DNA of 60,997 bases from Candidatus Hinthialibacteria bacterium OLB16 (GCA_001567115.1 LMZT01000141.1:1-60997), one strand, 5' to 3'; shown: positions 1 through 60,997, counted from the first letter of the stretch. Notes: a model not told the origin generated them from the letters alone. Program-made: numbers and translations.

Positions 1-54
1 CAGAACCCTATCGATATCGAGCTGTTCGCGTCTGAGGCGTACAAAGATTCTGAA

Positions 55-126
55 GCGGGGGGTCTGCTTGATCCCCCGCATTCAGGCACAAACTTACGGG
101 GGAGGGAAATAATCCTTCCCCCTTTT
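55..126 (+). terminator. Tandem stem-loops; the second is an intrinsic terminator
   Basis: Two strong hairpins follow each other. The first pairs 55-64 with 70-79 (10 bp, one G-T wobble, loop TGCTT) and has no T-tract. The second pairs 98-107 with 113-122 (10 bp, one wobble, loop AATAA) and is followed directly by TTTTCTATTT, as expected of a Rho-independent terminator. They probably end a gene lying left of the window. Frame 3 carries a stop at 33-35, which would suit that gene's 3' end, but only about ten codons are visible so it cannot be identified. Frame 1 stays open to 162 but would read through both hairpins, so I do not call it coding. Confidence 0.75.
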
Positions 127-158
127 CTATTTCATCGAACCGTTGGAGGTTTGTTTCC

Positions 159-1262
159 TTGAAGGTTGTGCAGGTCGCTCACTATTATGGCCCCCTGGGT
201 GGCATTGAAAGGGTTGTTTACCAATTCTGTCAGGGCCTGAAAGACCTGTACTCAGTCGAAGCCCTGGCCTGCAATACCAGTATCAAGACGGTAAGGACCG
301 AGGAAGAGGGAATACCTGTCACACGGGTCGGGCGGATCGCTCATTTCCAGAGGATGTCTGTCTCGCCGAGTTTTCCGCTCCACCTGCGCCGAATGAAACC
401 TGACCTTGTCCATGTTCACATGACCAATCCCCTGGCGGAGGTCTCGTGTCTTTTCTCGGGGCTGAAATGTCCGGTTATCGCGACCTACCACATGGATGTG
501 ACCCGCCAGAGGGTGCTGAACAGCTTATATGCTCCCCTTCAGCGAATGTTCCTCGAACGGACCCGGCTGATCACGGTGAGTTCGGCGAACTTCGCGCGCA
601 CCTCACCGGTTCTGTCAAACTGGATGGAGAAAGTTCGGGTTCTGCCTTTTGGAATATCACAAAAAGCCAGCCTCCCCACCGAAAGAACCAGCGAGATGCT
701 GAAGAAGCTCAGAGAATCCTTCCCAGGTAAGGTGGTCTTGTTTGTCGGCCGATTGATCCATTACAAAGGCATCGAGGTTCTAGTCGATGCGATGCGTTCG
801 GTGCAGGCCACCTGCCTGATTATTGGCGGGGGATATCTCGAGCAGGAAATTAAAAAGCAGATCCAGCAGCATCACCTGGAAAATAAGATTTTCCTTGTCG
901 GGCGGGTTTCTGATGAGGAACTGATTGCATATTATCAACGTGCAGATGTTTTTGTCCTCCCTTCAGTGAATCGGACTGAAGCCTATGGACTCACTCAGAT
1001 CGAGGCGATGGCACAAGGGACGCCGGTGATCTGCACCGATGTCGGGACAGGAACTTCGTTTGTGAATGAGGATGGGGTGAGCGGCCTTGTGATTCAGCCA
1101 GGCGATTCGAGTGCGCTGGCCGATGCATTAAATCATATCTTGAGAGATGAAGAACTGCGAAGTAAACTGTCTGCGGGTGCAAGGCACAGGGCGGAAACCC
1201 TCTTTACAGAGGAATATATGGTGATGAACCTGCGTAATATCTACAAAGAAATACTCCGGTGA
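159..1262 (+). CDS. Family 4 glycosyltransferase (GT-B fold)
   Basis: A 367-residue retaining glycosyltransferase that would move a sugar from a nucleotide-sugar donor to an exopolysaccharide or lipid-linked acceptor at the inner face of the membrane. The N-terminal domain opens with a GGIERVV glycine-rich acceptor-side motif and carries DLVHVH. The C-terminal Rossmann domain has FVGRLIHYKGI and the nucleotide-sugar binding E-x7-E region EAYGLTQIEAMAQG. Length is normal for GT4. The start is TTG, supported by GGAGG at 145-149, ten bases upstream. It lies 57 bp before the exosortase gene in the same direction, so a role in making a glycan tied to that sorting system is an inference. Donor and acceptor are unknown. 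Confidence 0.88.
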   Translation: MKVVQVAHYYGPLGGIERVVYQFCQGLKDLYSVEALACNTSIKTVRTEEEGIPVTRVGRIAHFQRMSVSPSFPLHLRRMKPDLVHVHMTNPLAEVSCLFSGLKCPVIATYHMDVTRQRVLNSLYAPLQRMFLERTRLITVSSANFARTSPVLSNWMEKVRVLPFGISQKASLPTERTSEMLKKLRESFPGKVVLFVGRLIHYKGIEVLVDAMRSVQATCLIIGGGYLEQEIKKQIQQHHLENKIFLVGRVSDEELIAYYQRADVFVLPSVNRTEAYGLTQIEAMAQGTPVICTDVGTGTSFVNEDGVSGLVIQPGDSSALADALNHILRDEELRSKLSAGARHRAETLFTEEYMVMNLRNIYKEILR

Positions 1263-1319
1263 TATCGATACCTCTGCGCTGGTTTTTTCTCTGCCCTGAA
1301 AGTTCCTGAAGGTGCCATC

Positions 1320-2246
1320 TTGCCAGCGCAAACCCAGCCGAAATCCCAACCCTCTGTCCTCGATGACCTGATGGTGCTTTTACGGCAGATTCCGATTGCC
1401 GGTTATATTCTCATCATCCTCTTTGCCTGGCTTTACTATGAGCCACTAATGGTTGTCTGGCGTGCCTGGACCAAAGATGGCGGGTATTACTCTCATGGGC
1501 CCCTGGTCCCATTTGTGGCTGCCTGGATGTTGTACACTCAGAAAGAGGTGCTGCTCACGATCCCGCATCGAAGCAGCTGGTCAGGCCTGGCCATTCTGCT
1601 GATCTGCAGCCTGATATTCCTCGTCTCATCATTGTGCCACATGTATCCACCCAAATATGTGGCTTTTGTCTTTTACCTTCTCGGATTCAATTTGCTGCTT
1701 TTCGGCACAAGGATGGCCCGGGCCACACTCCTGCCCTGGGCATTCCTCTTTTTTATGGTGCCGCTTCCGGATGGGTTGATCGATCTGATCACCTACAAGC
1801 TCCGGATTGCGGTTACAGCAACCGCTGTCAGCATGACGGAGCCATTCAACTGGTATGTGGTCAAGAGTGGGAATTACATCTTCTTCCCCAATGGGGACAC
1901 ACTGGTGGTGGGGGATATCTGCGCGGGCCTGAGGTCGATCATCTCGCTCCTGGCACTCGGGGCGGTCTTTGCGTTCCTGTCTCGTCTGTCCCCCTTTGGA
2001 TCGATCCTGTTGTTCATTTTATCCGCTCCAGTTGCCATCATCACAAACATACTGCGGATATTCGCGCTGATCGTGATAGCCCATTTCTGGGGGAGCGAGG
2101 TCGCCTCCGGAAGGGTCCATGATATTTCCGGATGGGCGATCTTCGTGGTGGCCTTCAGCCTGCTTTATCTCTGCTATTTTCTGCTCGAAAAAATTCTCTC
2201 GAAGCAGGAACCCGCTCAACCTGCGATTCCAGAGGCACAGCCATGA
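1320..2246 (+). CDS. xrt: Exosortase/archaeosortase family membrane transpeptidase
   Basis: A polytopic membrane protein of 308 residues with about eight hydrophobic segments. Exosortases are cysteine transpeptidases that cleave PEP-CTERM-like tails from exported proteins, usually in bacteria that make exopolysaccharide. The catalytic set is visible: Cys201 within DICAGLRS, Arg246 within NILRIF and His267 within RVHDISG. The start is TTG at 1320; no better start lies nearby. The stop overlaps the next start as ATGA, so it is translationally coupled to the EpsI-domain gene. The subtype cannot be assigned, and no protein with a recognisable PEP-CTERM tail is encoded in this window. Confidence 0.92.
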   Translation: MPAQTQPKSQPSVLDDLMVLLRQIPIAGYILIILFAWLYYEPLMVVWRAWTKDGGYYSHGPLVPFVAAWMLYTQKEVLLTIPHRSSWSGLAILLICSLIFLVSSLCHMYPPKYVAFVFYLLGFNLLLFGTRMARATLLPWAFLFFMVPLPDGLIDLITYKLRIAVTATAVSMTEPFNWYVVKSGNYIFFPNGDTLVVGDICAGLRSIISLLALGAVFAFLSRLSPFGSILLFILSAPVAIITNILRIFALIVIAHFWGSEVASGRVHDISGWAIFVVAFSLLYLCYFLLEKILSKQEPAQPAIPEAQP

Positions 2247-2908
2247 AGCAGGCCGCTTTGATCGGCGCAATTGTGGTCGTGGCACTGACTCTGGCTGCAG
2301 ACAAACTGATTCCCCAACCCGCAGACCAGGGGCATCATCGTGACCGCCTTCTACAGCAGATCCCCAGTGTGCTGGGGGCTTGGACCCTTGAACGTGAAAT
2401 GCCTGTCACCGAAGAGGAAACGCGCATCCTGGGCACGGATGATATCTTTCACCGCCTCTACCTGCAGGAAACTACAGCAAAATCGGTGACATTGAGCCTT
2501 GTGTTCTCCTCGGGGCACCGGCACTCGATGCACCCACCCGAGATATGTTACCAGTCGGGAGGATACACCCTTGTAACAAGAGGATCTGTCCTGTTGGACC
2601 ATGGAACCTGGGCGACATCCCTCAACCTGGTTCAGGATGCCGACAATCAGCTGGTGAACTACTGGTTCTTCAGTGAAGGCAGAGAAACCGCCAGCTACAT
2701 CATCCACCAGATCCACCTGGTGATCAATCAAATCCTGATGAGATCCCAACCCTCGGTCCTGATCCGGATATCCACTCAAATCAAGAATAACGACACAGCC
2801 GCAGCCCAGGCCACCCTCAGTGATTTTGCATCGGCCGCAATCCCCATTCTGCGTGACCGCCTGACAGGGCTGAGCTCCGAGAAAGCAGGTGCCGGCCAGG
2901 CTCCGTAG
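2243..2908 (+). CDS. epsI: EpsI-domain exosortase-associated protein
   Basis: A 221-residue protein with an N-terminal signal anchor (about residues 4-20) and an EpsI domain carrying the family signature HPPEICYQSGGY. EpsI occurs either fused to the exosortase or as the next gene, as here, and acts on the periplasmic side; its chemistry is not known. The reading frame is open back to 2132 inside the exosortase gene, but the ATG at 2243 overlaps the upstream stop and gives the expected hydrophobic N-terminus, so I choose it. The ending KAGAGQAP is unremarkable. Confidence 0.9.
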   Translation: MKQAALIGAIVVVALTLAADKLIPQPADQGHHRDRLLQQIPSVLGAWTLEREMPVTEEETRILGTDDIFHRLYLQETTAKSVTLSLVFSSGHRHSMHPPEICYQSGGYTLVTRGSVLLDHGTWATSLNLVQDADNQLVNYWFFSEGRETASYIIHQIHLVINQILMRSQPSVLIRISTQIKNNDTAAAQATLSDFASAAIPILRDRLTGLSSEKAGAGQAP

Positions 2909-2978
2909 CCTTAAGGCTGCATTTGGCAGACCGGCCTCATCTTGCCTCTCATGCCCGGGTTGGTTACTTTTCCACCAT

Positions 2979-2999
2979 AAGGGTGCTTGCCCCTTTTTT
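2979..2999 (+). terminator. Weak candidate intrinsic terminator after the exosortase unit
   Basis: A 5-bp stem (2979-2983 with 2991-2995), 7-nt loop and a run of six T (2994-2999). It lies between epsI and thrC and would separate the polysaccharide unit from the threonine genes. The stem is short, so this is tentative. Confidence 0.35.
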
Positions 3000-3038
3000 C
3001 AGCAAAAGAAATTCGAATCAATTTGAGTCGATCAAACA

Positions 3039-4408
3039 GTGCCCGAAATGAAACCTCTCCTGTTTTACAGTACCAATGGCCATTCCCCTCAGGTTGATCT
3101 TCGGACTGCCCTGATCCAGGGGCAGGCGCCGGATCGGGGGCTTTATCTGCCGGTCTCGATTCCCACTCTCCCTCAGGAAGAGATTCGAGAATTTGCTTCG
3201 CTTTCGTATGCTGAAATCGCCAGCCGGATCCTCTCACGCTACACCGGTGGAATCCTCGATGAATCTGTGCTGCAGGACCTTTGCTGGGATGCTTATGACT
3301 ACCCGGTCCCGGTGGAAAAGGTGTACGGCCGGGTGCATGTCCTGCGGCTCGACCGGGGGCCGACCGCCTCCTTCAAAGAACTCGCCGCACGCATGATGGC
3401 GCGGCTCATCGGGCGGTTTGTTCAGGAAGAGGGCGGCTCTCTGAATATCCTCACCGCCACAAGCGGAGACACCGGCTCTGCTGTCGCCAGCGCCTTTCAC
3501 AATGTTCCGGGGATTCGTGTTCTGGTGCTGTTTCCCATCGATGAAGTCAGTGATCGCCAGCGCAAGCAGATGACCACACTTGGCGGCAACATCGCCACTC
3601 TGGCTGTCGATGGCAAATTCGATGACTGCCAGGCTCTGGTCAAGCAGGCATTCGCGGATCCGTCACTTTCCGAAATTCCGCTTTCTTCGGCCAATTCCAT
3701 AAATATCGGGCGGCTTCTGCCGCAGTCGGTTTATTATTTTTATGCGGCTTCCCGGGCTGCGGAGCCGGCTGAGCCGGTTGTTTTTTCAGTTCCATCCGGA
3801 AACTTCGGAAATATGATGGGAGCGGTTCTGGCATGGCGGATGGGGCTTCCGGTTCGTAAACTGGTTGTTCCTGTCAATGCCAATGATGAGTTCCCGGTTT
3901 TTCTGGCGAGCAGTGATTACCACCGCATAGAACCCTCGAAGAATTGCCTGTCCAATGCCATGAATGTCGGCCACCCCAGCAACCTGGCAAGACTGGTGGC
4001 GGTCTATGGCGGATGCATGGATGAGAAAGGCTTTATCCATCGGCCTCCGGACATGGGCAAGATGAAAAACGATCTCTTTTCCATCTCGGTCGATGATCTG
4101 GAGACTGCCCGGACCATTCGCCAGGCATGGGACGAACACCGGCTCCTGCTGGAACCCCATGGTGCGGTGGGCTGGAGGGGGCTTCAGGCCTTTCTGGAGG
4201 AATCTTCAGACCCCCAAACTCCCTGTGTTTCTCTCGAGACGGCCACCCGGCCAAATTTCCTGATGAAATCGAACGCCAGCTGGGTTTCCTTCCTGAGGTT
4301 CCCGAGTCCCTTTCACGCCTTGATGGCCTGCCGGAAAAGTATGAAAAAATGGATGTCGATTATCCGGCCTTCCGGGACTGCCTGCTGGCCAATTACAGTT
4401 CCCGGTAG
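3039..4408 (+). CDS. thrC: Threonine synthase (frameshifted near 4243)
   Basis: A PLP enzyme converting O-phospho-L-homoserine to threonine. The family signature GPTASFKELAARMM includes the PLP lysine Lys113. The phosphate-binding loop ATSGDTGSA and the SSANSINIGRLLPQ stretch follow. After VSLETA the frame in the sequence turns into unrelated residues and runs to a stop at 4436, while the shifted frame continues with a typical C-terminus (HPAKFPDEIERQLGF, ending NYSSR at 4408). Restoring one C in the CC at 4243-4244 joins the two frames perfectly. It is probably a sequence error; if real, the last roughly 55 residues are replaced. The neighbour downstream is the likely homoserine kinase. Confidence 0.93.
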
Positions 4409-4475
4409 TGTCTCCCCCGTTGCTGGGGTAACATAAGAACAATCACTCTGGTGCAACAGGACGGGTATCGATTCT

Positions 4476-5717
4476 ATGGACAGGCATAAGTTTATAGTCA
4501 TTCTCGGCGATGGCATGGCGGATTTTCCGATTCAACGGCTGGGAGGGAAAACCCCGCTTCAGGCTGCTGTCAAACCCCACATTGACCGGATTGCGGCTCA
4601 AGGCCGCTGCGGATTGTTTCATTCCATCGAGCCGGATCTCCCGACCGGCAGCGAAATCGCCAACCTGATTGTTCTGGGGTATGACCCGCATGACTGCTTC
4701 CAGGGGCGCGGAGTTCTTGAAGCCGCCAGCATGGGAGTCGATATCGGCGAATCGCAGATCGGCATGCGCTGCAACCTCATCTGTGTGCAGGATGGCCTGA
4801 TCAAGAATCATTCTGCAGGCCACATCTCAAGTGAAGAATCGGCACTGCTGCTCGATTCCCTCAACCAGGCGGTCAAAGACCCGCGCTATCGTTTCCACAC
4901 GGGAGTGAGCTACCGGCATCTTTTTGTGGGTGAGGGGTTGTGCCCGGGGCTTGAGTGCTTCCCGCCCCATGACCACCCCAATGAGCCGGTGGCGGATCTG
5001 ATGATTCGCCCGGCATCAACCGGAGCCGCATCGAATGGTTCAGCTGCCAGGGAGACTTCCGATTTGTTGAATCAGTTCACACGGATGTCCTGGGATCTGT
5101 TCAAAGACCATCCTGTCAATCAGCAGCGGATAGCCAATGGAAAAGATCCGGCCACTTCGATCTGGCTGTGGTCCCCAGGGCGGCGCCCCTCGATGAAAAC
5201 CTTTCAGGAGCGTTTCGGAGTCAATGGGGCGGTTATTTCAGCGGTCGATCTGATCCGGGGGATCGGTGTCTATGCCGGCCTCAATAAAATTCTTGTGCCC
5301 GGAGCGACTGGCCTCTACGACACCAATTACGAAGGCAAGGCGCAGGCCTCCCTCGATGCTTTGAAAGAGGTCGATTTCGTTTATGTCCATGTCGAGGCGC
5401 CGGATGAGGCGGGACATGAGGGGGATCTCGAACTCAAAGTTCGGACCATCGAGGACCTGGACCAGCGTCTGGTCAAACCGATTCTCGAAGGTCTGGACCG
5501 GGCTGGGATCCATGCCACTGTGGCGATCCTGCCGGATCATCTGACACCGGTCGAAACACGGACCCATGCCCGGGGGGCGGTCCCATTCGCGATCTGGAAT
5601 CGTGTTTCTCCCAATGCCGACTCAGTTCAGCAGTTTGATGAGGACAGCTGCAGCCAGGGCGGATATCCCGAACTGCATGGCGATGAATTCATCCGTGGAG
5701 TTCTCGGACGGCTCTGA
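4476..5717 (+). CDS. ApgM-like metalloenzyme, probable homoserine kinase
   Basis: A 413-residue protein of the alkaline phosphatase superfamily, archaeal-type cofactor-independent phosphoglycerate mutase branch. The metal motif is visible at the N-terminus (VILGDGMAD), and later in VHVEAPDEAGHEGD and the DHLTPVETRTHARGAVPF region. A subgroup of this family is proposed to replace ThrB homoserine kinase because its genes sit beside threonine synthase or homoserine dehydrogenase in genomes lacking thrB. Here it starts 67 bp after thrC on the same strand, which supports that role. A glycolytic phosphoglycerate mutase activity is the alternative. Start ATG. Confidence 0.85.
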   Translation: MDRHKFIVILGDGMADFPIQRLGGKTPLQAAVKPHIDRIAAQGRCGLFHSIEPDLPTGSEIANLIVLGYDPHDCFQGRGVLEAASMGVDIGESQIGMRCNLICVQDGLIKNHSAGHISSEESALLLDSLNQAVKDPRYRFHTGVSYRHLFVGEGLCPGLECFPPHDHPNEPVADLMIRPASTGAASNGSAARETSDLLNQFTRMSWDLFKDHPVNQQRIANGKDPATSIWLWSPGRRPSMKTFQERFGVNGAVISAVDLIRGIGVYAGLNKILVPGATGLYDTNYEGKAQASLDALKEVDFVYVHVEAPDEAGHEGDLELKVRTIEDLDQRLVKPILEGLDRAGIHATVAILPDHLTPVETRTHARGAVPFAIWNRVSPNADSVQQFDEDSCSQGGYPELHGDEFIRGVLGRL

Positions 5718-5757
5718 TTCTTCTCCGCCCCGCCACAGGATGCAATATGTCGAACTC

Positions 5758-6741
5758 CTACCAGCTGTAGGCCAGAGACAGCTGAGTCCACAACTCATCA
5801 TCCTTGTTGATCGTGTCTTCCATTGAAATCTGGTAATAGATCCCCGGAGTGAATGTGAGGTCATGGCAAAGGGGGATTGTCATGGCGCTCCCGAAGACGG
5901 CATGAGTCCAGCCGGTGTCTATGCCAGGAAAATACCCGCCCCCGTTGTACCAGACATCCCCGGAGAATGACAAAGTCACCGGGTCATTCGAACCGAAAAG
6001 AGGCATTGCGCCCAGCTCGCAGCTGTGGCTTCCGCCCAGGCAGGTCATCCAGCCCTCTCCGCCATTCGCACGCCTTTTTGGAACGTCATAATAGAAGTAC
6101 ACATGCGGTTGAAGGGGCATTTTTGAGAGTGTGAATTTTCCATACCATTCCCAGACATCCAGCTTCTCGCTGTCCTGATTAAAGATATCGTAGTAAGTCA
6201 TTCCCACTTCGGTCGAAAGGCAATCATTCAGGCAGCTTTTCGTGTAATAAACTGTGTAATCGAATTCATCCAGCTCATCTGTGCGGGGGGATCCCGAATC
6301 CACCAGCTGGAGATTGCCATTCCCATCCGGGACATAAGTCCCATGGCTGTAACGGCCCGAGGAGGCAAGCGACGCCCAGAACACCAGATGCAATCCGCTG
6401 TCCCACAGGCCGATATCGACACTGGGCTGGTAGGCCCCGCGGTCATCGAGAACATCGATACCACGGAACATGTATTTCGAAACCCAGTCGGCTTTGATCG
6501 TAATATCAATATGAGAGTCAGCCTCCAGGGCTGCCTCTGAAGGGGCATCTTTTCCAGCATTGGAGCCGGAATCTGGGAAATCCGACTTTGCGGGTTCCCC
6601 TTCAGCAATCCAAAGGCGCTGATCATCCAGTGGAGCGAGCTCCAGCATCGGATGATTGTTCGTGCCCTGGCCGAATCCGGCCAGGCTGCACAGGCAGGAC
6701 AGGGTGAGTGCTGCTGCGGAACAGGCTTTCAAGGAACCCAT
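5758..6741 (-). CDS. Outer-membrane beta-barrel protein, TorF-like putative porin
   Basis: A 327-residue secreted protein with a signal peptide (hydrophobic core about residues 8-22, likely cleavage near AGFGQG), a spacer of about 60 residues rich in acidic and small residues, and a barrel of alternating hydrophobic strands ending in an aromatic residue (SLAYSW), as outer-membrane proteins do. The phrase SKYMFRGI matches the conserved start of the TorF/TIGR02001 putative porin family. It also contains several cysteines (CLNDC, and another pair near GSHSCE), which could form disulfides. Start ATG is preceded by a very strong purine-rich site (GGAGGAGGAG). Substrate unknown. Confidence 0.75.
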   Translation of the reverse strand: MGSLKACSAAALTLSCLCSLAGFGQGTNNHPMLELAPLDDQRLWIAEGEPAKSDFPDSGSNAGKDAPSEAALEADSHIDITIKADWVSKYMFRGIDVLDDRGAYQPSVDIGLWDSGLHLVFWASLASSGRYSHGTYVPDGNGNLQLVDSGSPRTDELDEFDYTVYYTKSCLNDCLSTEVGMTYYDIFNQDSEKLDVWEWYGKFTLSKMPLQPHVYFYYDVPKRRANGGEGWMTCLGGSHSCELGAMPLFGSNDPVTLSFSGDVWYNGGGYFPGIDTGWTHAVFGSAMTIPLCHDLTFTPGIYYQISMEDTINKDDELWTQLSLAYSW

Positions 6742-7070
6742 TTCTTCTCCTCCTCCACGATTTTTTTTAAGTTAACCACTACCAACTGCAGTCGTTCGTT
6801 CGCCTGGGACATTGGGGTTGTTAACACCAGGATCTTCTTCCCAATATGTCTGGGAAAATAATGACCGGCCAAACGCGGGACAAGTCGGAACAGGAAAACT
6901 TGAAACACCCCATCAAGTTATAGCGTGCACCATGGAGGGTGGCTCGATCTGTCACAACCAGTTATCAGGAAATTATTCAGTCTCTTTTTTAGTTTTTCTC
7001 AGGTATGCTTTTCCAGGGCTTGGGGAGTTTCCCCGAGTTCCCCGAGTGTCCTCTGGAGGAGATGAGTCAG
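6742..7070. promoter_or_regulatory. Divergent intergenic region with a perfect inverted repeat
   Basis: This 329-bp stretch separates the divergently transcribed barrel gene and cupin gene and holds no credible ORF. It contains a perfect dyad, AACTTGA (6897-6903), nine bases, TCAAGTT (6913-6919), which has the size of a regulator operator. Two GTTAAC palindromes lie at 6771-6776 and 6820-6825. A run of eight T sits at 6761-6768. I cannot name the regulator. Confidence 0.45.
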
Positions 7071-7433
7071 ATGCCGAAACTGATTGAAACCGCTTCACGG
7101 ATTACAGCTGCCGGAAACCAGCCAAAGATCATCGAGGAATTTGTCGGCAGAGTGAATTCAAAAACAGAGGCTGTCAGCATTGCCTGGATGCACAGCCCTT
7201 CCGGATGGATTGAGCCGGGGCAGACCCCCGAGTTCGATGAATACACCCTGGTTCTCAAAGGCAGCCTGAGAGTGGCCTTCGAGGGAGGCAGCATGGAGGT
7301 TCAGGCAGGACAGGCGGTCATTGCCAGTCGCGGGGAGTGGGTTCAATACAGCTCACCCGGCGAGGAGGGCGCGGAGTATATCGCGGTCTGTATTCCGGCT
7401 TTTTCGCCAGACACAGTCCATCGGGATGAATGA
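7071..7433 (+). CDS. Small cupin-domain protein
   Basis: A 120-residue single-domain cupin. The core carries the conserved pattern PGQTPEFDEYTLVLKGSLRV followed by EVQAGQAVIASRGEWVQYSSP; the usual metal histidines are largely absent (Glu and Tyr remain in FDEYT, none of the usual HxH), so metal binding is doubtful. The frame is open to 7005, but GGAGGA at 7055-7060 fits the ATG at 7071 and crowds the ATG at 7062, so I choose 7071. It stands alone, convergent with the capsule genes. It could be a small-molecule-binding or storage-like protein; no function is claimed. Confidence 0.8.
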   Translation: MPKLIETASRITAAGNQPKIIEEFVGRVNSKTEAVSIAWMHSPSGWIEPGQTPEFDEYTLVLKGSLRVAFEGGSMEVQAGQAVIASRGEWVQYSSPGEEGAEYIAVCIPAFSPDTVHRDE

Positions 7434-7474
7434 CATCTTTCCCGGACAGATGATTTTCAGGGTGTGCCGTCTTT

Positions 7475-8194
7475 CTATAAGCGGCGATAGATAAATTCGG
7501 GAATGTAATACCGCACCCGGTTGAGGACCACACCCAGCTCCCGCGCTCCGGCTTTGACAAGCAGCTCCTGGGAGTACTGAATCACCTCACGCTTTGTCTT
7601 GCGGGTTTTTACCACCAGAACCACTCCATCGCACAAAGCGCACAGAATGGCGGCATCAGGGAAATTCCGCAGCGATGGGCAATCCACCAGGACAACATCA
7701 TAGACACTGCGCATCTCTGCCAGCAGGCTCCGAACCACACCTGAACCCATGATCTGGAAGGAGGCGGCCCCTGTTGGCCCGCAAGGCAGCACATCCAGGT
7801 TGGGGTTGAGGCTTTCAGGGATGCAGTCCGCCAGCCCTTTCTTTCCCTGGAGGACATCCGAGAGGCCCTTGATGTTGTCAACCTGCATGAATTTATGCAG
7901 CCCCGGGCTGAGGATGTTGAAATCCACCAGCAGCACCTTCTTCTCACGTGAAATCAACCCGCCCAGGTGGTACAGGATCGATGTCACCCCTTCTTTGGGA
8001 ACAGCTGAAGTAAAGGCAATAATCGGCCTGGCGACATCCGGGAGTGCCAGCTGAATGTTCGTATACAGGGAAGACAGACTCTGAATTTCCGAGGCCTGGC
8101 CAACCGCCGAAGAGGGCTGGCGTGGGGTGCCTGGCAGCCGGGTCGGGGCAGGTGACTGGTAAGCTTTGTTCAATGCGTCTTCGAGGCGGCTCAT
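7475..8194 (-). CDS. CpsD/BY-kinase-like ATPase with degenerate P-loop
   Basis: A 239-residue protein of the bacterial tyrosine-kinase/MinD-like ATPase family that normally phosphorylates itself and works with a Wzz protein to control polysaccharide chain length. The Walker B (YDVVLVDCPS) is intact. The P-loop reads TSAVPKEGVTS (62-72) where the family has PGEGKT, so the phosphate-binding lysine is Val70. The Walker A-prime strand is VLLVDFNI rather than the usual DAD pattern. The C-terminus ends with three tyrosines (RYYIPEFIYRRL), resembling the autophosphorylated cluster. It overlaps the wzz stop by ATGA. It may be a pseudokinase regulating the co-polymerase. Confidence 0.83.
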   Translation of the reverse strand: MSRLEDALNKAYQSPAPTRLPGTPRQPSSAVGQASEIQSLSSLYTNIQLALPDVARPIIAFTSAVPKEGVTSILYHLGGLISREKKVLLVDFNILSPGLHKFMQVDNIKGLSDVLQGKKGLADCIPESLNPNLDVLPCGPTGAASFQIMGSGVVRSLLAEMRSVYDVVLVDCPSLRNFPDAAILCALCDGVVLVVKTRKTKREVIQYSQELLVKAGARELGVVLNRVRYYIPEFIYRRL

Positions 8195-9753
8195 CGTCTC
8201 CCCAGGGCCTTCTCAGGAATGGAGCCTAACAATGGGACTCCAAGAAATTTCTGGACATCATGGGCTGTCTCGATCGAATGATTGAGGACCTCCCTCAGAA
8301 CTGCCAACCCGACACCCAGGCCGACCCCCATCAAAAGCCCCACCAGGACATGGATCACATGATTTGGGCCGGAAGGCCCCAGGGGCTTGCGGGCATGATC
8401 GGATATTTTGACCTCGGCGATTTCGTTGGCAAACTTTCCTGTCGTCTGTGCGGTGCGGGCACGTTCTTTGGCGAAATCCAGCTGGGCACTGATCCGGTTT
8501 TTCTCAGCCAGCAGGTCATTGTATTCCTGGCGGATGGAAACGAACCCGGAGAGCTGATCGTTGATGTTTCCCTGAGCCTCAGAAAGTGTCTTGATATCCT
8601 CTCGATTGGCTTCGAGCAATGGGCGCAAGCGGACCAGTTCATCGAGGATCTGGTTGTGGCGCGGGTTGACCACACTCAGCTTGGCGGCGATGGTTTCCGG
8701 CTCCAGCTGGCTGAGGGCGGCCTGAGCTTCCTCGATCTGTTTATCCAGTGTCTCGAGGCGTTTTGAGCCTTCCTTCCAGGTCCCTGTCAGGCTGGTGCGC
8801 TGCAGCTGGAGCTGATCGAGATAGGATTTGATCTGGGTGTACTGCGGATTGGAGGCCACCTGGGTGGTCGAAGCGATTGTGGGAGGTTCCTTCTTGAGCT
8901 GTTCTTCGAGAGCCTCGATATTGCGTGTCAGGCGCCCTTCATCCCGTTTGGCGTCACGCAGTTCGATTTCGATCCGATCGGCCTGTGCGCGCAGAGATTC
9001 GAATCTTTGAGCAATATCCGGGATTCCATGCTGGGCAAGAAATGTGGTGATCTTTCCATCGATCTTTTCGAGCTCTTCCTGAATTTTGCGAGCTTCGTCC
9101 TCATAACGGCCCGAGAGTTGGTTGGCCTGGCTGGCGATCCGCTCCTGAACCGCGATGACATATTCCTCCGCCAGGGTATTCGGGATTGTGGCGGCCAGGT
9201 CGGCATTCGGCAGGATCGCGGTAATGGTTATAAAATTCGCATCCATGACCGGCTGGATGGAGAGAATGTTTTCTTTGAGTATCCGGATCGCTCCAGTGAC
9301 ACGATCCGCCGATGGAGTTTCCTCACCGAGAAGCGATGCCATGCGGGTATCCAGGCGCAGGACCTCCACCACACGTTCCAGCATCGTATCGCTCCGCAAT
9401 AACTGCACCTGGTCGTTCAGCAGATTTTTCTGGCGTTCAAGGCTGGCTGTCGGAGCCAGGGCGGCCAGCTCGTTGGGCTGGATCTGGACAGTTGCAGTCG
9501 CCTGGTACCAGGGAACCGAAACCATGGTGTAAGCCACTGCCAGTGAAACAGAGAGGATTGGCGGAATGATCAGTGTCCATTTGTATTTGAATATAAGGCG
9601 GGCGACATCTCTCAAGGTGATTCCATGTGGAACACCAAACTTTCCGAAACGCGCAGATGGGGCAAAAGCTGGAAGAGGTTCCTTTTGAGGGGGAACCTCT
9701 GGTGCAGCCACATCCTCGGGTGGGAACGTCTTAAGAAAATCTTCGCTTGACAT
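8191..9753 (-). CDS. Wzz/GumC-type polysaccharide co-polymerase
   Basis: A 520-residue inner-membrane protein that sets chain length of an exported polysaccharide and activates its partner kinase. A roughly 60-residue cytoplasmic Pro/Ala-rich leader is followed by TM1 (around KWTLIIPPILSVSLAVAY), a Wzz domain, a long periplasmic coiled coil (about residues 190-430, rich in Glu, Lys, Gln and Leu) and TM2 (VIHVLVGLLMGVGLGVGLAVL). The proline-rich stretch KPLGPSGPNH before TM2 is typical. It has no kinase domain of its own; the kinase-like gene follows with a 4-bp overlap. The SLBB exporter lies 40 bp upstream. Confidence 0.9.
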   Translation of the reverse strand: MSSEDFLKTFPPEDVAAPEVPPQKEPLPAFAPSARFGKFGVPHGITLRDVARLIFKYKWTLIIPPILSVSLAVAYTMVSVPWYQATATVQIQPNELAALAPTASLERQKNLLNDQVQLLRSDTMLERVVEVLRLDTRMASLLGEETPSADRVTGAIRILKENILSIQPVMDANFITITAILPNADLAATIPNTLAEEYVIAVQERIASQANQLSGRYEDEARKIQEELEKIDGKITTFLAQHGIPDIAQRFESLRAQADRIEIELRDAKRDEGRLTRNIEALEEQLKKEPPTIASTTQVASNPQYTQIKSYLDQLQLQRTSLTGTWKEGSKRLETLDKQIEEAQAALSQLEPETIAAKLSVVNPRHNQILDELVRLRPLLEANREDIKTLSEAQGNINDQLSGFVSIRQEYNDLLAEKNRISAQLDFAKERARTAQTTGKFANEIAEVKISDHARKPLGPSGPNHVIHVLVGLLMGVGLGVGLAVLREVLNHSIETAHDVQKFLGVPLLGSIPEKALGRR

Positions 9754-9793
9754 TATCCAATAGTATATGGATCGATCGGTTTTCTTCCAACGA

Positions 9794-11407
9794 TCAGGGA
9801 TCCGGATTCGGAATTACATTGTTCTGCGCTGTGCTGGTGTTTGTCAGGCCCCAGTTATTCTTCCGCAGGGAGCTGAACCGCTCATGCACAAACCAGGCAT
9901 CCCATGTCGTCAGGTATGTCTCCAGGGCCGGCTGAATCGCGCTGGCGTAGAGCTGGACAAACTCGGCCACTTTGGCGATGAACTTCTGTGGAACAAAGAT
10001 GATATCGCCGCTCTGGACTGGCAGGTTGGCGGCCAGGCTGCCTCGCTCGATTTCCTTCATGCTGACACAGGAGTACAGGGGAACTCCTGTATTGGGGCGA
10101 ATCAGGAGGATTTGATCGCGTTTGGCGGTCGGGCGGACACCACCGGCCCCCAGGATGGCCTCCAGGATGCGTGTGTCGTCGGTAATGGGAACCACTCCCG
10201 GGACCAGCACCTCCCCGAATACATACACCAGCTTGGCTTCCTGCGGGATATAAATGATATCTTCGGGCTGAACTGCAATATCCTCGGTGAGAACCTCCTG
10301 GTCTTTGAGGCCTTTCAGGTTCTTGGTAATGATTTCACGCCCCCGGTCGGTTGTCCGGATAATCCGGATCCGGCCCAGGTCTCCATGCGGCACCGGTTGC
10401 CCGGCACGGAAGACCGAGGGGAATCCGCCCGCGGTGACAATGCTTTGCAGCAGGGTGGTATTCCGGAAATGTGGATACACCCCCGGATTCGCGACTGCGC
10501 CGAATACATAATACGACTTGCTGCCCACAGAGGTGACCACCACATTGACTTCCGGTTCAATCAGGTGCTCCTTGAGGCTCTGCTCAAGGGCGTCTTCAAG
10601 CTGGGATGGCGTTTTTCCAGCCGCATTGATTTCGCGGATCAGAGGGAAACTGATGAATCCATCCGGGCGAACCACGAGTGCACGGGAGAGCTCAGGCATT
10701 TCCCACACAGTTACATCGATCCCGTCACCCGGCCCCAGGCGGTAGCTCCCTTCGCCGGCCTCTTGAACGGCTGGTTCGTCTACCGGGACCATCTCGGTCT
10801 CAGAAACCTCCGGGTTCCATTCCTCGGGCAGAGGCCTGGATTCGATGGTTGTGCTTGTTGATGGAATACCCTCATTCGTCCAGGGACGGTCGGCCGAAAA
10901 TTCTGTAACAGGAGAGCCAGTCACTTCTGAACTCTTTCTTTCCGGAAGGGAAGGGGCCGGTGCTGTGGTTCCATTCTCCGGCAAGGGTGCCCAGGGATCG
11001 ATCACCTGGGGTGATTCAGCTTGATTCGCGGGAACCGGGGTTCCGCTCTCCAGGGCAGTAATCAGCCGGTCCCCGATCTGATTCACATCTTCCGGATTGG
11101 GTGGGGTAGGCTCTCCATTGAGAACGACATGGGAGCTGCGTGCAGCGGCTTTGGTTGCGGTGGAATTGGCTGAATTGAGCTCAGGGCCGACAATGCCCCC
11201 TTTGGTTTTCGCCGGAGATTCTTCGACCAGCTGCGCGGGCCTGAGTGTGACTGCGGGTTTGAGGCCCGTGTCAGTCGTTTCCGAAAAGAGGTCCTGGCGG
11301 ACTGCGCTGCATCCCGCCAGAAACAGGAGGAGCATCAGCAGGATGATGCCGGCATGAAGCCAATGGCTCTGGGAAACCCCGATAGACTTTTCCATCCCTC
11401 TCCCCAT
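9794..11407 (-). CDS. Wza-like polysaccharide export lipoprotein with SLBB domains
   Basis: A 537-residue outer-membrane exporter. A type II signal peptide ends in LLFLAGC (Cys33). About 190 residues of low-complexity Pro/Ser/Thr/Glu-rich sequence follow, then a polysaccharide-export domain (YRLGPGDGIDVTVWEMPELS) and at least two SLBB repeats (YYVFGAVANPGVYPH and VYVFGEVLVPGVVPI). The N-terminal low-complexity spacer is longer than in E. coli Wza. Two ATG codons lie at 11407 and 11395; both have purine-rich upstream sequence. It heads a three-gene unit with wzz and the kinase-like gene, so it should export the polymer they regulate. No C-terminal barrel-spanning helix is obvious. Confidence 0.88.
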   Translation of the reverse strand: MGRGMEKSIGVSQSHWLHAGIILLMLLLFLAGCSAVRQDLFSETTDTGLKPAVTLRPAQLVEESPAKTKGGIVGPELNSANSTATKAAARSSHVVLNGEPTPPNPEDVNQIGDRLITALESGTPVPANQAESPQVIDPWAPLPENGTTAPAPSLPERKSSEVTGSPVTEFSADRPWTNEGIPSTSTTIESRPLPEEWNPEVSETEMVPVDEPAVQEAGEGSYRLGPGDGIDVTVWEMPELSRALVVRPDGFISFPLIREINAAGKTPSQLEDALEQSLKEHLIEPEVNVVVTSVGSKSYYVFGAVANPGVYPHFRNTTLLQSIVTAGGFPSVFRAGQPVPHGDLGRIRIIRTTDRGREIITKNLKGLKDQEVLTEDIAVQPEDIIYIPQEAKLVYVFGEVLVPGVVPITDDTRILEAILGAGGVRPTAKRDQILLIRPNTGVPLYSCVSMKEIERGSLAANLPVQSGDIIFVPQKFIAKVAEFVQLYASAIQPALETYLTTWDAWFVHERFSSLRKNNWGLTNTSTAQNNVIPNPDP

Positions 11408-11718
11408 TTTCCCCTTTCGGTCCTGTTTTCCCCTCGGACCGCTTTGAATATTAGATCACAACTATCTCATAAATCAAGATATAAACTCTCCAAGTCAGAA
11501 AATTTATTAAGAATCATCGGCCAAATTGTTGAAAAGTGAAACAAAAATAGATAATCGCAGGGTCTGAGGGTTTCTCGGCGGATCAACCCAAGGCTGAAAG
11601 GTCTGCCTTCCGAGCTGAGATTTGGTATAGTCTTGAACCGCACCTATGTCATGGGGGCCTTCAATCCTCTGGATCCCGTCATGGACATAAAGCCCGAAAG
11701 CACAAGGAGGCAGATCTT
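11408..11718. promoter_or_regulatory. Divergent intergenic region with candidate promoters
   Basis: This 311-bp gap between the capsule unit (minus) and the phosphoesterase (plus) is AT-rich in its left half. Plus-strand candidates are TTGTTG (11526-11531) with GATAAT (11550-11555, 18-bp spacer) and an extended minus-10 TGGTATAGT (TATAGT at 11626-11631). A 6-bp inverted repeat, CGGTCC with GGACCG, lies near 11422-11446 and would fold in the leader of the minus-strand unit. No ORF in it is credible. Confidence 0.3.
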
Positions 11719-13821
11719 ATGTATCGTCAGCTATTTTCAGTGGTGGTCTTTTTCCTTTTTATCGGCCAGCCTTGCATGGGTGAGGCAAGCCTGCGGGTTG
11801 GCCCATACTTGCAGAACTTTACCCCCAACTCGATCGTCATCATGTGGGAAACCGACAAACCCTGCGAGGGCTGGGTGGAATATGGTTCTTCAACCGCCCT
11901 GGGACAGAAAGCGGAAGGTGTGGCGACCTGCACCCATGAAATTGAAATCAAAGGGCTGGAGCCAGCGACACGCTACTACTACAAGGTTGTCTGGGAGGGG
12001 GGAGAATCCGACACGACCTGGTTCAAGACCGCACCCCCGATCGGCCATCGAAATTTTCGTTTTGTGGCTTATGGAGATTCACGCTCCGACTTTGTGACTC
12101 ATTCAAAAATCGCCCAGCGGATCATCGAAATGGATCCGGCTTTTGTGATCAATTCAGGGGATCTGGTTCAGCGTGGCCAGGATTACTCCCAATGGAAGCC
12201 GCAGTTTTTCGAGCCTCTTCAACCCCTCATCAAAAATGTCTGCATCTTCACAGTACTCGGCAACCATGAAGGGAATGCGCCGCAGTATTACCAGTATCTC
12301 TCGCTTCCAAAGAATGGCGGGAATGAAGCCTGGTGGTCCACCGATATCGGAAACATTCACCTGGTCGGGCTTGACAGCAATGCGGGTTACAATGCCACCG
12401 CGCCGGGTTCACCCCAGTATGAATGGCTCAAAAATGACCTGGCTTCCACCCGGCAGGAATGGATCATTGTGACCTTCCACCATCCCATGTTCAGCTTCCA
12501 TCCCACACGTGGAGTCAACCAGGTGCGATGGGACTGGCAGCCGCTTTTCCAGGAGATGGGAGTCGACCTGGTCCTGGTGGGGCATGACCACCACTATGGC
12601 CGGACTTTCCCCATCGGCCCTTTCACCAATGATCCCGCCCGCGGTGTTGTTCATATTACCTCCGGGGGCGGTGGCGCCAACCTTTACCCGGTGCATGATT
12701 TCGGCTACTCGGCTGCGCGCCGCACCACTTACAACCTGGTTGTTCTGGATGTGGAGGGAGACCGCATCATCGGCAGGACACTGGACCATCTCGGCAATGG
12801 CCTGGACTCGTTTGTGATCGACAGGAAAACCCCGGTTACCGCGGAAAATTTCATTTCCTATGAAATGATCCAGATGGAAAAAGAAATATCCGGCCAGATC
12901 GCCGAAAAGCCGGTTGAAGAAATACGCTCTCCCACACAAACCCTGAAAACAAGCCTGAACAGTTCAGTGGTTTTTGGTTCAACTGTGGCGGCAACAGTCT
13001 CCCGCATTGGAGAATCCGCCTGGAAGATCAAAGCAAATCCATCCAAATCAGTTCTCCCTCCACAAACCCCCCTGAAGCTGGAAATCAAAGCCCAGAAGGA
13101 CAATCCTGAAGCCCCGGTTTTCCCATTGCCGGAGGTGAACCTCAAGATTGCTGCGGATGCCTCATCCCGCGATTATCGGGCGCCGATCCTCGGCTTCCGG
13201 AATACAGATATCAATTTCATGCCCTTCCGTGTGTCCCAGCCAGCCACCCTGGCAGTTCCGGCCACCTCACGTGAACTGCTGATCGATGGGGTGCTGACTG
13301 CTGAGGAATGGGCCTCCTCCCTCGAGGTGAAAAACTTTTACGAAACCCGAACCACCCAGAAAGGAATGAATGGTGTCAAAGTCCACCTGCTGATCCAACC
13401 TGACAAAGAGATCCTTCTGGTCGGTGCTGAGATGGAACAATCTCAGGCGGTTGTTCGAAAAGTTCCCTATGACCGCGCAGATGATGTCTACCTTGAAAGG
13501 AATGAGCATTTCGTCGTCAGACTGTCGGATGGCGGAACGATCTGGCATTTCCTGGTCTGCCCGAATAACTTCGGTGCCGATATTCGAGGTGCTGAATCGG
13601 ACTGGGATGCGAATGGGTTCAAGTTCGCAGGCATCCCATCCGAGACTGGCTGGACTGCCGAGATGGCAATTCCTCTCAAAGAGCTGCCAACCGATCTCAG
13701 CAACCTGAAAATCAACCTGTCGCGCTTCGATCTGGCAAATGTCGAAATCGTGGAGTGGTGCCCGACTTATGGTGAAGGGAAAGAATCCGCGGAACTCTTT
13801 GGAAAGCTAAAATCCGATTAG
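11719..13821 (+). CDS. Secreted metallophosphoesterase with purple-acid-phosphatase layout and CBM9-like tail
   Basis: A 700-residue exported protein. A signal peptide (1-20) is followed by an FN3-like purple acid phosphatase N-terminal domain (about 25-105, VGPYLQNFTPNSIVIMW) and a calcineurin-type domain with all metal motifs in order: YGDSR, NSGDLV, GNHE, FHHP and GHDHHYGR. The middle region (about 370-510) is linker-like. The last 190 residues begin ELLIDGVLTAEEW and resemble the CBM9/DOMON-like sugar or heme binding fold. AGGAGG lies just upstream of the ATG. A likely role is scavenging phosphate from extracellular esters, perhaps while bound to polysaccharide. Substrate is not known. 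Confidence 0.88.
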   Translation: MYRQLFSVVVFFLFIGQPCMGEASLRVGPYLQNFTPNSIVIMWETDKPCEGWVEYGSSTALGQKAEGVATCTHEIEIKGLEPATRYYYKVVWEGGESDTTWFKTAPPIGHRNFRFVAYGDSRSDFVTHSKIAQRIIEMDPAFVINSGDLVQRGQDYSQWKPQFFEPLQPLIKNVCIFTVLGNHEGNAPQYYQYLSLPKNGGNEAWWSTDIGNIHLVGLDSNAGYNATAPGSPQYEWLKNDLASTRQEWIIVTFHHPMFSFHPTRGVNQVRWDWQPLFQEMGVDLVLVGHDHHYGRTFPIGPFTNDPARGVVHITSGGGGANLYPVHDFGYSAARRTTYNLVVLDVEGDRIIGRTLDHLGNGLDSFVIDRKTPVTAENFISYEMIQMEKEISGQIAEKPVEEIRSPTQTLKTSLNSSVVFGSTVAATVSRIGESAWKIKANPSKSVLPPQTPLKLEIKAQKDNPEAPVFPLPEVNLKIAADASSRDYRAPILGFRNTDINFMPFRVSQPATLAVPATSRELLIDGVLTAEEWASSLEVKNFYETRTTQKGMNGVKVHLLIQPDKEILLVGAEMEQSQAVVRKVPYDRADDVYLERNEHFVVRLSDGGTIWHFLVCPNNFGADIRGAESDWDANGFKFAGIPSETGWTAEMAIPLKELPTDLSNLKINLSRFDLANVEIVEWCPTYGEGKESAELFGKLKSD

Positions 13822-14181
13822 GACTCTGAAAGCATCTGAAAAAAGAATTCATGCGCAATTCTGCGAGGCTGACGAAAAACATCCTGTTTGTGCAGAATGG
13901 TTTTCTACCGTATTTTGTATCTATATTTATGGAATATCGTCAGTTGGGGCAATTTACTCTATATATGAGCCTTTTCTTTGATAATACCTGTTCAATACTC
14001 ATGATAAGCGACCCTTCACCGAATTTATCCAGTGTGAATATGAACGAATATTAGATATTTAACACTTCGTGCCCTCTGGGAGCGCAATGAATTCATAAGA
14101 TCATTTTAAAAAGAATGGTTAATGGTTTAAAATTCTGATAGATTAAAATAATAGGGAATCATAACCACTCGACCGAAACCG
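13822..14181. other. AT-rich intergenic region, no gene seen
   Basis: A 360-bp gap, clearly richer in A and T than its neighbours. A 67-codon open frame at 13851-14054 has no ribosome binding site, ordinary composition or recognisable similarity, so I do not call it. The stretch likely holds the promoter of the downstream recombinase gene; several TATA-like hexamers are present (for example near 13962 and 14145) without a convincing minus-35 partner. Confidence 0.4.
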
Positions 14182-15115
14182 ATGCGACGAGATACTGCCA
14201 TTCAGAGTTTTCTCGATTACCTGGTGACTGAGCGTGGCCTTGGCCTGCGCACCTGCCAGGCTTATGGCAGTGATCTGCAGAAAGTTGCCACCCATTTTTT
14301 CGGTGAAGATTCACCCGCTCGCTGGCAGGACCTGAGCACCGAACACCTGATCGCCTATCTCGATGAACAGAGAAAAGCAGGGCAGAAGCCGTCATCGATC
14401 GCCCGCTGCCTGGCCTCCTTGCGTGGGTTTTACCGTTTCCTTGTCGATGAGGGTGTTGTCGGCAAAGACATTACTTCCGATCTTCAGAACCCCCGTGTCC
14501 GCAGGCCTCTTCCACAGACATTCTCCGAAAACGATGTCATCCGCCTGATCGAGGCCCCGGATTGTGAGACACCTTCGGGATTGCGGGACCGGGCTTTGCT
14601 GGAGCTGTTGTATGCCTCGGGCCTGCGCATCTCGGAGGCCTGTGGTCTCCGGCCGGATTCGGTTCACTGGGCGGGCGATTATCTGGTGGTGATGGGGAAG
14701 GGAAAAAAGAGCGCATCGTTCCCATTCACCAGCGCGCCAAAGCGGCGCTTCAGGAATACCTTCAAAATGGAAGGGCCGCCTTTGATCCTGAAAATCGCTG
14801 CCCCACCCTTTTGTCGGCACCCGCGGGAAGCCCCTCTCGAGGAAGACTGTATTCCGGCGTTTGAGGACCTATGCGTTGCAGTGTGGCCTGCGGCACCTTC
14901 CATCACCTCATGATTTTCGTCATAGTTTCGCCTCTCACCTTCTCGAAGGAGGTGCCGATCTCAGAACTGTCCAGGAGCTGCTCGGCCATTCTGATATTTC
15001 GACCACACAGATTTACACACACCTTTCCGGCAAAGCGATTCAAGCCACCCATTATCGTTATCACCCCCGTTCGGGGAGAAAATATCCGTCTGAGTGCAAT
15101 AACAACGGTGATTAA
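14182..15115 (+). CDS. xerD: Tyrosine recombinase XerC/XerD (two frameshifts)
   Basis: A Xer-type site-specific recombinase that would resolve chromosome dimers. The N-terminal SAM-like DNA-binding domain (about 1-105) and the catalytic Arg in LRISEACGL are in the first frame. After GKGKK the frame fails; adding one A to the A-run at 14703-14708 restores [19 protein letters not shown] second shift occurs in the T-run at 14809-14812; adding one T restores [15 protein letters not shown] and leads into the last frame with [22 protein letters not shown] (His, Arg, His, Tyr catalytic set). The repaired protein has the usual Xer length of about 310. Two homopolymer losses in one gene suggest sequence error rather than decay, since all catalytic residues survive. 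Confidence 0.85.
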
Positions 15116-15136
15116 TTCCATCTAGGAGGATGTATC

Positions 15137-15997
15137 GTGCCCCAGAAAATTCTGGTAGTTGATGATGACAAAGAAATTACGAGGCTCATCGAGTATGACC
15201 TGCAGGAAGAAGGTTTCTCGGTCCAGACAGCCATGACCGCACGGGCGACACTGCAGATGGTTTCCGAAAGCCGCTTCGATATGGTAATTCTGGATCTGAA
15301 ACTGCCCGACCAGGATGGACGTGAGGTCCTGCGTGAATTGAAACAGAATCCTGACACCAGTTTTATTCCTATCCTGGTTCTTTCAGCACGTGCAGGAGAG
15401 GCGGATCGTGTGGTCTGCTTCGAGCTGGGCTGCGATGATTATGTGGTCAAACCATTCAACCATCGTGAGCTGGCGCTCCGCACCAAAGCCATCCTGAGGC
15501 GACTCAACCCACCTCTGGACACAGCTGGAGTCATGACCTTTGCGGATCTGGTCCTCGATACAACCCGCCGGCAGATCATTCTTTCCGGCAAGGTGCTTTC
15601 GCTCACACCGATTGAATACCGGCTGCTTGTGTTCCTGGCACGCCGCAAGCGGGTGGTTCAATCGCGTGATATCCTGATCCGTGAAGTCTGGCGTCAGAAC
15701 CCCAATGATGTCGAAAATCGCCTGGTCGATACCCACATCCGCCGTCTTCGCAAGAAACTGGGCCACATGGATTTCATTATCCGCACCCGCCATAAAAAGA
15801 AGGAAGAGCGGCGTCTGCGCCTTGAGGGCGGTGGACAAAACATCAAGGATGACGACGATGCGATTTGCGGATACTTCTTCGACCCCCCCGAGGAGGGATT
15901 GGTCGGATATTCTCGGGAGCCAGTTGAAGCGGATGAGGATTATGAAATTTCAACTGATGAAGACAGTCCGATCACAGAGGCTCAGTATCGCCAGTAA
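15137..15997 (+). CDS. OmpR/PhoB-type response regulator with charged insertion
   Basis: A 286-residue two-component regulator. The receiver domain (1-120) has the acidic pocket VVDDD, phospho-acceptor Asp in VILDLKLPD and VVKPF lysine. The winged-helix domain (about 130-225) has SLTPIEYRLL and VDTHIRRLRKKLG. Normally IRTxxGxGYRF follows at once; here FIIRTR is followed by about 25 highly charged residues (HKKKEERR, then KDDDDA) before GYFFDPPEE, and an acidic tail. GTG start with AGGAGG at 15125-15130. No histidine kinase gene is adjacent, so it is an orphan here. Its target is unknown. Confidence 0.87.
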   Translation: MPQKILVVDDDKEITRLIEYDLQEEGFSVQTAMTARATLQMVSESRFDMVILDLKLPDQDGREVLRELKQNPDTSFIPILVLSARAGEADRVVCFELGCDDYVVKPFNHRELALRTKAILRRLNPPLDTAGVMTFADLVLDTTRRQIILSGKVLSLTPIEYRLLVFLARRKRVVQSRDILIREVWRQNPNDVENRLVDTHIRRLRKKLGHMDFIIRTRHKKKEERRLRLEGGGQNIKDDDDAICGYFFDPPEEGLVGYSREPVEADEDYEISTDEDSPITEAQYRQ

Positions 15998-16111
15998 CAG
16001 GCCGGTTTTTCCGGCGGGACTATTGGTTATGATGGGATGATCAAAACCTGCAGGTTCGGAATGCCTTCTCAGCTGTCCGAATGATGCGGCATATTGCATG
16101 AACAGCACTGA

Positions 16112-16147
16112 CCCCAGGCCGATCTACCCCCCGGCCTGGGGTTTTTT
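16112..16147 (+). terminator. Intrinsic terminator after the response regulator
   Basis: A perfect 10-bp GC-rich stem (16112-16121 with 16132-16141), a 10-nt loop and six T (16142-16147). It ends the xer/response-regulator unit. Confidence 0.92.
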
Positions 16148-16332
16148 ACGAGGGTGGCCATCCGGGAGAGTCTACCCAAAAACCGGCCAAGGGAGTAATA
16201 TCCATTTTTGATTATTGACTCCCGTATGCCGGGTCAGCAATGAACCCGGGGTCACTGGATCCTCAACCGATGCAGGAAAAGGTTCCTTCATTCCCCGAGA
16301 AACAGAAATAGTTGTTTAAGGTGCCAAAAGCG

Positions 16333-17361
16333 ATGAAATCGTTCAAGTTTCCATGGATAGTGTTGTTCATTATCATTGCGGTGGTTGGTCTTGATGCAGT
16401 TTATTCGGCGATCGAACGTCGGCCGCTGCCATTTCAGACCCAGTTTCCGGACGACTTCCCGACCCTGGATGCTCTCCAGTTCGTCGATACCCGCCAGAAG
16501 CGGATAAAGGGTGAAGAATTCCTCGGCCAGGCAGTCCTGATTGTCTTTTTCGATCCAGGCTGCTCCAAGTGCACAGTAAAACTTCCGACCATCGATAAGA
16601 TTCGCCAGACCTTCGCGGAAGAAGGCCTGACAGTGATCGGAATGTCATCTTCGGGTGGTGGAATCAGCAGCATCGCCAGCCAGTATCCACTGCCCTGGAT
16701 CTGGGCCACCAACAGTCCGGGTCTCAAACATAAACTCCACAGCGGGAAAACATTCGAGCTGTTTCTTTTCGACCGTTCCGGGAAGATCGCTTACCGGTTT
16801 GGGACCGACCATCGCAACTGGAAACTGCACCTGGAGCTCGGAATCGGTGCGGTCGTCGAACGGGCGCTGGATCTCAGCGACCTGCCGAATGATTTTGTCG
16901 GCTCCCAGGTGTGCGGTGTCTGTCATCAGGAGGAATACAAGCAGTGGGAACAGACAGCCCATGCCGGAGGATATGACACCCTGGTGCAGAGCAGGAACAC
17001 CAACCGGCCTGAATGCCACTCCTGCCATGTCACCGGTGAAATGGGCCGCAAATCCCGCCCCTGGTCGCAGACACCGAAAGAACTTCAGGAAATCGGATGT
17101 GAGGAGTGTCATGGTCCTGGCGGGCCACACCGGACCAAGCCATTTGCCGAGGCGAGTCTTTACAGCACCCGGGAAGAATCCTGCAAGCGTTGCCACAATC
17201 CCGAAACAGCGGGTTGTGTTGGATCCTGGCCAGAGCCAAAATGGGATTATTCTGCTGCTTTGAAGAAGGTCGCTCATGGAACAGCCCATGGGGCCACTCC
17301 CAGCCCGGCTGCACCCCCCAGCAGCGCGACTCAGTCTGTTCCATCGGCTACTGGAAACTGA
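16333..17361 (+). CDS. Redoxin-tetraheme cytochrome c fusion
   Basis: A membrane-anchored, periplasmic protein of about 342 residues. An N-terminal signal anchor (about 5-25) precedes a thioredoxin-like/TlpA-AhpC domain (about 40-165) with a GCSKC redox pair (Cys77, Cys80). A multiheme c-type domain follows with four CxxCH motifs near 194-198, 228-232, 256-260 and 284-288, in the cytochrome c-554-like arrangement (first motif CGVCHQEEYKQW). A Pro/Ala/Ser tail ends it. The frame opens at a TTG (16312), but ATG 16333 gives a proper signal sequence. Likely roles are thiol or heme-dependent electron transfer in the periplasm; partner and substrate are unknown. It is followed closely by a zinc-ribbon/TPR gene. 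Confidence 0.85.
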   Translation: MKSFKFPWIVLFIIIAVVGLDAVYSAIERRPLPFQTQFPDDFPTLDALQFVDTRQKRIKGEEFLGQAVLIVFFDPGCSKCTVKLPTIDKIRQTFAEEGLTVIGMSSSGGGISSIASQYPLPWIWATNSPGLKHKLHSGKTFELFLFDRSGKIAYRFGTDHRNWKLHLELGIGAVVERALDLSDLPNDFVGSQVCGVCHQEEYKQWEQTAHAGGYDTLVQSRNTNRPECHSCHVTGEMGRKSRPWSQTPKELQEIGCEECHGPGGPHRTKPFAEASLYSTREESCKRCHNPETAGCVGSWPEPKWDYSAALKKVAHGTAHGATPSPAAPPSSATQSVPSATGN

Positions 17362-17382
17362 GAAAGGGTATCGAATGATACC

Positions 17383-18171
17383 ATGAGCAACTGTCCCAAG
17401 TGTGGAGCCGAAGTCGAAACCGGCCAGAAAATGTGCGCCTGGTGCGGCACTGATCTCCCCAAAGCCGCGCCAACACCGGCTCCTGGACGGGTTTCTCCTT
17501 CTGCTCAACCTCTGCACGGAGAAGAGACTTCCGCCTCCGAAGCTCAGAGCACTGTCACAATCGATACCGCCCGGACCCTTGCCAAAGCGGGTGATCTCGC
17601 TGGCGCTGAAAAAGCCTTCAAGACTCTGCTGGCAGATAATCCCCAGGAGCAGGAAGCCCTTTTCGGCCTGGGCGGGATACACTTCAAGCGCGGGAACAAA
17701 AGCCTGGCTGCGGAACTGTGGCTGCGGTTAAAGAAACTGAATCCAGCCTACCCTCACATTGACAGCTGGCTCGACCAGGTGGTTGAAAAGACCGTTCCCC
17801 CTCCGGTATCCACTCCATCGATCGAGTCCCGGGAGGAAGCACCTCCTTCACGCCCGCTCCAGCAACCACCCCAGCATTCCTTTCAGCCGAAACAGAGGAC
17901 ACGCCGGCCGGATTCCTCTCCTTCTCAGATAGATGCGCCGGAAGGGGATGATGACTGGAGGAATCAGTCGGTTCGGGTTATGGCGCTCGATGAACCTGAG
18001 GCCGAAGAACCGGCGCCTACAGTTTCCGAAGTCAAGGCGAAACCAACTTCATCAATCCCCCAGGCCGAAAGAATCGCCGCCTGGACCCGGGTGGTCAGCT
18101 GGCTTTGTATTGTATTATTCGGCGCTGGCGTGGCTCTGGTTTATTTCGTTCTCCCACAGCTGGCGCCGTAA
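17383..18171 (+). CDS. Zinc-ribbon, TPR, tail-anchored membrane protein
   Basis: A 262-residue protein of unknown function. It begins with a zinc ribbon (CPKCGAE...CAWCG, two CxxC pairs within 20 residues). A TPR-like helical pair follows (about 65-130: AKAGDLAGAEKAFKTLL, EALFGLGGIHFKRGN). A Pro/Gln/Ser-rich disordered stretch (about 135-225) leads to one C-terminal transmembrane helix (WLCIVLFGAGVALVYFVL). The arrangement suggests a cytoplasmic scaffold anchored by its tail. It starts 21 bp after the redoxin-cytochrome gene, so co-transcription is likely, but no functional link is evident. Confidence 0.72.
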   Translation: MSNCPKCGAEVETGQKMCAWCGTDLPKAAPTPAPGRVSPSAQPLHGEETSASEAQSTVTIDTARTLAKAGDLAGAEKAFKTLLADNPQEQEALFGLGGIHFKRGNKSLAAELWLRLKKLNPAYPHIDSWLDQVVEKTVPPPVSTPSIESREEAPPSRPLQQPPQHSFQPKQRTRRPDSSPSQIDAPEGDDDWRNQSVRVMALDEPEAEEPAPTVSEVKAKPTSSIPQAERIAAWTRVVSWLCIVLFGAGVALVYFVLPQLAP

Positions 18172-18302
18172 ATGCACCGGCTGCTGCCGGTTAAATATAT
18201 CACAGGGTTGATGGCTTGGCCTGCATCCATTGACAGGTCCGATCGCCATCATGAAAAACTGGACTCCTGTAAGCGAGCTAGAAAAGAGGGCTTCCGAATT
18301 CC

Positions 18303-19184
18303 GTGATCTCAAGCATGACAGGTTATGGCAGAGCCGAAGGGGGAACCACCTTTGGCCACCTGCTGGTGGAAATTAAATCGGTCAATCATCGCTTTCTGGA
18401 CAGCCGCATCAGGCTCCCGCGCCAGCTGGCTTCGCTCGAGCCGATGATTCTCAACCATTTGAAAAACAGCATTGCGCGGGGAAGAGTGGAGGTCTCGCTC
18501 AGCCTGCTGTCCACCGGCTCGGGAATGGGCGAACCCAGCCTGAATATCGCGCTGGCGCAGCTTTACCGCCAGGCCGCCGAGACAGCATCTTCAGCGCTCA
18601 ACCTGCCCAATACGGTCGGCCTGGAATTTCTGCTGCGGATGCCGGATGTCCTTCAGGTCTCCGATGCCGGAGCGGATCCGGAGACAGCCTGGAATGAAGT
18701 CCGGCCCATCCTTGACCAGGCGATCCGTGCCCTGGGAGACATGCGCTCCCGCGAGGGGGAGGCGCTTACCGATGATTTTCAAAAAACCCTTGCCAGCCTC
18801 GAAGTTCACCGGCTGCGTCTCGAGCAGCTGAAAGAAACTGTTGTTGTGGATTTCAGGGAACGGCTTCAGACCCGGCTCAAAAACCTCCTGAATGAAAATG
18901 GCGGAGTCGATCCGGTTCGCCTCCACCAGGAGGTGGCGCTCTTTGCCGACCGTTGCGATATCTCCGAAGAACTCGCCAGGCTGGAAAGCCATTTCAAACA
19001 GTTTGGTGAAATTCTGTTCCTTCCGGAACCAGTCGGGAGGCGGCTGGATTTCCTTCTCCAGGAAATGTTCCGTGAAATTAACACCATCGGCAGCAAAGCC
19101 AATCACCTCGAGGTGACTCAGACTGTGCTCCAGATGAAGAACCTGGTCGAAAGGCTCCGCGAACAGGCCCAGAATGTCGAGTAA
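18303..19184 (+). CDS. yicC: YicC-family endoribonuclease
   Basis: A 293-residue YicC protein, a family linked to stationary-phase RNA turnover. The hallmark N-terminus MTGYGRAE, the EIKSVNHRFLD stretch and the C-terminal domain (RRLDFLLQEMFREINTIGSKAN, containing the conserved Glu/Asn cluster) are present. GTG at 18303 gives the normal N-terminus ISSMTGYG. It overlaps gmk by 11 bp, the standard yicC-gmk gene order. Confidence 0.95.
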   Translation: MISSMTGYGRAEGGTTFGHLLVEIKSVNHRFLDSRIRLPRQLASLEPMILNHLKNSIARGRVEVSLSLLSTGSGMGEPSLNIALAQLYRQAAETASSALNLPNTVGLEFLLRMPDVLQVSDAGADPETAWNEVRPILDQAIRALGDMRSREGEALTDDFQKTLASLEVHRLRLEQLKETVVVDFRERLQTRLKNLLNENGGVDPVRLHQEVALFADRCDISEELARLESHFKQFGEILFLPEPVGRRLDFLLQEMFREINTIGSKANHLEVTQTVLQMKNLVERLREQAQNVE

Positions 19185-19815
19185 GCCTTCAACCGGCATC
19201 CCTGTTGTCCTCTCAGGCCCCTCGGGCGCCGGGAAAACGACGATACAGAAGCAGCTGCTTTCCCGCTACCAGGATCTGGTTCCATCCATTTCTGCGACGA
19301 CACGCCCGCCACGGCCGGGTGAAGTCCATGGGAAAGACTACCTCTTTCTTTCTGAACCTGAATTCCAATCCGGCATAGAACAGAACCTGTTCCTCGAACA
19401 TGCACAGGTTCATGGGCATTTCTATGGGACTCCGAAAGGGCCCCTCGAAGAGCACCTCCACCTCGGTGTCGATGTCCTGCTTGTCATCGATGTCCAGGGC
19501 GGGCTTCAGATCCGCAGCGCCTGCACAGAATCGCTGCTGATTTTTCTCCTTCCACCTTCCATGGCGGATCTGGCGAAACGGATCGATTCTCGCGGTGATG
19601 TCCCCCCCGGGGAGATGCAAGTGAGGCTCAGGAATGCCGAATGGGAAATGTCCTTCGCCACCCAATATGATTACCTTGTGATCAACCGCAACCTGGATGA
19701 AGCGGTCAGCCAGGTTCGGTCCATCCTGGTCGCCGACCGCTGCCGCACACAACGGGCAGTTCGGCGCATTCACCATCTGGGCATCGATCTCCCTGGACTG
19801 GAGGGGAGGGGCTAA
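19174..19815 (+). CDS. gmk: Guanylate kinase
   Basis: A 213-residue cytoplasmic enzyme phosphorylating GMP to GDP. The P-loop GPSGAGKTT lies near the N-terminus, the GMP-binding stretch ISATTRPPRPGEVHGKDY follows, and HAQVHGHFYGTPK and VIDVQGGLQIR are conserved. It starts inside the end of yicC, so the two are translationally coupled. Start ATG. rpoZ, often next, is not present. Confidence 0.95.
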   Translation: MSSKPSTGIPVVLSGPSGAGKTTIQKQLLSRYQDLVPSISATTRPPRPGEVHGKDYLFLSEPEFQSGIEQNLFLEHAQVHGHFYGTPKGPLEEHLHLGVDVLLVIDVQGGLQIRSACTESLLIFLLPPSMADLAKRIDSRGDVPPGEMQVRLRNAEWEMSFATQYDYLVINRNLDEAVSQVRSILVADRCRTQRAVRRIHHLGIDLPGLEGRG

Positions 19816-19873
19816 GCCGGTTTCTCTGGTGAGATAAACCGTTATCCCTGCAGAAGTATTCTTTGAGCGGCTC

Positions 19874-20464
19874 TCAGAACGAAAACTTGAGGGACACGAA
19901 CAGGACTACCCAGACCACATCCAGAAAATGCCAGTACATCGCTGAGTAAGTGATCCCGGGGTGATATTGGCTCCCATAGTTCCCTTTGAAAGCCTTATAA
20001 CAGACCACTGACAGAAGAATCAGCCCCCCGATGACATGGGCGGCATGAAGCCCGGTCAGCGTGTAAAAGGTGAAGGCATACAGATTCACAGTGGGGGGAA
20101 TCTCGATCTTGAGCAGGTCGCTCCAGTTGGCCCACTGGTTGAACAAAAAAGCAATGCCCAGCAGAAGGGTCATGGAGAGGAAGGCTTTCATCGCGGCCTG
20201 CATGTCCTTTTTTGCAGACCACAGCCCCAGTTGGATCGTGACACTGGAAATCAGGATGATCAGGGTGCTCCACCACAACCCGAATGGCAGGCCAGGCATT
20301 CCGGGGGGCGGCCATTGCTCCGCCCGGAAACGAATCACGAAATAGCTTACCAGGCTGGCGGTGAACAGTACCGCCAGAGACACCAGAAACAGGGACATTC
20401 CGAAAACTCCAGCCGGATTGACCCGCGGATCCTGTGGCGGGGTGGCAGCAGGCTGGCGGGTCAT
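19874..20464 (-). CDS. Heme-copper oxidase subunit III-like protein (second copy)
   Basis: A 196-residue membrane protein with five predicted helices, matching cytochrome c oxidase subunit III (GLHAAHVIGGLILL and MYWHFLDVVWVVLF are family signatures). It is the last gene of the large minus-strand respiratory operon and overlaps coxD by ATGA. A longer subunit III is encoded two genes upstream, so the operon has two. It may be an assembly or accessory subunit of the same caa3 complex. The downstream 58 bp to gmk hold only a weak hairpin. Confidence 0.87.
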   Translation of the reverse strand: MTRQPAATPPQDPRVNPAGVFGMSLFLVSLAVLFTASLVSYFVIRFRAEQWPPPGMPGLPFGLWWSTLIILISSVTIQLGLWSAKKDMQAAMKAFLSMTLLLGIAFLFNQWANWSDLLKIEIPPTVNLYAFTFYTLTGLHAAHVIGGLILLSVVCYKAFKGNYGSQYHPGITYSAMYWHFLDVVWVVLFVSLKFSF

Positions 20465-20808
20465 TCAGGCGCCATTCCCGGAGCATACCCCGGGATCAAT
20501 GTGTTCTGATAATGAGCGGTATCCACCATCGCCAGGATCACAAACAGCATGACGAAGCACAATGAGCAGATGAAGATGACCGCATTGAATGGGCGGTCAT
20601 ACACCAGATGCATGAAAAACAGCAGCACCAGCGAGGCCTTGAGTGTTGCAATGCCCATCGCCAGCATCAGATTGAATTCACCCAGATTGAAAGTGGTGGC
20701 TGCAACAGTCACATAAGTCAGGAACATCAGGGCAATCCAGACAGCAAGGAGCACCCGGAAAGACATCACATGTCCGACCTGCTCGTGGGGGGTTGATTCA
20801 TGGGCCAT
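20461..20808 (-). CDS. coxD: Cytochrome c oxidase subunit IV, prokaryotic type
   Basis: A 115-residue small subunit with three transmembrane helices. The conserved stretch TLKASLVLLFFMHLVYDRPFNAV identifies the prokaryotic subunit IV/CyoD-CtaF family, found in caa3 oxidases where it stabilises the complex. It lies between the two subunit III genes. Confidence 0.85.
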   Translation of the reverse strand: MAHESTPHEQVGHVMSFRVLLAVWIALMFLTYVTVAATTFNLGEFNLMLAMGIATLKASLVLLFFMHLVYDRPFNAVIFICSLCFVMLFVILAMVDTAHYQNTLIPGYAPGMAPE

Positions 20809-20860
20809 TCGGGGAATCGTGCTCCTTCTAACTGTTTCTCGGCTGCATTCTATTCCCCGC

Positions 20861-21742
20861 TCAGTGAATCAGGTAGAGCAGCGGGAACAGGTAAATCCAG
20901 ATTAAATCGACCAGGTGCCAGTATAACCCGACCAGATCGACCGGTGTGAAATATCCAGGACCGAAATCGCCACGCACCGCGCGGCGCAGAATCCAGCCGA
21001 TGCAGGCCAGCCCGACAATCACATGAACTCCATGCAGGCCGGTCATGAGGAAATAGACACTGAAAAACAGCTGGACATTGCGCGGCTCATCCCCATGGGA
21101 TTCCCTCCCGGCAGATAATGATGCCAGGCCACCGGGTCCTGTTGGAGCTGGAAGAATCTTGCTTCTTTCGACCACCACTCCGGCATCGGTGGTCAGCACC
21201 ACGGTGGGGGTCATGGATTGAGCCACAGCCGATGCCACAGCCGGATGGCCCTCCTGCGGAGCTGGCCCTTCGCCAGAGGCGGCTTCATGCGAATCGTCAT
21301 GGTGATGAACCGGGCTGTAGTATTTCCCCCACAGCAGGCCATGCTGCCACTTTTCTTTATACTCCACATACTTGACACCCAGGAATACAAACCCGCACAA
21401 CAGAGTCAGTGCCAGGCAGACAACCAGCCCCCGCTGCCGGCCGAGCTGTGCGCATCGGACTCCCCAGGCCATGGTGAAACTGCTGAACAGCAGCACACAG
21501 GTGTTGAGCGCGCCCCAGAACTTGCTCAGGTACTGATGGGCATAAATGAATATCTCCGGATGATTGGCCCTGTAAACCGAGTAAGCACAGAACAGCCCGC
21601 CGAAAAGGAGGATTTCTGTGGCGAGAAACAGCCACATCCCCAGCTTCCCGGAGTCAAACTGCTGGGTCAGGGAACCGAAGTGGTGTGCCAGATGAGGATT
21701 ATGTTCCGACGAAGTATGGGACTGGGTGGTTTCTGCCTCCAT
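20861..21742 (-). CDS. coxC: Cytochrome c oxidase subunit III
   Basis: A subunit III of about 293 residues. Helices at the N-terminus (LGMWLFLATEILLFGGLF) and C-terminus (MTGLHGVHVIVGLACI, LYWHLVDLIWIYLFPLLYLI) are typical. Between helix 4 and 5 lies an unusual hydrophilic insert of about 75 residues, His-rich at first (SPVHHHDDSHE) then Ala/Pro/Thr-rich, which is not in ordinary subunit III. The open frame runs to 21835, inside coxA, but ATG at 21742 follows the coxA stop and gives the expected N-terminus. Confidence 0.88.
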   Translation of the reverse strand: MEAETTQSHTSSEHNPHLAHHFGSLTQQFDSGKLGMWLFLATEILLFGGLFCAYSVYRANHPEIFIYAHQYLSKFWGALNTCVLLFSSFTMAWGVRCAQLGRQRGLVVCLALTLLCGFVFLGVKYVEYKEKWQHGLLWGKYYSPVHHHDDSHEAASGEGPAPQEGHPAVASAVAQSMTPTVVLTTDAGVVVERSKILPAPTGPGGLASLSAGRESHGDEPRNVQLFFSVYFLMTGLHGVHVIVGLACIGWILRRAVRGDFGPGYFTPVDLVGLYWHLVDLIWIYLFPLLYLIH

Positions 21743-21746
21743 GCTT

Positions 21747-23431
21747 CTAGGCGGCTCCTGTCTTGATAAGTTTGCGATATCCGCGAATCTCGGGATCATA
21801 AACCAGATCGCCGTAATCATACGGATCACCCACAATCGGTGGCTGGCTGAAGTTTTCGACCGGCGGAGGCGAAGTGGTCTGCCATTCCAGGCTGGCGCCT
21901 CCCCACGGGTTGGAGGGAGCCTTGGGGCCGCGAACCAGAGAGTCGATCAGGTAATAGGCCACCAGCAGGAATCCCACCAGCAGCACATAGGTCCCCACAG
22001 TCGATAAAACATGGAGTGTCGTGAACTGCTCGGAATATTTGAAGTAACGGCGCGGCATCCCATGCGTTCCCATGATGAACTGGGTGAAAAAGGTCAGGTT
22101 GAAGCCGATGAAGATCAGAAAGCAGGCGATCTGTCCCTGGCGGTCACTGTACATTTTTCCGGTCATCTTCGGCCACCAGTAATGCAGCCCTCCCAGGAAT
22201 GCGATGACTGTTCCACCGAACATGACATAATGGAAATGCGCCACCACGAAATAAGTGTCATGCAGATGGACATTGGTGGTCAGAGAGCCGAGAAAAAGGC
22301 CGGTCAACCCGCCGATGGCGAACAGGAACAGAAAGGACAGGGCATACAGCATCGGGGTTTTGAGGCTGATGCAGCCTTTGTACATGGTGGCCACCCAGTT
22401 AAATGCCTTGATCGCGGATGGGATGGCGACACTGAAAGTCAGAGCACTGAAGATCATGTTCATCAGGCTGGACTGCCCGCTGGTGAACATGTGGTGCCCC
22501 CACACCAGGAAGCCGAAAACCGCGATGGCAATGCTGCTGTAGGCGATAAACCGGTAACTGAAGATATGCTTGCGGCTGAAGACGGAGATCAGCTCGCTGA
22601 TCACTCCCATGGCCGGCACAATCATGATGTACACCGCGGGGTGCGAATAAAACCAGAAAAAGTGCTGAAAAAGAATCGGATCCCCGCCCAGAGCCGGGTC
22701 GAATATCCCCACTCCCAGCGCCCTTTCCACGATCAGCAGCAGCAGTGTGATTCCCAGCACCGGGGTCGCCAGGATCTGGATGATCGCTGTGGCATACAAG
22801 GCCCACAGAAACAATGGCATCTGGAACCATCCCATGCCCGGCGCACGCAGTTTGTGGATGGTCACGATGAAATTCAGGCCGGTGAAGATCGAGCTGAATC
22901 CGAGGATGAATGCACCGGTGGCAATCGGGATGACACCTTTAAAAGGGGTGGTGGTGCTGTAGGGAGTGTAAAAGGTCCAGCCGGTGTCAAACCCACCCAC
23001 CAGCAGTGATGCCACTGCGAATACGGCTCCGATGATCCACAGATACCAGCTGGTCAGGTTCAGGCGTGGAAAGGCCACATCCTTGGCTCCGACCATGAGG
23101 GGCAGCACAAAATTTCCCAGCGCTGCCGGGATTCCTGGGATAATGAACAGGAAAACCATCATCGCCCCATGGAGTGTGAACATTTTGTTGTAGGCATCTG
23201 CGCCCATGATGGTCTGGGTCGGAGTGATATGCTCAGTCCGCACCAGAACCGCCGCCATTCCACCCAGAAAAAAGCGATCAGAATCGAAATCAGATACATG
23301 ATCCCGATCCTTTTGTGGTCGACAGTGGTCAGCCAGGAGGCCAGTCCACGGCTGGCTGTCAGATAGTTTTCGTGTGAAGAGTCTTCCGGGATCGGCAATG
23401 CCCCGGGATACGGCGTGGTTTGTGTGGCCAT
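21747..23431 (-). CDS. coxA: Cytochrome c oxidase subunit I, A2 type (frameshifted near 23270)
   Basis: The catalytic subunit of an aa3-type oxidase. The first about 55 residues ([17 protein letters not shown]) are in one frame and the remainder in another; adding one base to the six-A run at 23268-23273 joins them as [16 protein letters not shown]. Residues for low-spin heme a (LHGAMMVF), CuB/His-Tyr ([10 protein letters not shown]), the HHMF pair and heme a/a3 ([17 protein letters not shown]) are all present. The YSHP motif, lacking the Glu of A1 oxidases, marks it as A2, the type of Rhodothermus caa3. It lies between coxB and coxC. Confidence 0.93.
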
Positions 23432-23450
23432 AAGGCGGTTCCTTTCGTCC

Positions 23451-24442
23451 TTATTGCTGCTTCAGTGTTTTCAGGTATTCGATGATTGCCAGGATTTCTT
23501 CATCCTTGATCTTCCCTTTGTAAGTGGGCATTACCGGCTGATAGCCGGAGACCACCTTGGCCTGGGGATTGAGTATCGATTCACGGATATAGTTCTCATC
23601 CACCTCCACTGTTGCCCCATCTTTGAGCTGGACCGGGTGGCCGAACAGATTCTGGAAGGTCGGGCCGGTGTTGGCCTTCCCGTCGACTGAGTGGCAGCCG
23701 GAACATCCACGCTGCTTGTAGAGCTTCTCTCCGGCCTCATGAGGCGGCAGTGTGGCGAGGAAGTTCGAGGCATCCTCGAGCCACTTTTCGAATTCTCCCG
23801 GGGCATGAACCACTGCTTGGTGATCATGTCTGAATGGCTGGTTCCGCAATACTCGGCGCAGTAAACATCGTACTCGCCCTCTTTGTTGGCATTGAACCAG
23901 ATTTTGTGGTAACGGCCCGGGACGACATCCATCTTCATCCGGAAAGCCGGGATATACAGGCTGTGGATCACATCCTCCGAGGTCATCACCAGGCGGATCG
24001 GGCGGTTGACCGGCACATGCAGCTTCTCATCCACATAGCCATTGGGATAGGTGAAAAGCCACTTCCACTTCATCCCGGTGACATTGATCTCATAGGCATT
24101 CTGCGGTGGATTGGCGATATTCATGAAGCCGGTGAAACCCATGTAAAAAATGACGATCACGATCAGTACCGGAATGATGGTCCAGACCACCTCGAGGGTG
24201 GTGTTGTGTATCGGGCTGGGCTGGCTGGTGTGGCCCTCACGGGCACGGTACTTCCAGACAAAATACACCATCAGGCCCACAATCAGCGAAAAGAAAAATA
24301 CCGACAGCCACAGGATGAAATAAAACAGGGCATCGACTTCGCCGGCATAGGTTGAGCGCTGCGCAGGCAGCCAGAAGGTTTCATCTGCCTGGTTGAGAAA
24401 ACGAAGACTGGCTGAATCCAGGATGGATTGGATGAGATTCAA
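23451..24442 (-). CDS. coxB: Cytochrome c oxidase subunit II with fused cytochrome c (caa3), frameshifted near 23816
   Basis: Two N-terminal helices anchor a periplasmic CuA cupredoxin domain (CAEYCGTSHSDM supplies the two Cys, His and Met; an upstream His is in VIHSLY). A cytochrome c domain with CSGCH follows. The frame changes just after SDMITK: one missing G at about 23816 separates the CuA half from AVVHAPGEFEKWL and the heme half. Without repair the heme domain would be lost. The start is TTG, overlapping the Sco stop as TTGA. The fused heme domain makes this a caa3 oxidase that can take electrons directly from ACIII. Confidence 0.92.
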
Positions 24443-25302
24443 GTGTGCTGCCCCTCTATTGTTGTGGAAATGGGGCGCTTCATTTCGCGCCGCCAGAAAT
24501 GGATCAGGAACCCACCGATAACCAGGACTGTGATGACGCCGATGAATCTCGCCAGATTCATGGCTGCCAGCGAATAACGCCCCTCAGTGGCATCGTAGTG
24601 GTAACAGAACAGAATCAGCTTATCGAGCGTGTTGATGAACTTTCCTTCGGAGGCTTCAACCAGTGACAGGCGGATTGTCTCGGGTTCATAGACCACGCCA
24701 TAAAGGTACCGGGAAACTTTTCCCTGAGGTGTCAGCAGAATCAGCGCCGCGGTGTGCATGTACTCCCCGCGCTCCTCGTTGTATTTGAATCCGAATCCCA
24801 CCGCATCGGTCAGGGCACGAATGTTCTGCTCGCGGCCGGTTAAGAAATGCCATCCGGAAGCCGCTTCGGCGCGGCCATATTCCCTCAGGTAGTTCTGCTT
24901 CTTGTTTTTGGCCAGGATGGGTGTTTCGTTGGGATCAAAACTGAGTGTGATCATTTCGAACTCCCGGCCGGGAGACCAGGACATTTCCTTGAGGGCTTCC
25001 AGCATTCCATTGAGCTGCAGCCCGCACAGCATCGGGCAGCCAAAATAATTGAGTGTCAGCAGAACCGGCTTCTTTCCATCGAAGCAGTCTCTGAGCCGGA
25101 TCGGCTTTCCGGATTCATCCAGAAACTCGGTGTCGAGCGGAATCTGGTTCCCCAGTTTTTCTTCGACACCGACACCCTCCAGCTCGGGGGGAAGAGGGCC
25201 GGCCAGCTGTGCCTGTGACAGGCTTCCACTGCAGCAGAGGGCGATAAACGCTCCCATCAGAATGACCTCCAGGGAGAAGGTGCGGGATTGGGCTGGTCTC
25301 AT
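24439..25302 (-). CDS. SCO1/SenC copper chaperone
   Basis: A 287-residue membrane-anchored thioredoxin-fold protein that delivers copper to the CuA site. It has a signal sequence, the CPMLC copper/thiol motif and the conserved His in YMHTAAL. Unlike most Sco proteins it also has a C-terminal transmembrane helix (FIGVITVLVIGGFLIHFW). It overlaps coxB and the small membrane-protein gene by four bases each, so all are cotranslated. Assembly of CoxB is the expected role. Confidence 0.9.
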   Translation of the reverse strand: MRPAQSRTFSLEVILMGAFIALCCSGSLSQAQLAGPLPPELEGVGVEEKLGNQIPLDTEFLDESGKPIRLRDCFDGKKPVLLTLNYFGCPMLCGLQLNGMLEALKEMSWSPGREFEMITLSFDPNETPILAKNKKQNYLREYGRAEAASGWHFLTGREQNIRALTDAVGFGFKYNEERGEYMHTAALILLTPQGKVSRYLYGVVYEPETIRLSLVEASEGKFINTLDKLILFCYHYDATEGRYSLAAMNLARFIGVITVLVIGGFLIHFWRREMKRPISTTIEGQHT

Positions 25303-25658
25303 GGTTGTTTCGGAGTCGCCGGCCGGATCACAGGAGTGGCAGGGTTCGATGATTCTTGCACTACCAGCTCAATCGCTCGATCGATTGGAATGGCGACAAT
25401 CCCACTGGCTTTGTCGATCCATCGATAGGCGTGCAGGTTTTCTGTTTGCTGGGCTTTAAGGGAGGCCAGTTCCTCGGGGATCTGGTTGACGATTTTCCGT
25501 TGATACTCCTTTTTCTCTACATTATAAAAAAGGGTCTGCAAAGCCACAATGATGACAACCAGCAGGACAGTCCCCACAAATCCAACCAGGACAGTCCTGG
25601 GAGTGTTCGGATCCGAATCGGCATCGGAAACAGGCGGGAGATGATGGTCTTCAGGCAT
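25299..25658 (-). CDS. Small single-span membrane protein of the ACIII/caa3 operon
   Basis: A 119-residue protein with one N-terminal helix (TVLVGFVGTVLLVVIIVALQTLFY) and a short extracytoplasmic domain (EYQRKIVNQIPEELASLKAQQ, then a Pro/Thr tail). It overlaps actF by eight bases and the Sco gene by four. Its place between the two complexes suggests an accessory subunit or link between ACIII and the oxidase, but I do not recognise a family. Confidence 0.7.
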   Translation of the reverse strand: MPEDHHLPPVSDADSDPNTPRTVLVGFVGTVLLVVIIVALQTLFYNVEKKEYQRKIVNQIPEELASLKAQQTENLHAYRWIDKASGIVAIPIDRAIELVVQESSNPATPVIRPATPKQP

Positions 25659-26874
25659 TTTCGAAACTCAATGACTCCTTCAGTCTGGGATCACCTTCCG
25701 GGATCAGCGAGCAGTCCCTCAGCCACTGGATGGTTCCCGCCAGGAAGAATCCTCCGATCCCCAGCAGCGTGGTCAGATCAAGCAGGTGAAAGGGGATCAC
25801 TCCGGTGTCCGCCCCCTCGACTCCCCAGTAAAACTCCGGCATGGACAGCCAGTAAAGATCAAGCCAGTGCATGACAAGGATGAACAACCCCCAGGGGGCA
25901 AGATAACGAAGGCGGCGTTTGGGGTAACGGAACAGCAGGCCGATGAAGGGAATGATGAAATGGCCTGCCAGCAGGAGGAAGCTGAGCCAGCCCCATTGGC
26001 CCTCCAGGCGGCGCGCATACCAGCCGGTCTCCTCCGGCAGATCGGCATACCAGATCAACAGAAACTGCGAAAAGGCGATATAGGCCCAGAAAACTGTGAA
26101 TCCGAGCATCAGTTTGCCCAGATCATGGAAGTGTTCGGCTGTCACCGATCTCCTGATGTAACCATTGAGGCGCAGCGCGAAAAATATCACTGGCAGCAGC
26201 GATACGAACCCGAGAAAACTTCCGCCAAAGTAATACACTCCATAAATCGTGCTGAACCAGTGCGGATCCCGTGACATCAGCAGGTCAAATGAGGCGAATG
26301 TCACAGTGATGGCGAACAGCAGAATCCCGGGAGCACTCCAGCGTTCCATTCGCAATGTCAGGGCAGGCGAACGGCTGTCATCCTGCTCCTGCGACCAGCG
26401 AAGAAGGAAATAGGACAAGCCACACCAGACCCCGAAATAAATCAGGCAGCGAATAATGAAAAATGGAACATTCAGGTAAGGCTGCTTCCATTGCAGCAGT
26501 GGATCGGAAGCCACCAGTTCCTCTCGGGTCCAGGGGAACAGATGGTGCATCCCGAACAGAATCGGGACAAACAGCACCACCAGAAACAGGACATTGGCTG
26601 CGACCGCCTCAGAAATTCTCCGTACGACGACACTCCAGCCTGCGCGTGAGAGGTGTTGAATCATGACAAACACCAGCCCACCCAGTGACAGGCTGAGGAA
26701 GTAGCAGAAGTTCATCAGATAAGAGTGATATGCCCTCTTCACTCCGCCATCCACAGAGACCGCAATGAGGAGGCTCACCACCAGGCCGGCGATGCCCAGC
26801 AGGCAGGCATTCCGGAACAGCCTGGGAGCCGCTTCATTCAATCGCAGAAGTTCCTTGGGTGTCTCGTGCGGCAT
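25651..26874 (-). CDS. actF: Alternative complex III subunit ActF (NrfD-like), first copy
   Basis: A 407-residue polytopic membrane protein with about ten helices, of the NrfD-like quinol-oxidising family. Conserved pieces are YLMNFCYFLSLSLGGLVFVMIQHL, DPHWFSTIYGVYYFGG and HDLGKLMLGFTVFWAYIAFSQFLLIWYADLPEE. The frame extends to 26967, but ATG at 26874 overlaps the upstream stop (TGATG) and gives the family N-terminus [12 protein letters not shown]. With ActC it forms the membrane arm of ACIII. Confidence 0.9.
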   Translation of the reverse strand: MPHETPKELLRLNEAAPRLFRNACLLGIAGLVVSLLIAVSVDGGVKRAYHSYLMNFCYFLSLSLGGLVFVMIQHLSRAGWSVVVRRISEAVAANVLFLVVLFVPILFGMHHLFPWTREELVASDPLLQWKQPYLNVPFFIIRCLIYFGVWCGLSYFLLRWSQEQDDSRSPALTLRMERWSAPGILLFAITVTFASFDLLMSRDPHWFSTIYGVYYFGGSFLGFVSLLPVIFFALRLNGYIRRSVTAEHFHDLGKLMLGFTVFWAYIAFSQFLLIWYADLPEETGWYARRLEGQWGWLSFLLLAGHFIIPFIGLLFRYPKRRLRYLAPWGLFILVMHWLDLYWLSMPEFYWGVEGADTGVIPFHLLDLTTLLGIGGFFLAGTIQWLRDCSLIPEGDPRLKESLSFENA

Positions 26875-28115
26875 CAGGGCAATTCCCCTCTCCGGTCGGC
26901 GGGTACATCTTCGATTCGGGCATCCTGGCTTCTCTCCAGCGCCCGGATATAGGCAACAATGGCCCAACGATCCCTGATGGTGATCTGGTCCCCATAAGCC
27001 GGCATGGTCCGGATGCCATTCGTGATGGTGTTGAAGATATGGCCATCTTCACGGTCTTTGACAACCTGGTCATGCATCGACAGCGGGGCCACCCAGGACC
27101 CTTCCTGAAGCCGTTCAGCACGCACCGCGACCGGGCCATGCCCATATCCATCCAATCCATGGCACTGGGAGCAATAAATTCCGAACAGGTGCTGTCCGCG
27201 CCTGGCCAGTGTTTCCGTGACAGGCAGCGCATTGGTTTTCGCGAACTGGCCATGGACCAGTCCCTTGTTCAGATGGTCATCGGCAAAGGCCTCACCCCGT
27301 GCGACTGTCCCCGGCACCTGCGGGCGCATCGCGCGACCATCGGCGAACAGTGGATTGACCGACTGGGCTTTGAATTTCGGCTGCTGGTCCATATCCCACA
27401 TCAGCTGCAGGCGTGTGTTCTCTGATGTTCTGGATCGTGACCGTGCGATCAATGCAGGAGGAATCAATGCCAGAACTCCCAGAACGACCAGGGCTGAAAT
27501 CCCCCAGCGCCGCAATGTGGGAGGGAGGAACGCCTGGGCGGGTTCTTCAACCACTTCCACCTCGATCGCACCATTCCCACGCAGCATTTCACATATTTTT
27601 GAGGCATCGAATTTTGGATCGATTGCTTCAATGCTGATGAAAAACCGGTCGGTGGTCATTCGTTTGCTGAATCCGCGGCTGTTGAATACCCCATGATAGA
27701 AGAGCGGAAGGCGGTTCAACCCCAGCATTCCGAACACCGCCCCGAAAGCGCTGAACAGGATGGTCAGCTCAAACGTGACCGGGATGTATGCCGGGATGCT
27801 GAACATCGGCTTTCCACTGATGATCACCGGGTAATCCACGGAACTGGTCCACCACTGCAGGAGCAGGCCTGAAGCGCATCCAGTCAGCCCGCAGATGAGG
27901 ACAATCAGAGGCAGGATGGTCCGCCGGATCCCCATCGCTTCATCGATGCCATGGACCGGGAAGGGTGTATGCGTGTCCCATTTCTTATATCCGGCATCAC
28001 GGATTTTCTCGGAAGCCGCCAGAAGAGCATGAGTCGAATCGTATTCCGCCAGAACTCCGAAGACCTTTGTCTCAGCAGCGGGCAGGCTTTTTCCAGGGGC
28101 TTGTGGCCTGCTCAT
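26874..28115 (-). CDS. actDE: ActD-ActE fusion: DUF3341 membrane protein with cytochrome c domain
   Basis: A 413-residue fusion of two ACIII subunits. The first about 185 residues are ActD (DUF3341): [10 protein letters not shown], two transmembrane helices, and [28 protein letters not shown] third helix (about 205-225) leads into an ActE-like monoheme cytochrome c with IYCSQCHG and distal Met in TMPAYGDQI. In the second ACIII cluster the same functions are two genes, overlapping at TGATG. The fusion is uninterrupted here, so it is not a frameshift effect. It overlaps actC and actF by a few bases. Confidence 0.88.
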
Positions 28116-29587
28116 ACACCCGCACCCCCTTCTTTTGCGGCTTCATCATGCTGGTAGGGAATCTCTCCCCAGTACTGGCCATGTCCATGGTGCGGGCCGC
28201 TGTCCAGCCCAGCCTTCGGGAGGATGCTCTTGACCTCTGCCATTGCCACAATCGGCAGAAACCGGCAGAACAGCAGAAAGAGGGTAAAGAACAGGCCGAA
28301 GGTGCCGGCGAAAGTCATCACATCGATGAGGGTCGGTCGAAAGTACCCCCAGCTCGATGGAAGGAAGTCGCGGCTGAGTGAAGTGACCACGATCACAAAG
28401 CGTTCGAACCACATGCCGATGTTTACGAATATGCAGACAATAAACATGAACCAGATGCTCGTCCGGCATTTCTTGAACCAGAAAAACTGAGGAATCAGGA
28501 CATTGCAGCTGATCATTGTCCAGTAAGCCCAGGCATAAGGGCCAAGCGCCCGGTTGAAGAAAACAAATGCTTCTGTCGGATTGCCACTGTACCAGGCTAT
28601 GAAAAATTCGATCCCATAGGCGTAACCGACCATCATGCCGGTGACAAGGATGATCTTGTTCATGTTTTCCAGGTGGCGCAGTGTGATGATGTGCTTGAGA
28701 TCGAACAGATAACGGGCTGGGATGGCCAGAGTGACCACCATGGCGAACCCGCTGAAAATTGCGCCAGCCACAAAATAGGGTGGAAATATGGTCGTGTGCC
28801 ACCCGGGAATGAGCGAAACTGCGAAGTCAAAGCTCACAATGCTGTGCACCGACAGAACCAGAGGTGTCGCCAGTCCCGCCAGAAGCAGGTAAGCGCATTC
28901 ATACCGGTGCCACTGCCGTGAAGAACCACGCCACCCGAGTGCGAGTATTCCATACACAACCTGGCGGACCCGTGTCTGGGCGCGGTCACGGAAAGTTGCC
29001 AGATCCGGCACCATCCCAACATACCAGAATAGCAGCGATACGATCATATATGTGCTGACCGCGAAGACATCCCACAGCAGCGGGCTGCGGAATTGCGGCC
29101 ACAGGTTCAGGTAGTTCGGGATCGGGAAGAGCCAATAAGCAAACCACACACGCCCGATATGAATTCCGGGATAGATGGCCGCACAGATAACCGCGAAGAT
29201 GGTCATAGCCTCCGCAAACCGGTTGATGCTGGTCCTCCATTTCTGCCGGAACAGAAACAGAATGGCTGAGATCAGGGTTCCGGCATGGCCGATGCCCACC
29301 CAGAACACGAAGTTTGCGATCGCCCATCCCCAGGCCACCGGTATCTGGATGCCCCAGACCCCTGTGCCTTCCCAGAGCAGGTAGGCGATCATCACATGCA
29401 GGATGATGGTGAATGCCAGAGAGATCGACAGCGCCACATACCACACCCTGGGAGGTGATGGCGCTTCCGATACACGGCAGACAGATTCTGTCAGCTGGGC
29501 AAAGTCCGGCTGCCCCAGGATCAGTTCCGGCCTCTGAGTCGGATCGTTGCCGGTATTATCTTTTTCAGGAATGAGAACCATGCTCAT
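28112..29587 (-). CDS. actC: Alternative complex III subunit ActC (NrfD-like), first copy
   Basis: A polytopic NrfD-family subunit of about 490 residues with roughly ten helices. Conserved features are [63 protein letters not shown] and [13 protein letters not shown]. It binds and oxidises menaquinol and has been suggested to take part in proton translocation. The frame is open to 29659; ATG at 29587 (or 29581) sits inside the end of actB and gives the normal N-terminus. A His-rich tail ([10 protein letters not shown]) ends the protein. Confidence 0.92.
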
Positions 29588-32500
29588 GGACAATCTTCTC
29601 GACAAGTTCCGGATTAGGATTCCGCACCCGGGCCAGGTGGGCTGTTCGCGGCCCCACATTCAGCTCCTCGAGCATCCGGTACGAGCGCGAGTTCTGGTGA
29701 AGCTGGGCAACACGGCTTTCAGGATCATTCAAATCCCCGAACACGATGGCTTCGGTCGGGCAGGCGGTTTGGCAGGCAGTGCGGATCTCACCATCCGTGA
29801 TCGGACGGCGTTCATTTTTGGCAACAATCTTGGCGTGCTGGATCCGCTGGGTGCAGTATGTGCACTTCTCCATCACTCCGCGTGAACGGACTGTGACCTC
29901 CGGATTGAAAACCATCTTCTCCATTTCCGTGTAGTGCACATGATAGTGGAAGAAGTTGAATCGGCGGACCTTGTAGGGGCAGTTGTTGGAGCAGTAACGG
30001 GTTCCGATGCAGCGGTTATAGACCATCACATTCAGGCCATCGTGATCATGGACTGTCGCTCCCGCCGGGCAGACCTGTTCGCAGGGCGCATTCTCGCAGT
30101 GGACACAGGCGACCGGCTGATGGGCTATCTCCGGGCTGTCCGGCTCGCCATGAAAATAGCGGTCCAGCCGCAGCCAGTGCATTTCGCGCTGCCGGAAAAC
30201 CTGTTCCTTGCCGACAACCGGGATATTGTTTTCAGCCTGGCAGGAGACCACACAGGCATTGCACCCGATGCATTTCTGCAGATCGATCGCCATGCCCCAA
30301 CGGTTATCGTTGTATTCGTAGGGCTGCCAGAGAGGCACTGCATGGGGTGAATGAACCCGGTGGCTGGCGAAGTCTTTGTGCTCCCGGTATTCAGAAAGAT
30401 CCGCTTCACGAATCAAGGCTCCCACTCGTTCCGCACGCCCGGATGCTCCAATTGTGTCAATCGCATGGTGATCCTGGGTGCAGGCAAAGATGTGGCGGGC
30501 GCCTGTGCCCTCGAGGGTCAGACCGCTGCCGAAATCCGGGGCGCTGGAGGTTCTCAGAGTGTAACTGTCGAAACCGACTCCATTGCCGACCCTTCCTGCG
30601 GCTGTCCTGCCATACCCCAGGAACAGGGCCACACTCGCGGGAGCCTGGCCAGGCATGATGTACACCGGTGCGGAGAGCTCCCCACCCTGGTATTTCAGGG
30701 CTGCAACCTCGCCATGGGCAATACCCAGTTCTGCAGCAGTGGCAGGAGCCACCAACGCGGCATTATCCCAGGTCAGCTTGGTCATGAACTCCGGCAGCTC
30801 CTGAAGCCAGCCGTTATTGGCAAACCGCCCGTCATGCACAGAAGGGTGCCTGCAGAAAATCAATTCCAGATTCTGCGCTGACAAAGGTGTTGAGGGTGGC
30901 TGGGCAGACTTCAGGGAACTCACCACCGCTTCAGCCTGGGGTGTAGCCTGAACCGGATCTGTGGCAGTCCCGGATAGAACACCATTGTTGAGGAACTCTC
31001 TCCAGGCCAGCTCCTTGTCATTGCCGGGCAACAACGGCAGCACGGTTCCGCGGACAATGTCATACCCGCTTCGTGGCTGGTCTTCAACCAGCAGGGAAAG
31101 GAACTCGATCGGGCTTTTTCCCTCATACAGCGGGTGAATCAAAGGCTGGCGTGCGCAAAGGGTTCCATCGAGAGCCTGCCCATCCCCCCAGGATTCGAGG
31201 TAATGGGCCATCGGCACATGCCACTTGCATGCTGAGGTGGTTTCATTCACAAACAGCGATAGCTGAATGCTGGTGGATACCTTTTTCAGGGCCTCCCCGA
31301 AAGCCAGATCGGCTGGTGCATTGTAGAGGGGATTCCCCCCCACCAGAACCAGAGTCTGGACCCTGCCTGCATTCATTTCCTCAACCAGGGCTGTGATCGA
31401 TGCAATTGAACCTGGGTGTGATGGATCGGCTTCCGGAGTGTATTTCACCAGTGTTCCGGAATTTCCCAGGGCACTGTTCAGCAGAGCCGCCAGCGCATGA
31501 GCCAATGGGGGCTGGCGATCGCCGGCACAGATGACACATCTGGCCGGACTGGCGAGAATATCTTTCGCCAGGGCCTCCAGGTATGGAGTTTCAATCTTCG
31601 TTTCGCTCCAGGGTTTGAGGGCATCGAGAACCGCCTGTGTCAGGAGCGGGGAATTCAGGCCCTGTCTGGCCAGCTCCAGAGCCAGCCGGCACAGAACTGG
31701 CAAAACATGGGATGCCGGAGTCGGGAATCGATGGTCTGCCATCGCCCCAGTCAGGCTGTAAACAGATTCAATCGAGTAAAGGCGGCTCATCTCCGGCGCA
31801 TCAGGATCATGGCTCGCAACAAACTCACGGGCATGGCGAATCGCGGCCGGGTGCCCACTGAAGAGATCGGCATCCAGCGCCACAATCACACGGGCTTCAG
31901 AAAAGGTAAAATGGGGCCGGCATGCCTGGCCCAGTGCCAGGTGAATCCCCTGTCTGGCATTATCCGAATTGACCGGCTCGTATTCACACCATTTCGCCTG
32001 GGGAAAGGCCGCCAGAGCCTTCTGCTTCAACCCCGCCCAGCTGGGGGAGGAGGAGGATTCAACCAGAAATGCCAGGCCACTCCCCTGGAGGCCCCTGATT
32101 TCTGCCAGATGGGATCTGGCAAAGGTGCTGAACTCATCCCATGTCCGGTTGAATGTCTGACCGCCTGCGGCTTCCATGGGAAACCTTGAACGATCCGGAT
32201 CATACAATTCGAGCACACTGGCTTCGGCAGATGGATCGGTAGCCCCGAGGCTGTCCGGATGAAGATTATTCCCATCGATTTTTATCGGACGCCCATCATA
32301 GCTTGTGGCGAGCAGCCCACGCGCCACACCATCCAGGTCCATCGAGGTTGCAAATTGGACCGGTGTGCCTGGGGTGCGGTTATCGGGGCGGTTTGCATAA
32401 GGGAATATCTTTTCTTTTGGCCAACGGCACCCGGTCAGGCCTGCCAGCCCCACTGAGGCGGCCATCACCTGAAGAAATCGGCGGCGGGAAGTTCCTGCCG

Positions 32501-32624
32501 GGGGGAGATCTGTCCCTGCGGCAAATTCAGGCCCCAATTCAGCCAGGAATTCCGGTGTGAGAGCCAGTTCCTGCAAGCTCCTCCAGTAATTCCGTCCGTT
32601 TTCCGTCTGGTCTATCGATGGCAT
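29565..32624 (-). CDS. actB: Alternative complex III subunit ActB (MopB-like plus iron-sulfur), first copy
   Basis: About 1019 residues. A Tat-like signal ([20 protein letters not shown], also lipobox-like) is followed by a molybdopterin-oxidoreductase-like domain without any cysteine ligands near its start (the equivalent stretch reads [21 protein letters not shown]), as in classical ACIII. The last about 260 residues form an iron-sulfur domain with four clusters: [35 protein letters not shown] and CTYC...ACQTAC. Start ATG at 32624 overlaps actA by 13 bases; the TTG at 32633 is less likely. It relays electrons between ActC and ActA on the periplasmic side. Confidence 0.94.
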
Positions 32625-33286
32625 AACGAGCAATCCGTCAGTTTTTCGCGATCCCGTATTTTATATTCGGCCTTGAGGCGCTCTCCCAATGCTTCCTGAT
32701 CCTCGAGGGGGACATAATCCATCGTGGTCACTTCATCCAATGGGCGTAGATGTTTTTCCGGGTTCCGGTGGCAATCCAGGCACCATCCCATGGTTAAGGG
32801 CTGGTCCTGGCTGACAACCTCCATTTTGTCGATCCGGCCATGGCAGGAGGCGCACCCGACTCCGCGGTTCACATGAGCGCTGTGGTTGAAATAGACAAAA
32901 TCAGGCAGATCATGGATCCGGACCCACTCGACCGGCATCCCTGTAGCGTAGCTTTCGCGAATGGGAATCAGCTTCTCGCTGGTCGATCGGATGTTTGCAT
33001 GACAATTGAGGCAGACCTGTGTGGGAGGAATGGAGGCCTGCGCTGAGGTGTCGACTGTATTATGACAATAACGGCAATCAATTCCCAATTCACCAGCATG
33101 GAGTAAGTGGCTGTATGCGACCGGTTGCTTGGGAGCATAACCGATTCTCTGGGTCCCTGGTGCGGCGGCGTAGATGGCGACAGCGAGGACATAAGCCCCG
33201 CCGAATCCCACGATACTCGCCCCGATAACCAGAAATTTGTTGACCCACTTCGGAAATGGCAGTGGTGCGGGCGAAATTTTCAGCAC
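32612..33286 (-). CDS. actA: Alternative complex III pentaheme cytochrome ActA, first copy
   Basis: A 224-residue membrane-anchored cytochrome c with five CxxCH motifs (CRYCH, CLNCH, CASCH, CLDCH, CSLCH). One N-terminal helix (FLVIGASIVGFGGAYVLAVAIYAA) holds it in the membrane. The stretch YSHLLHAGELGIDCRYCH matches ActA. It heads the 12-gene operon. GTG is the only usable start near the N-terminus; the Shine-Dalgarno is poor (see the promoter entry). Confidence 0.93.
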   Translation of the reverse strand: MLKISPAPLPFPKWVNKFLVIGASIVGFGGAYVLAVAIYAAAPGTQRIGYAPKQPVAYSHLLHAGELGIDCRYCHNTVDTSAQASIPPTQVCLNCHANIRSTSEKLIPIRESYATGMPVEWVRIHDLPDFVYFNHSAHVNRGVGCASCHGRIDKMEVVSQDQPLTMGWCLDCHRNPEKHLRPLDEVTTMDYVPLEDQEALGERLKAEYKIRDREKLTDCSLCHR

Positions 33287-33297
33287 AACGAGGTTGA

Positions 33298-33326
33298 AGT
33301 ATAATCACAGATCGGCTTTCAGTAAA
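33298..33326 (-). promoter_or_regulatory. Candidate sigma-70-like promoter of the ACIII-1/caa3 operon
   Basis: On the minus strand, TTTACT (33326-33321) and TATACT (33303-33298) are separated by exactly 17 bases, matching four and five of six consensus positions. The actA GTG begins only 11 bases after the minus-10, so the transcript would have a leader of about five bases and no Shine-Dalgarno. Confidence 0.42.
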
Positions 33327-33403
33327 GACCTTTTGCAAAGACCGGCATAATCTGCGATAAGTGTAATGTAATCAGCGTGTTAATGCTGGTTTCTGGTTCA
33401 TTT

Positions 33404-34183
33404 TCAGACCGGTTTTGGAATTTCTGTGTAGATAGTTTTGCCCCCTGAAAGGTCCTTTCCCCGCACCAGAAAAACCTTGTGTGTGTCTCTTGGACCGAGT
33501 GGGGCGAAAACGACCGATGAGGGCATATAGCGCATGGTGTAGCCACAGCGGCGCCGGGGTGAATGGTTCGGCAGGGAGCCATGAATCAGCCAGGCATCAT
33601 GGAAAGAGCATTCACCTGCTTCGAGTTCGATATCGACAACCTTCGCCTCATCGATCTCGTTTTCCTCCAGTGTGGTGCCGAACACATTCGATCCCTCCGG
33701 GAGGTCACGGTAACGCCTTTCTTTTCGTTCGTGGTGGGTGCCCGGGATCACCCTCATGCACCCATTTTCACGATTCGAGCGGTCCACCGCCAGCCAGACA
33801 GTCACGACTTCGATGGGCTGGAGTCTCCCTTTCCAGTAATCCGCATCAGTGTGCCAGGATACAGGCAACCCATCCCCGCCAGGTTTCGAAATGAAATGGG
33901 AGGACCAGAGAGTGATATCCGGCCCGATCAGTGCCTCGACTGCATCCAGAACCGCCGGATGAGTCAGGAACTTCATCAGACAGGGATGATCGAAATGCGG
34001 AACATCCAGGTGCTCCGGCCGTTTTCCTTTCGGCAGGGTTTCGATCAGGTAATCGATTGTACGGCTGAGTTCTCCCAGTTCCTCTTCATTGAACAGCTGT
34101 CCGAAACGAAGATACCCCTCCCGCCGATAAGCTTCGGCCTGCTCGGGAGTGGGGATGGGTTGAGAGGATTTCATGGCGGCCAT
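33404..34183 (-). CDS. Phytanoyl-CoA dioxygenase (PhyH) family protein
   Basis: A 259-residue Fe(II)/2-oxoglutarate oxygenase of the double-stranded beta-helix fold. The iron triad is visible as WHTDADYW (His-x-Asp) and the distal His in FHDAWLIHGS; the 2-oxoglutarate-binding Arg is in RRCGYTMRYMP. AGGAGC precedes the ATG. Substrate is unknown; the family is strongly expanded in Planctomycetes-like and other environmental bacteria. It lies between the respiratory operons but is not clearly linked to them. Confidence 0.9.
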   Translation of the reverse strand: MAAMKSSQPIPTPEQAEAYRREGYLRFGQLFNEEELGELSRTIDYLIETLPKGKRPEHLDVPHFDHPCLMKFLTHPAVLDAVEALIGPDITLWSSHFISKPGGDGLPVSWHTDADYWKGRLQPIEVVTVWLAVDRSNRENGCMRVIPGTHHERKERRYRDLPEGSNVFGTTLEENEIDEAKVVDIELEAGECSFHDAWLIHGSLPNHSPRRRCGYTMRYMPSSVVFAPLGPRDTHKVFLVRGKDLSGGKTIYTEIPKPV

Positions 34184-34230
34184 GGCTGCTCCTTGATTCG
34201 GGAATGAACTGCAACAAGCCTCTTTTTATG

Positions 34231-34737
34231 TTAACGGGGAAGCTGGGCCAGCAAACCGATCTGCCCGCGATGGTGGCTGTCATGCAGAGAAAGCCGGGTG
34301 ATCCCGCTCTCCAATGTCGGAAGCAAATCCTTCAACCTCTGTGGCATGGGGCCAAGCGGAGGGTGACCCAGCTGGCTGTCATCCAGTGCACGAATAATTC
34401 CGAGCAGGCGGCTCATCGACTGTTCATAACACCGGACAACCGAATCCCAATCGGGGTAATCCGTGAGCTGGTCTGTGATGGGGTCTCCCTTCATGAAATC
34501 CGGTGCGAACTTTTTCCTGAATGGCTCATCCAGGATTGGATCATGCCCGAGCAGCCAGTGCCCGCCCACCATGTCCGAGGATCCCGCCAGGTGGCCGATC
34601 AGCCACAAGGGGTGCCCCTTGCCCGGAGCGGGTTGACGCAGGCGGTTCTCCTCCGGGACCCTGGAGGCCTCATTTAAAGTCAACTGGAAACTGGCTTCAA
34701 TGACCGATGCAAGTGTATCGATGACAGACCGGCTCAT
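34231..34737 (-). CDS. DinB-family protein
   Basis: A 168-residue four-helix-bundle protein of the DinB/YfiT putative metalloenzyme superfamily. The expected metal histidines lie in WLIGHLAG and LHDSHHRGQIGLL. Such proteins are often thiol-transferases or unknown. GAGGAG lies just upstream of the ATG. Encoded 47 bp upstream of the PhyH gene on the same strand; no specific role can be given. Confidence 0.85.
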   Translation of the reverse strand: MSRSVIDTLASVIEASFQLTLNEASRVPEENRLRQPAPGKGHPLWLIGHLAGSSDMVGGHWLLGHDPILDEPFRKKFAPDFMKGDPITDQLTDYPDWDSVVRCYEQSMSRLLGIIRALDDSQLGHPPLGPMPQRLKDLLPTLESGITRLSLHDSHHRGQIGLLAQLPR

Positions 34738-34899
34738 AAGTTCTCCTCTCTTTTCAGAGATATGGCGTCATTAAAACAGAATTTCTCCAATTTCCAAAGA
34801 ACAGAATTTCATCAGTCTTTCCATCAATTGACAGTCCAAAGGCAAGTGTGAGATCCTTTCAGGCAGAATCCACTACCACTTGCACAGGAGGGAAAGTCC

Positions 34900-35718
34900 G
34901 TGGCCAATGCAATCGAAGTCTTTACCAACTGCTACCATCGTTTCGGCCTGATAGCCGCTCTCGAGGGAATTACCCGGCTTGGAATCAACCGCATCGAAAT
35001 CAGCGTGGATACCTTTCCCGGAATTCTTGATTTCCCGAAATCAATGGACCAGCTGGACCGCTGGGATCCCGGCCAGGTGGACCGCCTCAAAGGTTTGCTG
35101 TCCCGTTATGGCCTCACCGCCGAAAGCGGATTCATTTTCGTGGAAAACACCGACAAGGAGCTGTTTGCGCTCGACAAATTGAAATTCGATGCCGCGGCAC
35201 AGCTGGGGTTGAAAGTGGTCGATCTTTCGGTGACCTGGAACAAACCGTTGGAGGAAGCCTATAAAATCTTTCCGAGTGTTCTGGAGTACTGCTCCCAGTA
35301 CGACTTCCAGCTGGCGCTCGAGCTGCATCCCCCGCTCTATGACAATGCCGAGGTGTTCTGGCGTGTCGCCAATGATTTCCCGGGATTCCCGCTCAAGGCG
35401 AATTTCGATACCGCCAATGTCTATTACTACAACCAGGACCCCGATGGCCCGGCCGAGCTGGAACAAGTGATCCCACGCCTGGTTCACATGCACCTCAAAG
35501 ACAGCCTCTGCCTTTACCATGACTTCACATTCCCGGCCTTGGGTGAAGGAAAGGTTCCCTTCGACAAGATGTTTGAAGTGCTGAGGAAAAACAATTACCA
35601 AGGCCCCGCCAGCCTTGAAGTTGAAGGAGAAGATGCCGAACAGCAGTCCTTCGAAGGCAAACATCGGGTGATGGAACGCTCCATAGCCTTTTTGAGAGCC
35701 CAAAAGTTTCTGGTATAA
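34900..35718 (+). CDS. Xylose isomerase-like TIM barrel (sugar phosphate isomerase/epimerase)
   Basis: A 272-residue AP-endonuclease-2/xylose isomerase-like barrel. The metal ligands are laid out as in the family: Glu in ALELHPP, Asp in FDTANVY, His in HMHLKD and Glu in SLEVEGED. GTG start with GGAGGG about ten bases upstream. It probably isomerises or epimerises a sugar or sugar derivative; the exact substrate cannot be inferred. Confidence 0.85.
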   Translation: MANAIEVFTNCYHRFGLIAALEGITRLGINRIEISVDTFPGILDFPKSMDQLDRWDPGQVDRLKGLLSRYGLTAESGFIFVENTDKELFALDKLKFDAAAQLGLKVVDLSVTWNKPLEEAYKIFPSVLEYCSQYDFQLALELHPPLYDNAEVFWRVANDFPGFPLKANFDTANVYYYNQDPDGPAELEQVIPRLVHMHLKDSLCLYHDFTFPALGEGKVPFDKMFEVLRKNNYQGPASLEVEGEDAEQQSFEGKHRVMERSIAFLRAQKFLV

Positions 35719-35890
35719 TGCTCTTCAGGCCGCCAGCTGAAAAAAATTCTGCCGAGGAGTTCCTGGAAAGCGGGAACCCTGCGGTGCAGCGAGGTTCAGG
35801 ACGATACTATGATCTGGGGGCTTCAGGAAAAATCCAGAATCGCAAGGATCTGGAGGATGCTTCAAGAGGGCAGGGAACAATCTGAAACCA

Positions 35891-36502
35891 ATGACCGCCG
35901 CTACAGGTAAAATTCAACCTTCCGCTCACATGGGTTCTGTGGAACCGGCACCCTGGTGCATCCGTCCGGCCGAAGTCGGTGATATCCAGGGAATCAAAGC
36001 CCTGATCGATCCTCATGTCGAAACGGGAATCATGCTCCCGAAGACCCTTACCCAGCTGTATGAGTCAGTCAGAGATTTCCAGGTTTGCGTGGAGGACCAG
36101 CGTGTTATTGGCGCTGGAGCACTTCATGTTCTCTGGGAGGACCTCGCCGAAATCCGCTCCCTGGGTGTCCACCCGGACTGCCATGGCCAGGGAGTGGGGA
36201 AAGCGATTGGCAAAGCCCTGCTCGAGGATGCTGCACGGCTGGGGGTCGGGCGTGTCTTCGCTTTGACTTATGCCACCCAGTTTTTTCAGTCCCTCGGGTT
36301 CCGGGTTATCGATAAAAACCTGCTGCCACGCAAAGTCTGGTCGGATTGTGTCAATTGCCACAAATTCCCCTTATGTGATGAAGTTGCCATGATCAAAGAT
36401 TTCAGGCCCTTCCCGGATGGGCCTGTCGGCCCGCCGCCGGATCTCCCTCAGGTCATTGACCTGGAGAGGCTGGTTCCCGGCTTGAGGATCATGAAACCCT
36501 GA
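35891..36502 (+). CDS. argA: GNAT acetyltransferase, short ArgA-type N-acetylglutamate synthase-like
   Basis: A 203-residue protein. The GNAT core carries RPAEVGDIQGIKALIDPHVE, GALHVLWEDLAEIRSLGVHP and the acetyl-CoA loop GQGVGKA. The C-terminal stretch LPRKVWSDCVNCHKFPLCDEVAM matches the short form of N-acetylglutamate synthase used by many bacteria for the first step of arginine synthesis. The CVNCH sequence is part of this conserved Cys cluster, not a heme site, since there is no signal peptide. A second ATG at 35930 could be the start; the N-terminal extra residues look unstructured. Confidence 0.83.
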   Translation: MTAATGKIQPSAHMGSVEPAPWCIRPAEVGDIQGIKALIDPHVETGIMLPKTLTQLYESVRDFQVCVEDQRVIGAGALHVLWEDLAEIRSLGVHPDCHGQGVGKAIGKALLEDAARLGVGRVFALTYATQFFQSLGFRVIDKNLLPRKVWSDCVNCHKFPLCDEVAMIKDFRPFPDGPVGPPPDLPQVIDLERLVPGLRIMKP

Positions 36503-37202
36503 GCCTCATCAGGGTTTGCCGGAGCCAGCTTGCCAGCCTGTTCCCGATGAGCCATCAGTGAATTTGCCGATCCATTTTGTGGCTGACAGAATTTCAGCAT
36601 TGGCATACTTGTGTAAAATTACAAACATGGAATGCTTTACTGTCATGCCTCCTCCAAGGGTAAACGAACATTCGTCGTACCAGACTTCCATTATTAGGCA
36701 TCCGAAGGGCAGGATTTTACTGTTTTTGGCTGGCGGGCCGGGCGCCTTTGGACGGCTGAATCTGCTTGTAAATCATTATATTTCAGTAGGTTATATTCGA
36801 TCAACGGGGTGGGCTGGATGGGGAAACCACCACCCTGAAATGTCTTGACAACCGGCCGATTCTGGTTGTAGAGTTCCCGATCTAGATGTCCAAAATGATT
36901 CCAGGCACACCAGAATTTTTATCCTGTGGCCTTGATCAAATGGGTGTTTCTAGCAGAGGCAAGGGAATGTTAGGTAGTTATTATTCAGTAAACAAAATCA
37001 GCAATACGATAGCATCACAGGCAGAGGGGTGGTTCAAAAGCTCCCCCTATTGTCAAAAATCATCTGCTGCAGCCTGTGGCGCATCCCTTATTTTTCACAA
37101 CAGTATGGCAACGATGGCTGATGGCTCGCTCTCATGGAGCTCTGGCTGTCGATGAAAAAAAACCAGGTGGACATTCCGGCATTCAAGAGGGATTACATCA
37201 CC
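36503..37202. other. 700-bp intergenic region before the nar operon
   Basis: No open frame here has a believable ribosome binding site or recognisable protein; frames at 36516-36848 and 36886-37155 are short and of random composition. The best promoter candidate for the nar unit is TTGACA (36845-36850), 18 bases, TAGAGT (36869-36874). I looked for FNR-type dyads and found only half-sites (TTGATCAA near 36931; ATCAA near 36800). The length and position suit a regulatory region responding to oxygen or nitrate, but no operator is convincing. Confidence 0.35.
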
Positions 37203-38102
37203 ATGTTGAATGAAGATTCAAAACGACGAAACCCAGGGATTAAGCGGATCCTCCCACAGGCACTGTTGTGGATCGCAGCAGCTGCCCTGGTGATTACATT
37301 GTGCCCCAGGATCGCAGCGGCCCAGGAAACAGCGGCATTTTTTAAACAGAACTGTGCCAGCTGCCACACCATTGGAGGCGGAAGGCTCACCGGCCCCGAC
37401 CTGAAGGATGTGACCAAACGGCAGGACCGGGCCTGGCTTCGGGATTTCATCATGAACCCACAGGCGAAGATCAATGCGGGGGATCCTTATGCAGTCAAGC
37501 TTCACGAGGAAGCCCGTGGTGTTCTGATGCCATCGATTCCGGGCATGACCGCAGAGAAAGCGGATTTTCTGCTGGACCTGGTCGAAGCAGAATCAGCCCT
37601 GCCGGAATCACAGTTCAAAGGGCTTCAGATTTCCAATGAGCCATTTACTCCAGAGGATATCCAGCGTGGAATCGCTCTGTTCACTGGCCACCAGCGGCTG
37701 AAAAATGGCGGCCCCGCCTGCATCTCCTGCCATACCATTCCCGGACTCGGTGGACTGGGCGGCGGCCAGCTGGGACCGGATCTCACACGGGTCTATGAAC
37801 GCCTCCAGGGGCGCACCGCCCGTCAGTGCATGGCTCTCAGCCCCCGCCATGCCGACCATGCAGTCCATTCCTGCGCGATGCCCCCACTCGATCCCGCTGA
37901 AATCCATGCCCTGGTCGCTCTGTTCGAAGACACAGCCAAAAACGGCCGGATCCTCCCAAATGTGGCAGTGCTGAATTTTTCACTGCTCGGATTAGGGGGA
38001 GCGGTTTTAGTTCTTGTGCTATTTGACCTGATCTGGAGAGCGCGTTTCCGCTCTGTCCGGAGAAACCTGGTCCAAGACAATCAGCTGCGAGGTTTGCCAT
38101 GA
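37203..38102 (+). CDS. narC: Diheme cytochrome c of the nar operon (NarC-like), probable compensating frameshifts
   Basis: A secreted, C-terminally anchored cytochrome of about 299 residues. The signal sequence core is [15 protein letters not shown]; two heme sites follow (CASCH, CISCH) and a C-terminal helix ([20 protein letters not shown]). In Thermus, a diheme cytochrome NarC is the first gene of narCGHJIK and is needed for the enzyme; the order here is the same. Between 37821 and about 37876 the frame reads unlikely residues, while the neighbouring frame gives [17 protein letters not shown], a normal end for such heme domains. An extra C at 37819-37821 and a missing base near 37876 would explain it. 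ATG 37203 is chosen; 37134 and 37152 are alternatives. It overlaps narG by ATGA. Confidence 0.78.
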
Positions 38103-41100
38103 AACTGAGAAACGCCATCAGTTGGATCAAAGATGAATGTGATCCGAAGCTGAGGGGTTGGGAAGAGTTCTACCGGAATCGGTGGCAGCACGACAAGGTT
38201 GTCCGCAGCACTCACGGTGTCAACTGCACCGGTGGATGCAGCTGGGCAATCTATGTCAAGGAAGGCATCGTGACATGGGAAATGCAGCAGCTCGATTACC
38301 CCGAGCTCGAAGCTGGATTGCCCCCTTACGAGCCACGGGGCTGCCAGCGTGGAATCTCCTTCTCCTGGTACCTCTACAGCCCCCTTCGAGTGAAATACCC
38401 TTATATCCGTGGGGCCTTGCTCGATCTGTGGCGCAAGGCTCGAGCCGAATTCGATGATCCGGTGGATGCCTGGAAATCGATGGTGGAAAACCCCGAATCC
38501 CGGTCCCGCTGGCAGATTGCCCGTGGCAAGGGCGGATTTCGCCGGACCACATGGGACACAGTCCTCGAACTGATCGCCGCTGCCAACATCTATACCATCA
38601 AAAAACACGGGCCGGATCGTATCGCTGGTTTCTCACCCATCCCGGCCATGTCGATGATCAGCTATGCAGCCGGTTCCCGGATGCTGCAGCTGATGGGTGG
38701 CTTGTCCCTGTCTTTTTATGATTGGTATTGTGATCTTCCCCCCGCGTCTCCCGAAATCTGGGGTGAGCAGACCGATGTTCATGAATCCGCTGACTGGTAC
38801 AACGCCAAGCTGCTGGCTGTCATGGGCTCCAATCTGAATATGACCCGCACCCCGGATGTCCACTTCGCGGCCGAAGCGAGGCATAACGGCACGAAGATGT
38901 GGGTGTTCGCCCCTGATTTCAATCAGGTTGCCAAATACGCCGACGAATGGGTGTCGCTCAATGCCGGCCAGGATGGCGCCTGGTGGATGGCCGTCAACCA
39001 TGTCATTCTCAAAGAAGCCCACCATGAGAAACAGGTTCCTTACTTCATCGAGTACAACAAAGAATTTACCGACAGCCCTATCCTGATCGAGCTTGAAGAA
39101 ACCGGTGAAAAGGGTGTCTATCGCCCTGGTCAATGCCTGCGCGCCAACCGCCTGTCCCAGTACCAGGATGTTGAGAATGGCGACTGGCAGTTCCTCATGT
39201 GGGACAATGCCGAGCAAAAGCCCAAGATGCCGCTGGGAAGTGTTGGGTTCCGCTGGGCCAAATCGGACAAGGGCAAATGGAACCTGCAACTGAAGGATGG
39301 CAAGGATGGGAGCCGGATCGATCCAGCCCTGACTTTGCTCAACTCGAATGACGAAGTAGTGCAGGTGCTGCTCGATGATTTTGGAGAGGCCAGCGAGCTG
39401 AAGCGCGGAGTTCCGGTCAAAAAGATTGTCACCAGTTCCGGGAAAACAGTCCTGGCAGCGACAATATATGATGTCATCATGGCTCAGTATGGGGTTTCCC
39501 GCGGGCTGCCAGGCGATTATCCCAAGGATTACGACGACGATTCTCCCTACACTCCGGCCTGGTCCGAAAAATACACAGGCATGAGCCGGGATATGGTGAT
39601 CCGGTTTGCCCGCGAGTGGGCGCTCACCGCGGAACTGACTCGTGGCAAATGCACCATCATCATCGGTGCTGGAATCAACCACTGGTACCATGGAAACCTG
39701 ATGTACCGTGCCGGCATCAATGCGCTGATGCTGTGCGGCTGTGTCGGTGTCAATGGGGGTGGGCTGGCCCATTATGTCGGCCAGGAGAAACTCGCCCCGG
39801 GTGAGTCCTGGTCCAGCATTGCGATGGGCAAGGACTGGTATCCGCCCTCGAGGCTCCAGAATGCTCCCAGCTGGCACTATGTCAACACCGACCAGTGGCG
39901 TTATGAAAAATCATTCACCGATTACCACACAGTCCCCAGGCATCAGCCTCCGGATTCGCTTGCCAAAGGCCACACCATGGATGCCCAGGTCCGGGCGGTG
40001 CGGGGAGGCTGGCTGCCTTTTTACCCGCAATTCAACAAGAGCCCTCTGGCCATTGTAAAAGAAGCCGAAGAAAAAGGGTGCGATACGGAAGAGAAGGTTG
40101 TCTCCGAAGTGGTCCGCCAGTTGAAATCCGGTGAATTGAAGTTCTCTGTGGAAGACCCCGATGCCGCTGAAAACTGGCCGCGGGTCTGGTACATCTGGCG
40201 CGGAAACGCCCTCATGGCCAGCTCCAAGGGGCATGAATATTTCCTCAAGCACTATCTCGGCACACACACCAATGCGGTCGCCGAGGAAATCGCCGGGGAT
40301 TCCGTGCAGGAAGTCAAATGGTACGAAAATGCTCCGCAGGGCAAGATGGACCTGGTTGTGGATATCAATTTCCGCATGGATACATCCGCGCTGTATTCCG
40401 ACATTGTTCTGCCGACTGCGACCTGGTATGAAAAAGCCGACCTGAACTCCACCGACATGCACAGCTTCATTCATCCGCTTTCGGCGGCTGTTCCGCCCTG
40501 CTGGGAATCGAAGAGCGACTGGCAGATTTTCCAGGCTATCTCGAAAAAGTTTTCGGAAATGTCCGAAAAGCATTTCCCGGGAACTGTCAAAGATCTTGTG
40601 GCCACTCCCCTTGCGCATGATTCACCGGCAGAGATCGCACAGCCGGATATGCGCGACTGGAAAAAAGGCGAAATTGAAGCCATTCCCGGCAAGACAATGC
40701 CCGGCATGAAGGTTGTCCAACGGGACTATAAGAACCTGCACAAACAGTTCATCTCGTTTGGGCCAATGGCGAAAAAGAACGGCCTGGGGGCGCATGGAAC
40801 ACATTACCAGATCGAGGATCTCTATGAGGAATCCTTGAAGCGGCTGCCGACCGAGGAGTGGGGTGGCGAGAAATACCTCTCACTCAGGAACGATGCAGAC
40901 ACCTGCAACATTGTCCTAGAATTCGCGACAGTGACCAACGGAGAACTGGCTTACCGTTCCTACAAGAATATGGAGGAGAGGGTCGGGCTTCCTCTGGCGC
41001 ATCTGGCCGAAAAATCGCGGTCAGTTCGAGCGACTTACAAAGGCATACAGACACGGCCTCAGCGTTTTGTTAACAGCCCCATGTGGTCGGCGCTCATCGA

Positions 41101-41749
41101 GAATGGCCGCGCCTACTCGCCCTTCACATACAATGTCGAGGCACTGGTACCCTGGCGCACTCTCACCGGCCGCCAGCATTATTACCTCGATCATCCGATG
41201 TACCTCCAGTTCGGGGAGCATGTCCCGACTTACAAGCCGAAACCCCTGCCCACCCAGTATGCCGATATCCGCTTCACCCAGGCTGCGGGCATGTCGAAAA
41301 TGTTGAACTACCTGACTCCCCATGGGAAATGGCACATCCATTCAACCTATGGCGACAATCAGCGCATGACCACTCTCTCCCGCGGGGTTGAGCCTCTCTG
41401 GATCAATGACAAAGATGCCGCCGAAATCGGTGTGAACGACAACGACTGGGTGGAAGTTTACAACGACCATGGTGTGGTCGTGACACGCGCGGTGGTCAGT
41501 GCGCGCATCCCGCCCGGTGTGTGCATCCAGTACCATTCACCCGAACGCACCTACTCGGTGCCGAAATCGCCGCTGCGCAACAACCGCCGGGCCGGTGGTC
41601 ATAATAGTCTCACTCGCACCCGTCTGAAGCCGAACCTGATGGCGGGTGGTTATGGTCAGTTCACATTCCACTTCAATTACTGGGGTCCGGTCGGATGCAA
41701 CCGTGACACGCACATTCTGGTGCGCAAACTGCCTGAGCTGAAGTGGTAG
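38099..41749 (+). CDS. narG: Respiratory nitrate reductase alpha subunit
   Basis: A 1216-residue Mo-bisMGD enzyme reducing nitrate to nitrite. His39, Cys43, Cys47 and Cys82 form the FS0 cluster site ([19 protein letters not shown]), and Asp212 in [12 protein letters not shown] is the molybdenum ligand; all lie exactly ten residues earlier than in E. coli NarG. There is no twin-arginine signal, so the active site should be cytoplasmic. It is followed at 19 bp by narH. A nitrite oxidoreductase NxrA role is possible in principle, but narJ, narI and narK beside it favour nitrate reduction. Confidence 0.97.
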
Positions 41750-41768
41750 TGGTAAAGGAGCCGAGATC

Positions 41769-43259
41769 ATGAATGTTCGCTCGCAAGTATCCATGGTGTT
41801 CCACCTCGATAAGTGTATCGGTTGCCACACCTGCAGTCTGGCCTGCAAAAACATCTGGACAGACCGAAAAGGCACCGAGTACATGTGGTGGAATAACGTC
41901 GAAACCAAACCCGGAACCGGGTATCCCGCCCTCTGGGAAGACCAGGAAAAATTCCGTGGCGGGTGGGAAAAGAAGAATGGGCATATCCGCCTGCGCTCGA
42001 CCGGAAAAGCCCGGATTGTCACCAACATTTTCCACAATCCTCACATGCCCAGCATGGATGATTACTACGAGCCGTGGACCTACGACTACCAGCACCTCTT
42101 CAATGCCCCTGAAGGCCCGGATCAGCCGACAGCCATCCCCGTCTCGATGGTGACCGGCGAGTATCTCAATATCGAATCAGGCCCGAACTGGGATGATGAT
42201 CTCAGCGGCTCTCCTGTCTATGCGGAAAATGATCCAAACCTCGAAGGCCTCTCCGAGGAGCAGCGCCAGCAGCTTTTCGCGATCGAACAGCTAGTCTTCT
42301 TTTACTTCCCGCGAATCTGCAACCACTGCCTGAACCCGGCCTGTGTGGCTTCCTGCCCCTCGGGCGCACTCTACAAGCGCGGCGAAGATGGCATTGTCCT
42401 CCTGGACCAGAAGCGATGCCGTGCCTGGCGCTCCTGTGTGTCCGCCTGCCCGTACAAAAAGGTTTTCTACAACTGGTTCACCGGCAAGTCCGAAAAGTGC
42501 ATCCTCTGCTACCCGCGTGTCGAAACCGGCCAGGCCCCGGCATGTTTCCACTCCTGTGTGGGACGCATCCGTTATCTGGGGGTCCTCCTCTACGATGCGG
42601 ACCGGATCGAGGAAGTCTCCAACCTTCCCATGGAGGAGATGATCGAAGGCCAGCGCTCCCTGATTCTCGATCCTTTCGACCCGCATGTGATCGAAGAGGC
42701 TCGCAAGAATGGCATCCACGATTCAGTGATCCAATCCGCCCAGAATTCGCCAGTGTATAAATTCGTCAAAGTCTGGCGCCTGGCTCTGCCTCCGCACATC
42801 GAGTACCGCACCATGCCGATGCTGTTCTATGTCCCGCCTCTCGCTCCGGTCATGTCCACACGCCAGAACGAGGTGCTGAACAGTGTCAGCAAGGATCTCT
42901 TCCACGATATCGATGATGCCCGGGTGCCACTCAAGTTTCTCGCCAACCTTTTTGGTGGCGGACAGGAAGGCAAGGTCGTCTATGCCCTCCGCAAGCAGAA
43001 AGCGGTGCGCTGGTACCGCCGCGCTCTGACTGTCGGTGATGTGGACCGCGAAACCGCCGAACGGATGCTGCGTGAGGCGGACTGCACAGCCGAAGAAGCC
43101 GAAATGATTTACCAGCTCACCTCGCTGTGCACCTTTGAGCAGAGGTTCGTCATTCCCCCGATGTACCGTGAAGAAGCCATCGAAGCGATGAGGGATCCGC
43201 TTGAAGCCAAACAGGGAGCAGGATTCGGCTTCCTGAGCGGGCCGCGGAGAGGATTATGA
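41769..43259 (+). CDS. narH: Respiratory nitrate reductase beta subunit
   Basis: A 496-residue electron-transfer subunit with four iron-sulfur clusters: CIGCHTCSLACKNIW, CNHCLNPACVASCPSGA, CRAWRSCVSACPYKK (Trp in place of a Cys gives the expected [3Fe-4S] cluster) and CILCYPR...CFHSCVGRI. AAAGGAG lies ahead of the ATG. It overlaps narJ by four bases. It carries electrons from NarI heme b to NarG in the cytoplasm. Confidence 0.97.
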   Translation: MNVRSQVSMVFHLDKCIGCHTCSLACKNIWTDRKGTEYMWWNNVETKPGTGYPALWEDQEKFRGGWEKKNGHIRLRSTGKARIVTNIFHNPHMPSMDDYYEPWTYDYQHLFNAPEGPDQPTAIPVSMVTGEYLNIESGPNWDDDLSGSPVYAENDPNLEGLSEEQRQQLFAIEQLVFFYFPRICNHCLNPACVASCPSGALYKRGEDGIVLLDQKRCRAWRSCVSACPYKKVFYNWFTGKSEKCILCYPRVETGQAPACFHSCVGRIRYLGVLLYDADRIEEVSNLPMEEMIEGQRSLILDPFDPHVIEEARKNGIHDSVIQSAQNSPVYKFVKVWRLALPPHIEYRTMPMLFYVPPLAPVMSTRQNEVLNSVSKDLFHDIDDARVPLKFLANLFGGGQEGKVVYALRKQKAVRWYRRALTVGDVDRETAERMLREADCTAEEAEMIYQLTSLCTFEQRFVIPPMYREEAIEAMRDPLEAKQGAGFGFLSGPRRGL

Positions 43260-43795
43260 AAGAGCTGCAGATCAACGCCTATGATGCATTGGCCAGGATA
43301 CTGACCTATCCCACACCGGATTTTTCATCCAGGGTCGATGATTGCTGTGATGCTCTGCGGACCATCTCCCCTGAGAGCAGTGTGCTCGTGTCCGAGTTTA
43401 TCGGGCAGGTTGGCGGAATGCCACTCGAGGATCTGGAAGAACTGTATGTAAAGACCTTTGATATGAATCCGGCCACCACCCTGGATTTGGGGTGGCAGCT
43501 GTTCGGGGAAGAGTATAACCGGGGCCTGTTCCTGGTGAAGCTGAGGACTCTGATGCAGACGTATGAACTGGGTGAAAGCAGCGAACTTCCTGACCATCTC
43601 ACCCATGTTCTCGCGGTTCTCGCACGCATGGATGAAGAAACCGCCCTGGATTTCGCCACAGCCTGCATCATCCCGGCTCTGCGGAAAGTCCTGGAAGGTG
43701 TTCCTGCTGAAAATCCTTATCATGGGCTGGTTGAGGCAGTATTGAAATTGCTGGAGTCCCGATATGGGGCGGTTTTGGAGGAGGTCAGTCAATGA
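43256..43795 (+). CDS. narJ: Nitrate reductase assembly chaperone
   Basis: A 179-residue all-helical TorD/NarJ-family chaperone. The motif LEELYVKTFDMNPATTLDLGWQLFGEEYNRG is characteristic. It inserts the molybdenum cofactor into NarG before membrane attachment. It overlaps narH and narI by four bases each. Confidence 0.93.
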   Translation: MKELQINAYDALARILTYPTPDFSSRVDDCCDALRTISPESSVLVSEFIGQVGGMPLEDLEELYVKTFDMNPATTLDLGWQLFGEEYNRGLFLVKLRTLMQTYELGESSELPDHLTHVLAVLARMDEETALDFATACIIPALRKVLEGVPAENPYHGLVEAVLKLLESRYGAVLEEVSQ

Positions 43796-44481
43796 GCAAT
43801 TATCACGACCTGCTGTTGTTTGCGGTGTTGCCTTATCTGTCGGTGTTTGTCCTGCTGATTGTCAGCATCCAGCGTTATCGTGCACAGACATTCAGTTTCT
43901 CGAGCCTGTCCTCGCAGTTCCTTGAGAACAAGATGCACTTCTGGGCGCTGGTTCCATTCCACTATGGTATCCTGACAGTCATTGCGGGCCATTTTGTGGC
44001 TTTTTGTGTCCCGAGAAGCATTCTGGCCTGGAACAGTGTCCCGGTCAGGCTCTACATTCTGGAAGTTTCTGCGCTCATCGCGGGGCTGCTGACTCTGCTC
44101 GGGCTGATTCACATGATCGCCCGCAGGGCGACTGTCTCAAAAATAAGGACAGTCACAAGCAAGGTGGACTGGGTTCTTTTTGCACTGCTGGTGGTCCAGA
44201 TCGTAACAGGGATCCTTGTCGCTGTGCTGTATCCGTGGGGGTCCTCCTGGTATGCGGCGACAATGACGCCTTATCTCTGGTCGCTGCTGCAGTTCAACCC
44301 GGATATCACCTATGTGAGCGCCCTGCCGCTCATGGTCAAGCTGCACATTGTGAATGCGTTTATCGTAGTCGGCCTGTTCCCATTCACCCGCCTGGTGCAC
44401 ATCCTGGTGGTGCCGAACCCTTACCTCTGGAGAAGAACCCAGGTGGTGCGGTGGTATGGAGAAGCGAGAAGGGCCGGTTGA
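43792..44481 (+). CDS. narI: Nitrate reductase gamma subunit (cytochrome b)
   Basis: A 229-residue membrane subunit with five helices that anchors NarGH and oxidises quinol with two b hemes. The four ligand histidines are in PFHYGI, AGHFVAF, KLHIVNA and RLVHILV. It overlaps narJ by ATGA; narK follows after 35 bp. Confidence 0.95.
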   Translation: MSNYHDLLLFAVLPYLSVFVLLIVSIQRYRAQTFSFSSLSSQFLENKMHFWALVPFHYGILTVIAGHFVAFCVPRSILAWNSVPVRLYILEVSALIAGLLTLLGLIHMIARRATVSKIRTVTSKVDWVLFALLVVQIVTGILVAVLYPWGSSWYAATMTPYLWSLLQFNPDITYVSALPLMVKLHIVNAFIVVGLFPFTRLVHILVVPNPYLWRRTQVVRWYGEARRAG

Positions 44482-44516
44482 AGCCGGAGCGAAATTAATT
44501 CCCGGGAAAGGAACCC

Positions 44517-46022
44517 ATGGACAGCAGCGGCAAAGCGATATCCGTTCTGACAATGAACACACTGGCGTTTGTGGTGTGTTTTGCATGTTGGATGCTGAAT
44601 GGCGTGCTGGTCACATTCCTGGTTGAACAGCAGGTGTTCCACTGGTCGGATTCTCAGATCGGATGGCTTATCGGAATTCCAGTCCTGACCGGGGCGACCC
44701 TTCGCCTTCCCGTAGGGGTTCTCACCGACAAGTATGGTGGACGAATCATATTCGCCGTGGTCATGCTCCTGTCCGCCATCCCGATGTACCTGTTGAGCAT
44801 GGCCACTGAATACTCCCACTTCATGCTCTGCAGCCTGGGTTTTGGCCTGGCGGGAACCTCTTTCGCTGTCGGGGTGGCTTATACATCCGTCTGGTTTCCC
44901 AAAGAGAGGCAGGGAACTGTTCTCGGCATCTTCGGTGCGGGAAATGCCGGTGCCGCCATCACAAGTATCTTTGCGCCCAGGCTTCTGCGCTTCCTGACAG
45001 ATGGCGGGGAGCAGATCGAAGGCTGGCGCAACCTGCCGAAAATCTATGCGGGCGTGCTGGTCGCCATTACTGTCCTATTCTGGATGTTTACCTACTCCCG
45101 GAAGGCCGACACTTCCCAGGTCAAAGGCCTCGCTGAACGGCTCAGTCCGCTCAAGCACATCAGGGTCTGGCGTTTCGGCCTCTACTATTCTCTGATGTTC
45201 GGCGGGTTTGTGGCGCTCTCGCAATGGCTGATCCCTTACTATGTCAGCGCCTATGGCATGACCATTGCCACAGCGGGCCTGATGGCTTCGATCTTCAGCC
45301 TTCCCTCGGGTGTCATCCGTGCCCTGGGTGGAGTGCTCTCAGATGTGTGGGGGCCAAGGCGTGTCATGTACCTGGTTCTTTCCAGCTGTGCTGTCTGCTG
45401 CGCCCTCCTGATCGTGCCACGCATGGATATCATGTCGCCAGGCAAAGGTGTCATGGCCAAACGCGCCGGAACGGTCACAGCGATCCATGCGGGCGAAATC
45501 ATTGTCGACAACATTGTCCATCCCTTCAAAACATCCGAAGGGCAGACACTCTCCGATGATGAAAAAAATTCCTCGATGCTGATCCTGCCAAAGGCCAGGA
45601 TGTGGCAGAAACCGACTGTCAATGTCGGGGACCAGGTCACCAAAGGGCAGCTCCTGGCGAAAGGTGAAACACACATCTACTTCCAGGCCAATGTCTGGGT
45701 TTTCACATTCCTGCTGTTCGTTGTCGGCTTCATGATGGGAATCGGCAATGCCGCGGTCTTCCGCCATATCCCGGACTATTTTCCCCGCGAGGTTGGAGTT
45801 GTCGGCGGAATTGTCGGAGCCTTGGGGGCCTTGGGTGGTTTCTTCTGGCCGATCTTTTTCGGATACATGCTCGCCTGGACCGGGCTTTGGACAATGTGCT
45901 GGGTGTTTTTCACGATCCTGTCCATCGTCTGCCTGTGGTGGATGCACAAGGTGATCCAGCGGATGCTGCGTGAAGCGGCCCCCGCACTCCGGGTGAACAT
46001 CGAAAATGCCGAGCCCAGGTGA
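44517..46022 (+). CDS. narK: NarK-family nitrate/nitrite transporter with extra internal domain
   Basis: A 501-residue MFS transporter of the nitrate-nitrite porter family. The NNP signature GAGNAGAAI is at about 141-149 and a second nitrate signature GIGNAAVFRHIP near 408-419. Between transmembrane helices, residues 303-388 form a hydrophilic insert whose two halves (GTVTAIHAGEIIVDN and VNVGDQVTKGQLLAKGE) look like a biotinyl/lipoyl-type barrel-sandwich fold. AAAGGAA precedes the ATG. It should import nitrate and export nitrite for NarGHI. Confidence 0.92.
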   Translation: MDSSGKAISVLTMNTLAFVVCFACWMLNGVLVTFLVEQQVFHWSDSQIGWLIGIPVLTGATLRLPVGVLTDKYGGRIIFAVVMLLSAIPMYLLSMATEYSHFMLCSLGFGLAGTSFAVGVAYTSVWFPKERQGTVLGIFGAGNAGAAITSIFAPRLLRFLTDGGEQIEGWRNLPKIYAGVLVAITVLFWMFTYSRKADTSQVKGLAERLSPLKHIRVWRFGLYYSLMFGGFVALSQWLIPYYVSAYGMTIATAGLMASIFSLPSGVIRALGGVLSDVWGPRRVMYLVLSSCAVCCALLIVPRMDIMSPGKGVMAKRAGTVTAIHAGEIIVDNIVHPFKTSEGQTLSDDEKNSSMLILPKARMWQKPTVNVGDQVTKGQLLAKGETHIYFQANVWVFTFLLFVVGFMMGIGNAAVFRHIPDYFPREVGVVGGIVGALGALGGFFWPIFFGYMLAWTGLWTMCWVFFTILSIVCLWWMHKVIQRMLREAAPALRVNIENAEPR

Positions 46023-46082
46023 GGCCACGGCATTCCAGCGTGGAGCTGCACCACAAAATGCAGCCATTGATTTGGGGGATTT

Positions 46083-47186
46083 ATGGCAACTGATCTGACA
46101 GGAGCCAAATCCCAGGATTGCAGCCGGGGGCAGGTTCTGCTGAGCAGCATCGAGAACCTCCATCCCGTGTACTTCGCCATGGTTATGGCGACAGGAATTG
46201 TGGCGGTTGCCAGCCATTTGATGGAGATGGACAGGATCGCATTAATGCTCACAGTGCTGAACATTGCCATGTACATCTGCCTCTGGGTCATGACACTTGC
46301 AAGGATTGTCCTCTACCCCAGGCGATTCCTTCTCGATTTGATCGACCATGGGAGAGGTGTCGGCTTTTTCACCACTGTGGCCGGCACCTGTGTTCTGGGC
46401 ACACAGTTTGTCGTTATCGTCAAAGATTACACAACTGCAACGATCCTCTGGTACATCGGCATGGGCCTCTGGGCGGCGCTGACATACACAGTTTTTGCTG
46501 CATTTACAGTGAAAGAAAAGAAACCTACGCTCGCCGAAGGAATCAATGGCGGCTGGCTTGTCGTTGTGGTTGCGACACAGGCTGTGTCGAACCTGGCTGG
46601 CCTCCTGCTCCCCTGCTTTCCAGAATATGAGGAGCCGGTGATCTTTCTGGCGCTCAGTTTCTGGCTCTGCGGCGGGATGCTCTACATCTGGATCATCTCC
46701 CTGATATTCTACCGTTACACCTTTTTCTCCTTCGCTCCTTCAGACTTGAACCCGCCTTACTGGATCAACATGGGGGCGATGGCGATCTCGACCCTGGCCG
46801 GGACCCGCCTGATCATCAATGCGCCACACTCGCATTTCCTCCAGGAACTGCTTCCGTTTCTCCATGGCTTTACCATTTTCTTCTGGGCTACAGCCACATG
46901 GTGGATCCCGATGCTTGTCATCCTCTCGGTCTGGCGGCATGTCTACAAGCGCTTCAAGTTTTCATACGATCCGCTGTATTGGGGTGCGGTGTTTCCCCTT
47001 GGCATGTATACAGCCTGCACTTTTCAACTGGCGCAGGTGACGCACCTGCCGTTCCTGTTTGCCATTCCACGCCTCTTCATCTATGTCGCCCTGGCCGCGT
47101 GGATTCTGATCGCTGCAGCATTTGTTCGGGAGTTGATCCTCTCGCTTTACAGCGCCGGCCAGAGGCAGCCCGTGTGCGCGACATAG
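46083..47186 (+). CDS. TehA/SLAC1-family anion channel or transporter
   Basis: A 367-residue membrane protein with about ten helices of the TehA/SLAC1/Mae1 family (ENLHPVYFAMVMATGIVAVASHL, IFFWATATWWIPMLVIL, PLGMYTACTFQLAQVTHLP). Members carry nitrate, chloride, malate or tellurite-related anions. Placement right after narK suggests passage of nitrate, nitrite or another anion; this is inference. GGGGGA lies seven bases before the ATG. Distinct from narK in mechanism, it may work as a channel. Confidence 0.87.
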   Translation: MATDLTGAKSQDCSRGQVLLSSIENLHPVYFAMVMATGIVAVASHLMEMDRIALMLTVLNIAMYICLWVMTLARIVLYPRRFLLDLIDHGRGVGFFTTVAGTCVLGTQFVVIVKDYTTATILWYIGMGLWAALTYTVFAAFTVKEKKPTLAEGINGGWLVVVVATQAVSNLAGLLLPCFPEYEEPVIFLALSFWLCGGMLYIWIISLIFYRYTFFSFAPSDLNPPYWINMGAMAISTLAGTRLIINAPHSHFLQELLPFLHGFTIFFWATATWWIPMLVILSVWRHVYKRFKFSYDPLYWGAVFPLGMYTACTFQLAQVTHLPFLFAIPRLFIYVALAAWILIAAAFVRELILSLYSAGQRQPVCAT

Positions 47187-47202
47187 AGTCTGTTGAGGAA
47201 CC

Positions 47203-47244
47203 ATGCTGATGAACGACCGCCTGATGCAAAAAATGATGATTTGA
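47203..47244 (+). other. Met-rich 13-codon micro-ORF before actA2
   Basis: A tiny frame, ATG to TGA, encoding 13 residues of which five are Met. GAGGAACC stands just before its ATG and the same GAGGAACC recurs just before the actA2 ATG at 47252. It may be translated and couple TehA to actA2, or be an accident of a local duplication of the ribosome-binding site. Confidence 0.25.
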
Positions 47245-47251
47245 GGAACCA

Positions 47252-47905
47252 ATGGGCAAGAAGATTACGACATATGTGCTGCTGCTGGGCATTGCTCTCG
47301 GGGTACTCGGTTTTTTTGTGGCAACTGCTGGTTTTCACCTGCCAGGAAACAATCAGGACTACGAGCCGACCCAGCCAATCGCCTTTTCACACCGCCTCCA
47401 TGCGGGTGAATTGCAGATCGACTGCAACTACTGCCACTTTGGAGCGGAACAGAGCCGCCACGCCGGGATTCCACCCGCTAATGTGTGCATGAACTGCCAT
47501 AAATTCGTGACTGCGCCTCTCGGAGCGATCCAGGCCGAAGACAAACTTGCCACAAAAGAAAACCGGCCGCCCAAAAAAGTGGTCTCAACCGAAATCGCCA
47601 AAATCTACGACGCGCTCGCTCTGGATTCGGAAGGCAAGCCGGATCCCGCTAAACAGCCCAAGCCCATAGAATGGGTCAAGATCCACAATGTTCCCGATTT
47701 CGTTTATTTCGATCACCGCGCCCACGTCAATGCCGGCGTGGATTGCCAGAAGTGCCACGGCAATGTGGGAACCATGGAAGTCGTGCGCCAGGTCGAAACC
47801 CTGGCGATGGGGTGGTGCGTGAATTGTCACCGCGAAGTCAATAAAATCGGCGTAAACGGCAAGGCTGTGCAGGCGTCTCAAAACTGCACAACTTGTCATT
47901 ACTAA
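47252..47905 (+). CDS. actA2: Alternative complex III pentaheme cytochrome ActA, second copy
   Basis: A 217-residue cytochrome with an N-terminal anchor (VLLLGIALGVLGFFVATAGF) and five CxxCH motifs (CNYCH, CMNCH, CQKCH, CVNCH, CTTCH). It is colinear with ActA of the first cluster but carries an additional roughly 25-residue loop (LATKENRPPKKVV... to KQPKPIEW) between the second and third heme. It opens the second ACIII cluster on the plus strand. Confidence 0.93.
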   Translation: MGKKITTYVLLLGIALGVLGFFVATAGFHLPGNNQDYEPTQPIAFSHRLHAGELQIDCNYCHFGAEQSRHAGIPPANVCMNCHKFVTAPLGAIQAEDKLATKENRPPKKVVSTEIAKIYDALALDSEGKPDPAKQPKPIEWVKIHNVPDFVYFDHRAHVNAGVDCQKCHGNVGTMEVVRQVETLAMGWCVNCHREVNKIGVNGKAVQASQNCTTCHY

Positions 47906-47913
47906 GGCAGGAA

Positions 47914-50900
47914 ATGACCATGTCCAGCAATCGTTCGAAAACGTACTGGAGAAGCCCACTGGAAGCAGGCGGAAAGCCGGATGATCCCGGTGCCGGCAAA
48001 AGCGATGTCGCCCTGTGGAGGGAGAATACTCCCGACCGCATCGACAGGCGCAATTTTCTCAAAGCCACCGGTTTTACCCTGGCCCTGGGAAGCCTGGCCG
48101 GATGCAATCGGGCGCCAGTCAACAAGGCTGTTCCCTTCCTGCAGCAGCAGGAAGGCCATGTGCCTGGTGTCGCGGTCTATTACGCAACTGTATGCGGGGC
48201 TTGCCCTTCAGCCTGTGGCGTAATCGCAAAGAACCGCGATGGACGGCCCATCAAGCTGGAAGGGCTTCCAGGCCATCCTCTCTCTCAAGGCGGCCTGTGT
48301 GCTATTGGCCAGGCTTCACTTCTCGGCCTCTATGACAGCCGAAGATTCACCACTCCACAGAATGGTGGCAAAGAATGCTCCTGGGATGATGTGGACCAGG
48401 CCATTGCTGCAAAGATCAATGAGGTCCGCACCCAGGGGGGCGCTGTCCGGTTCCTGAGCAATACTGTCAGCAGCCCCACAGAACGGGCTGTCATTCAAAG
48501 GTTCCTGGCTTCATTCAAAGATTCAAAGCATGTGGTTTATGATCCGCTTTCCGCTTCGGCCATCCTCGATGCACACCAGCGGATGTTCGGGGTTCGTGCT
48601 CTGCCTCGCTATCACTTCGAGAAAGCGGCAGTGATTGTGTCGTTCGATGCGGATTTCCTCGGAACCTGGATCAGCCCGGTCCAGAACTCGGCGGGGTACC
48701 GTGCCAGCCGCAACCTCGAAACCAATGGCGGGAACATGTCCCTCCATGTGCAATTCGAGTCGCGCATGTCGTTGACCGGCACCAATGCCGACAAACGGTA
48801 TCGCATCGCCCCCGGGGAACTCGGGCTGGCGCTCTCACTTCTGGCCCAGCGCATCGCTGCAGCCTCATCCGCTCCTTTCAATGCCGGCGCGCCTGGCGCT
48901 TCACCGGTTCCTGAGGCTGAACTCGATGAACTCGCCAAACGCCTGCTTGAAGCTCGCGGGCGCAGCCTCGTGATCTCCGGCAGCCAGGATGTCGCAGTGC
49001 AGATGCTCTGCAACTTTGTGAACAACCTGCTCGGCAACTATGGCGCAACAGTCGATCTGTCTGGCCCATCGTTCCAGAAGCAGGGCAATGATGGAGACCT
49101 TGCCGGCCTGGTTCAGGAGCTTCAGGAAGGCAAAATCGCCGCACTCTTTGTTTATGGCGCCAATCCGGCTTATGACCTCCCGGGCGGAACTGCGCTCCTG
49201 GAGTCCCTGAAACGTGTGGGCCTGGTGGTGGCGCTCTCGGAACGGCCCGACGAAACAACCGCTGCAGCCCACTTTGTCTGCCCCACTGGCCACTCACTCG
49301 AATCCTGGAGCGATGCAGAAGCGGCAGGCGGGGTGGTCAGCATTCGCCAGCCTGTGATTCAGCCGCTCTTTGACACTCGCCCCATGATCGAATCCCTCAA
49401 TGCCTGGATGGGGCTCCTCAGAGCGCATACGATTCGGTCCATGCCCATTGGCAGGCAGCAGTTCATCCAAGATCAACCGGAGGGGCTGACTTCCGTGCCT
49501 TCTGGGATAAGGCAGTTCATGATGGGTTCGCTGCTGTCACCCCGGTGCCTGTAACGGTTGGCGCAATAAATACTGCCGCGGTCTCCGGCATTCCGGCAGC
49601 CAGTGAAGGTGAAAACTACACACTGGTGCTCTACCCCAAAGTGGGGCTTGGTGATGGGCGCCATGCCTACAACTCATGGCTTCAGGAGCTTCCCGATCCG
49701 GTCACCAAAGTCACCTGGGATAATTACGCCTGTTTGTCTGTCGCCGCTGCCAGGGAACTGGGTGTGGAACAGGGGGATGTCCTGCGCATCGCTGCCGGAG
49801 GTTCGGATGAAAGCAGCACACTGGAACTTCCAGCTTATATTCAGCCGGGGCAGCACGACAAGGTTGTTGCGGTTGCCATGGGCTATGGCCAGGTTTCCTC
49901 CGCACGTTTTGTCGATGCCGGACCCGAATGGATCCTCAGGCGCCCGACAGTCGGTGACAATGGATTGGTCGGCAAGAATGCCGCTCCACTTCTTTCTCTT
50001 GAGGGGGGTGGGCTTCGATATATACGGCCCGGAGTCTCCGTCTCAAAAACAGGCAGGAAAACCGAACTGGCCTGCACTCAGACTCACCATACAATCACAG
50101 TTCCGGCGGAGCTGGCGACAGCCGACACACTCCGGCGGCCGATCGTTCAGGAAACAACCCTGGCCGCATTTCTTAAGGACCCGCATTCCGGCCAGCATCA
50201 CTTTCATGTTTTCGAGGGGGACCTGTATCCCGCGGAGGACCATCCCTACACCGGCCACCGGTGGATGATGGCCATCGACCTGACTTCCTGCTCCGGCTGC
50301 TCCGCGTGTGTTGTCGCCTGCCAGGTTGAAAACAATGTGCCGGTCGTGGGCAGGGATGAAGTTCTGCGCAGGCGTGATATGCAATGGATGCGCATCGACA
50401 GATATTACTCCGGCGAAGGGGATGAGGTGGATGTCATCCACCAGCCGATGCTCTGCCAGCATTGCGAGAATGCATCCTGTGAGAATGTTTGCCCTGTTCT
50501 CGCCACGGTCCACACGGATGAGGGCCTCAATGCCCAGGTTTATAACCGTTGCGTCGGCACCCGTTACTGCGCCAACAACTGCGCCTACAAGGTGCGGCGG
50601 TTCAACTGGTTCAATTACCTGCATGAGGACGAGGTCGAGAACCTGGTGCTCAATCCCGATGTCTCGGTCCGTTCACGAGGAATCATGGAGAAATGCTCTT
50701 TCTGTGTGCAGCGCATTCAGGAAGCGAAGATTGAAGCCAAACGCCATGGGGAGCCACTCGCCGATGGCGCGGTCAAACCCGCCTGCCAGCAGTCATGCCC
50801 CATGCAGGCGATCGTGTTCGGCGATGCCAATAACCCGGACAGCCAGATCGCGAAGCTGATTCAAAGCCCGAGGCAGTTTCGTGTTCTTGAGGAGATCAAT

Positions 50901-50967
50901 GTGCGCCCCTCGGTCCACTACCTGACCCTGGTCCGCAACCGCACAGAAGAGGAAGGATCAGTACACC

Positions 50968-50975
<8 letters not shown>
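47914..50975 (+). CDS. actB2: Alternative complex III subunit ActB, second copy (frameshifted near 49424)
   Basis: After one-base repair, about 1020 residues. A Tat-like signal ([20 protein letters not shown]) precedes a MopB domain that keeps a complete N-terminal four-cysteine motif ([14 protein letters not shown]... GGLCAIG), unlike ActB of the first cluster. The frame breaks after MGLLRA: restoring one base at about 49423-49424 gives [15 protein letters not shown] and runs into the second frame, which carries the four-cluster domain ([39 protein letters not shown]...ACQQSC). ATG 47914 or 47920 is preferred to the TTG at 47893. Confidence 0.9.
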
Positions 50976-52418
<1,443 letters not shown>

Positions 52419-52422
<4 letters not shown>

Positions 52423-52943
52423 ACCGCCGCATTTTCATGAGCGTCCACGAATGCGAGGAGGATCTCCTCGGCGTTGTGAAGGCTGTCAGGCAGCAAGGCC
52501 TGAAGATTGTCGACATCTATACACCCTATCCAGTGCATGGATTGGACCGTGCCGCAGGCTTCGGCCCCTCGCGCCTGCCATGGATCTGCTTTGTGCTGGG
52601 GTTGCTGGGTGCCGGTCTTAAAGTCTGGTTCGAGTTCTGGACAACTGCCCAGGATTGGCCGATCAATGTGGGAGGCAAACCCTGGGATTCCCTGCCGGCA
52701 TTTATCCCGGTCACCTTTGAGGTGATGGTCCTTTTCGCCGGAGTGGGCACTGTGATCGCCCTTTTTATCGCGACACCGCTTTATCCGGGAAAGAAGGCGG
52801 TTACTCCCTTCGCACGGACCACCGATGACCGTTTTGCCCTGCTGCTTGAAGAAGAAGATGCGACCTTTGACCCGGACCAGGTCAGGATGCTCTGTGAACG
52901 CTATAACGCAGTGCGTGTCGAGGAGCGCGAGGAGAAGTATTGA
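52419..52943 (+). CDS. actD2: Alternative complex III subunit ActD (DUF3341), second copy
   Basis: A 174-residue protein with two central helices and the DUF3341 features [12 protein letters not shown] and [27 protein letters not shown]. Here it is a separate gene, whereas in the first cluster it is fused to the cytochrome. It overlaps actC2 (ATGA) and actE2 (TGATG). Confidence 0.92.
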
Positions 52944-53717
52944 TGACAAGAACGCAACTCAACTGGATGCTGCTCATTGTGCTTGTCGCACTGGCCGGCC
53001 TCACCCTGGCCATGGAGCGTGATTCATCCAAACCAAATTTTGAAATCATGCCTGATATGGCGCACTCGGTTCCTTACGACTCCTTTGCGCCCAATCCAAA
53101 TTTCTACGATGGCAAGACATTGCAGCCGCCGATCCCCGGCACGATCGCCAGAGGGGAACAACCCTTGTATTACAACGCCACCCCGGAGGATGCCATACGC
53201 GCCGGTGAAGAACTCCACAATCCCTGCTCGGCCACCGATGAGGCAGCGCTTGCCAGGGGTGCAAAGGTTTTCGCTGTGTACTGCGCCCCCTGCCATGGAG
53301 GTGCAGGCCGGGGGGGATGGCCTGGTTGCTCAACGCGGTTTTCCTCCTCCTCCATCTTTTCATGCTGATCGCGCCCTCACAATGAAAGACGGGCAGATGT
53401 TCCATGTGGTGACCTATGGATTCGGAAACATGCCCTCTTATGCTGCCCAGGTATCCCGTGAAGACCGGTGGAAAGCGATCCTCCACATTCGTGACCTGCA
53501 ACGGAAAGAAGCTGCCGCCGCCCAGAACCAGGCAGCTGCACCCGCAGTGCCCGCAGAGCCTGTTGCACCTGCAGCATCCGCTGAACCTGCTGCACCTCCA
53601 GTCCCCTCAGCACCTGCAGTGCCCGCAGCACCTGCTACCGGCACAATTGAAATCCCGGCACCGGTCCAACCAGCTCCAGTTGAACCAAATGTTACAGCCC
53701 CAGGAGTTTCTCAGTGA
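52943..53717 (+). CDS. actE2: Alternative complex III cytochrome ActE, second copy (one-base insertion near 53313)
   Basis: A monoheme cytochrome c with a signal/anchor helix (LNWMLLIVLVALAGLTLAM), the heme site YCAPCHG and distal Met in GFGNMPSYAAQ. A run of seven G (53310-53316) shifts the frame just after the heme; removing one G gives GRGDGLVAQRGFPPPPSF, the family sequence. The corrected protein ends in about 70 residues of almost pure Ala, Pro, Val and Glu repeats. ATG 52943 overlaps the actD2 stop. Confidence 0.88.
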
Positions 53718-54969
53718 TTCAAGCGAAAAGCACCGAAAGACCCCTTTCTTTTTTTGAGACGACGGTCGAACACCCGATTCCGGATCTTTCGAACCAGCAT
53801 GTCCAGCAGCGCCTGTGCGGTTTCAAACTGTCTGCAACTGGAACCCGGGCTTTAGCGGGCCTGGTTCTCATCGGTGTGGCCTCATTCGGCATCGGCCTGG
53901 TCACCTCCCCGGATCAGGCCTGGTCCAGCCTCCTGATGTCGAGCTTCCTGTTGCTCAGCCTGGGATTGTCAGGGCTTTTCTTCATCGCCGTGTCTTATCT
54001 GGCGGGCGCCGGTTGGTACATAGCGATGCGGCGGATCCCCGAAGCCATGGTCTCACTCATTCCTGCGGGTGCCCTGGGTGTCGCACTCGTGCTGATTTTT
54101 CACTCCTCTATTTATCCCTGGGTCGCAGGACACGAGGGTGGTGAGCTCAAAGGCTTCAAAGGATACTGGCTGGACTACAGTTTCTTCCTCTGCAGAGCAG
54201 TCGCCTATGTCGCCATCTGGCTGCTCTTTGCAGCCTTCATGCTGCGGAATTCCCGAGTGCAGGATCGTGATGGCAATCTGTCTCACACCAAACGCAACAC
54301 AGTCCTGTCGGCTTTCTTCATTGTCGCTTTCTCGCTTTCATACTGGCTGGCAAGCACCGACTGGATCATGACCCTCGAACCTCACTGGTACAGCACGATC
54401 TTTGGTGTCTACAACTTCTCCGGGCTGTTCTCCAGTGGAATCGCCGGCATGATCCTCATCTTTATCTGGCTGAAGCGGTCCAGCCTCTGGGAAGCTTCAT
54501 CAATGAAGAACACCTGCATGATCTCGGCAAACTGCTGCTTGGATTCACGACATTCTGGGCCTATATCTGGTTCAGCCAGTATATGTTGATCTGGTATGCC
54601 AACATCCCTGAAGAAACCTCTTATTACATCACCCGGCTGAATGGGGCATGGGGATCCCTCTTTGTCGCCAACCTCGTTCTGAACTGGATTGTCCCGTTCC
54701 TGACACTCCTGCCCCGGGCGACCAAACGCAGCACCAGTGTCATGGCCAAGATCGCTGCCGTTGTTCTCGTCGGCCGCTGGCTCGATGGCTATCTGATGAT
54801 CTACCCCGCTGTTCACAAAGGCGATCCGGGGATCGGCATCTCGGAAATCGGCATCACAATTGGGACTCTCGCTCTTGCATGCCTGCTGATTTCGCGTGCC
54901 TTGGGCAAAGCGGCACTTCTTCCTCTGCGTGATCCGTATCTGCAGGAGAGCCTGCATTACCACCAGTAA
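53714..54969 (+). CDS. actF2: Alternative complex III subunit ActF (NrfD-like), second copy (frameshifted near 54484)
   Basis: A membrane subunit of about 418 residues after repair, with roughly ten helices. The first frame contains DWIMTLEPHWYSTIFGVYNFSG and ends in random sequence; the second continues HDLGKLLLGFTTFWAYIWFSQ and MLIWYANIPEETSYYITRLNGAWG. One C missing near 54484 (CC for CCC) joins them as PLGSFINEEHLHDLGK. GTG start overlaps the actE2 stop (GTGA). It is the last gene of the second ACIII cluster; no oxidase follows. Confidence 0.9.
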
Positions 54970-55034
54970 GGCCAGGCTGTTTCCCGGTCCTGCAGCAATT
55001 TCTTTTGGATCAGAGGAGGCAGGATCCCGCGTTC

Positions 55035-56180
55035 ATGGCAACCCGGAAACGGCTTTTAATTCTGGGGTATGAACTCCCGCCGGTTGGAGGTGGGACCGGC
55101 CATGCCCTGGCGGGATTGTTGCGCGCCTGGCCGGCCGGCTCGGATTGGAATATCGAACTCTGGACTGCCTCTCCTCCACCTCCACACAATCCTGTTTCGC
55201 TGCCCGGATGCACCATTCGAACCTTCAACTGCCTCAAAAAGGACCTGCATTTCTGGCGCAGCTCGGAATCAGCCCTGCTCCTCTGGAAAACCTGGCGCAA
55301 AACTCTTGGCGACACCCCCTTTCCTGATGCGGTGCTGGTTTGGGGTGGGTGGCCGCTGGGTGTTCTCCTGCTTTCCTCCCTGGGGCAGGTTCCTTCGGTG
55401 CTCGCCCTGAGAGGCTCGGATGTTCCCGGATTCAACCCTCGCACCTCCGGGCCGTTCTGGAGCGGCCTGTGCCGACGGGTCTGGGATAGGGCCGGCTGCC
55501 TGACAGCCAACAGCCTGGGGCTGGCGCAGCTCGCCCGAAAAACAGCTCGTGGACGCCGCATCGAGATCATTCCCAATGGTGTCGATCCGCGATACCTCGA
55601 CATTCCCCTCGAACGCCCCGATCCAGGCGCCTCCGGACAGCCTTTTCGAATCCTGTGTGTTTCCCGGCTGATCCGGCGCAAGAGGGTCGAGTGGCTGGTC
55701 GAAGCCCTGGCGCAGATTCATCCCGAAATCCGCAGGGATATTCGACTTCAGATTGTCGGAGATGGACCGGAAAAGACCCGCCTCGACACCATGGTTCAGG
55801 AACTGGGGCTGGCACCGCAGATCACCTTCAGCGGCGTGGTCCCTCTGGAAAACATGCCGGGTCTGTATGGCGGGACACACCTGTTCGTCCAACCCTCCCA
55901 GGCGGAGGGGATGTCCAATGCCCTGCTGGAGGCGATGGCTTCAGGGCTGCCTTGCCTGGTGGCGGAATCTACCGGGTTTGCGGATCTGGATGAAACACTC
56001 GGGGGTGTCGACTCGCCCCGCAGCCTGGCAAATCAGATCCTCTATCTGTATGAACACCCCGCGAACCGTTTGAAGATGGGGGAACAGGCCCGCCAGGCCG
56101 CTTCGGGATACTCCTGGAGTGATGTGGCCTGTGCTTATATGCGGCTGCTCGAGAGGGTCGCCGAATCCCCCCTTGATTGA
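55035..56180 (+). CDS. Family 4 glycosyltransferase
   Basis: A 381-residue GT4 enzyme. The N-terminal domain opens ILGYELPPVGGGTGHA, and the C-terminal domain has VSRLIRRKRVEWLVEAL, LQIVGDGPEK and the donor site QPSQAEGMSNALLEAMASG. The frame opens at TTG 55005, but AGGAGG lies inside that extension and suits ATG 55035. It is monocistronic and not near a clear polysaccharide cluster. Acceptor unknown. Confidence 0.87.
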   Translation: MATRKRLLILGYELPPVGGGTGHALAGLLRAWPAGSDWNIELWTASPPPPHNPVSLPGCTIRTFNCLKKDLHFWRSSESALLLWKTWRKTLGDTPFPDAVLVWGGWPLGVLLLSSLGQVPSVLALRGSDVPGFNPRTSGPFWSGLCRRVWDRAGCLTANSLGLAQLARKTARGRRIEIIPNGVDPRYLDIPLERPDPGASGQPFRILCVSRLIRRKRVEWLVEALAQIHPEIRRDIRLQIVGDGPEKTRLDTMVQELGLAPQITFSGVVPLENMPGLYGGTHLFVQPSQAEGMSNALLEAMASGLPCLVAESTGFADLDETLGGVDSPRSLANQILYLYEHPANRLKMGEQARQAASGYSWSDVACAYMRLLERVAESPLD

Positions 56181-56264
56181 CACCCGGGGCTTCATCGGTT
56201 TCAATGCGGTCGATTTCGAACTGACGGAATAGAAGGTTCCGGACAGGTAATCCCGATTCGTGGA

Positions 56265-57707
56265 GTGTCATTGAAAATGCTCGAAAGTGCTGTCGCATTG
56301 GCTGGCCGGCTTCAGAGGCGTGAGGTTTCTGCCACGGAAATTCTGAAAGACCTCCTCCCTCGCCTTGAGGCTCGCAATCGCGACCTGCAGGCTTATGTGA
56401 CCCTTTGCCCGGAACAGGCCCTCGAGCAGGCCGGAGAGATCGATGCGCGACGGTCAGCGGGTGAGCCTCTGTCTCCCTGGGCAGGCCTCCCCATCGGATT
56501 GAAGGATGTCCTGTGCACACGAGGGATTCGGACTACCTGCTCCTCGAAAATGCTGGAAAATTTTGTTCCCCCCTATGATGCGACAGTGGTCAAACGCCTC
56601 AAGGAGCAGGGCTTTATCATTGTCGGAAAGACCAACCTGGATGAATTCGCCATGGGGTCTTCCACCGAAAACAGCGCCTTTTTTACCACACGCAATCCAG
56701 TTGATCCTGAAAGGGTGCCGGGTGGCTCGAGCGGGGGGTCGGCTGCGGCCTGCGCTGCCGGTCTTCCTCCCCTGACACTTGGTTCCGATACCGGCGGATC
56801 GATCCGCCAGCCGGCTGCCCTGTGCGGGTGTGTCGGGCTTAAGCCAACCTATGGGCGTGTCAGCCGGTATGGGCTGGTGGCCTTCGCTTCCTCACTCGAC
56901 CAGATTGGGCCATTCGCACAGACTGTCGAAGATGCCGCCATGCTGCTGAATGTCATTTCCGGCCATGACCCCATGGATGGGACTTCGATCCCAGGCCCGG
57001 TCCCGGATTATCTGGCAGCCCTCAATGGGGATATTTGCGGCTTGAAAATCGGCCTGCCCTCGGAATGCTTCGGTGAAGGGCTGGATCCGGAAGTCCGATC
57101 GGAGGTCGAAAAGGGGATTAAAACTCTTGAATCCCTTGGCTGCGAAATGGTCGAAGTTCGCCTTCCTCATACAGACTATGGGATCGCCGCTTATTATTTC
57201 ATCGGCACCGCTGAAGCCAGCTCCAACCTGGCACGGTATGATGGTGTCACCTTTGGCCATCGGGCTGCGGGGGCGGGTGATATTGTGGAGATGGCCGGAA
57301 AAACCCGGGCTGAAGGCTTCGGGGCTGAAGTCAAACGCCGCATCATGCTTGGAACCTATGTTCTCTCAGCGGGTTTTTACGATGCCTATTACCTCAAGGC
57401 CCAGAGAATCCGGACTCTGATCAAGCGCGACTTCGAAAATGCTTTCCAGGCCTGCGATCTCATTGTGACTCCGACAACCCCGACCACTGCTTTCCGGATC
57501 GGTGAGAAAACCTCGGATCCGCTGGCAATGTATCTCTCCGACACCTACACCACCACAGTCAATCTGGCCGGGATCGCCGCCATTTCAATCCCCTGCGGGA
57601 AGGATGCCCAAGGCTTGCCGGTCGGATTGCAGATCATCTCCCCGGCGCTTGGAGAAGAGCAGCTGCTGCGCGCAGCCCACTGCTTCCAGCTGGCGCATGA
57701 AGCATGA
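56265..57707 (+). CDS. gatA: Asp/Glu-tRNA amidotransferase subunit A
   Basis: A 480-residue amidase that releases ammonia from glutamine for the GatCAB complex. The Ser-cisSer-Lys triad is in LPIGLKDV (Lys), [11 protein letters not shown] (cis-Ser) and [12 protein letters not shown] (nucleophile). The length and C-terminus (LPVGLQII) are typical. Start is GTG (56265) or ATG (56277). Neither gatC nor gatB is adjacent. Confidence 0.95.
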
Positions 57708-57780
57708 AACTGTGAAACATCACTCCTGATAGCGGGGGGCTGTTTGCGCCCCTGGAGCAGAGCCATTCAATCGGCAGGGT

Positions 57781-58725
57781 TCATGACCGGCGGCGCGAAG
57801 TCCATTCATTCAGAATCGCCATGACAATGACGACACAGCCCATCAGCATGGTCTGCCCCTGCTGAGGGAATCCGGAAAGATCCAGACCGAAACGCAGTGT
57901 GCCGACCACCAGCAGCCCCAGGCCGGTTCCCAGGACCGAACCGCTCCCCCCGGTTATCCGTGTTCCGCCCACCACGACTGCGGCGATGGTATCCAGTTCG
58001 AGTGTTCCGGCATGTTCGGGATTGGCTGTGGCGAAGCGCGCCACATAAATGGGAGCGGCAAGCCCGCACATCAGCCCTGAAAAAGCATACAGGCCCATCT
58101 TCAGCTTCCTGACAGGGATGGCTGAAAAAACCGCGGCGGTCTCATTTGCGCCGATTGCGATGGAATAGCGCCCGATCCAGCTCTTTTTGAGAAAGAGATG
58201 CCCGGCCAGGATCACCACAACCAGCAGGATGAAGGTGTAGGGCACATACCCGAGAGAGCTTTCCGATATGCTGAGAAATTCCGGAGGGAAACGCCGGATC
58301 GGGTCGGCATTGGATATCCCCAGGGCAAGCCCGCGGTAAAGCGCACGAGTCGCCAGGGTCACCACCAGAGGGGCAATCCCCAGATAACTCCCCATCACCC
58401 CATTGAGAAATCCAGCCAGAGTTCCACCGCCGATTGCCATCGCTGCCGCCCAGGGCATGCTGAAGCCCCAGTCACGCCAGGCGGTTCCCATCAGAATGGC
58501 GGAAAGGATCATCATCGATCCGACCGAAATATCGATTCCAGCCGTGCAGATGATGAATGTCATCGGAACTGCGATGAGGCCGATCTCAACCAGGTGGCGA
58601 GACCGGTCCGACAGGTTCCAGGGATCCAGAAACCCCTCGGTGGTCAATGAGAAAAAGCCCATCAGCGCCAGCAGAAGAACCAGCAGGCCCCATTCATGCG
58701 GACTGAGCAGCCTGGCAATCTTCAT
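57781..58725 (-). CDS. RbsC-like sugar ABC transporter permease
   Basis: A 314-residue inner-membrane permease of the ribose/autoinducer-2-type family (BPD_transp_2) with eight to ten helices and the signature FIICTAGIDISVGSM. It overlaps the upstream ATPase-permease fusion by four bases, so the transporter has two different permease domains, as in Lsr or Ytf systems. The periplasmic binding protein is not in the window. Confidence 0.9.
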   Translation of the reverse strand: MKIARLLSPHEWGLLVLLLALMGFFSLTTEGFLDPWNLSDRSRHLVEIGLIAVPMTFIICTAGIDISVGSMMILSAILMGTAWRDWGFSMPWAAAMAIGGGTLAGFLNGVMGSYLGIAPLVVTLATRALYRGLALGISNADPIRRFPPEFLSISESSLGYVPYTFILLVVVILAGHLFLKKSWIGRYSIAIGANETAAVFSAIPVRKLKMGLYAFSGLMCGLAAPIYVARFATANPEHAGTLELDTIAAVVVGGTRITGGSGSVLGTGLGLLVVGTLRFGLDLSGFPQQGQTMLMGCVVIVMAILNEWTSRRRS

Positions 58726-60997
58726 CGCCTGGACCGCCCCGCCTGTTTGAGCACCCAGCTGTCGATCAGGACTGTGATCAGGATGAAGCTACCGACAAAC
58801 ACCGGCTGCCAGTAAGTGTTGATTTTGAGAAGGGTCAGCCCATTGTTCAGCACACCGATCAGGCAGGCCCCCAGAAATGCCCCGGCTGCGGTCCCGCTGC
58901 CGCCATTGATGTTGCACCCGCCAATGACTGCTGCGGCAATCGCCTGCAGCTCCAGGCCTTCACCCGCACTCGATTGCAGCTTGCCATAATAGGCTCCCCA
59001 CAACACCGAGGCCAGCCCGATAAAAGCCCCACTGATGGCGAAACTCAGAATCGCCAGGCGGGAGGCGGGCAGTCCGATCTGGGCTGCGGCCGGTTTGGAG
59101 TTTCCAACCGCCAGGATCTGACGGCCGATGGTGCAGCGTTGAAGAATGACCCAGGCAACCGCCAGAACGATTGCCGCGAACCAGACCACACGCGGAATTC
59201 CCAGAGTGAATCCATCTCCAAGCGCACGGTAGCCTTCAGGAAGGTTGGTGACCTCGTACCCCCCTGTCAGCTGGCGCATCAGCCCACGGTATATCGCCAG
59301 CCCCGCCAGAGTGACAATGATCGGGTGCACCTTTCCGATCAGGCTGATCCCCATGTTGATGGCTCCCAGGCATCCTCCCAGCACAATCGCGATAATCAGG
59401 CATAAGGCAGTCGGAATGCCGGCCAGCGCCGCCATCCCCGAGCAGGCTCCCACCAGCCCGAGCATCGACCCGACAGAGATATCGATCCCTCCGCCACCAA
59501 TCACGAAGGTTGCCCCCAGAGCGGCAACGGAAAGTATGGCGATGGAGCTGAGGACATCGCTGATATTCGAGAGGGAGATGAATTCTTCCGGTTTTAAAAA
59601 GGCCAGGACACCCATGACTACTGCCAGCGCCAGGCCGATTCCAGCTTCACGGAATGCCGAGAGATCGAACTGCTTTGTGGAGGCCTTTTCAGCTTCCATG
59701 GTATGTTCCGAAACAGGGAAAGCGGCCGCGGCAACCTTTTCCGGAGGGTCTTTGCGGGGATTGAACTCACCCACCAGCTTCCCTTCAGACATCACCGCCA
59801 CCCGGTCACTCATGGCCATGACTTCCGGAAGGTCCGAGGAAATCAGCAAAACCCCTTTCCCGGAATCATTCAAATCCGCCACCATGTGGTGGATTTCGGA
59901 CTTGGCCCCGACATCGACTCCACGTGTCGGTTCATCCAGCATCAGAACTTCCGGATGGGTTTCCAGCCACCTTCCCAGAACCACTTTCTGCTGGTTCCCA
60001 CCGGAAAGAGTTTCAATCGGCACACCGGGGCCATCGGTTTTCACCCGGGTCTGCTGGATGATTCTTTGAGTGCTGTCCTCCTCATGCTTCCGTGAGACGA
60101 ATGACAGCCGGGAGATCGAACGCAGGACCGCCATGACACCATTCGCCTGGACACTCAATTCACGAAAAATCCCCTGGTTCAACCGGTCCTCGGGGAGATA
60201 GGCGATTCCTTCTTTCATGGCAGCTGCCGGAGAATTGGGTGAGAGATCTTTGCCGCGAATCTGGATGGAACCGCTCCGGCAGGACTGAATCCCGAACACC
60301 GCCTGGGCGAATTCACTGCGCCCGGCTCCCACCAGCCCATAAAGCCCGACTGTTTCACCCTGTTTGAGATCCAGGGAGATGTCACTGAATCTCCCATTCG
60401 AATCCGTCAGGTTTTTTACCCGTAACAGGGTTTCTCCCGGGGAGGATTTTCTTTCCGGGAAAAACTGCGAGACAGTCCGGCCAACCATTCCGCGCACCAG
60501 CTCATCCATGTCGATTTCCTGGACCTTCCGTGTCCAGACATGGGTTCCATCGCGAAGCACGGTCACTCGATCACACAGGTTGAGGATTTCCTCCAGGCGA
60601 TGGCTGACATACACAATCGCCATCCCCATGTTCCTGAGACGGCGGACCTGGTCAAAAAGGACCTGGCATTCCTTGTGAGTGAGCGAAGCGGTCGGCTCAT
60701 CCAGGAACAGCAGGGTGGCTTTCTGCTGAATAGCCGAGGCGATCTGCGCCAGAACTCTCTGTGCGATCGAGAGGTTGCGTGCACGGCTGCGGACTGGCAG
60801 GTTCTCTCCCAGCTGTTTGAGGGCTTCCTCAGCCAGCCGATAGGTGGCTCCCCAGTTGATCCATCCGGGAAAAGCCTGTGGAAGCCCGGGGCCAAGCAGC
60901 ATATTTTCCGCCAGGGAGAGATCCGCAAACAACTCGGCCTCCTGATGAACAACTGCAATCCCTGCCTCTGTTGCCTGGCTCGGATCGTTGGAAGGGA
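58722..60997 (-). CDS. RbsA-type double ATPase fused to RbsC-type permease (5' end beyond the window)
   Basis: The frame stays open to the right edge, so the N-terminus and first Walker A lie outside. Visible are the rest of ABC domain 1 (GIAVVHQEAELF, signature NLSIAQRV, Walker B TLLFLDEPTASL), a full ABC domain 2 with the degenerate P-loop GLVGAGRSE usual in RbsA/MglA second halves, LSGGNQQK and MLDEPTRGVDVG, and then, after about residue 430 of the visible part, a complete RbsC-type permease (GGGGIDISVGSM). These are normally two genes. An ATG near 59700 (HTMEAEK) could have been the permease start if a frameshift has removed a stop. It belongs with the second permease in a pentose or autoinducer-like importer; substrate unknown. 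Confidence 0.85.
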   Translation of the reverse strand, partial: PSNDPSQATEAGIAVVHQEAELFADLSLAENMLLGPGLPQAFPGWINWGATYRLAEEALKQLGENLPVRSRARNLSIAQRVLAQIASAIQQKATLLFLDEPTASLTHKECQVLFDQVRRLRNMGMAIVYVSHRLEEILNLCDRVTVLRDGTHVWTRKVQEIDMDELVRGMVGRTVSQFFPERKSSPGETLLRVKNLTDSNGRFSDISLDLKQGETVGLYGLVGAGRSEFAQAVFGIQSCRSGSIQIRGKDLSPNSPAAAMKEGIAYLPEDRLNQGIFRELSVQANGVMAVLRSISRLSFVSRKHEEDSTQRIIQQTRVKTDGPGVPIETLSGGNQQKVVLGRWLETHPEVLMLDEPTRGVDVGAKSEIHHMVADLNDSGKGVLLISSDLPEVMAMSDRVAVMSEGKLVGEFNPRKDPPEKVAAAAFPVSEHTMEAEKASTKQFDLSAFREAGIGLALAVVMGVLAFLKPEEFISLSNISDVLSSIAILSVAALGATFVIGGGGIDISVGSMLGLVGACSGMAALAGIPTALCLIIAIVLGGCLGAINMGISLIGKVHPIIVTLAGLAIYRGLMRQLTGGYEVTNLPEGYRALGDGFTLGIPRVVWFAAIVLAVAWVILQRCTIGRQILAVGNSKPAAAQIGLPASRLAILSFAISGAFIGLASVLWGAYYGKLQSSAGEGLELQAIAAAVIGGCNINGGSGTAAGAFLGACLIGVLNNGLTLLKINTYWQPVFVGSFILITVLIDSWVLKQAGRSRR

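What the first reader, a model, noticed from the sequence alone, without database searches (positions are those of the whole stretch)
37134..54969. Nitrate reductase, anion channel and a full second ACIII in one plus-strand block
A NarC-like cytochrome, narGHJI, narK, a TehA/SLAC1 protein and actA-F follow one another with short gaps and overlaps over 17 kb. ACIII usually pairs with a terminal oxidase; here it sits with nitrate respiration and no oxidase. It could pass quinol electrons to periplasmic nitrite, NO or N2O reductases, to the NarC-like cytochrome, or run in reverse. This is the best candidate for an undescribed electron-transfer module in the window.
Basis: partly seen in the sequence, partly recalled or inferred. 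Interest (0 to 1): 0.72.

Follow-up and report, generated by a model that had tools for sequence, protein, structure and literature searches.

The report
Nitrate-linked alternative complex III operon
A block of genes that joins a nitrate-respiring enzyme to a second kind of respiratory proton pump is a real unit, shared by many Planctomycetota and here apparently acquired from elsewhere; its pump carries an extra iron-sulphur motif that no solved relative has, but three of its genes are frame-shifted in this genome.

Summary
The block is real: diheme cytochrome c (NarC-like), narGHJI, narK, a SLAC1 channel and actABCDEF, all on the plus strand, 37134-54969. Two corrections. First, act2 is not intact as assembled: actB, actE and actF each carry a frameshift (about 49.44, 53.30 and 54.48 kb). 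All relatives that could be judged keep these genes unbroken. Second, the order is not unique. In Planctomycetota, 30 of 42 ACIII loci of this clade carry nar genes upstream on the same strand, 21 of them complete from cytc to actF. The arrangement was noticed in 2023 (PMC10732223) but not recognised as ACIII. The nar half is Thermus-type narCGHJIK, and the window's own relatives lack a close NarG, so the module was probably acquired. New here: (i) ActB of this clade keeps four cysteines of the FS0 [4Fe-4S] site, 46/46 sequences, missing from all four solved ActB sequences; (ii) some ACIII operons without narGH carry a NarI-like protein that lost exactly the two heme ligands feeding NarH, fused in one case to the diheme cytochrome in a nosZ operon. 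Best reading: quinol to ACIII to NarC to NarI to NarGH. The direction of electron flow is inferred. New variant of a known kind.

The parts
37134..38102 (+). narC-like diheme cytochrome c with C-terminal membrane anchor
   Evidence: 2 CxxCH; Pfam Cytochrom_C; 29% to Thermus NarC, E 2e-9; domain 1 matches the N-terminal part of Flavobacterium ActA 6btm_A, E 7e-12
38099..41749 (+). narG, nitrate reductase alpha (no Tat motif seen, so probably cytoplasmic)
   Evidence: TIGR01580 1502.7 bits; 73-77% to Planctomycetota NarG; 62% to Thermus NarG
41769..43259 (+). narH
   Evidence: Nitr_red_bet_C and Fer4_11; 61% to Thermus NarH
43256..43795 (+). narJ chaperone
   Evidence: Pfam Nitrate_red_del
43792..44481 (+). 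narI, diheme b membrane subunit; all four heme ligands kept, Lys86 of E. coli replaced by Arg
   Evidence: Pfam Nitrate_red_gam 9.8e-59; alignments
44517..46022 (+). narK, nitrate/nitrite transporter with an inserted soluble stretch about aa 300-390
   Evidence: Pfam MFS_1; 34% to Thermus NarK1
46083..47186 (+). SLAC1/TehA anion channel; no counterpart in any related cluster
   Evidence: Pfam SLAC1 1.4e-49; 0 of 43 related loci
47252..47905 (+). actA2, pentaheme cytochrome c
   Evidence: 5 CxxCH; Pfam Cytochrome_C7
47893..50975 (+). actB2, one gene split by a frameshift near 49440: Mo-enzyme-like domain with four FS0 cysteines plus Fe-S domain
50968..52422 (+). actC2, NrfD-type quinol-binding subunit; R. 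marinus His139, Ser164, Asp169, Asp253 all kept
   Evidence: Pfam NrfD; 6btm_C E 3e-190 and alignment to 6f0k_C; residues from PMC8076601
52419..52943 (+). actD2
   Evidence: Pfam ActD 2.5e-50
52940..53717 (+). actE2, monoheme cytochrome c, frame-shifted near 53300 at a run of seven G
53714..54969 (+). actF2, second NrfD-type subunit, frame-shifted near 54480
   Evidence: intact homologue in L047 matches 6f0k_F E 4e-51
21747..33286 (-). comparison only: ACIII-1 (actA to actF) with its own oxidase, not part of the module

Best explanation
The block is a nitrate respiration operon built from two known machines: a Thermus-type nitrate reductase with a diheme cytochrome subunit (NarC-GHJI plus NarK) and a six-subunit ACIII of a distinct clade. 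Most likely ACIII-2 oxidises menaquinol at ActC and pumps protons. Electrons run through the ActA/ActE hemes to NarC, which sits on NarI, and then through the two b hemes to NarH and NarG, where nitrate is reduced inside the cell. That would make NarGHI the terminal partner of ACIII, as caa3 is aerobically, and add a coupling site to nitrate respiration. NarI probably still takes quinol electrons directly, and NarC can also release electrons to other periplasmic acceptors. Shown here: gene content, conserved order, homologies, heme and Fe-S ligand patterns, quinol-site residues, different origin of the two ACIII copies. Inferred: direction of flow, docking of NarC on ActA, proton gain. In this genome three act genes are frame-shifted, so this copy may be decaying or mis-assembled; the mechanism is proposed for the conserved module.
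For: Conserved, co-directional order: 30 of 42 Planctomycetota loci, 21 complete. Gene-fusion links for the cytochrome: it is fused to a NarI-like protein in L047, and its domain 1 matches the N-terminal part of Flavobacterium ActA; in several Bacteroidota loci it hits just upstream of the ActA match. NarC binds NarI in Thermus two-hybrid tests (PMC7694296). Where narGH are absent, the NarI-like protein keeps the heme ligands on the periplasmic side (His66, His187) and loses the pair on the NarH side (His56, His205); nar-linked NarI keeps all four. No NirK or NosZ in G000 and almost none across module genomes. Independent pairing: Thermogutta terrifontis has complex III genes beside narGHI (PMC5673643), and Haloferax has a Rieske/cytochrome b pair in its nar operon (PMC2483277). 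Quinol-site residues of ActC are kept.
Against: All evidence is genomic; no expression or biochemistry. NarI keeps an apparently working quinol side (Lys to Arg, the same as in Thermus), so it does not need ACIII. All 40 genomes searched, which include the module genomes, have at least one heme-copper oxidase-family gene, so the ACIII could serve an oxidase; PMC10732223 saw oxidase genes downstream in five instances. Thermus runs NarCGHI without ACIII beside it. NirS was tested only in the window's genome. The act genes are frame-shifted here. Operon neighbours need not touch.
Confidence: 0.42

Rival explanations
1. Branching hub: NarI and ACIII-2 are two parallel quinol oxidisers that both fill a periplasmic cytochrome c pool through NarC. 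The pool serves an oxidase or other periplasmic reductases when nitrate runs out, as proposed for Thermus NarC. ACIII does not feed NarG.
For: Thermus NarC is needed for growth on nitrite or NO while complex III is repressed (PMC7694296). In L047 the cytochrome/NarI-like fusion and ACIII stand in a nosZ operon without NarG. Oxidase-family genes in all 40 genomes searched.
Against: NirK and NosZ are nearly absent from module genomes. In the window's genome the nitrite and NO reductases found are of quinol-linked types.
Confidence: 0.3
2. The enzyme runs as a nitrite oxidoreductase: electrons from nitrite go NarG to NarI to NarC, part to an oxidase and part uphill through ACIII-2 in reverse to the quinone pool.
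For: Nitrobacter has a closely similar cluster acting as nitrite oxidoreductase (PMC7694296). PMC10732223 found related Nxr-like genes in Planctomycetota.
Against: NarG scores as canonical nitrate reductase and is 62% identical to Thermus NarG. The genome carries NrfHA, which consumes nitrite.
Confidence: 0.1
3. Co-regulation only, and in this genome decay: the acquired act2 half is a redundant quinol:cytochrome c oxidoreductase that is being lost, while nar works alone.
For: Three frameshifts in 7.7 kb of act2, none in the other roughly 20 kb assessed in the window, one in 19 kb elsewhere. ACIII-1 with its own oxidase is present and of native origin.
Against: The assembly is a draft in 181 contigs, and two of the three sites lie in or near G runs, where both errors and mutations occur. 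No stops other than those caused by the shifts; cofactor ligands kept. Conservation across many genomes argues for function of the module itself.
Confidence: 0.15
4. The six-gene half is a new NrfAH-like nitrite reductase, as suggested in PMC10732223.
For: Pentaheme subunit and NrfD-type membrane protein next to nar.
Against: The act subunits match solved ACIII chains: ActB 5e-187, ActC 3e-190, ActF homologue 4e-51, ActD Pfam. ActA matched no NrfA-type family at E 0.001, and a separate NrfHA is encoded.
Confidence: 0.03

Closest known systems
Alternative complex III (Rhodothermus marinus 6f0k, Flavobacterium johnsoniae 6btm, 6lod, 8k9e)
   Same: Six subunits actABCDEF in order; ActB with Mo-like and Fe-S domains; ActC quinol-site residues; ActA five hemes, ActE one heme.
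   Different: ActB keeps four FS0 cysteines that all four solved ActB sequences lack; linked to nar and not to an oxidase; actB, E and F frame-shifted in this genome.
Thermus thermophilus narCGHJIKT
   Same: Gene order cytc-G-H-J-I-K; NarG 62%, NarH 61%, NarI 42%, NarC 29% identity; same Arg in NarI.
   Different: No act genes follow in Thermus.
Nar plus six-gene NrfD cluster of Oslofjord tunnel MAGs (PMC10732223)
   Same: Nar genes upstream of pentaheme cytochrome, Mo/Fe-S protein, NrfD, ActD, monoheme cytochrome and second quinone-binding subunit, in 13 instances.
   Different: There the complex was not identified as ACIII, and neither the FS0 motif nor the NarI changes were reported in the passages read.
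Complex III genes beside narGHI in Thermogutta terrifontis; narB/narC in Haloferax mediterranei
   Same: A quinol:cytochrome c type complex placed with narGH.
   Different: bc1-type proteins there, ACIII here.

Membership tests
Alternative complex III | six genes actABCDEF in order, with ActD | tested here: met
   ActD Pfam 2.5e-50
Alternative complex III | ActA pentaheme, ActE monoheme cytochrome c | tested here: met
   5 CxxCH in ActA; one CAPCH in ActE, read across the frameshift
Alternative complex III | ActB as one protein with Mo-like domain and Fe-S domain | tested here: inconclusive
   Both domains present but split by a frameshift in this genome; one unbroken reading frame in 41 of 41 relatives
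Alternative complex III | quinol-site residues of ActC (R. marinus His139, Ser164, Asp169, Asp253) | tested here: met
   All four aligned and kept
Alternative complex III | no cofactor in the Mo-like domain B1 (observed in R. marinus, PMC5928083) | tested here: inconclusive
   FS0 cysteine motif present, 46/46 in the clade; the cluster itself is not testable here. A property of a solved example, not a strict definition.
Alternative complex III | quinol:cytochrome c oxidoreductase activity | not testable with these tools
   needs purified complex
Thermus-type NarCGHI nitrate reductase | diheme membrane cytochrome c encoded first, before narGHJI | tested here: met
Thermus-type NarCGHI nitrate reductase | NarG of the respiratory nitrate reductase family, NarI with four heme ligands | tested here: met
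   TIGR01580 1502.7 bits; ligands kept
Nitrite oxidoreductase (Nitrobacter type) | nitrite-oxidising physiology | not testable with these tools
   Sequence alone cannot separate it from Nar; NrfHA in the genome argues against

The most novel reading that the evidence does not exclude
An ACIII clade with a fifth iron-sulphur cluster in ActB that forms a working unit with NarC-NarGHI, so that ACIII drives nitrate reduction as it drives caa3, with the extended Fe-S wire serving a second electron exit or entry.
Probability: 0.3. Interest if true: 0.82.

Novelty: new variant of a known kind. Interest (0 to 1): 0.6.

Why it matters
ACIII is known as a partner of oxygen reductases. A conserved pairing with nitrate reductase across many uncultured bacteria would add a proton-pumping step to nitrate respiration that metabolic models do not count. 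The FS0 motif bears on an open question stated in PMC5928083: what the FeS2-FeS4 wire of ACIII is for. A clade that adds a cluster site at the Mo-like domain, and a subclade (L130, L132, L135) that lost all four cysteines together, gives natural material to test this. It also corrects a published guess that the six-gene cluster is a new nitrite reductase.

Tried and rejected
Promoter scan: 9 hits against 8.7 expected, nothing learned; a hairpin at 46045-46064 between narK and the SLAC1 gene is too weak to call a terminator. Recurring unknown neighbours of nar-act clusters: no common extra partner found. nosDF hits downstream in L140 and L143 (34%) were not followed by a nosZ test in those genomes, so I do not call them N2O operons. 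A Mo ligand in domain B1 was looked for through clade-specific conservation; only the four cysteines and a few scattered positions stand out, so a working Mo cofactor is not claimed. The apparent second frame in the NorB gene on C14 is not a frameshift: the whole protein aligns in one frame. The NosZ search by family was silent in all controls at first; it was repeated with L047's genome as a positive control, which rang. Structure prediction was not run.

Full report
What is there. The window is contig C141 of a 4.05 Mb draft genome in 181 contigs, 92.6% complete. From 37134 to 54969, all on the plus strand, lie a diheme cytochrome c, narG, narH, narJ, narI, narK, a SLAC1/TehA gene and actA to actF, with gaps of 65 bases or less or small overlaps. 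Family searches agree for the parts that have models. NarG has no twin-arginine motif at its start, so it should face the cytoplasm (sequence). A separate ACIII on the minus strand is followed by its own oxidase genes.

The act half is broken as assembled. ActB ends in one frame near 49440 and goes on in another; ActE shifts near 53300 inside a run of seven G; ActF shifts near 54480. Proteins from relatives cross each point (42, 8 and 12 queries), and in relatives the three genes are unbroken wherever they could be judged (41, 33 and 34 cases). Over the 28 kb of the window that could be assessed these are the only well supported shifts. In 19 kb of other contigs one more was seen, in a dihydrolipoamide dehydrogenase gene. 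Three in 7.7 kb against about one in 40 kb points to a local cause: true decay or a poor stretch of assembly. I cannot separate these.

The order is conserved. One scan of named genomes with the joined ActB gave relatives in Acidobacteriota, Planctomycetota, Myxococcota and Bacteroidota; two Planctomycetota loci carried nar genes just upstream. In 392 Planctomycetota genomes ActB matches fall into two groups, about 50 genomes at 39-53% identity and the rest at about 30-36% or less. I read up to 20 kb around the best 40 and two further loci. Thirty of 42 carry narG, H or J upstream on the same strand, 21 show the complete series cytc-narG-H-J-I-actA-B-C-D-E-F, and two more are cut by contig ends after narI or narK. 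The SLAC1 gene has no counterpart in any of them. The loci were chosen by likeness to the window's ActB, so the share holds for this clade, not for ACIII in general.

Origin. In an ActC tree the window's second ACIII groups with the Acidobacteriota copy L047 (98% SH-aLRT) among the Planctomycetota nar-linked copies, while the first ACIII groups with the window's own family. NarG is 73-77% identical to Planctomycetota NarG, and the five relatives of the window's class or family that were searched have no close NarG. The module was therefore probably acquired. The nar half is of Thermus type: NarG 62%, NarH 61%, NarI 42% and NarC 29% identical to the plasmid operon of T. thermophilus, in the same order and without act genes.

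Two features that I did not find described. First, ActB of this clade has C101-x2-C104-x3-C108 and C136 (numbering of the 47893 frame). They fall on the cysteine motif of the FS0 [4Fe-4S] site of a formate dehydrogenase (9vap_A), and none of the four is in any of the four solved ActB sequences. All four are invariant in 46 of 46 clade sequences, absent as a set from ten other ActB, and lost together in L130, L132 and L135. In R. marinus the Mo-like domain has no cofactor, and the role of the FeS2-FeS4 wire is called elusive (PMC5928083). By analogy with Mo enzymes an FS0 cluster would lengthen that wire (inference). A review table lists four clusters for ActB (PMC8076601). Second, some ACIII operons of the clade have a cytochrome c and a NarI-like protein but no narGH. 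In L047, L138, L140, L143 and L147 the NarI-like protein keeps the ligands that correspond to E. coli His66 and His187 and lacks His56 and His205, the pair near NarH; nar-linked NarI keeps all four (ligand roles from established knowledge of E. coli NarI). In L047 it is fused to the diheme cytochrome, and the operon begins with nosZ and nosD genes, in a genome without NarG.

How it most likely works. The diheme cytochrome is the joint. Its first domain matches the N-terminal cytochrome part of Flavobacterium ActA, and elsewhere it is fused to a NarI-like protein. Thermus NarC binds NarI in two-hybrid tests (PMC7694296). So I propose quinol to ACIII to NarC to NarI to NarGH. The genome offers little else for ACIII-2: no NirK, NosZ or credible NirS, and nitrite and NO enzymes of quinol-linked types, NrfHA and two NorB with the cytochrome-c-like domain. 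Among 34 module genomes NosZ occurs in one and NirK over its cut-off in none. Against this, NarI seems able to take quinol itself, and oxidase-family genes occur in all 40 genomes searched, so a branching role with flow to an oxidase remains open. Nitrite oxidation with reverse flow is possible but less likely, given NrfHA and the canonical NarG.

What is known. [quoted passage not shown] The subunit matches found here identify it as ACIII. Thermogutta terrifontis and Haloferax mediterranei pair nar with other quinol:cytochrome c type complexes. My literature search covers only an open-access library, so subscription papers may hold more. I rate this a new variant of a known kind.

Noticed in passing
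L047:266-9912: Acidobacteriota operon nosZ - nosD/ABC fusion - NosL-like - diheme cytochrome fused to NarI-like - actABCDEF, on one strand: an ACIII apparently dedicated to N2O reduction.
   Followed up: partly
L138, L140, L142, L143, L147: Planctomycetota ACIII operons without narGH but with a cytochrome c and/or NarI-like gene just upstream of actA; where aligned, the NarI-like protein lacks the heme ligands that face NarH. Function unknown.
   Followed up: partly
44517-46022, about aa 300-390 of NarK: NarK carries an inserted soluble stretch with a lipoyl/biotinyl-like look (VGDQVTKGQLLA); the Planctomycetota NarK of L053 aligns across it, Thermus NarK1 is about 60 aa shorter.
   Followed up: no
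46083-47186: SLAC1/TehA anion channel gene between narK and actA, seen only in this window; possibly a nitrate or nitrite path.
   Followed up: partly
L152 near 6496 (G000:C15): Frameshift in a dihydrolipoamide dehydrogenase gene of the same genome, not at a long homopolymer.
   Followed up: partly
L045:6017-8665 (G000:C137): Reading frame with 15 CxxCH motifs, a large multiheme cytochrome.
   Followed up: no
L046:905-5918 (G000:C105): Fe-S protein, a membrane protein and a six-heme cytochrome together: looks like another NrfD-type membrane complex.
   Followed up: no
L130, L132, L135: Three related nar-linked ActB that lost all four FS0 cysteines together (S, D, S/G, T).
   Followed up: yes
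52940-53717: ActE2 ends in a long Ala/Pro-rich tail after the heme domain.
   Followed up: no
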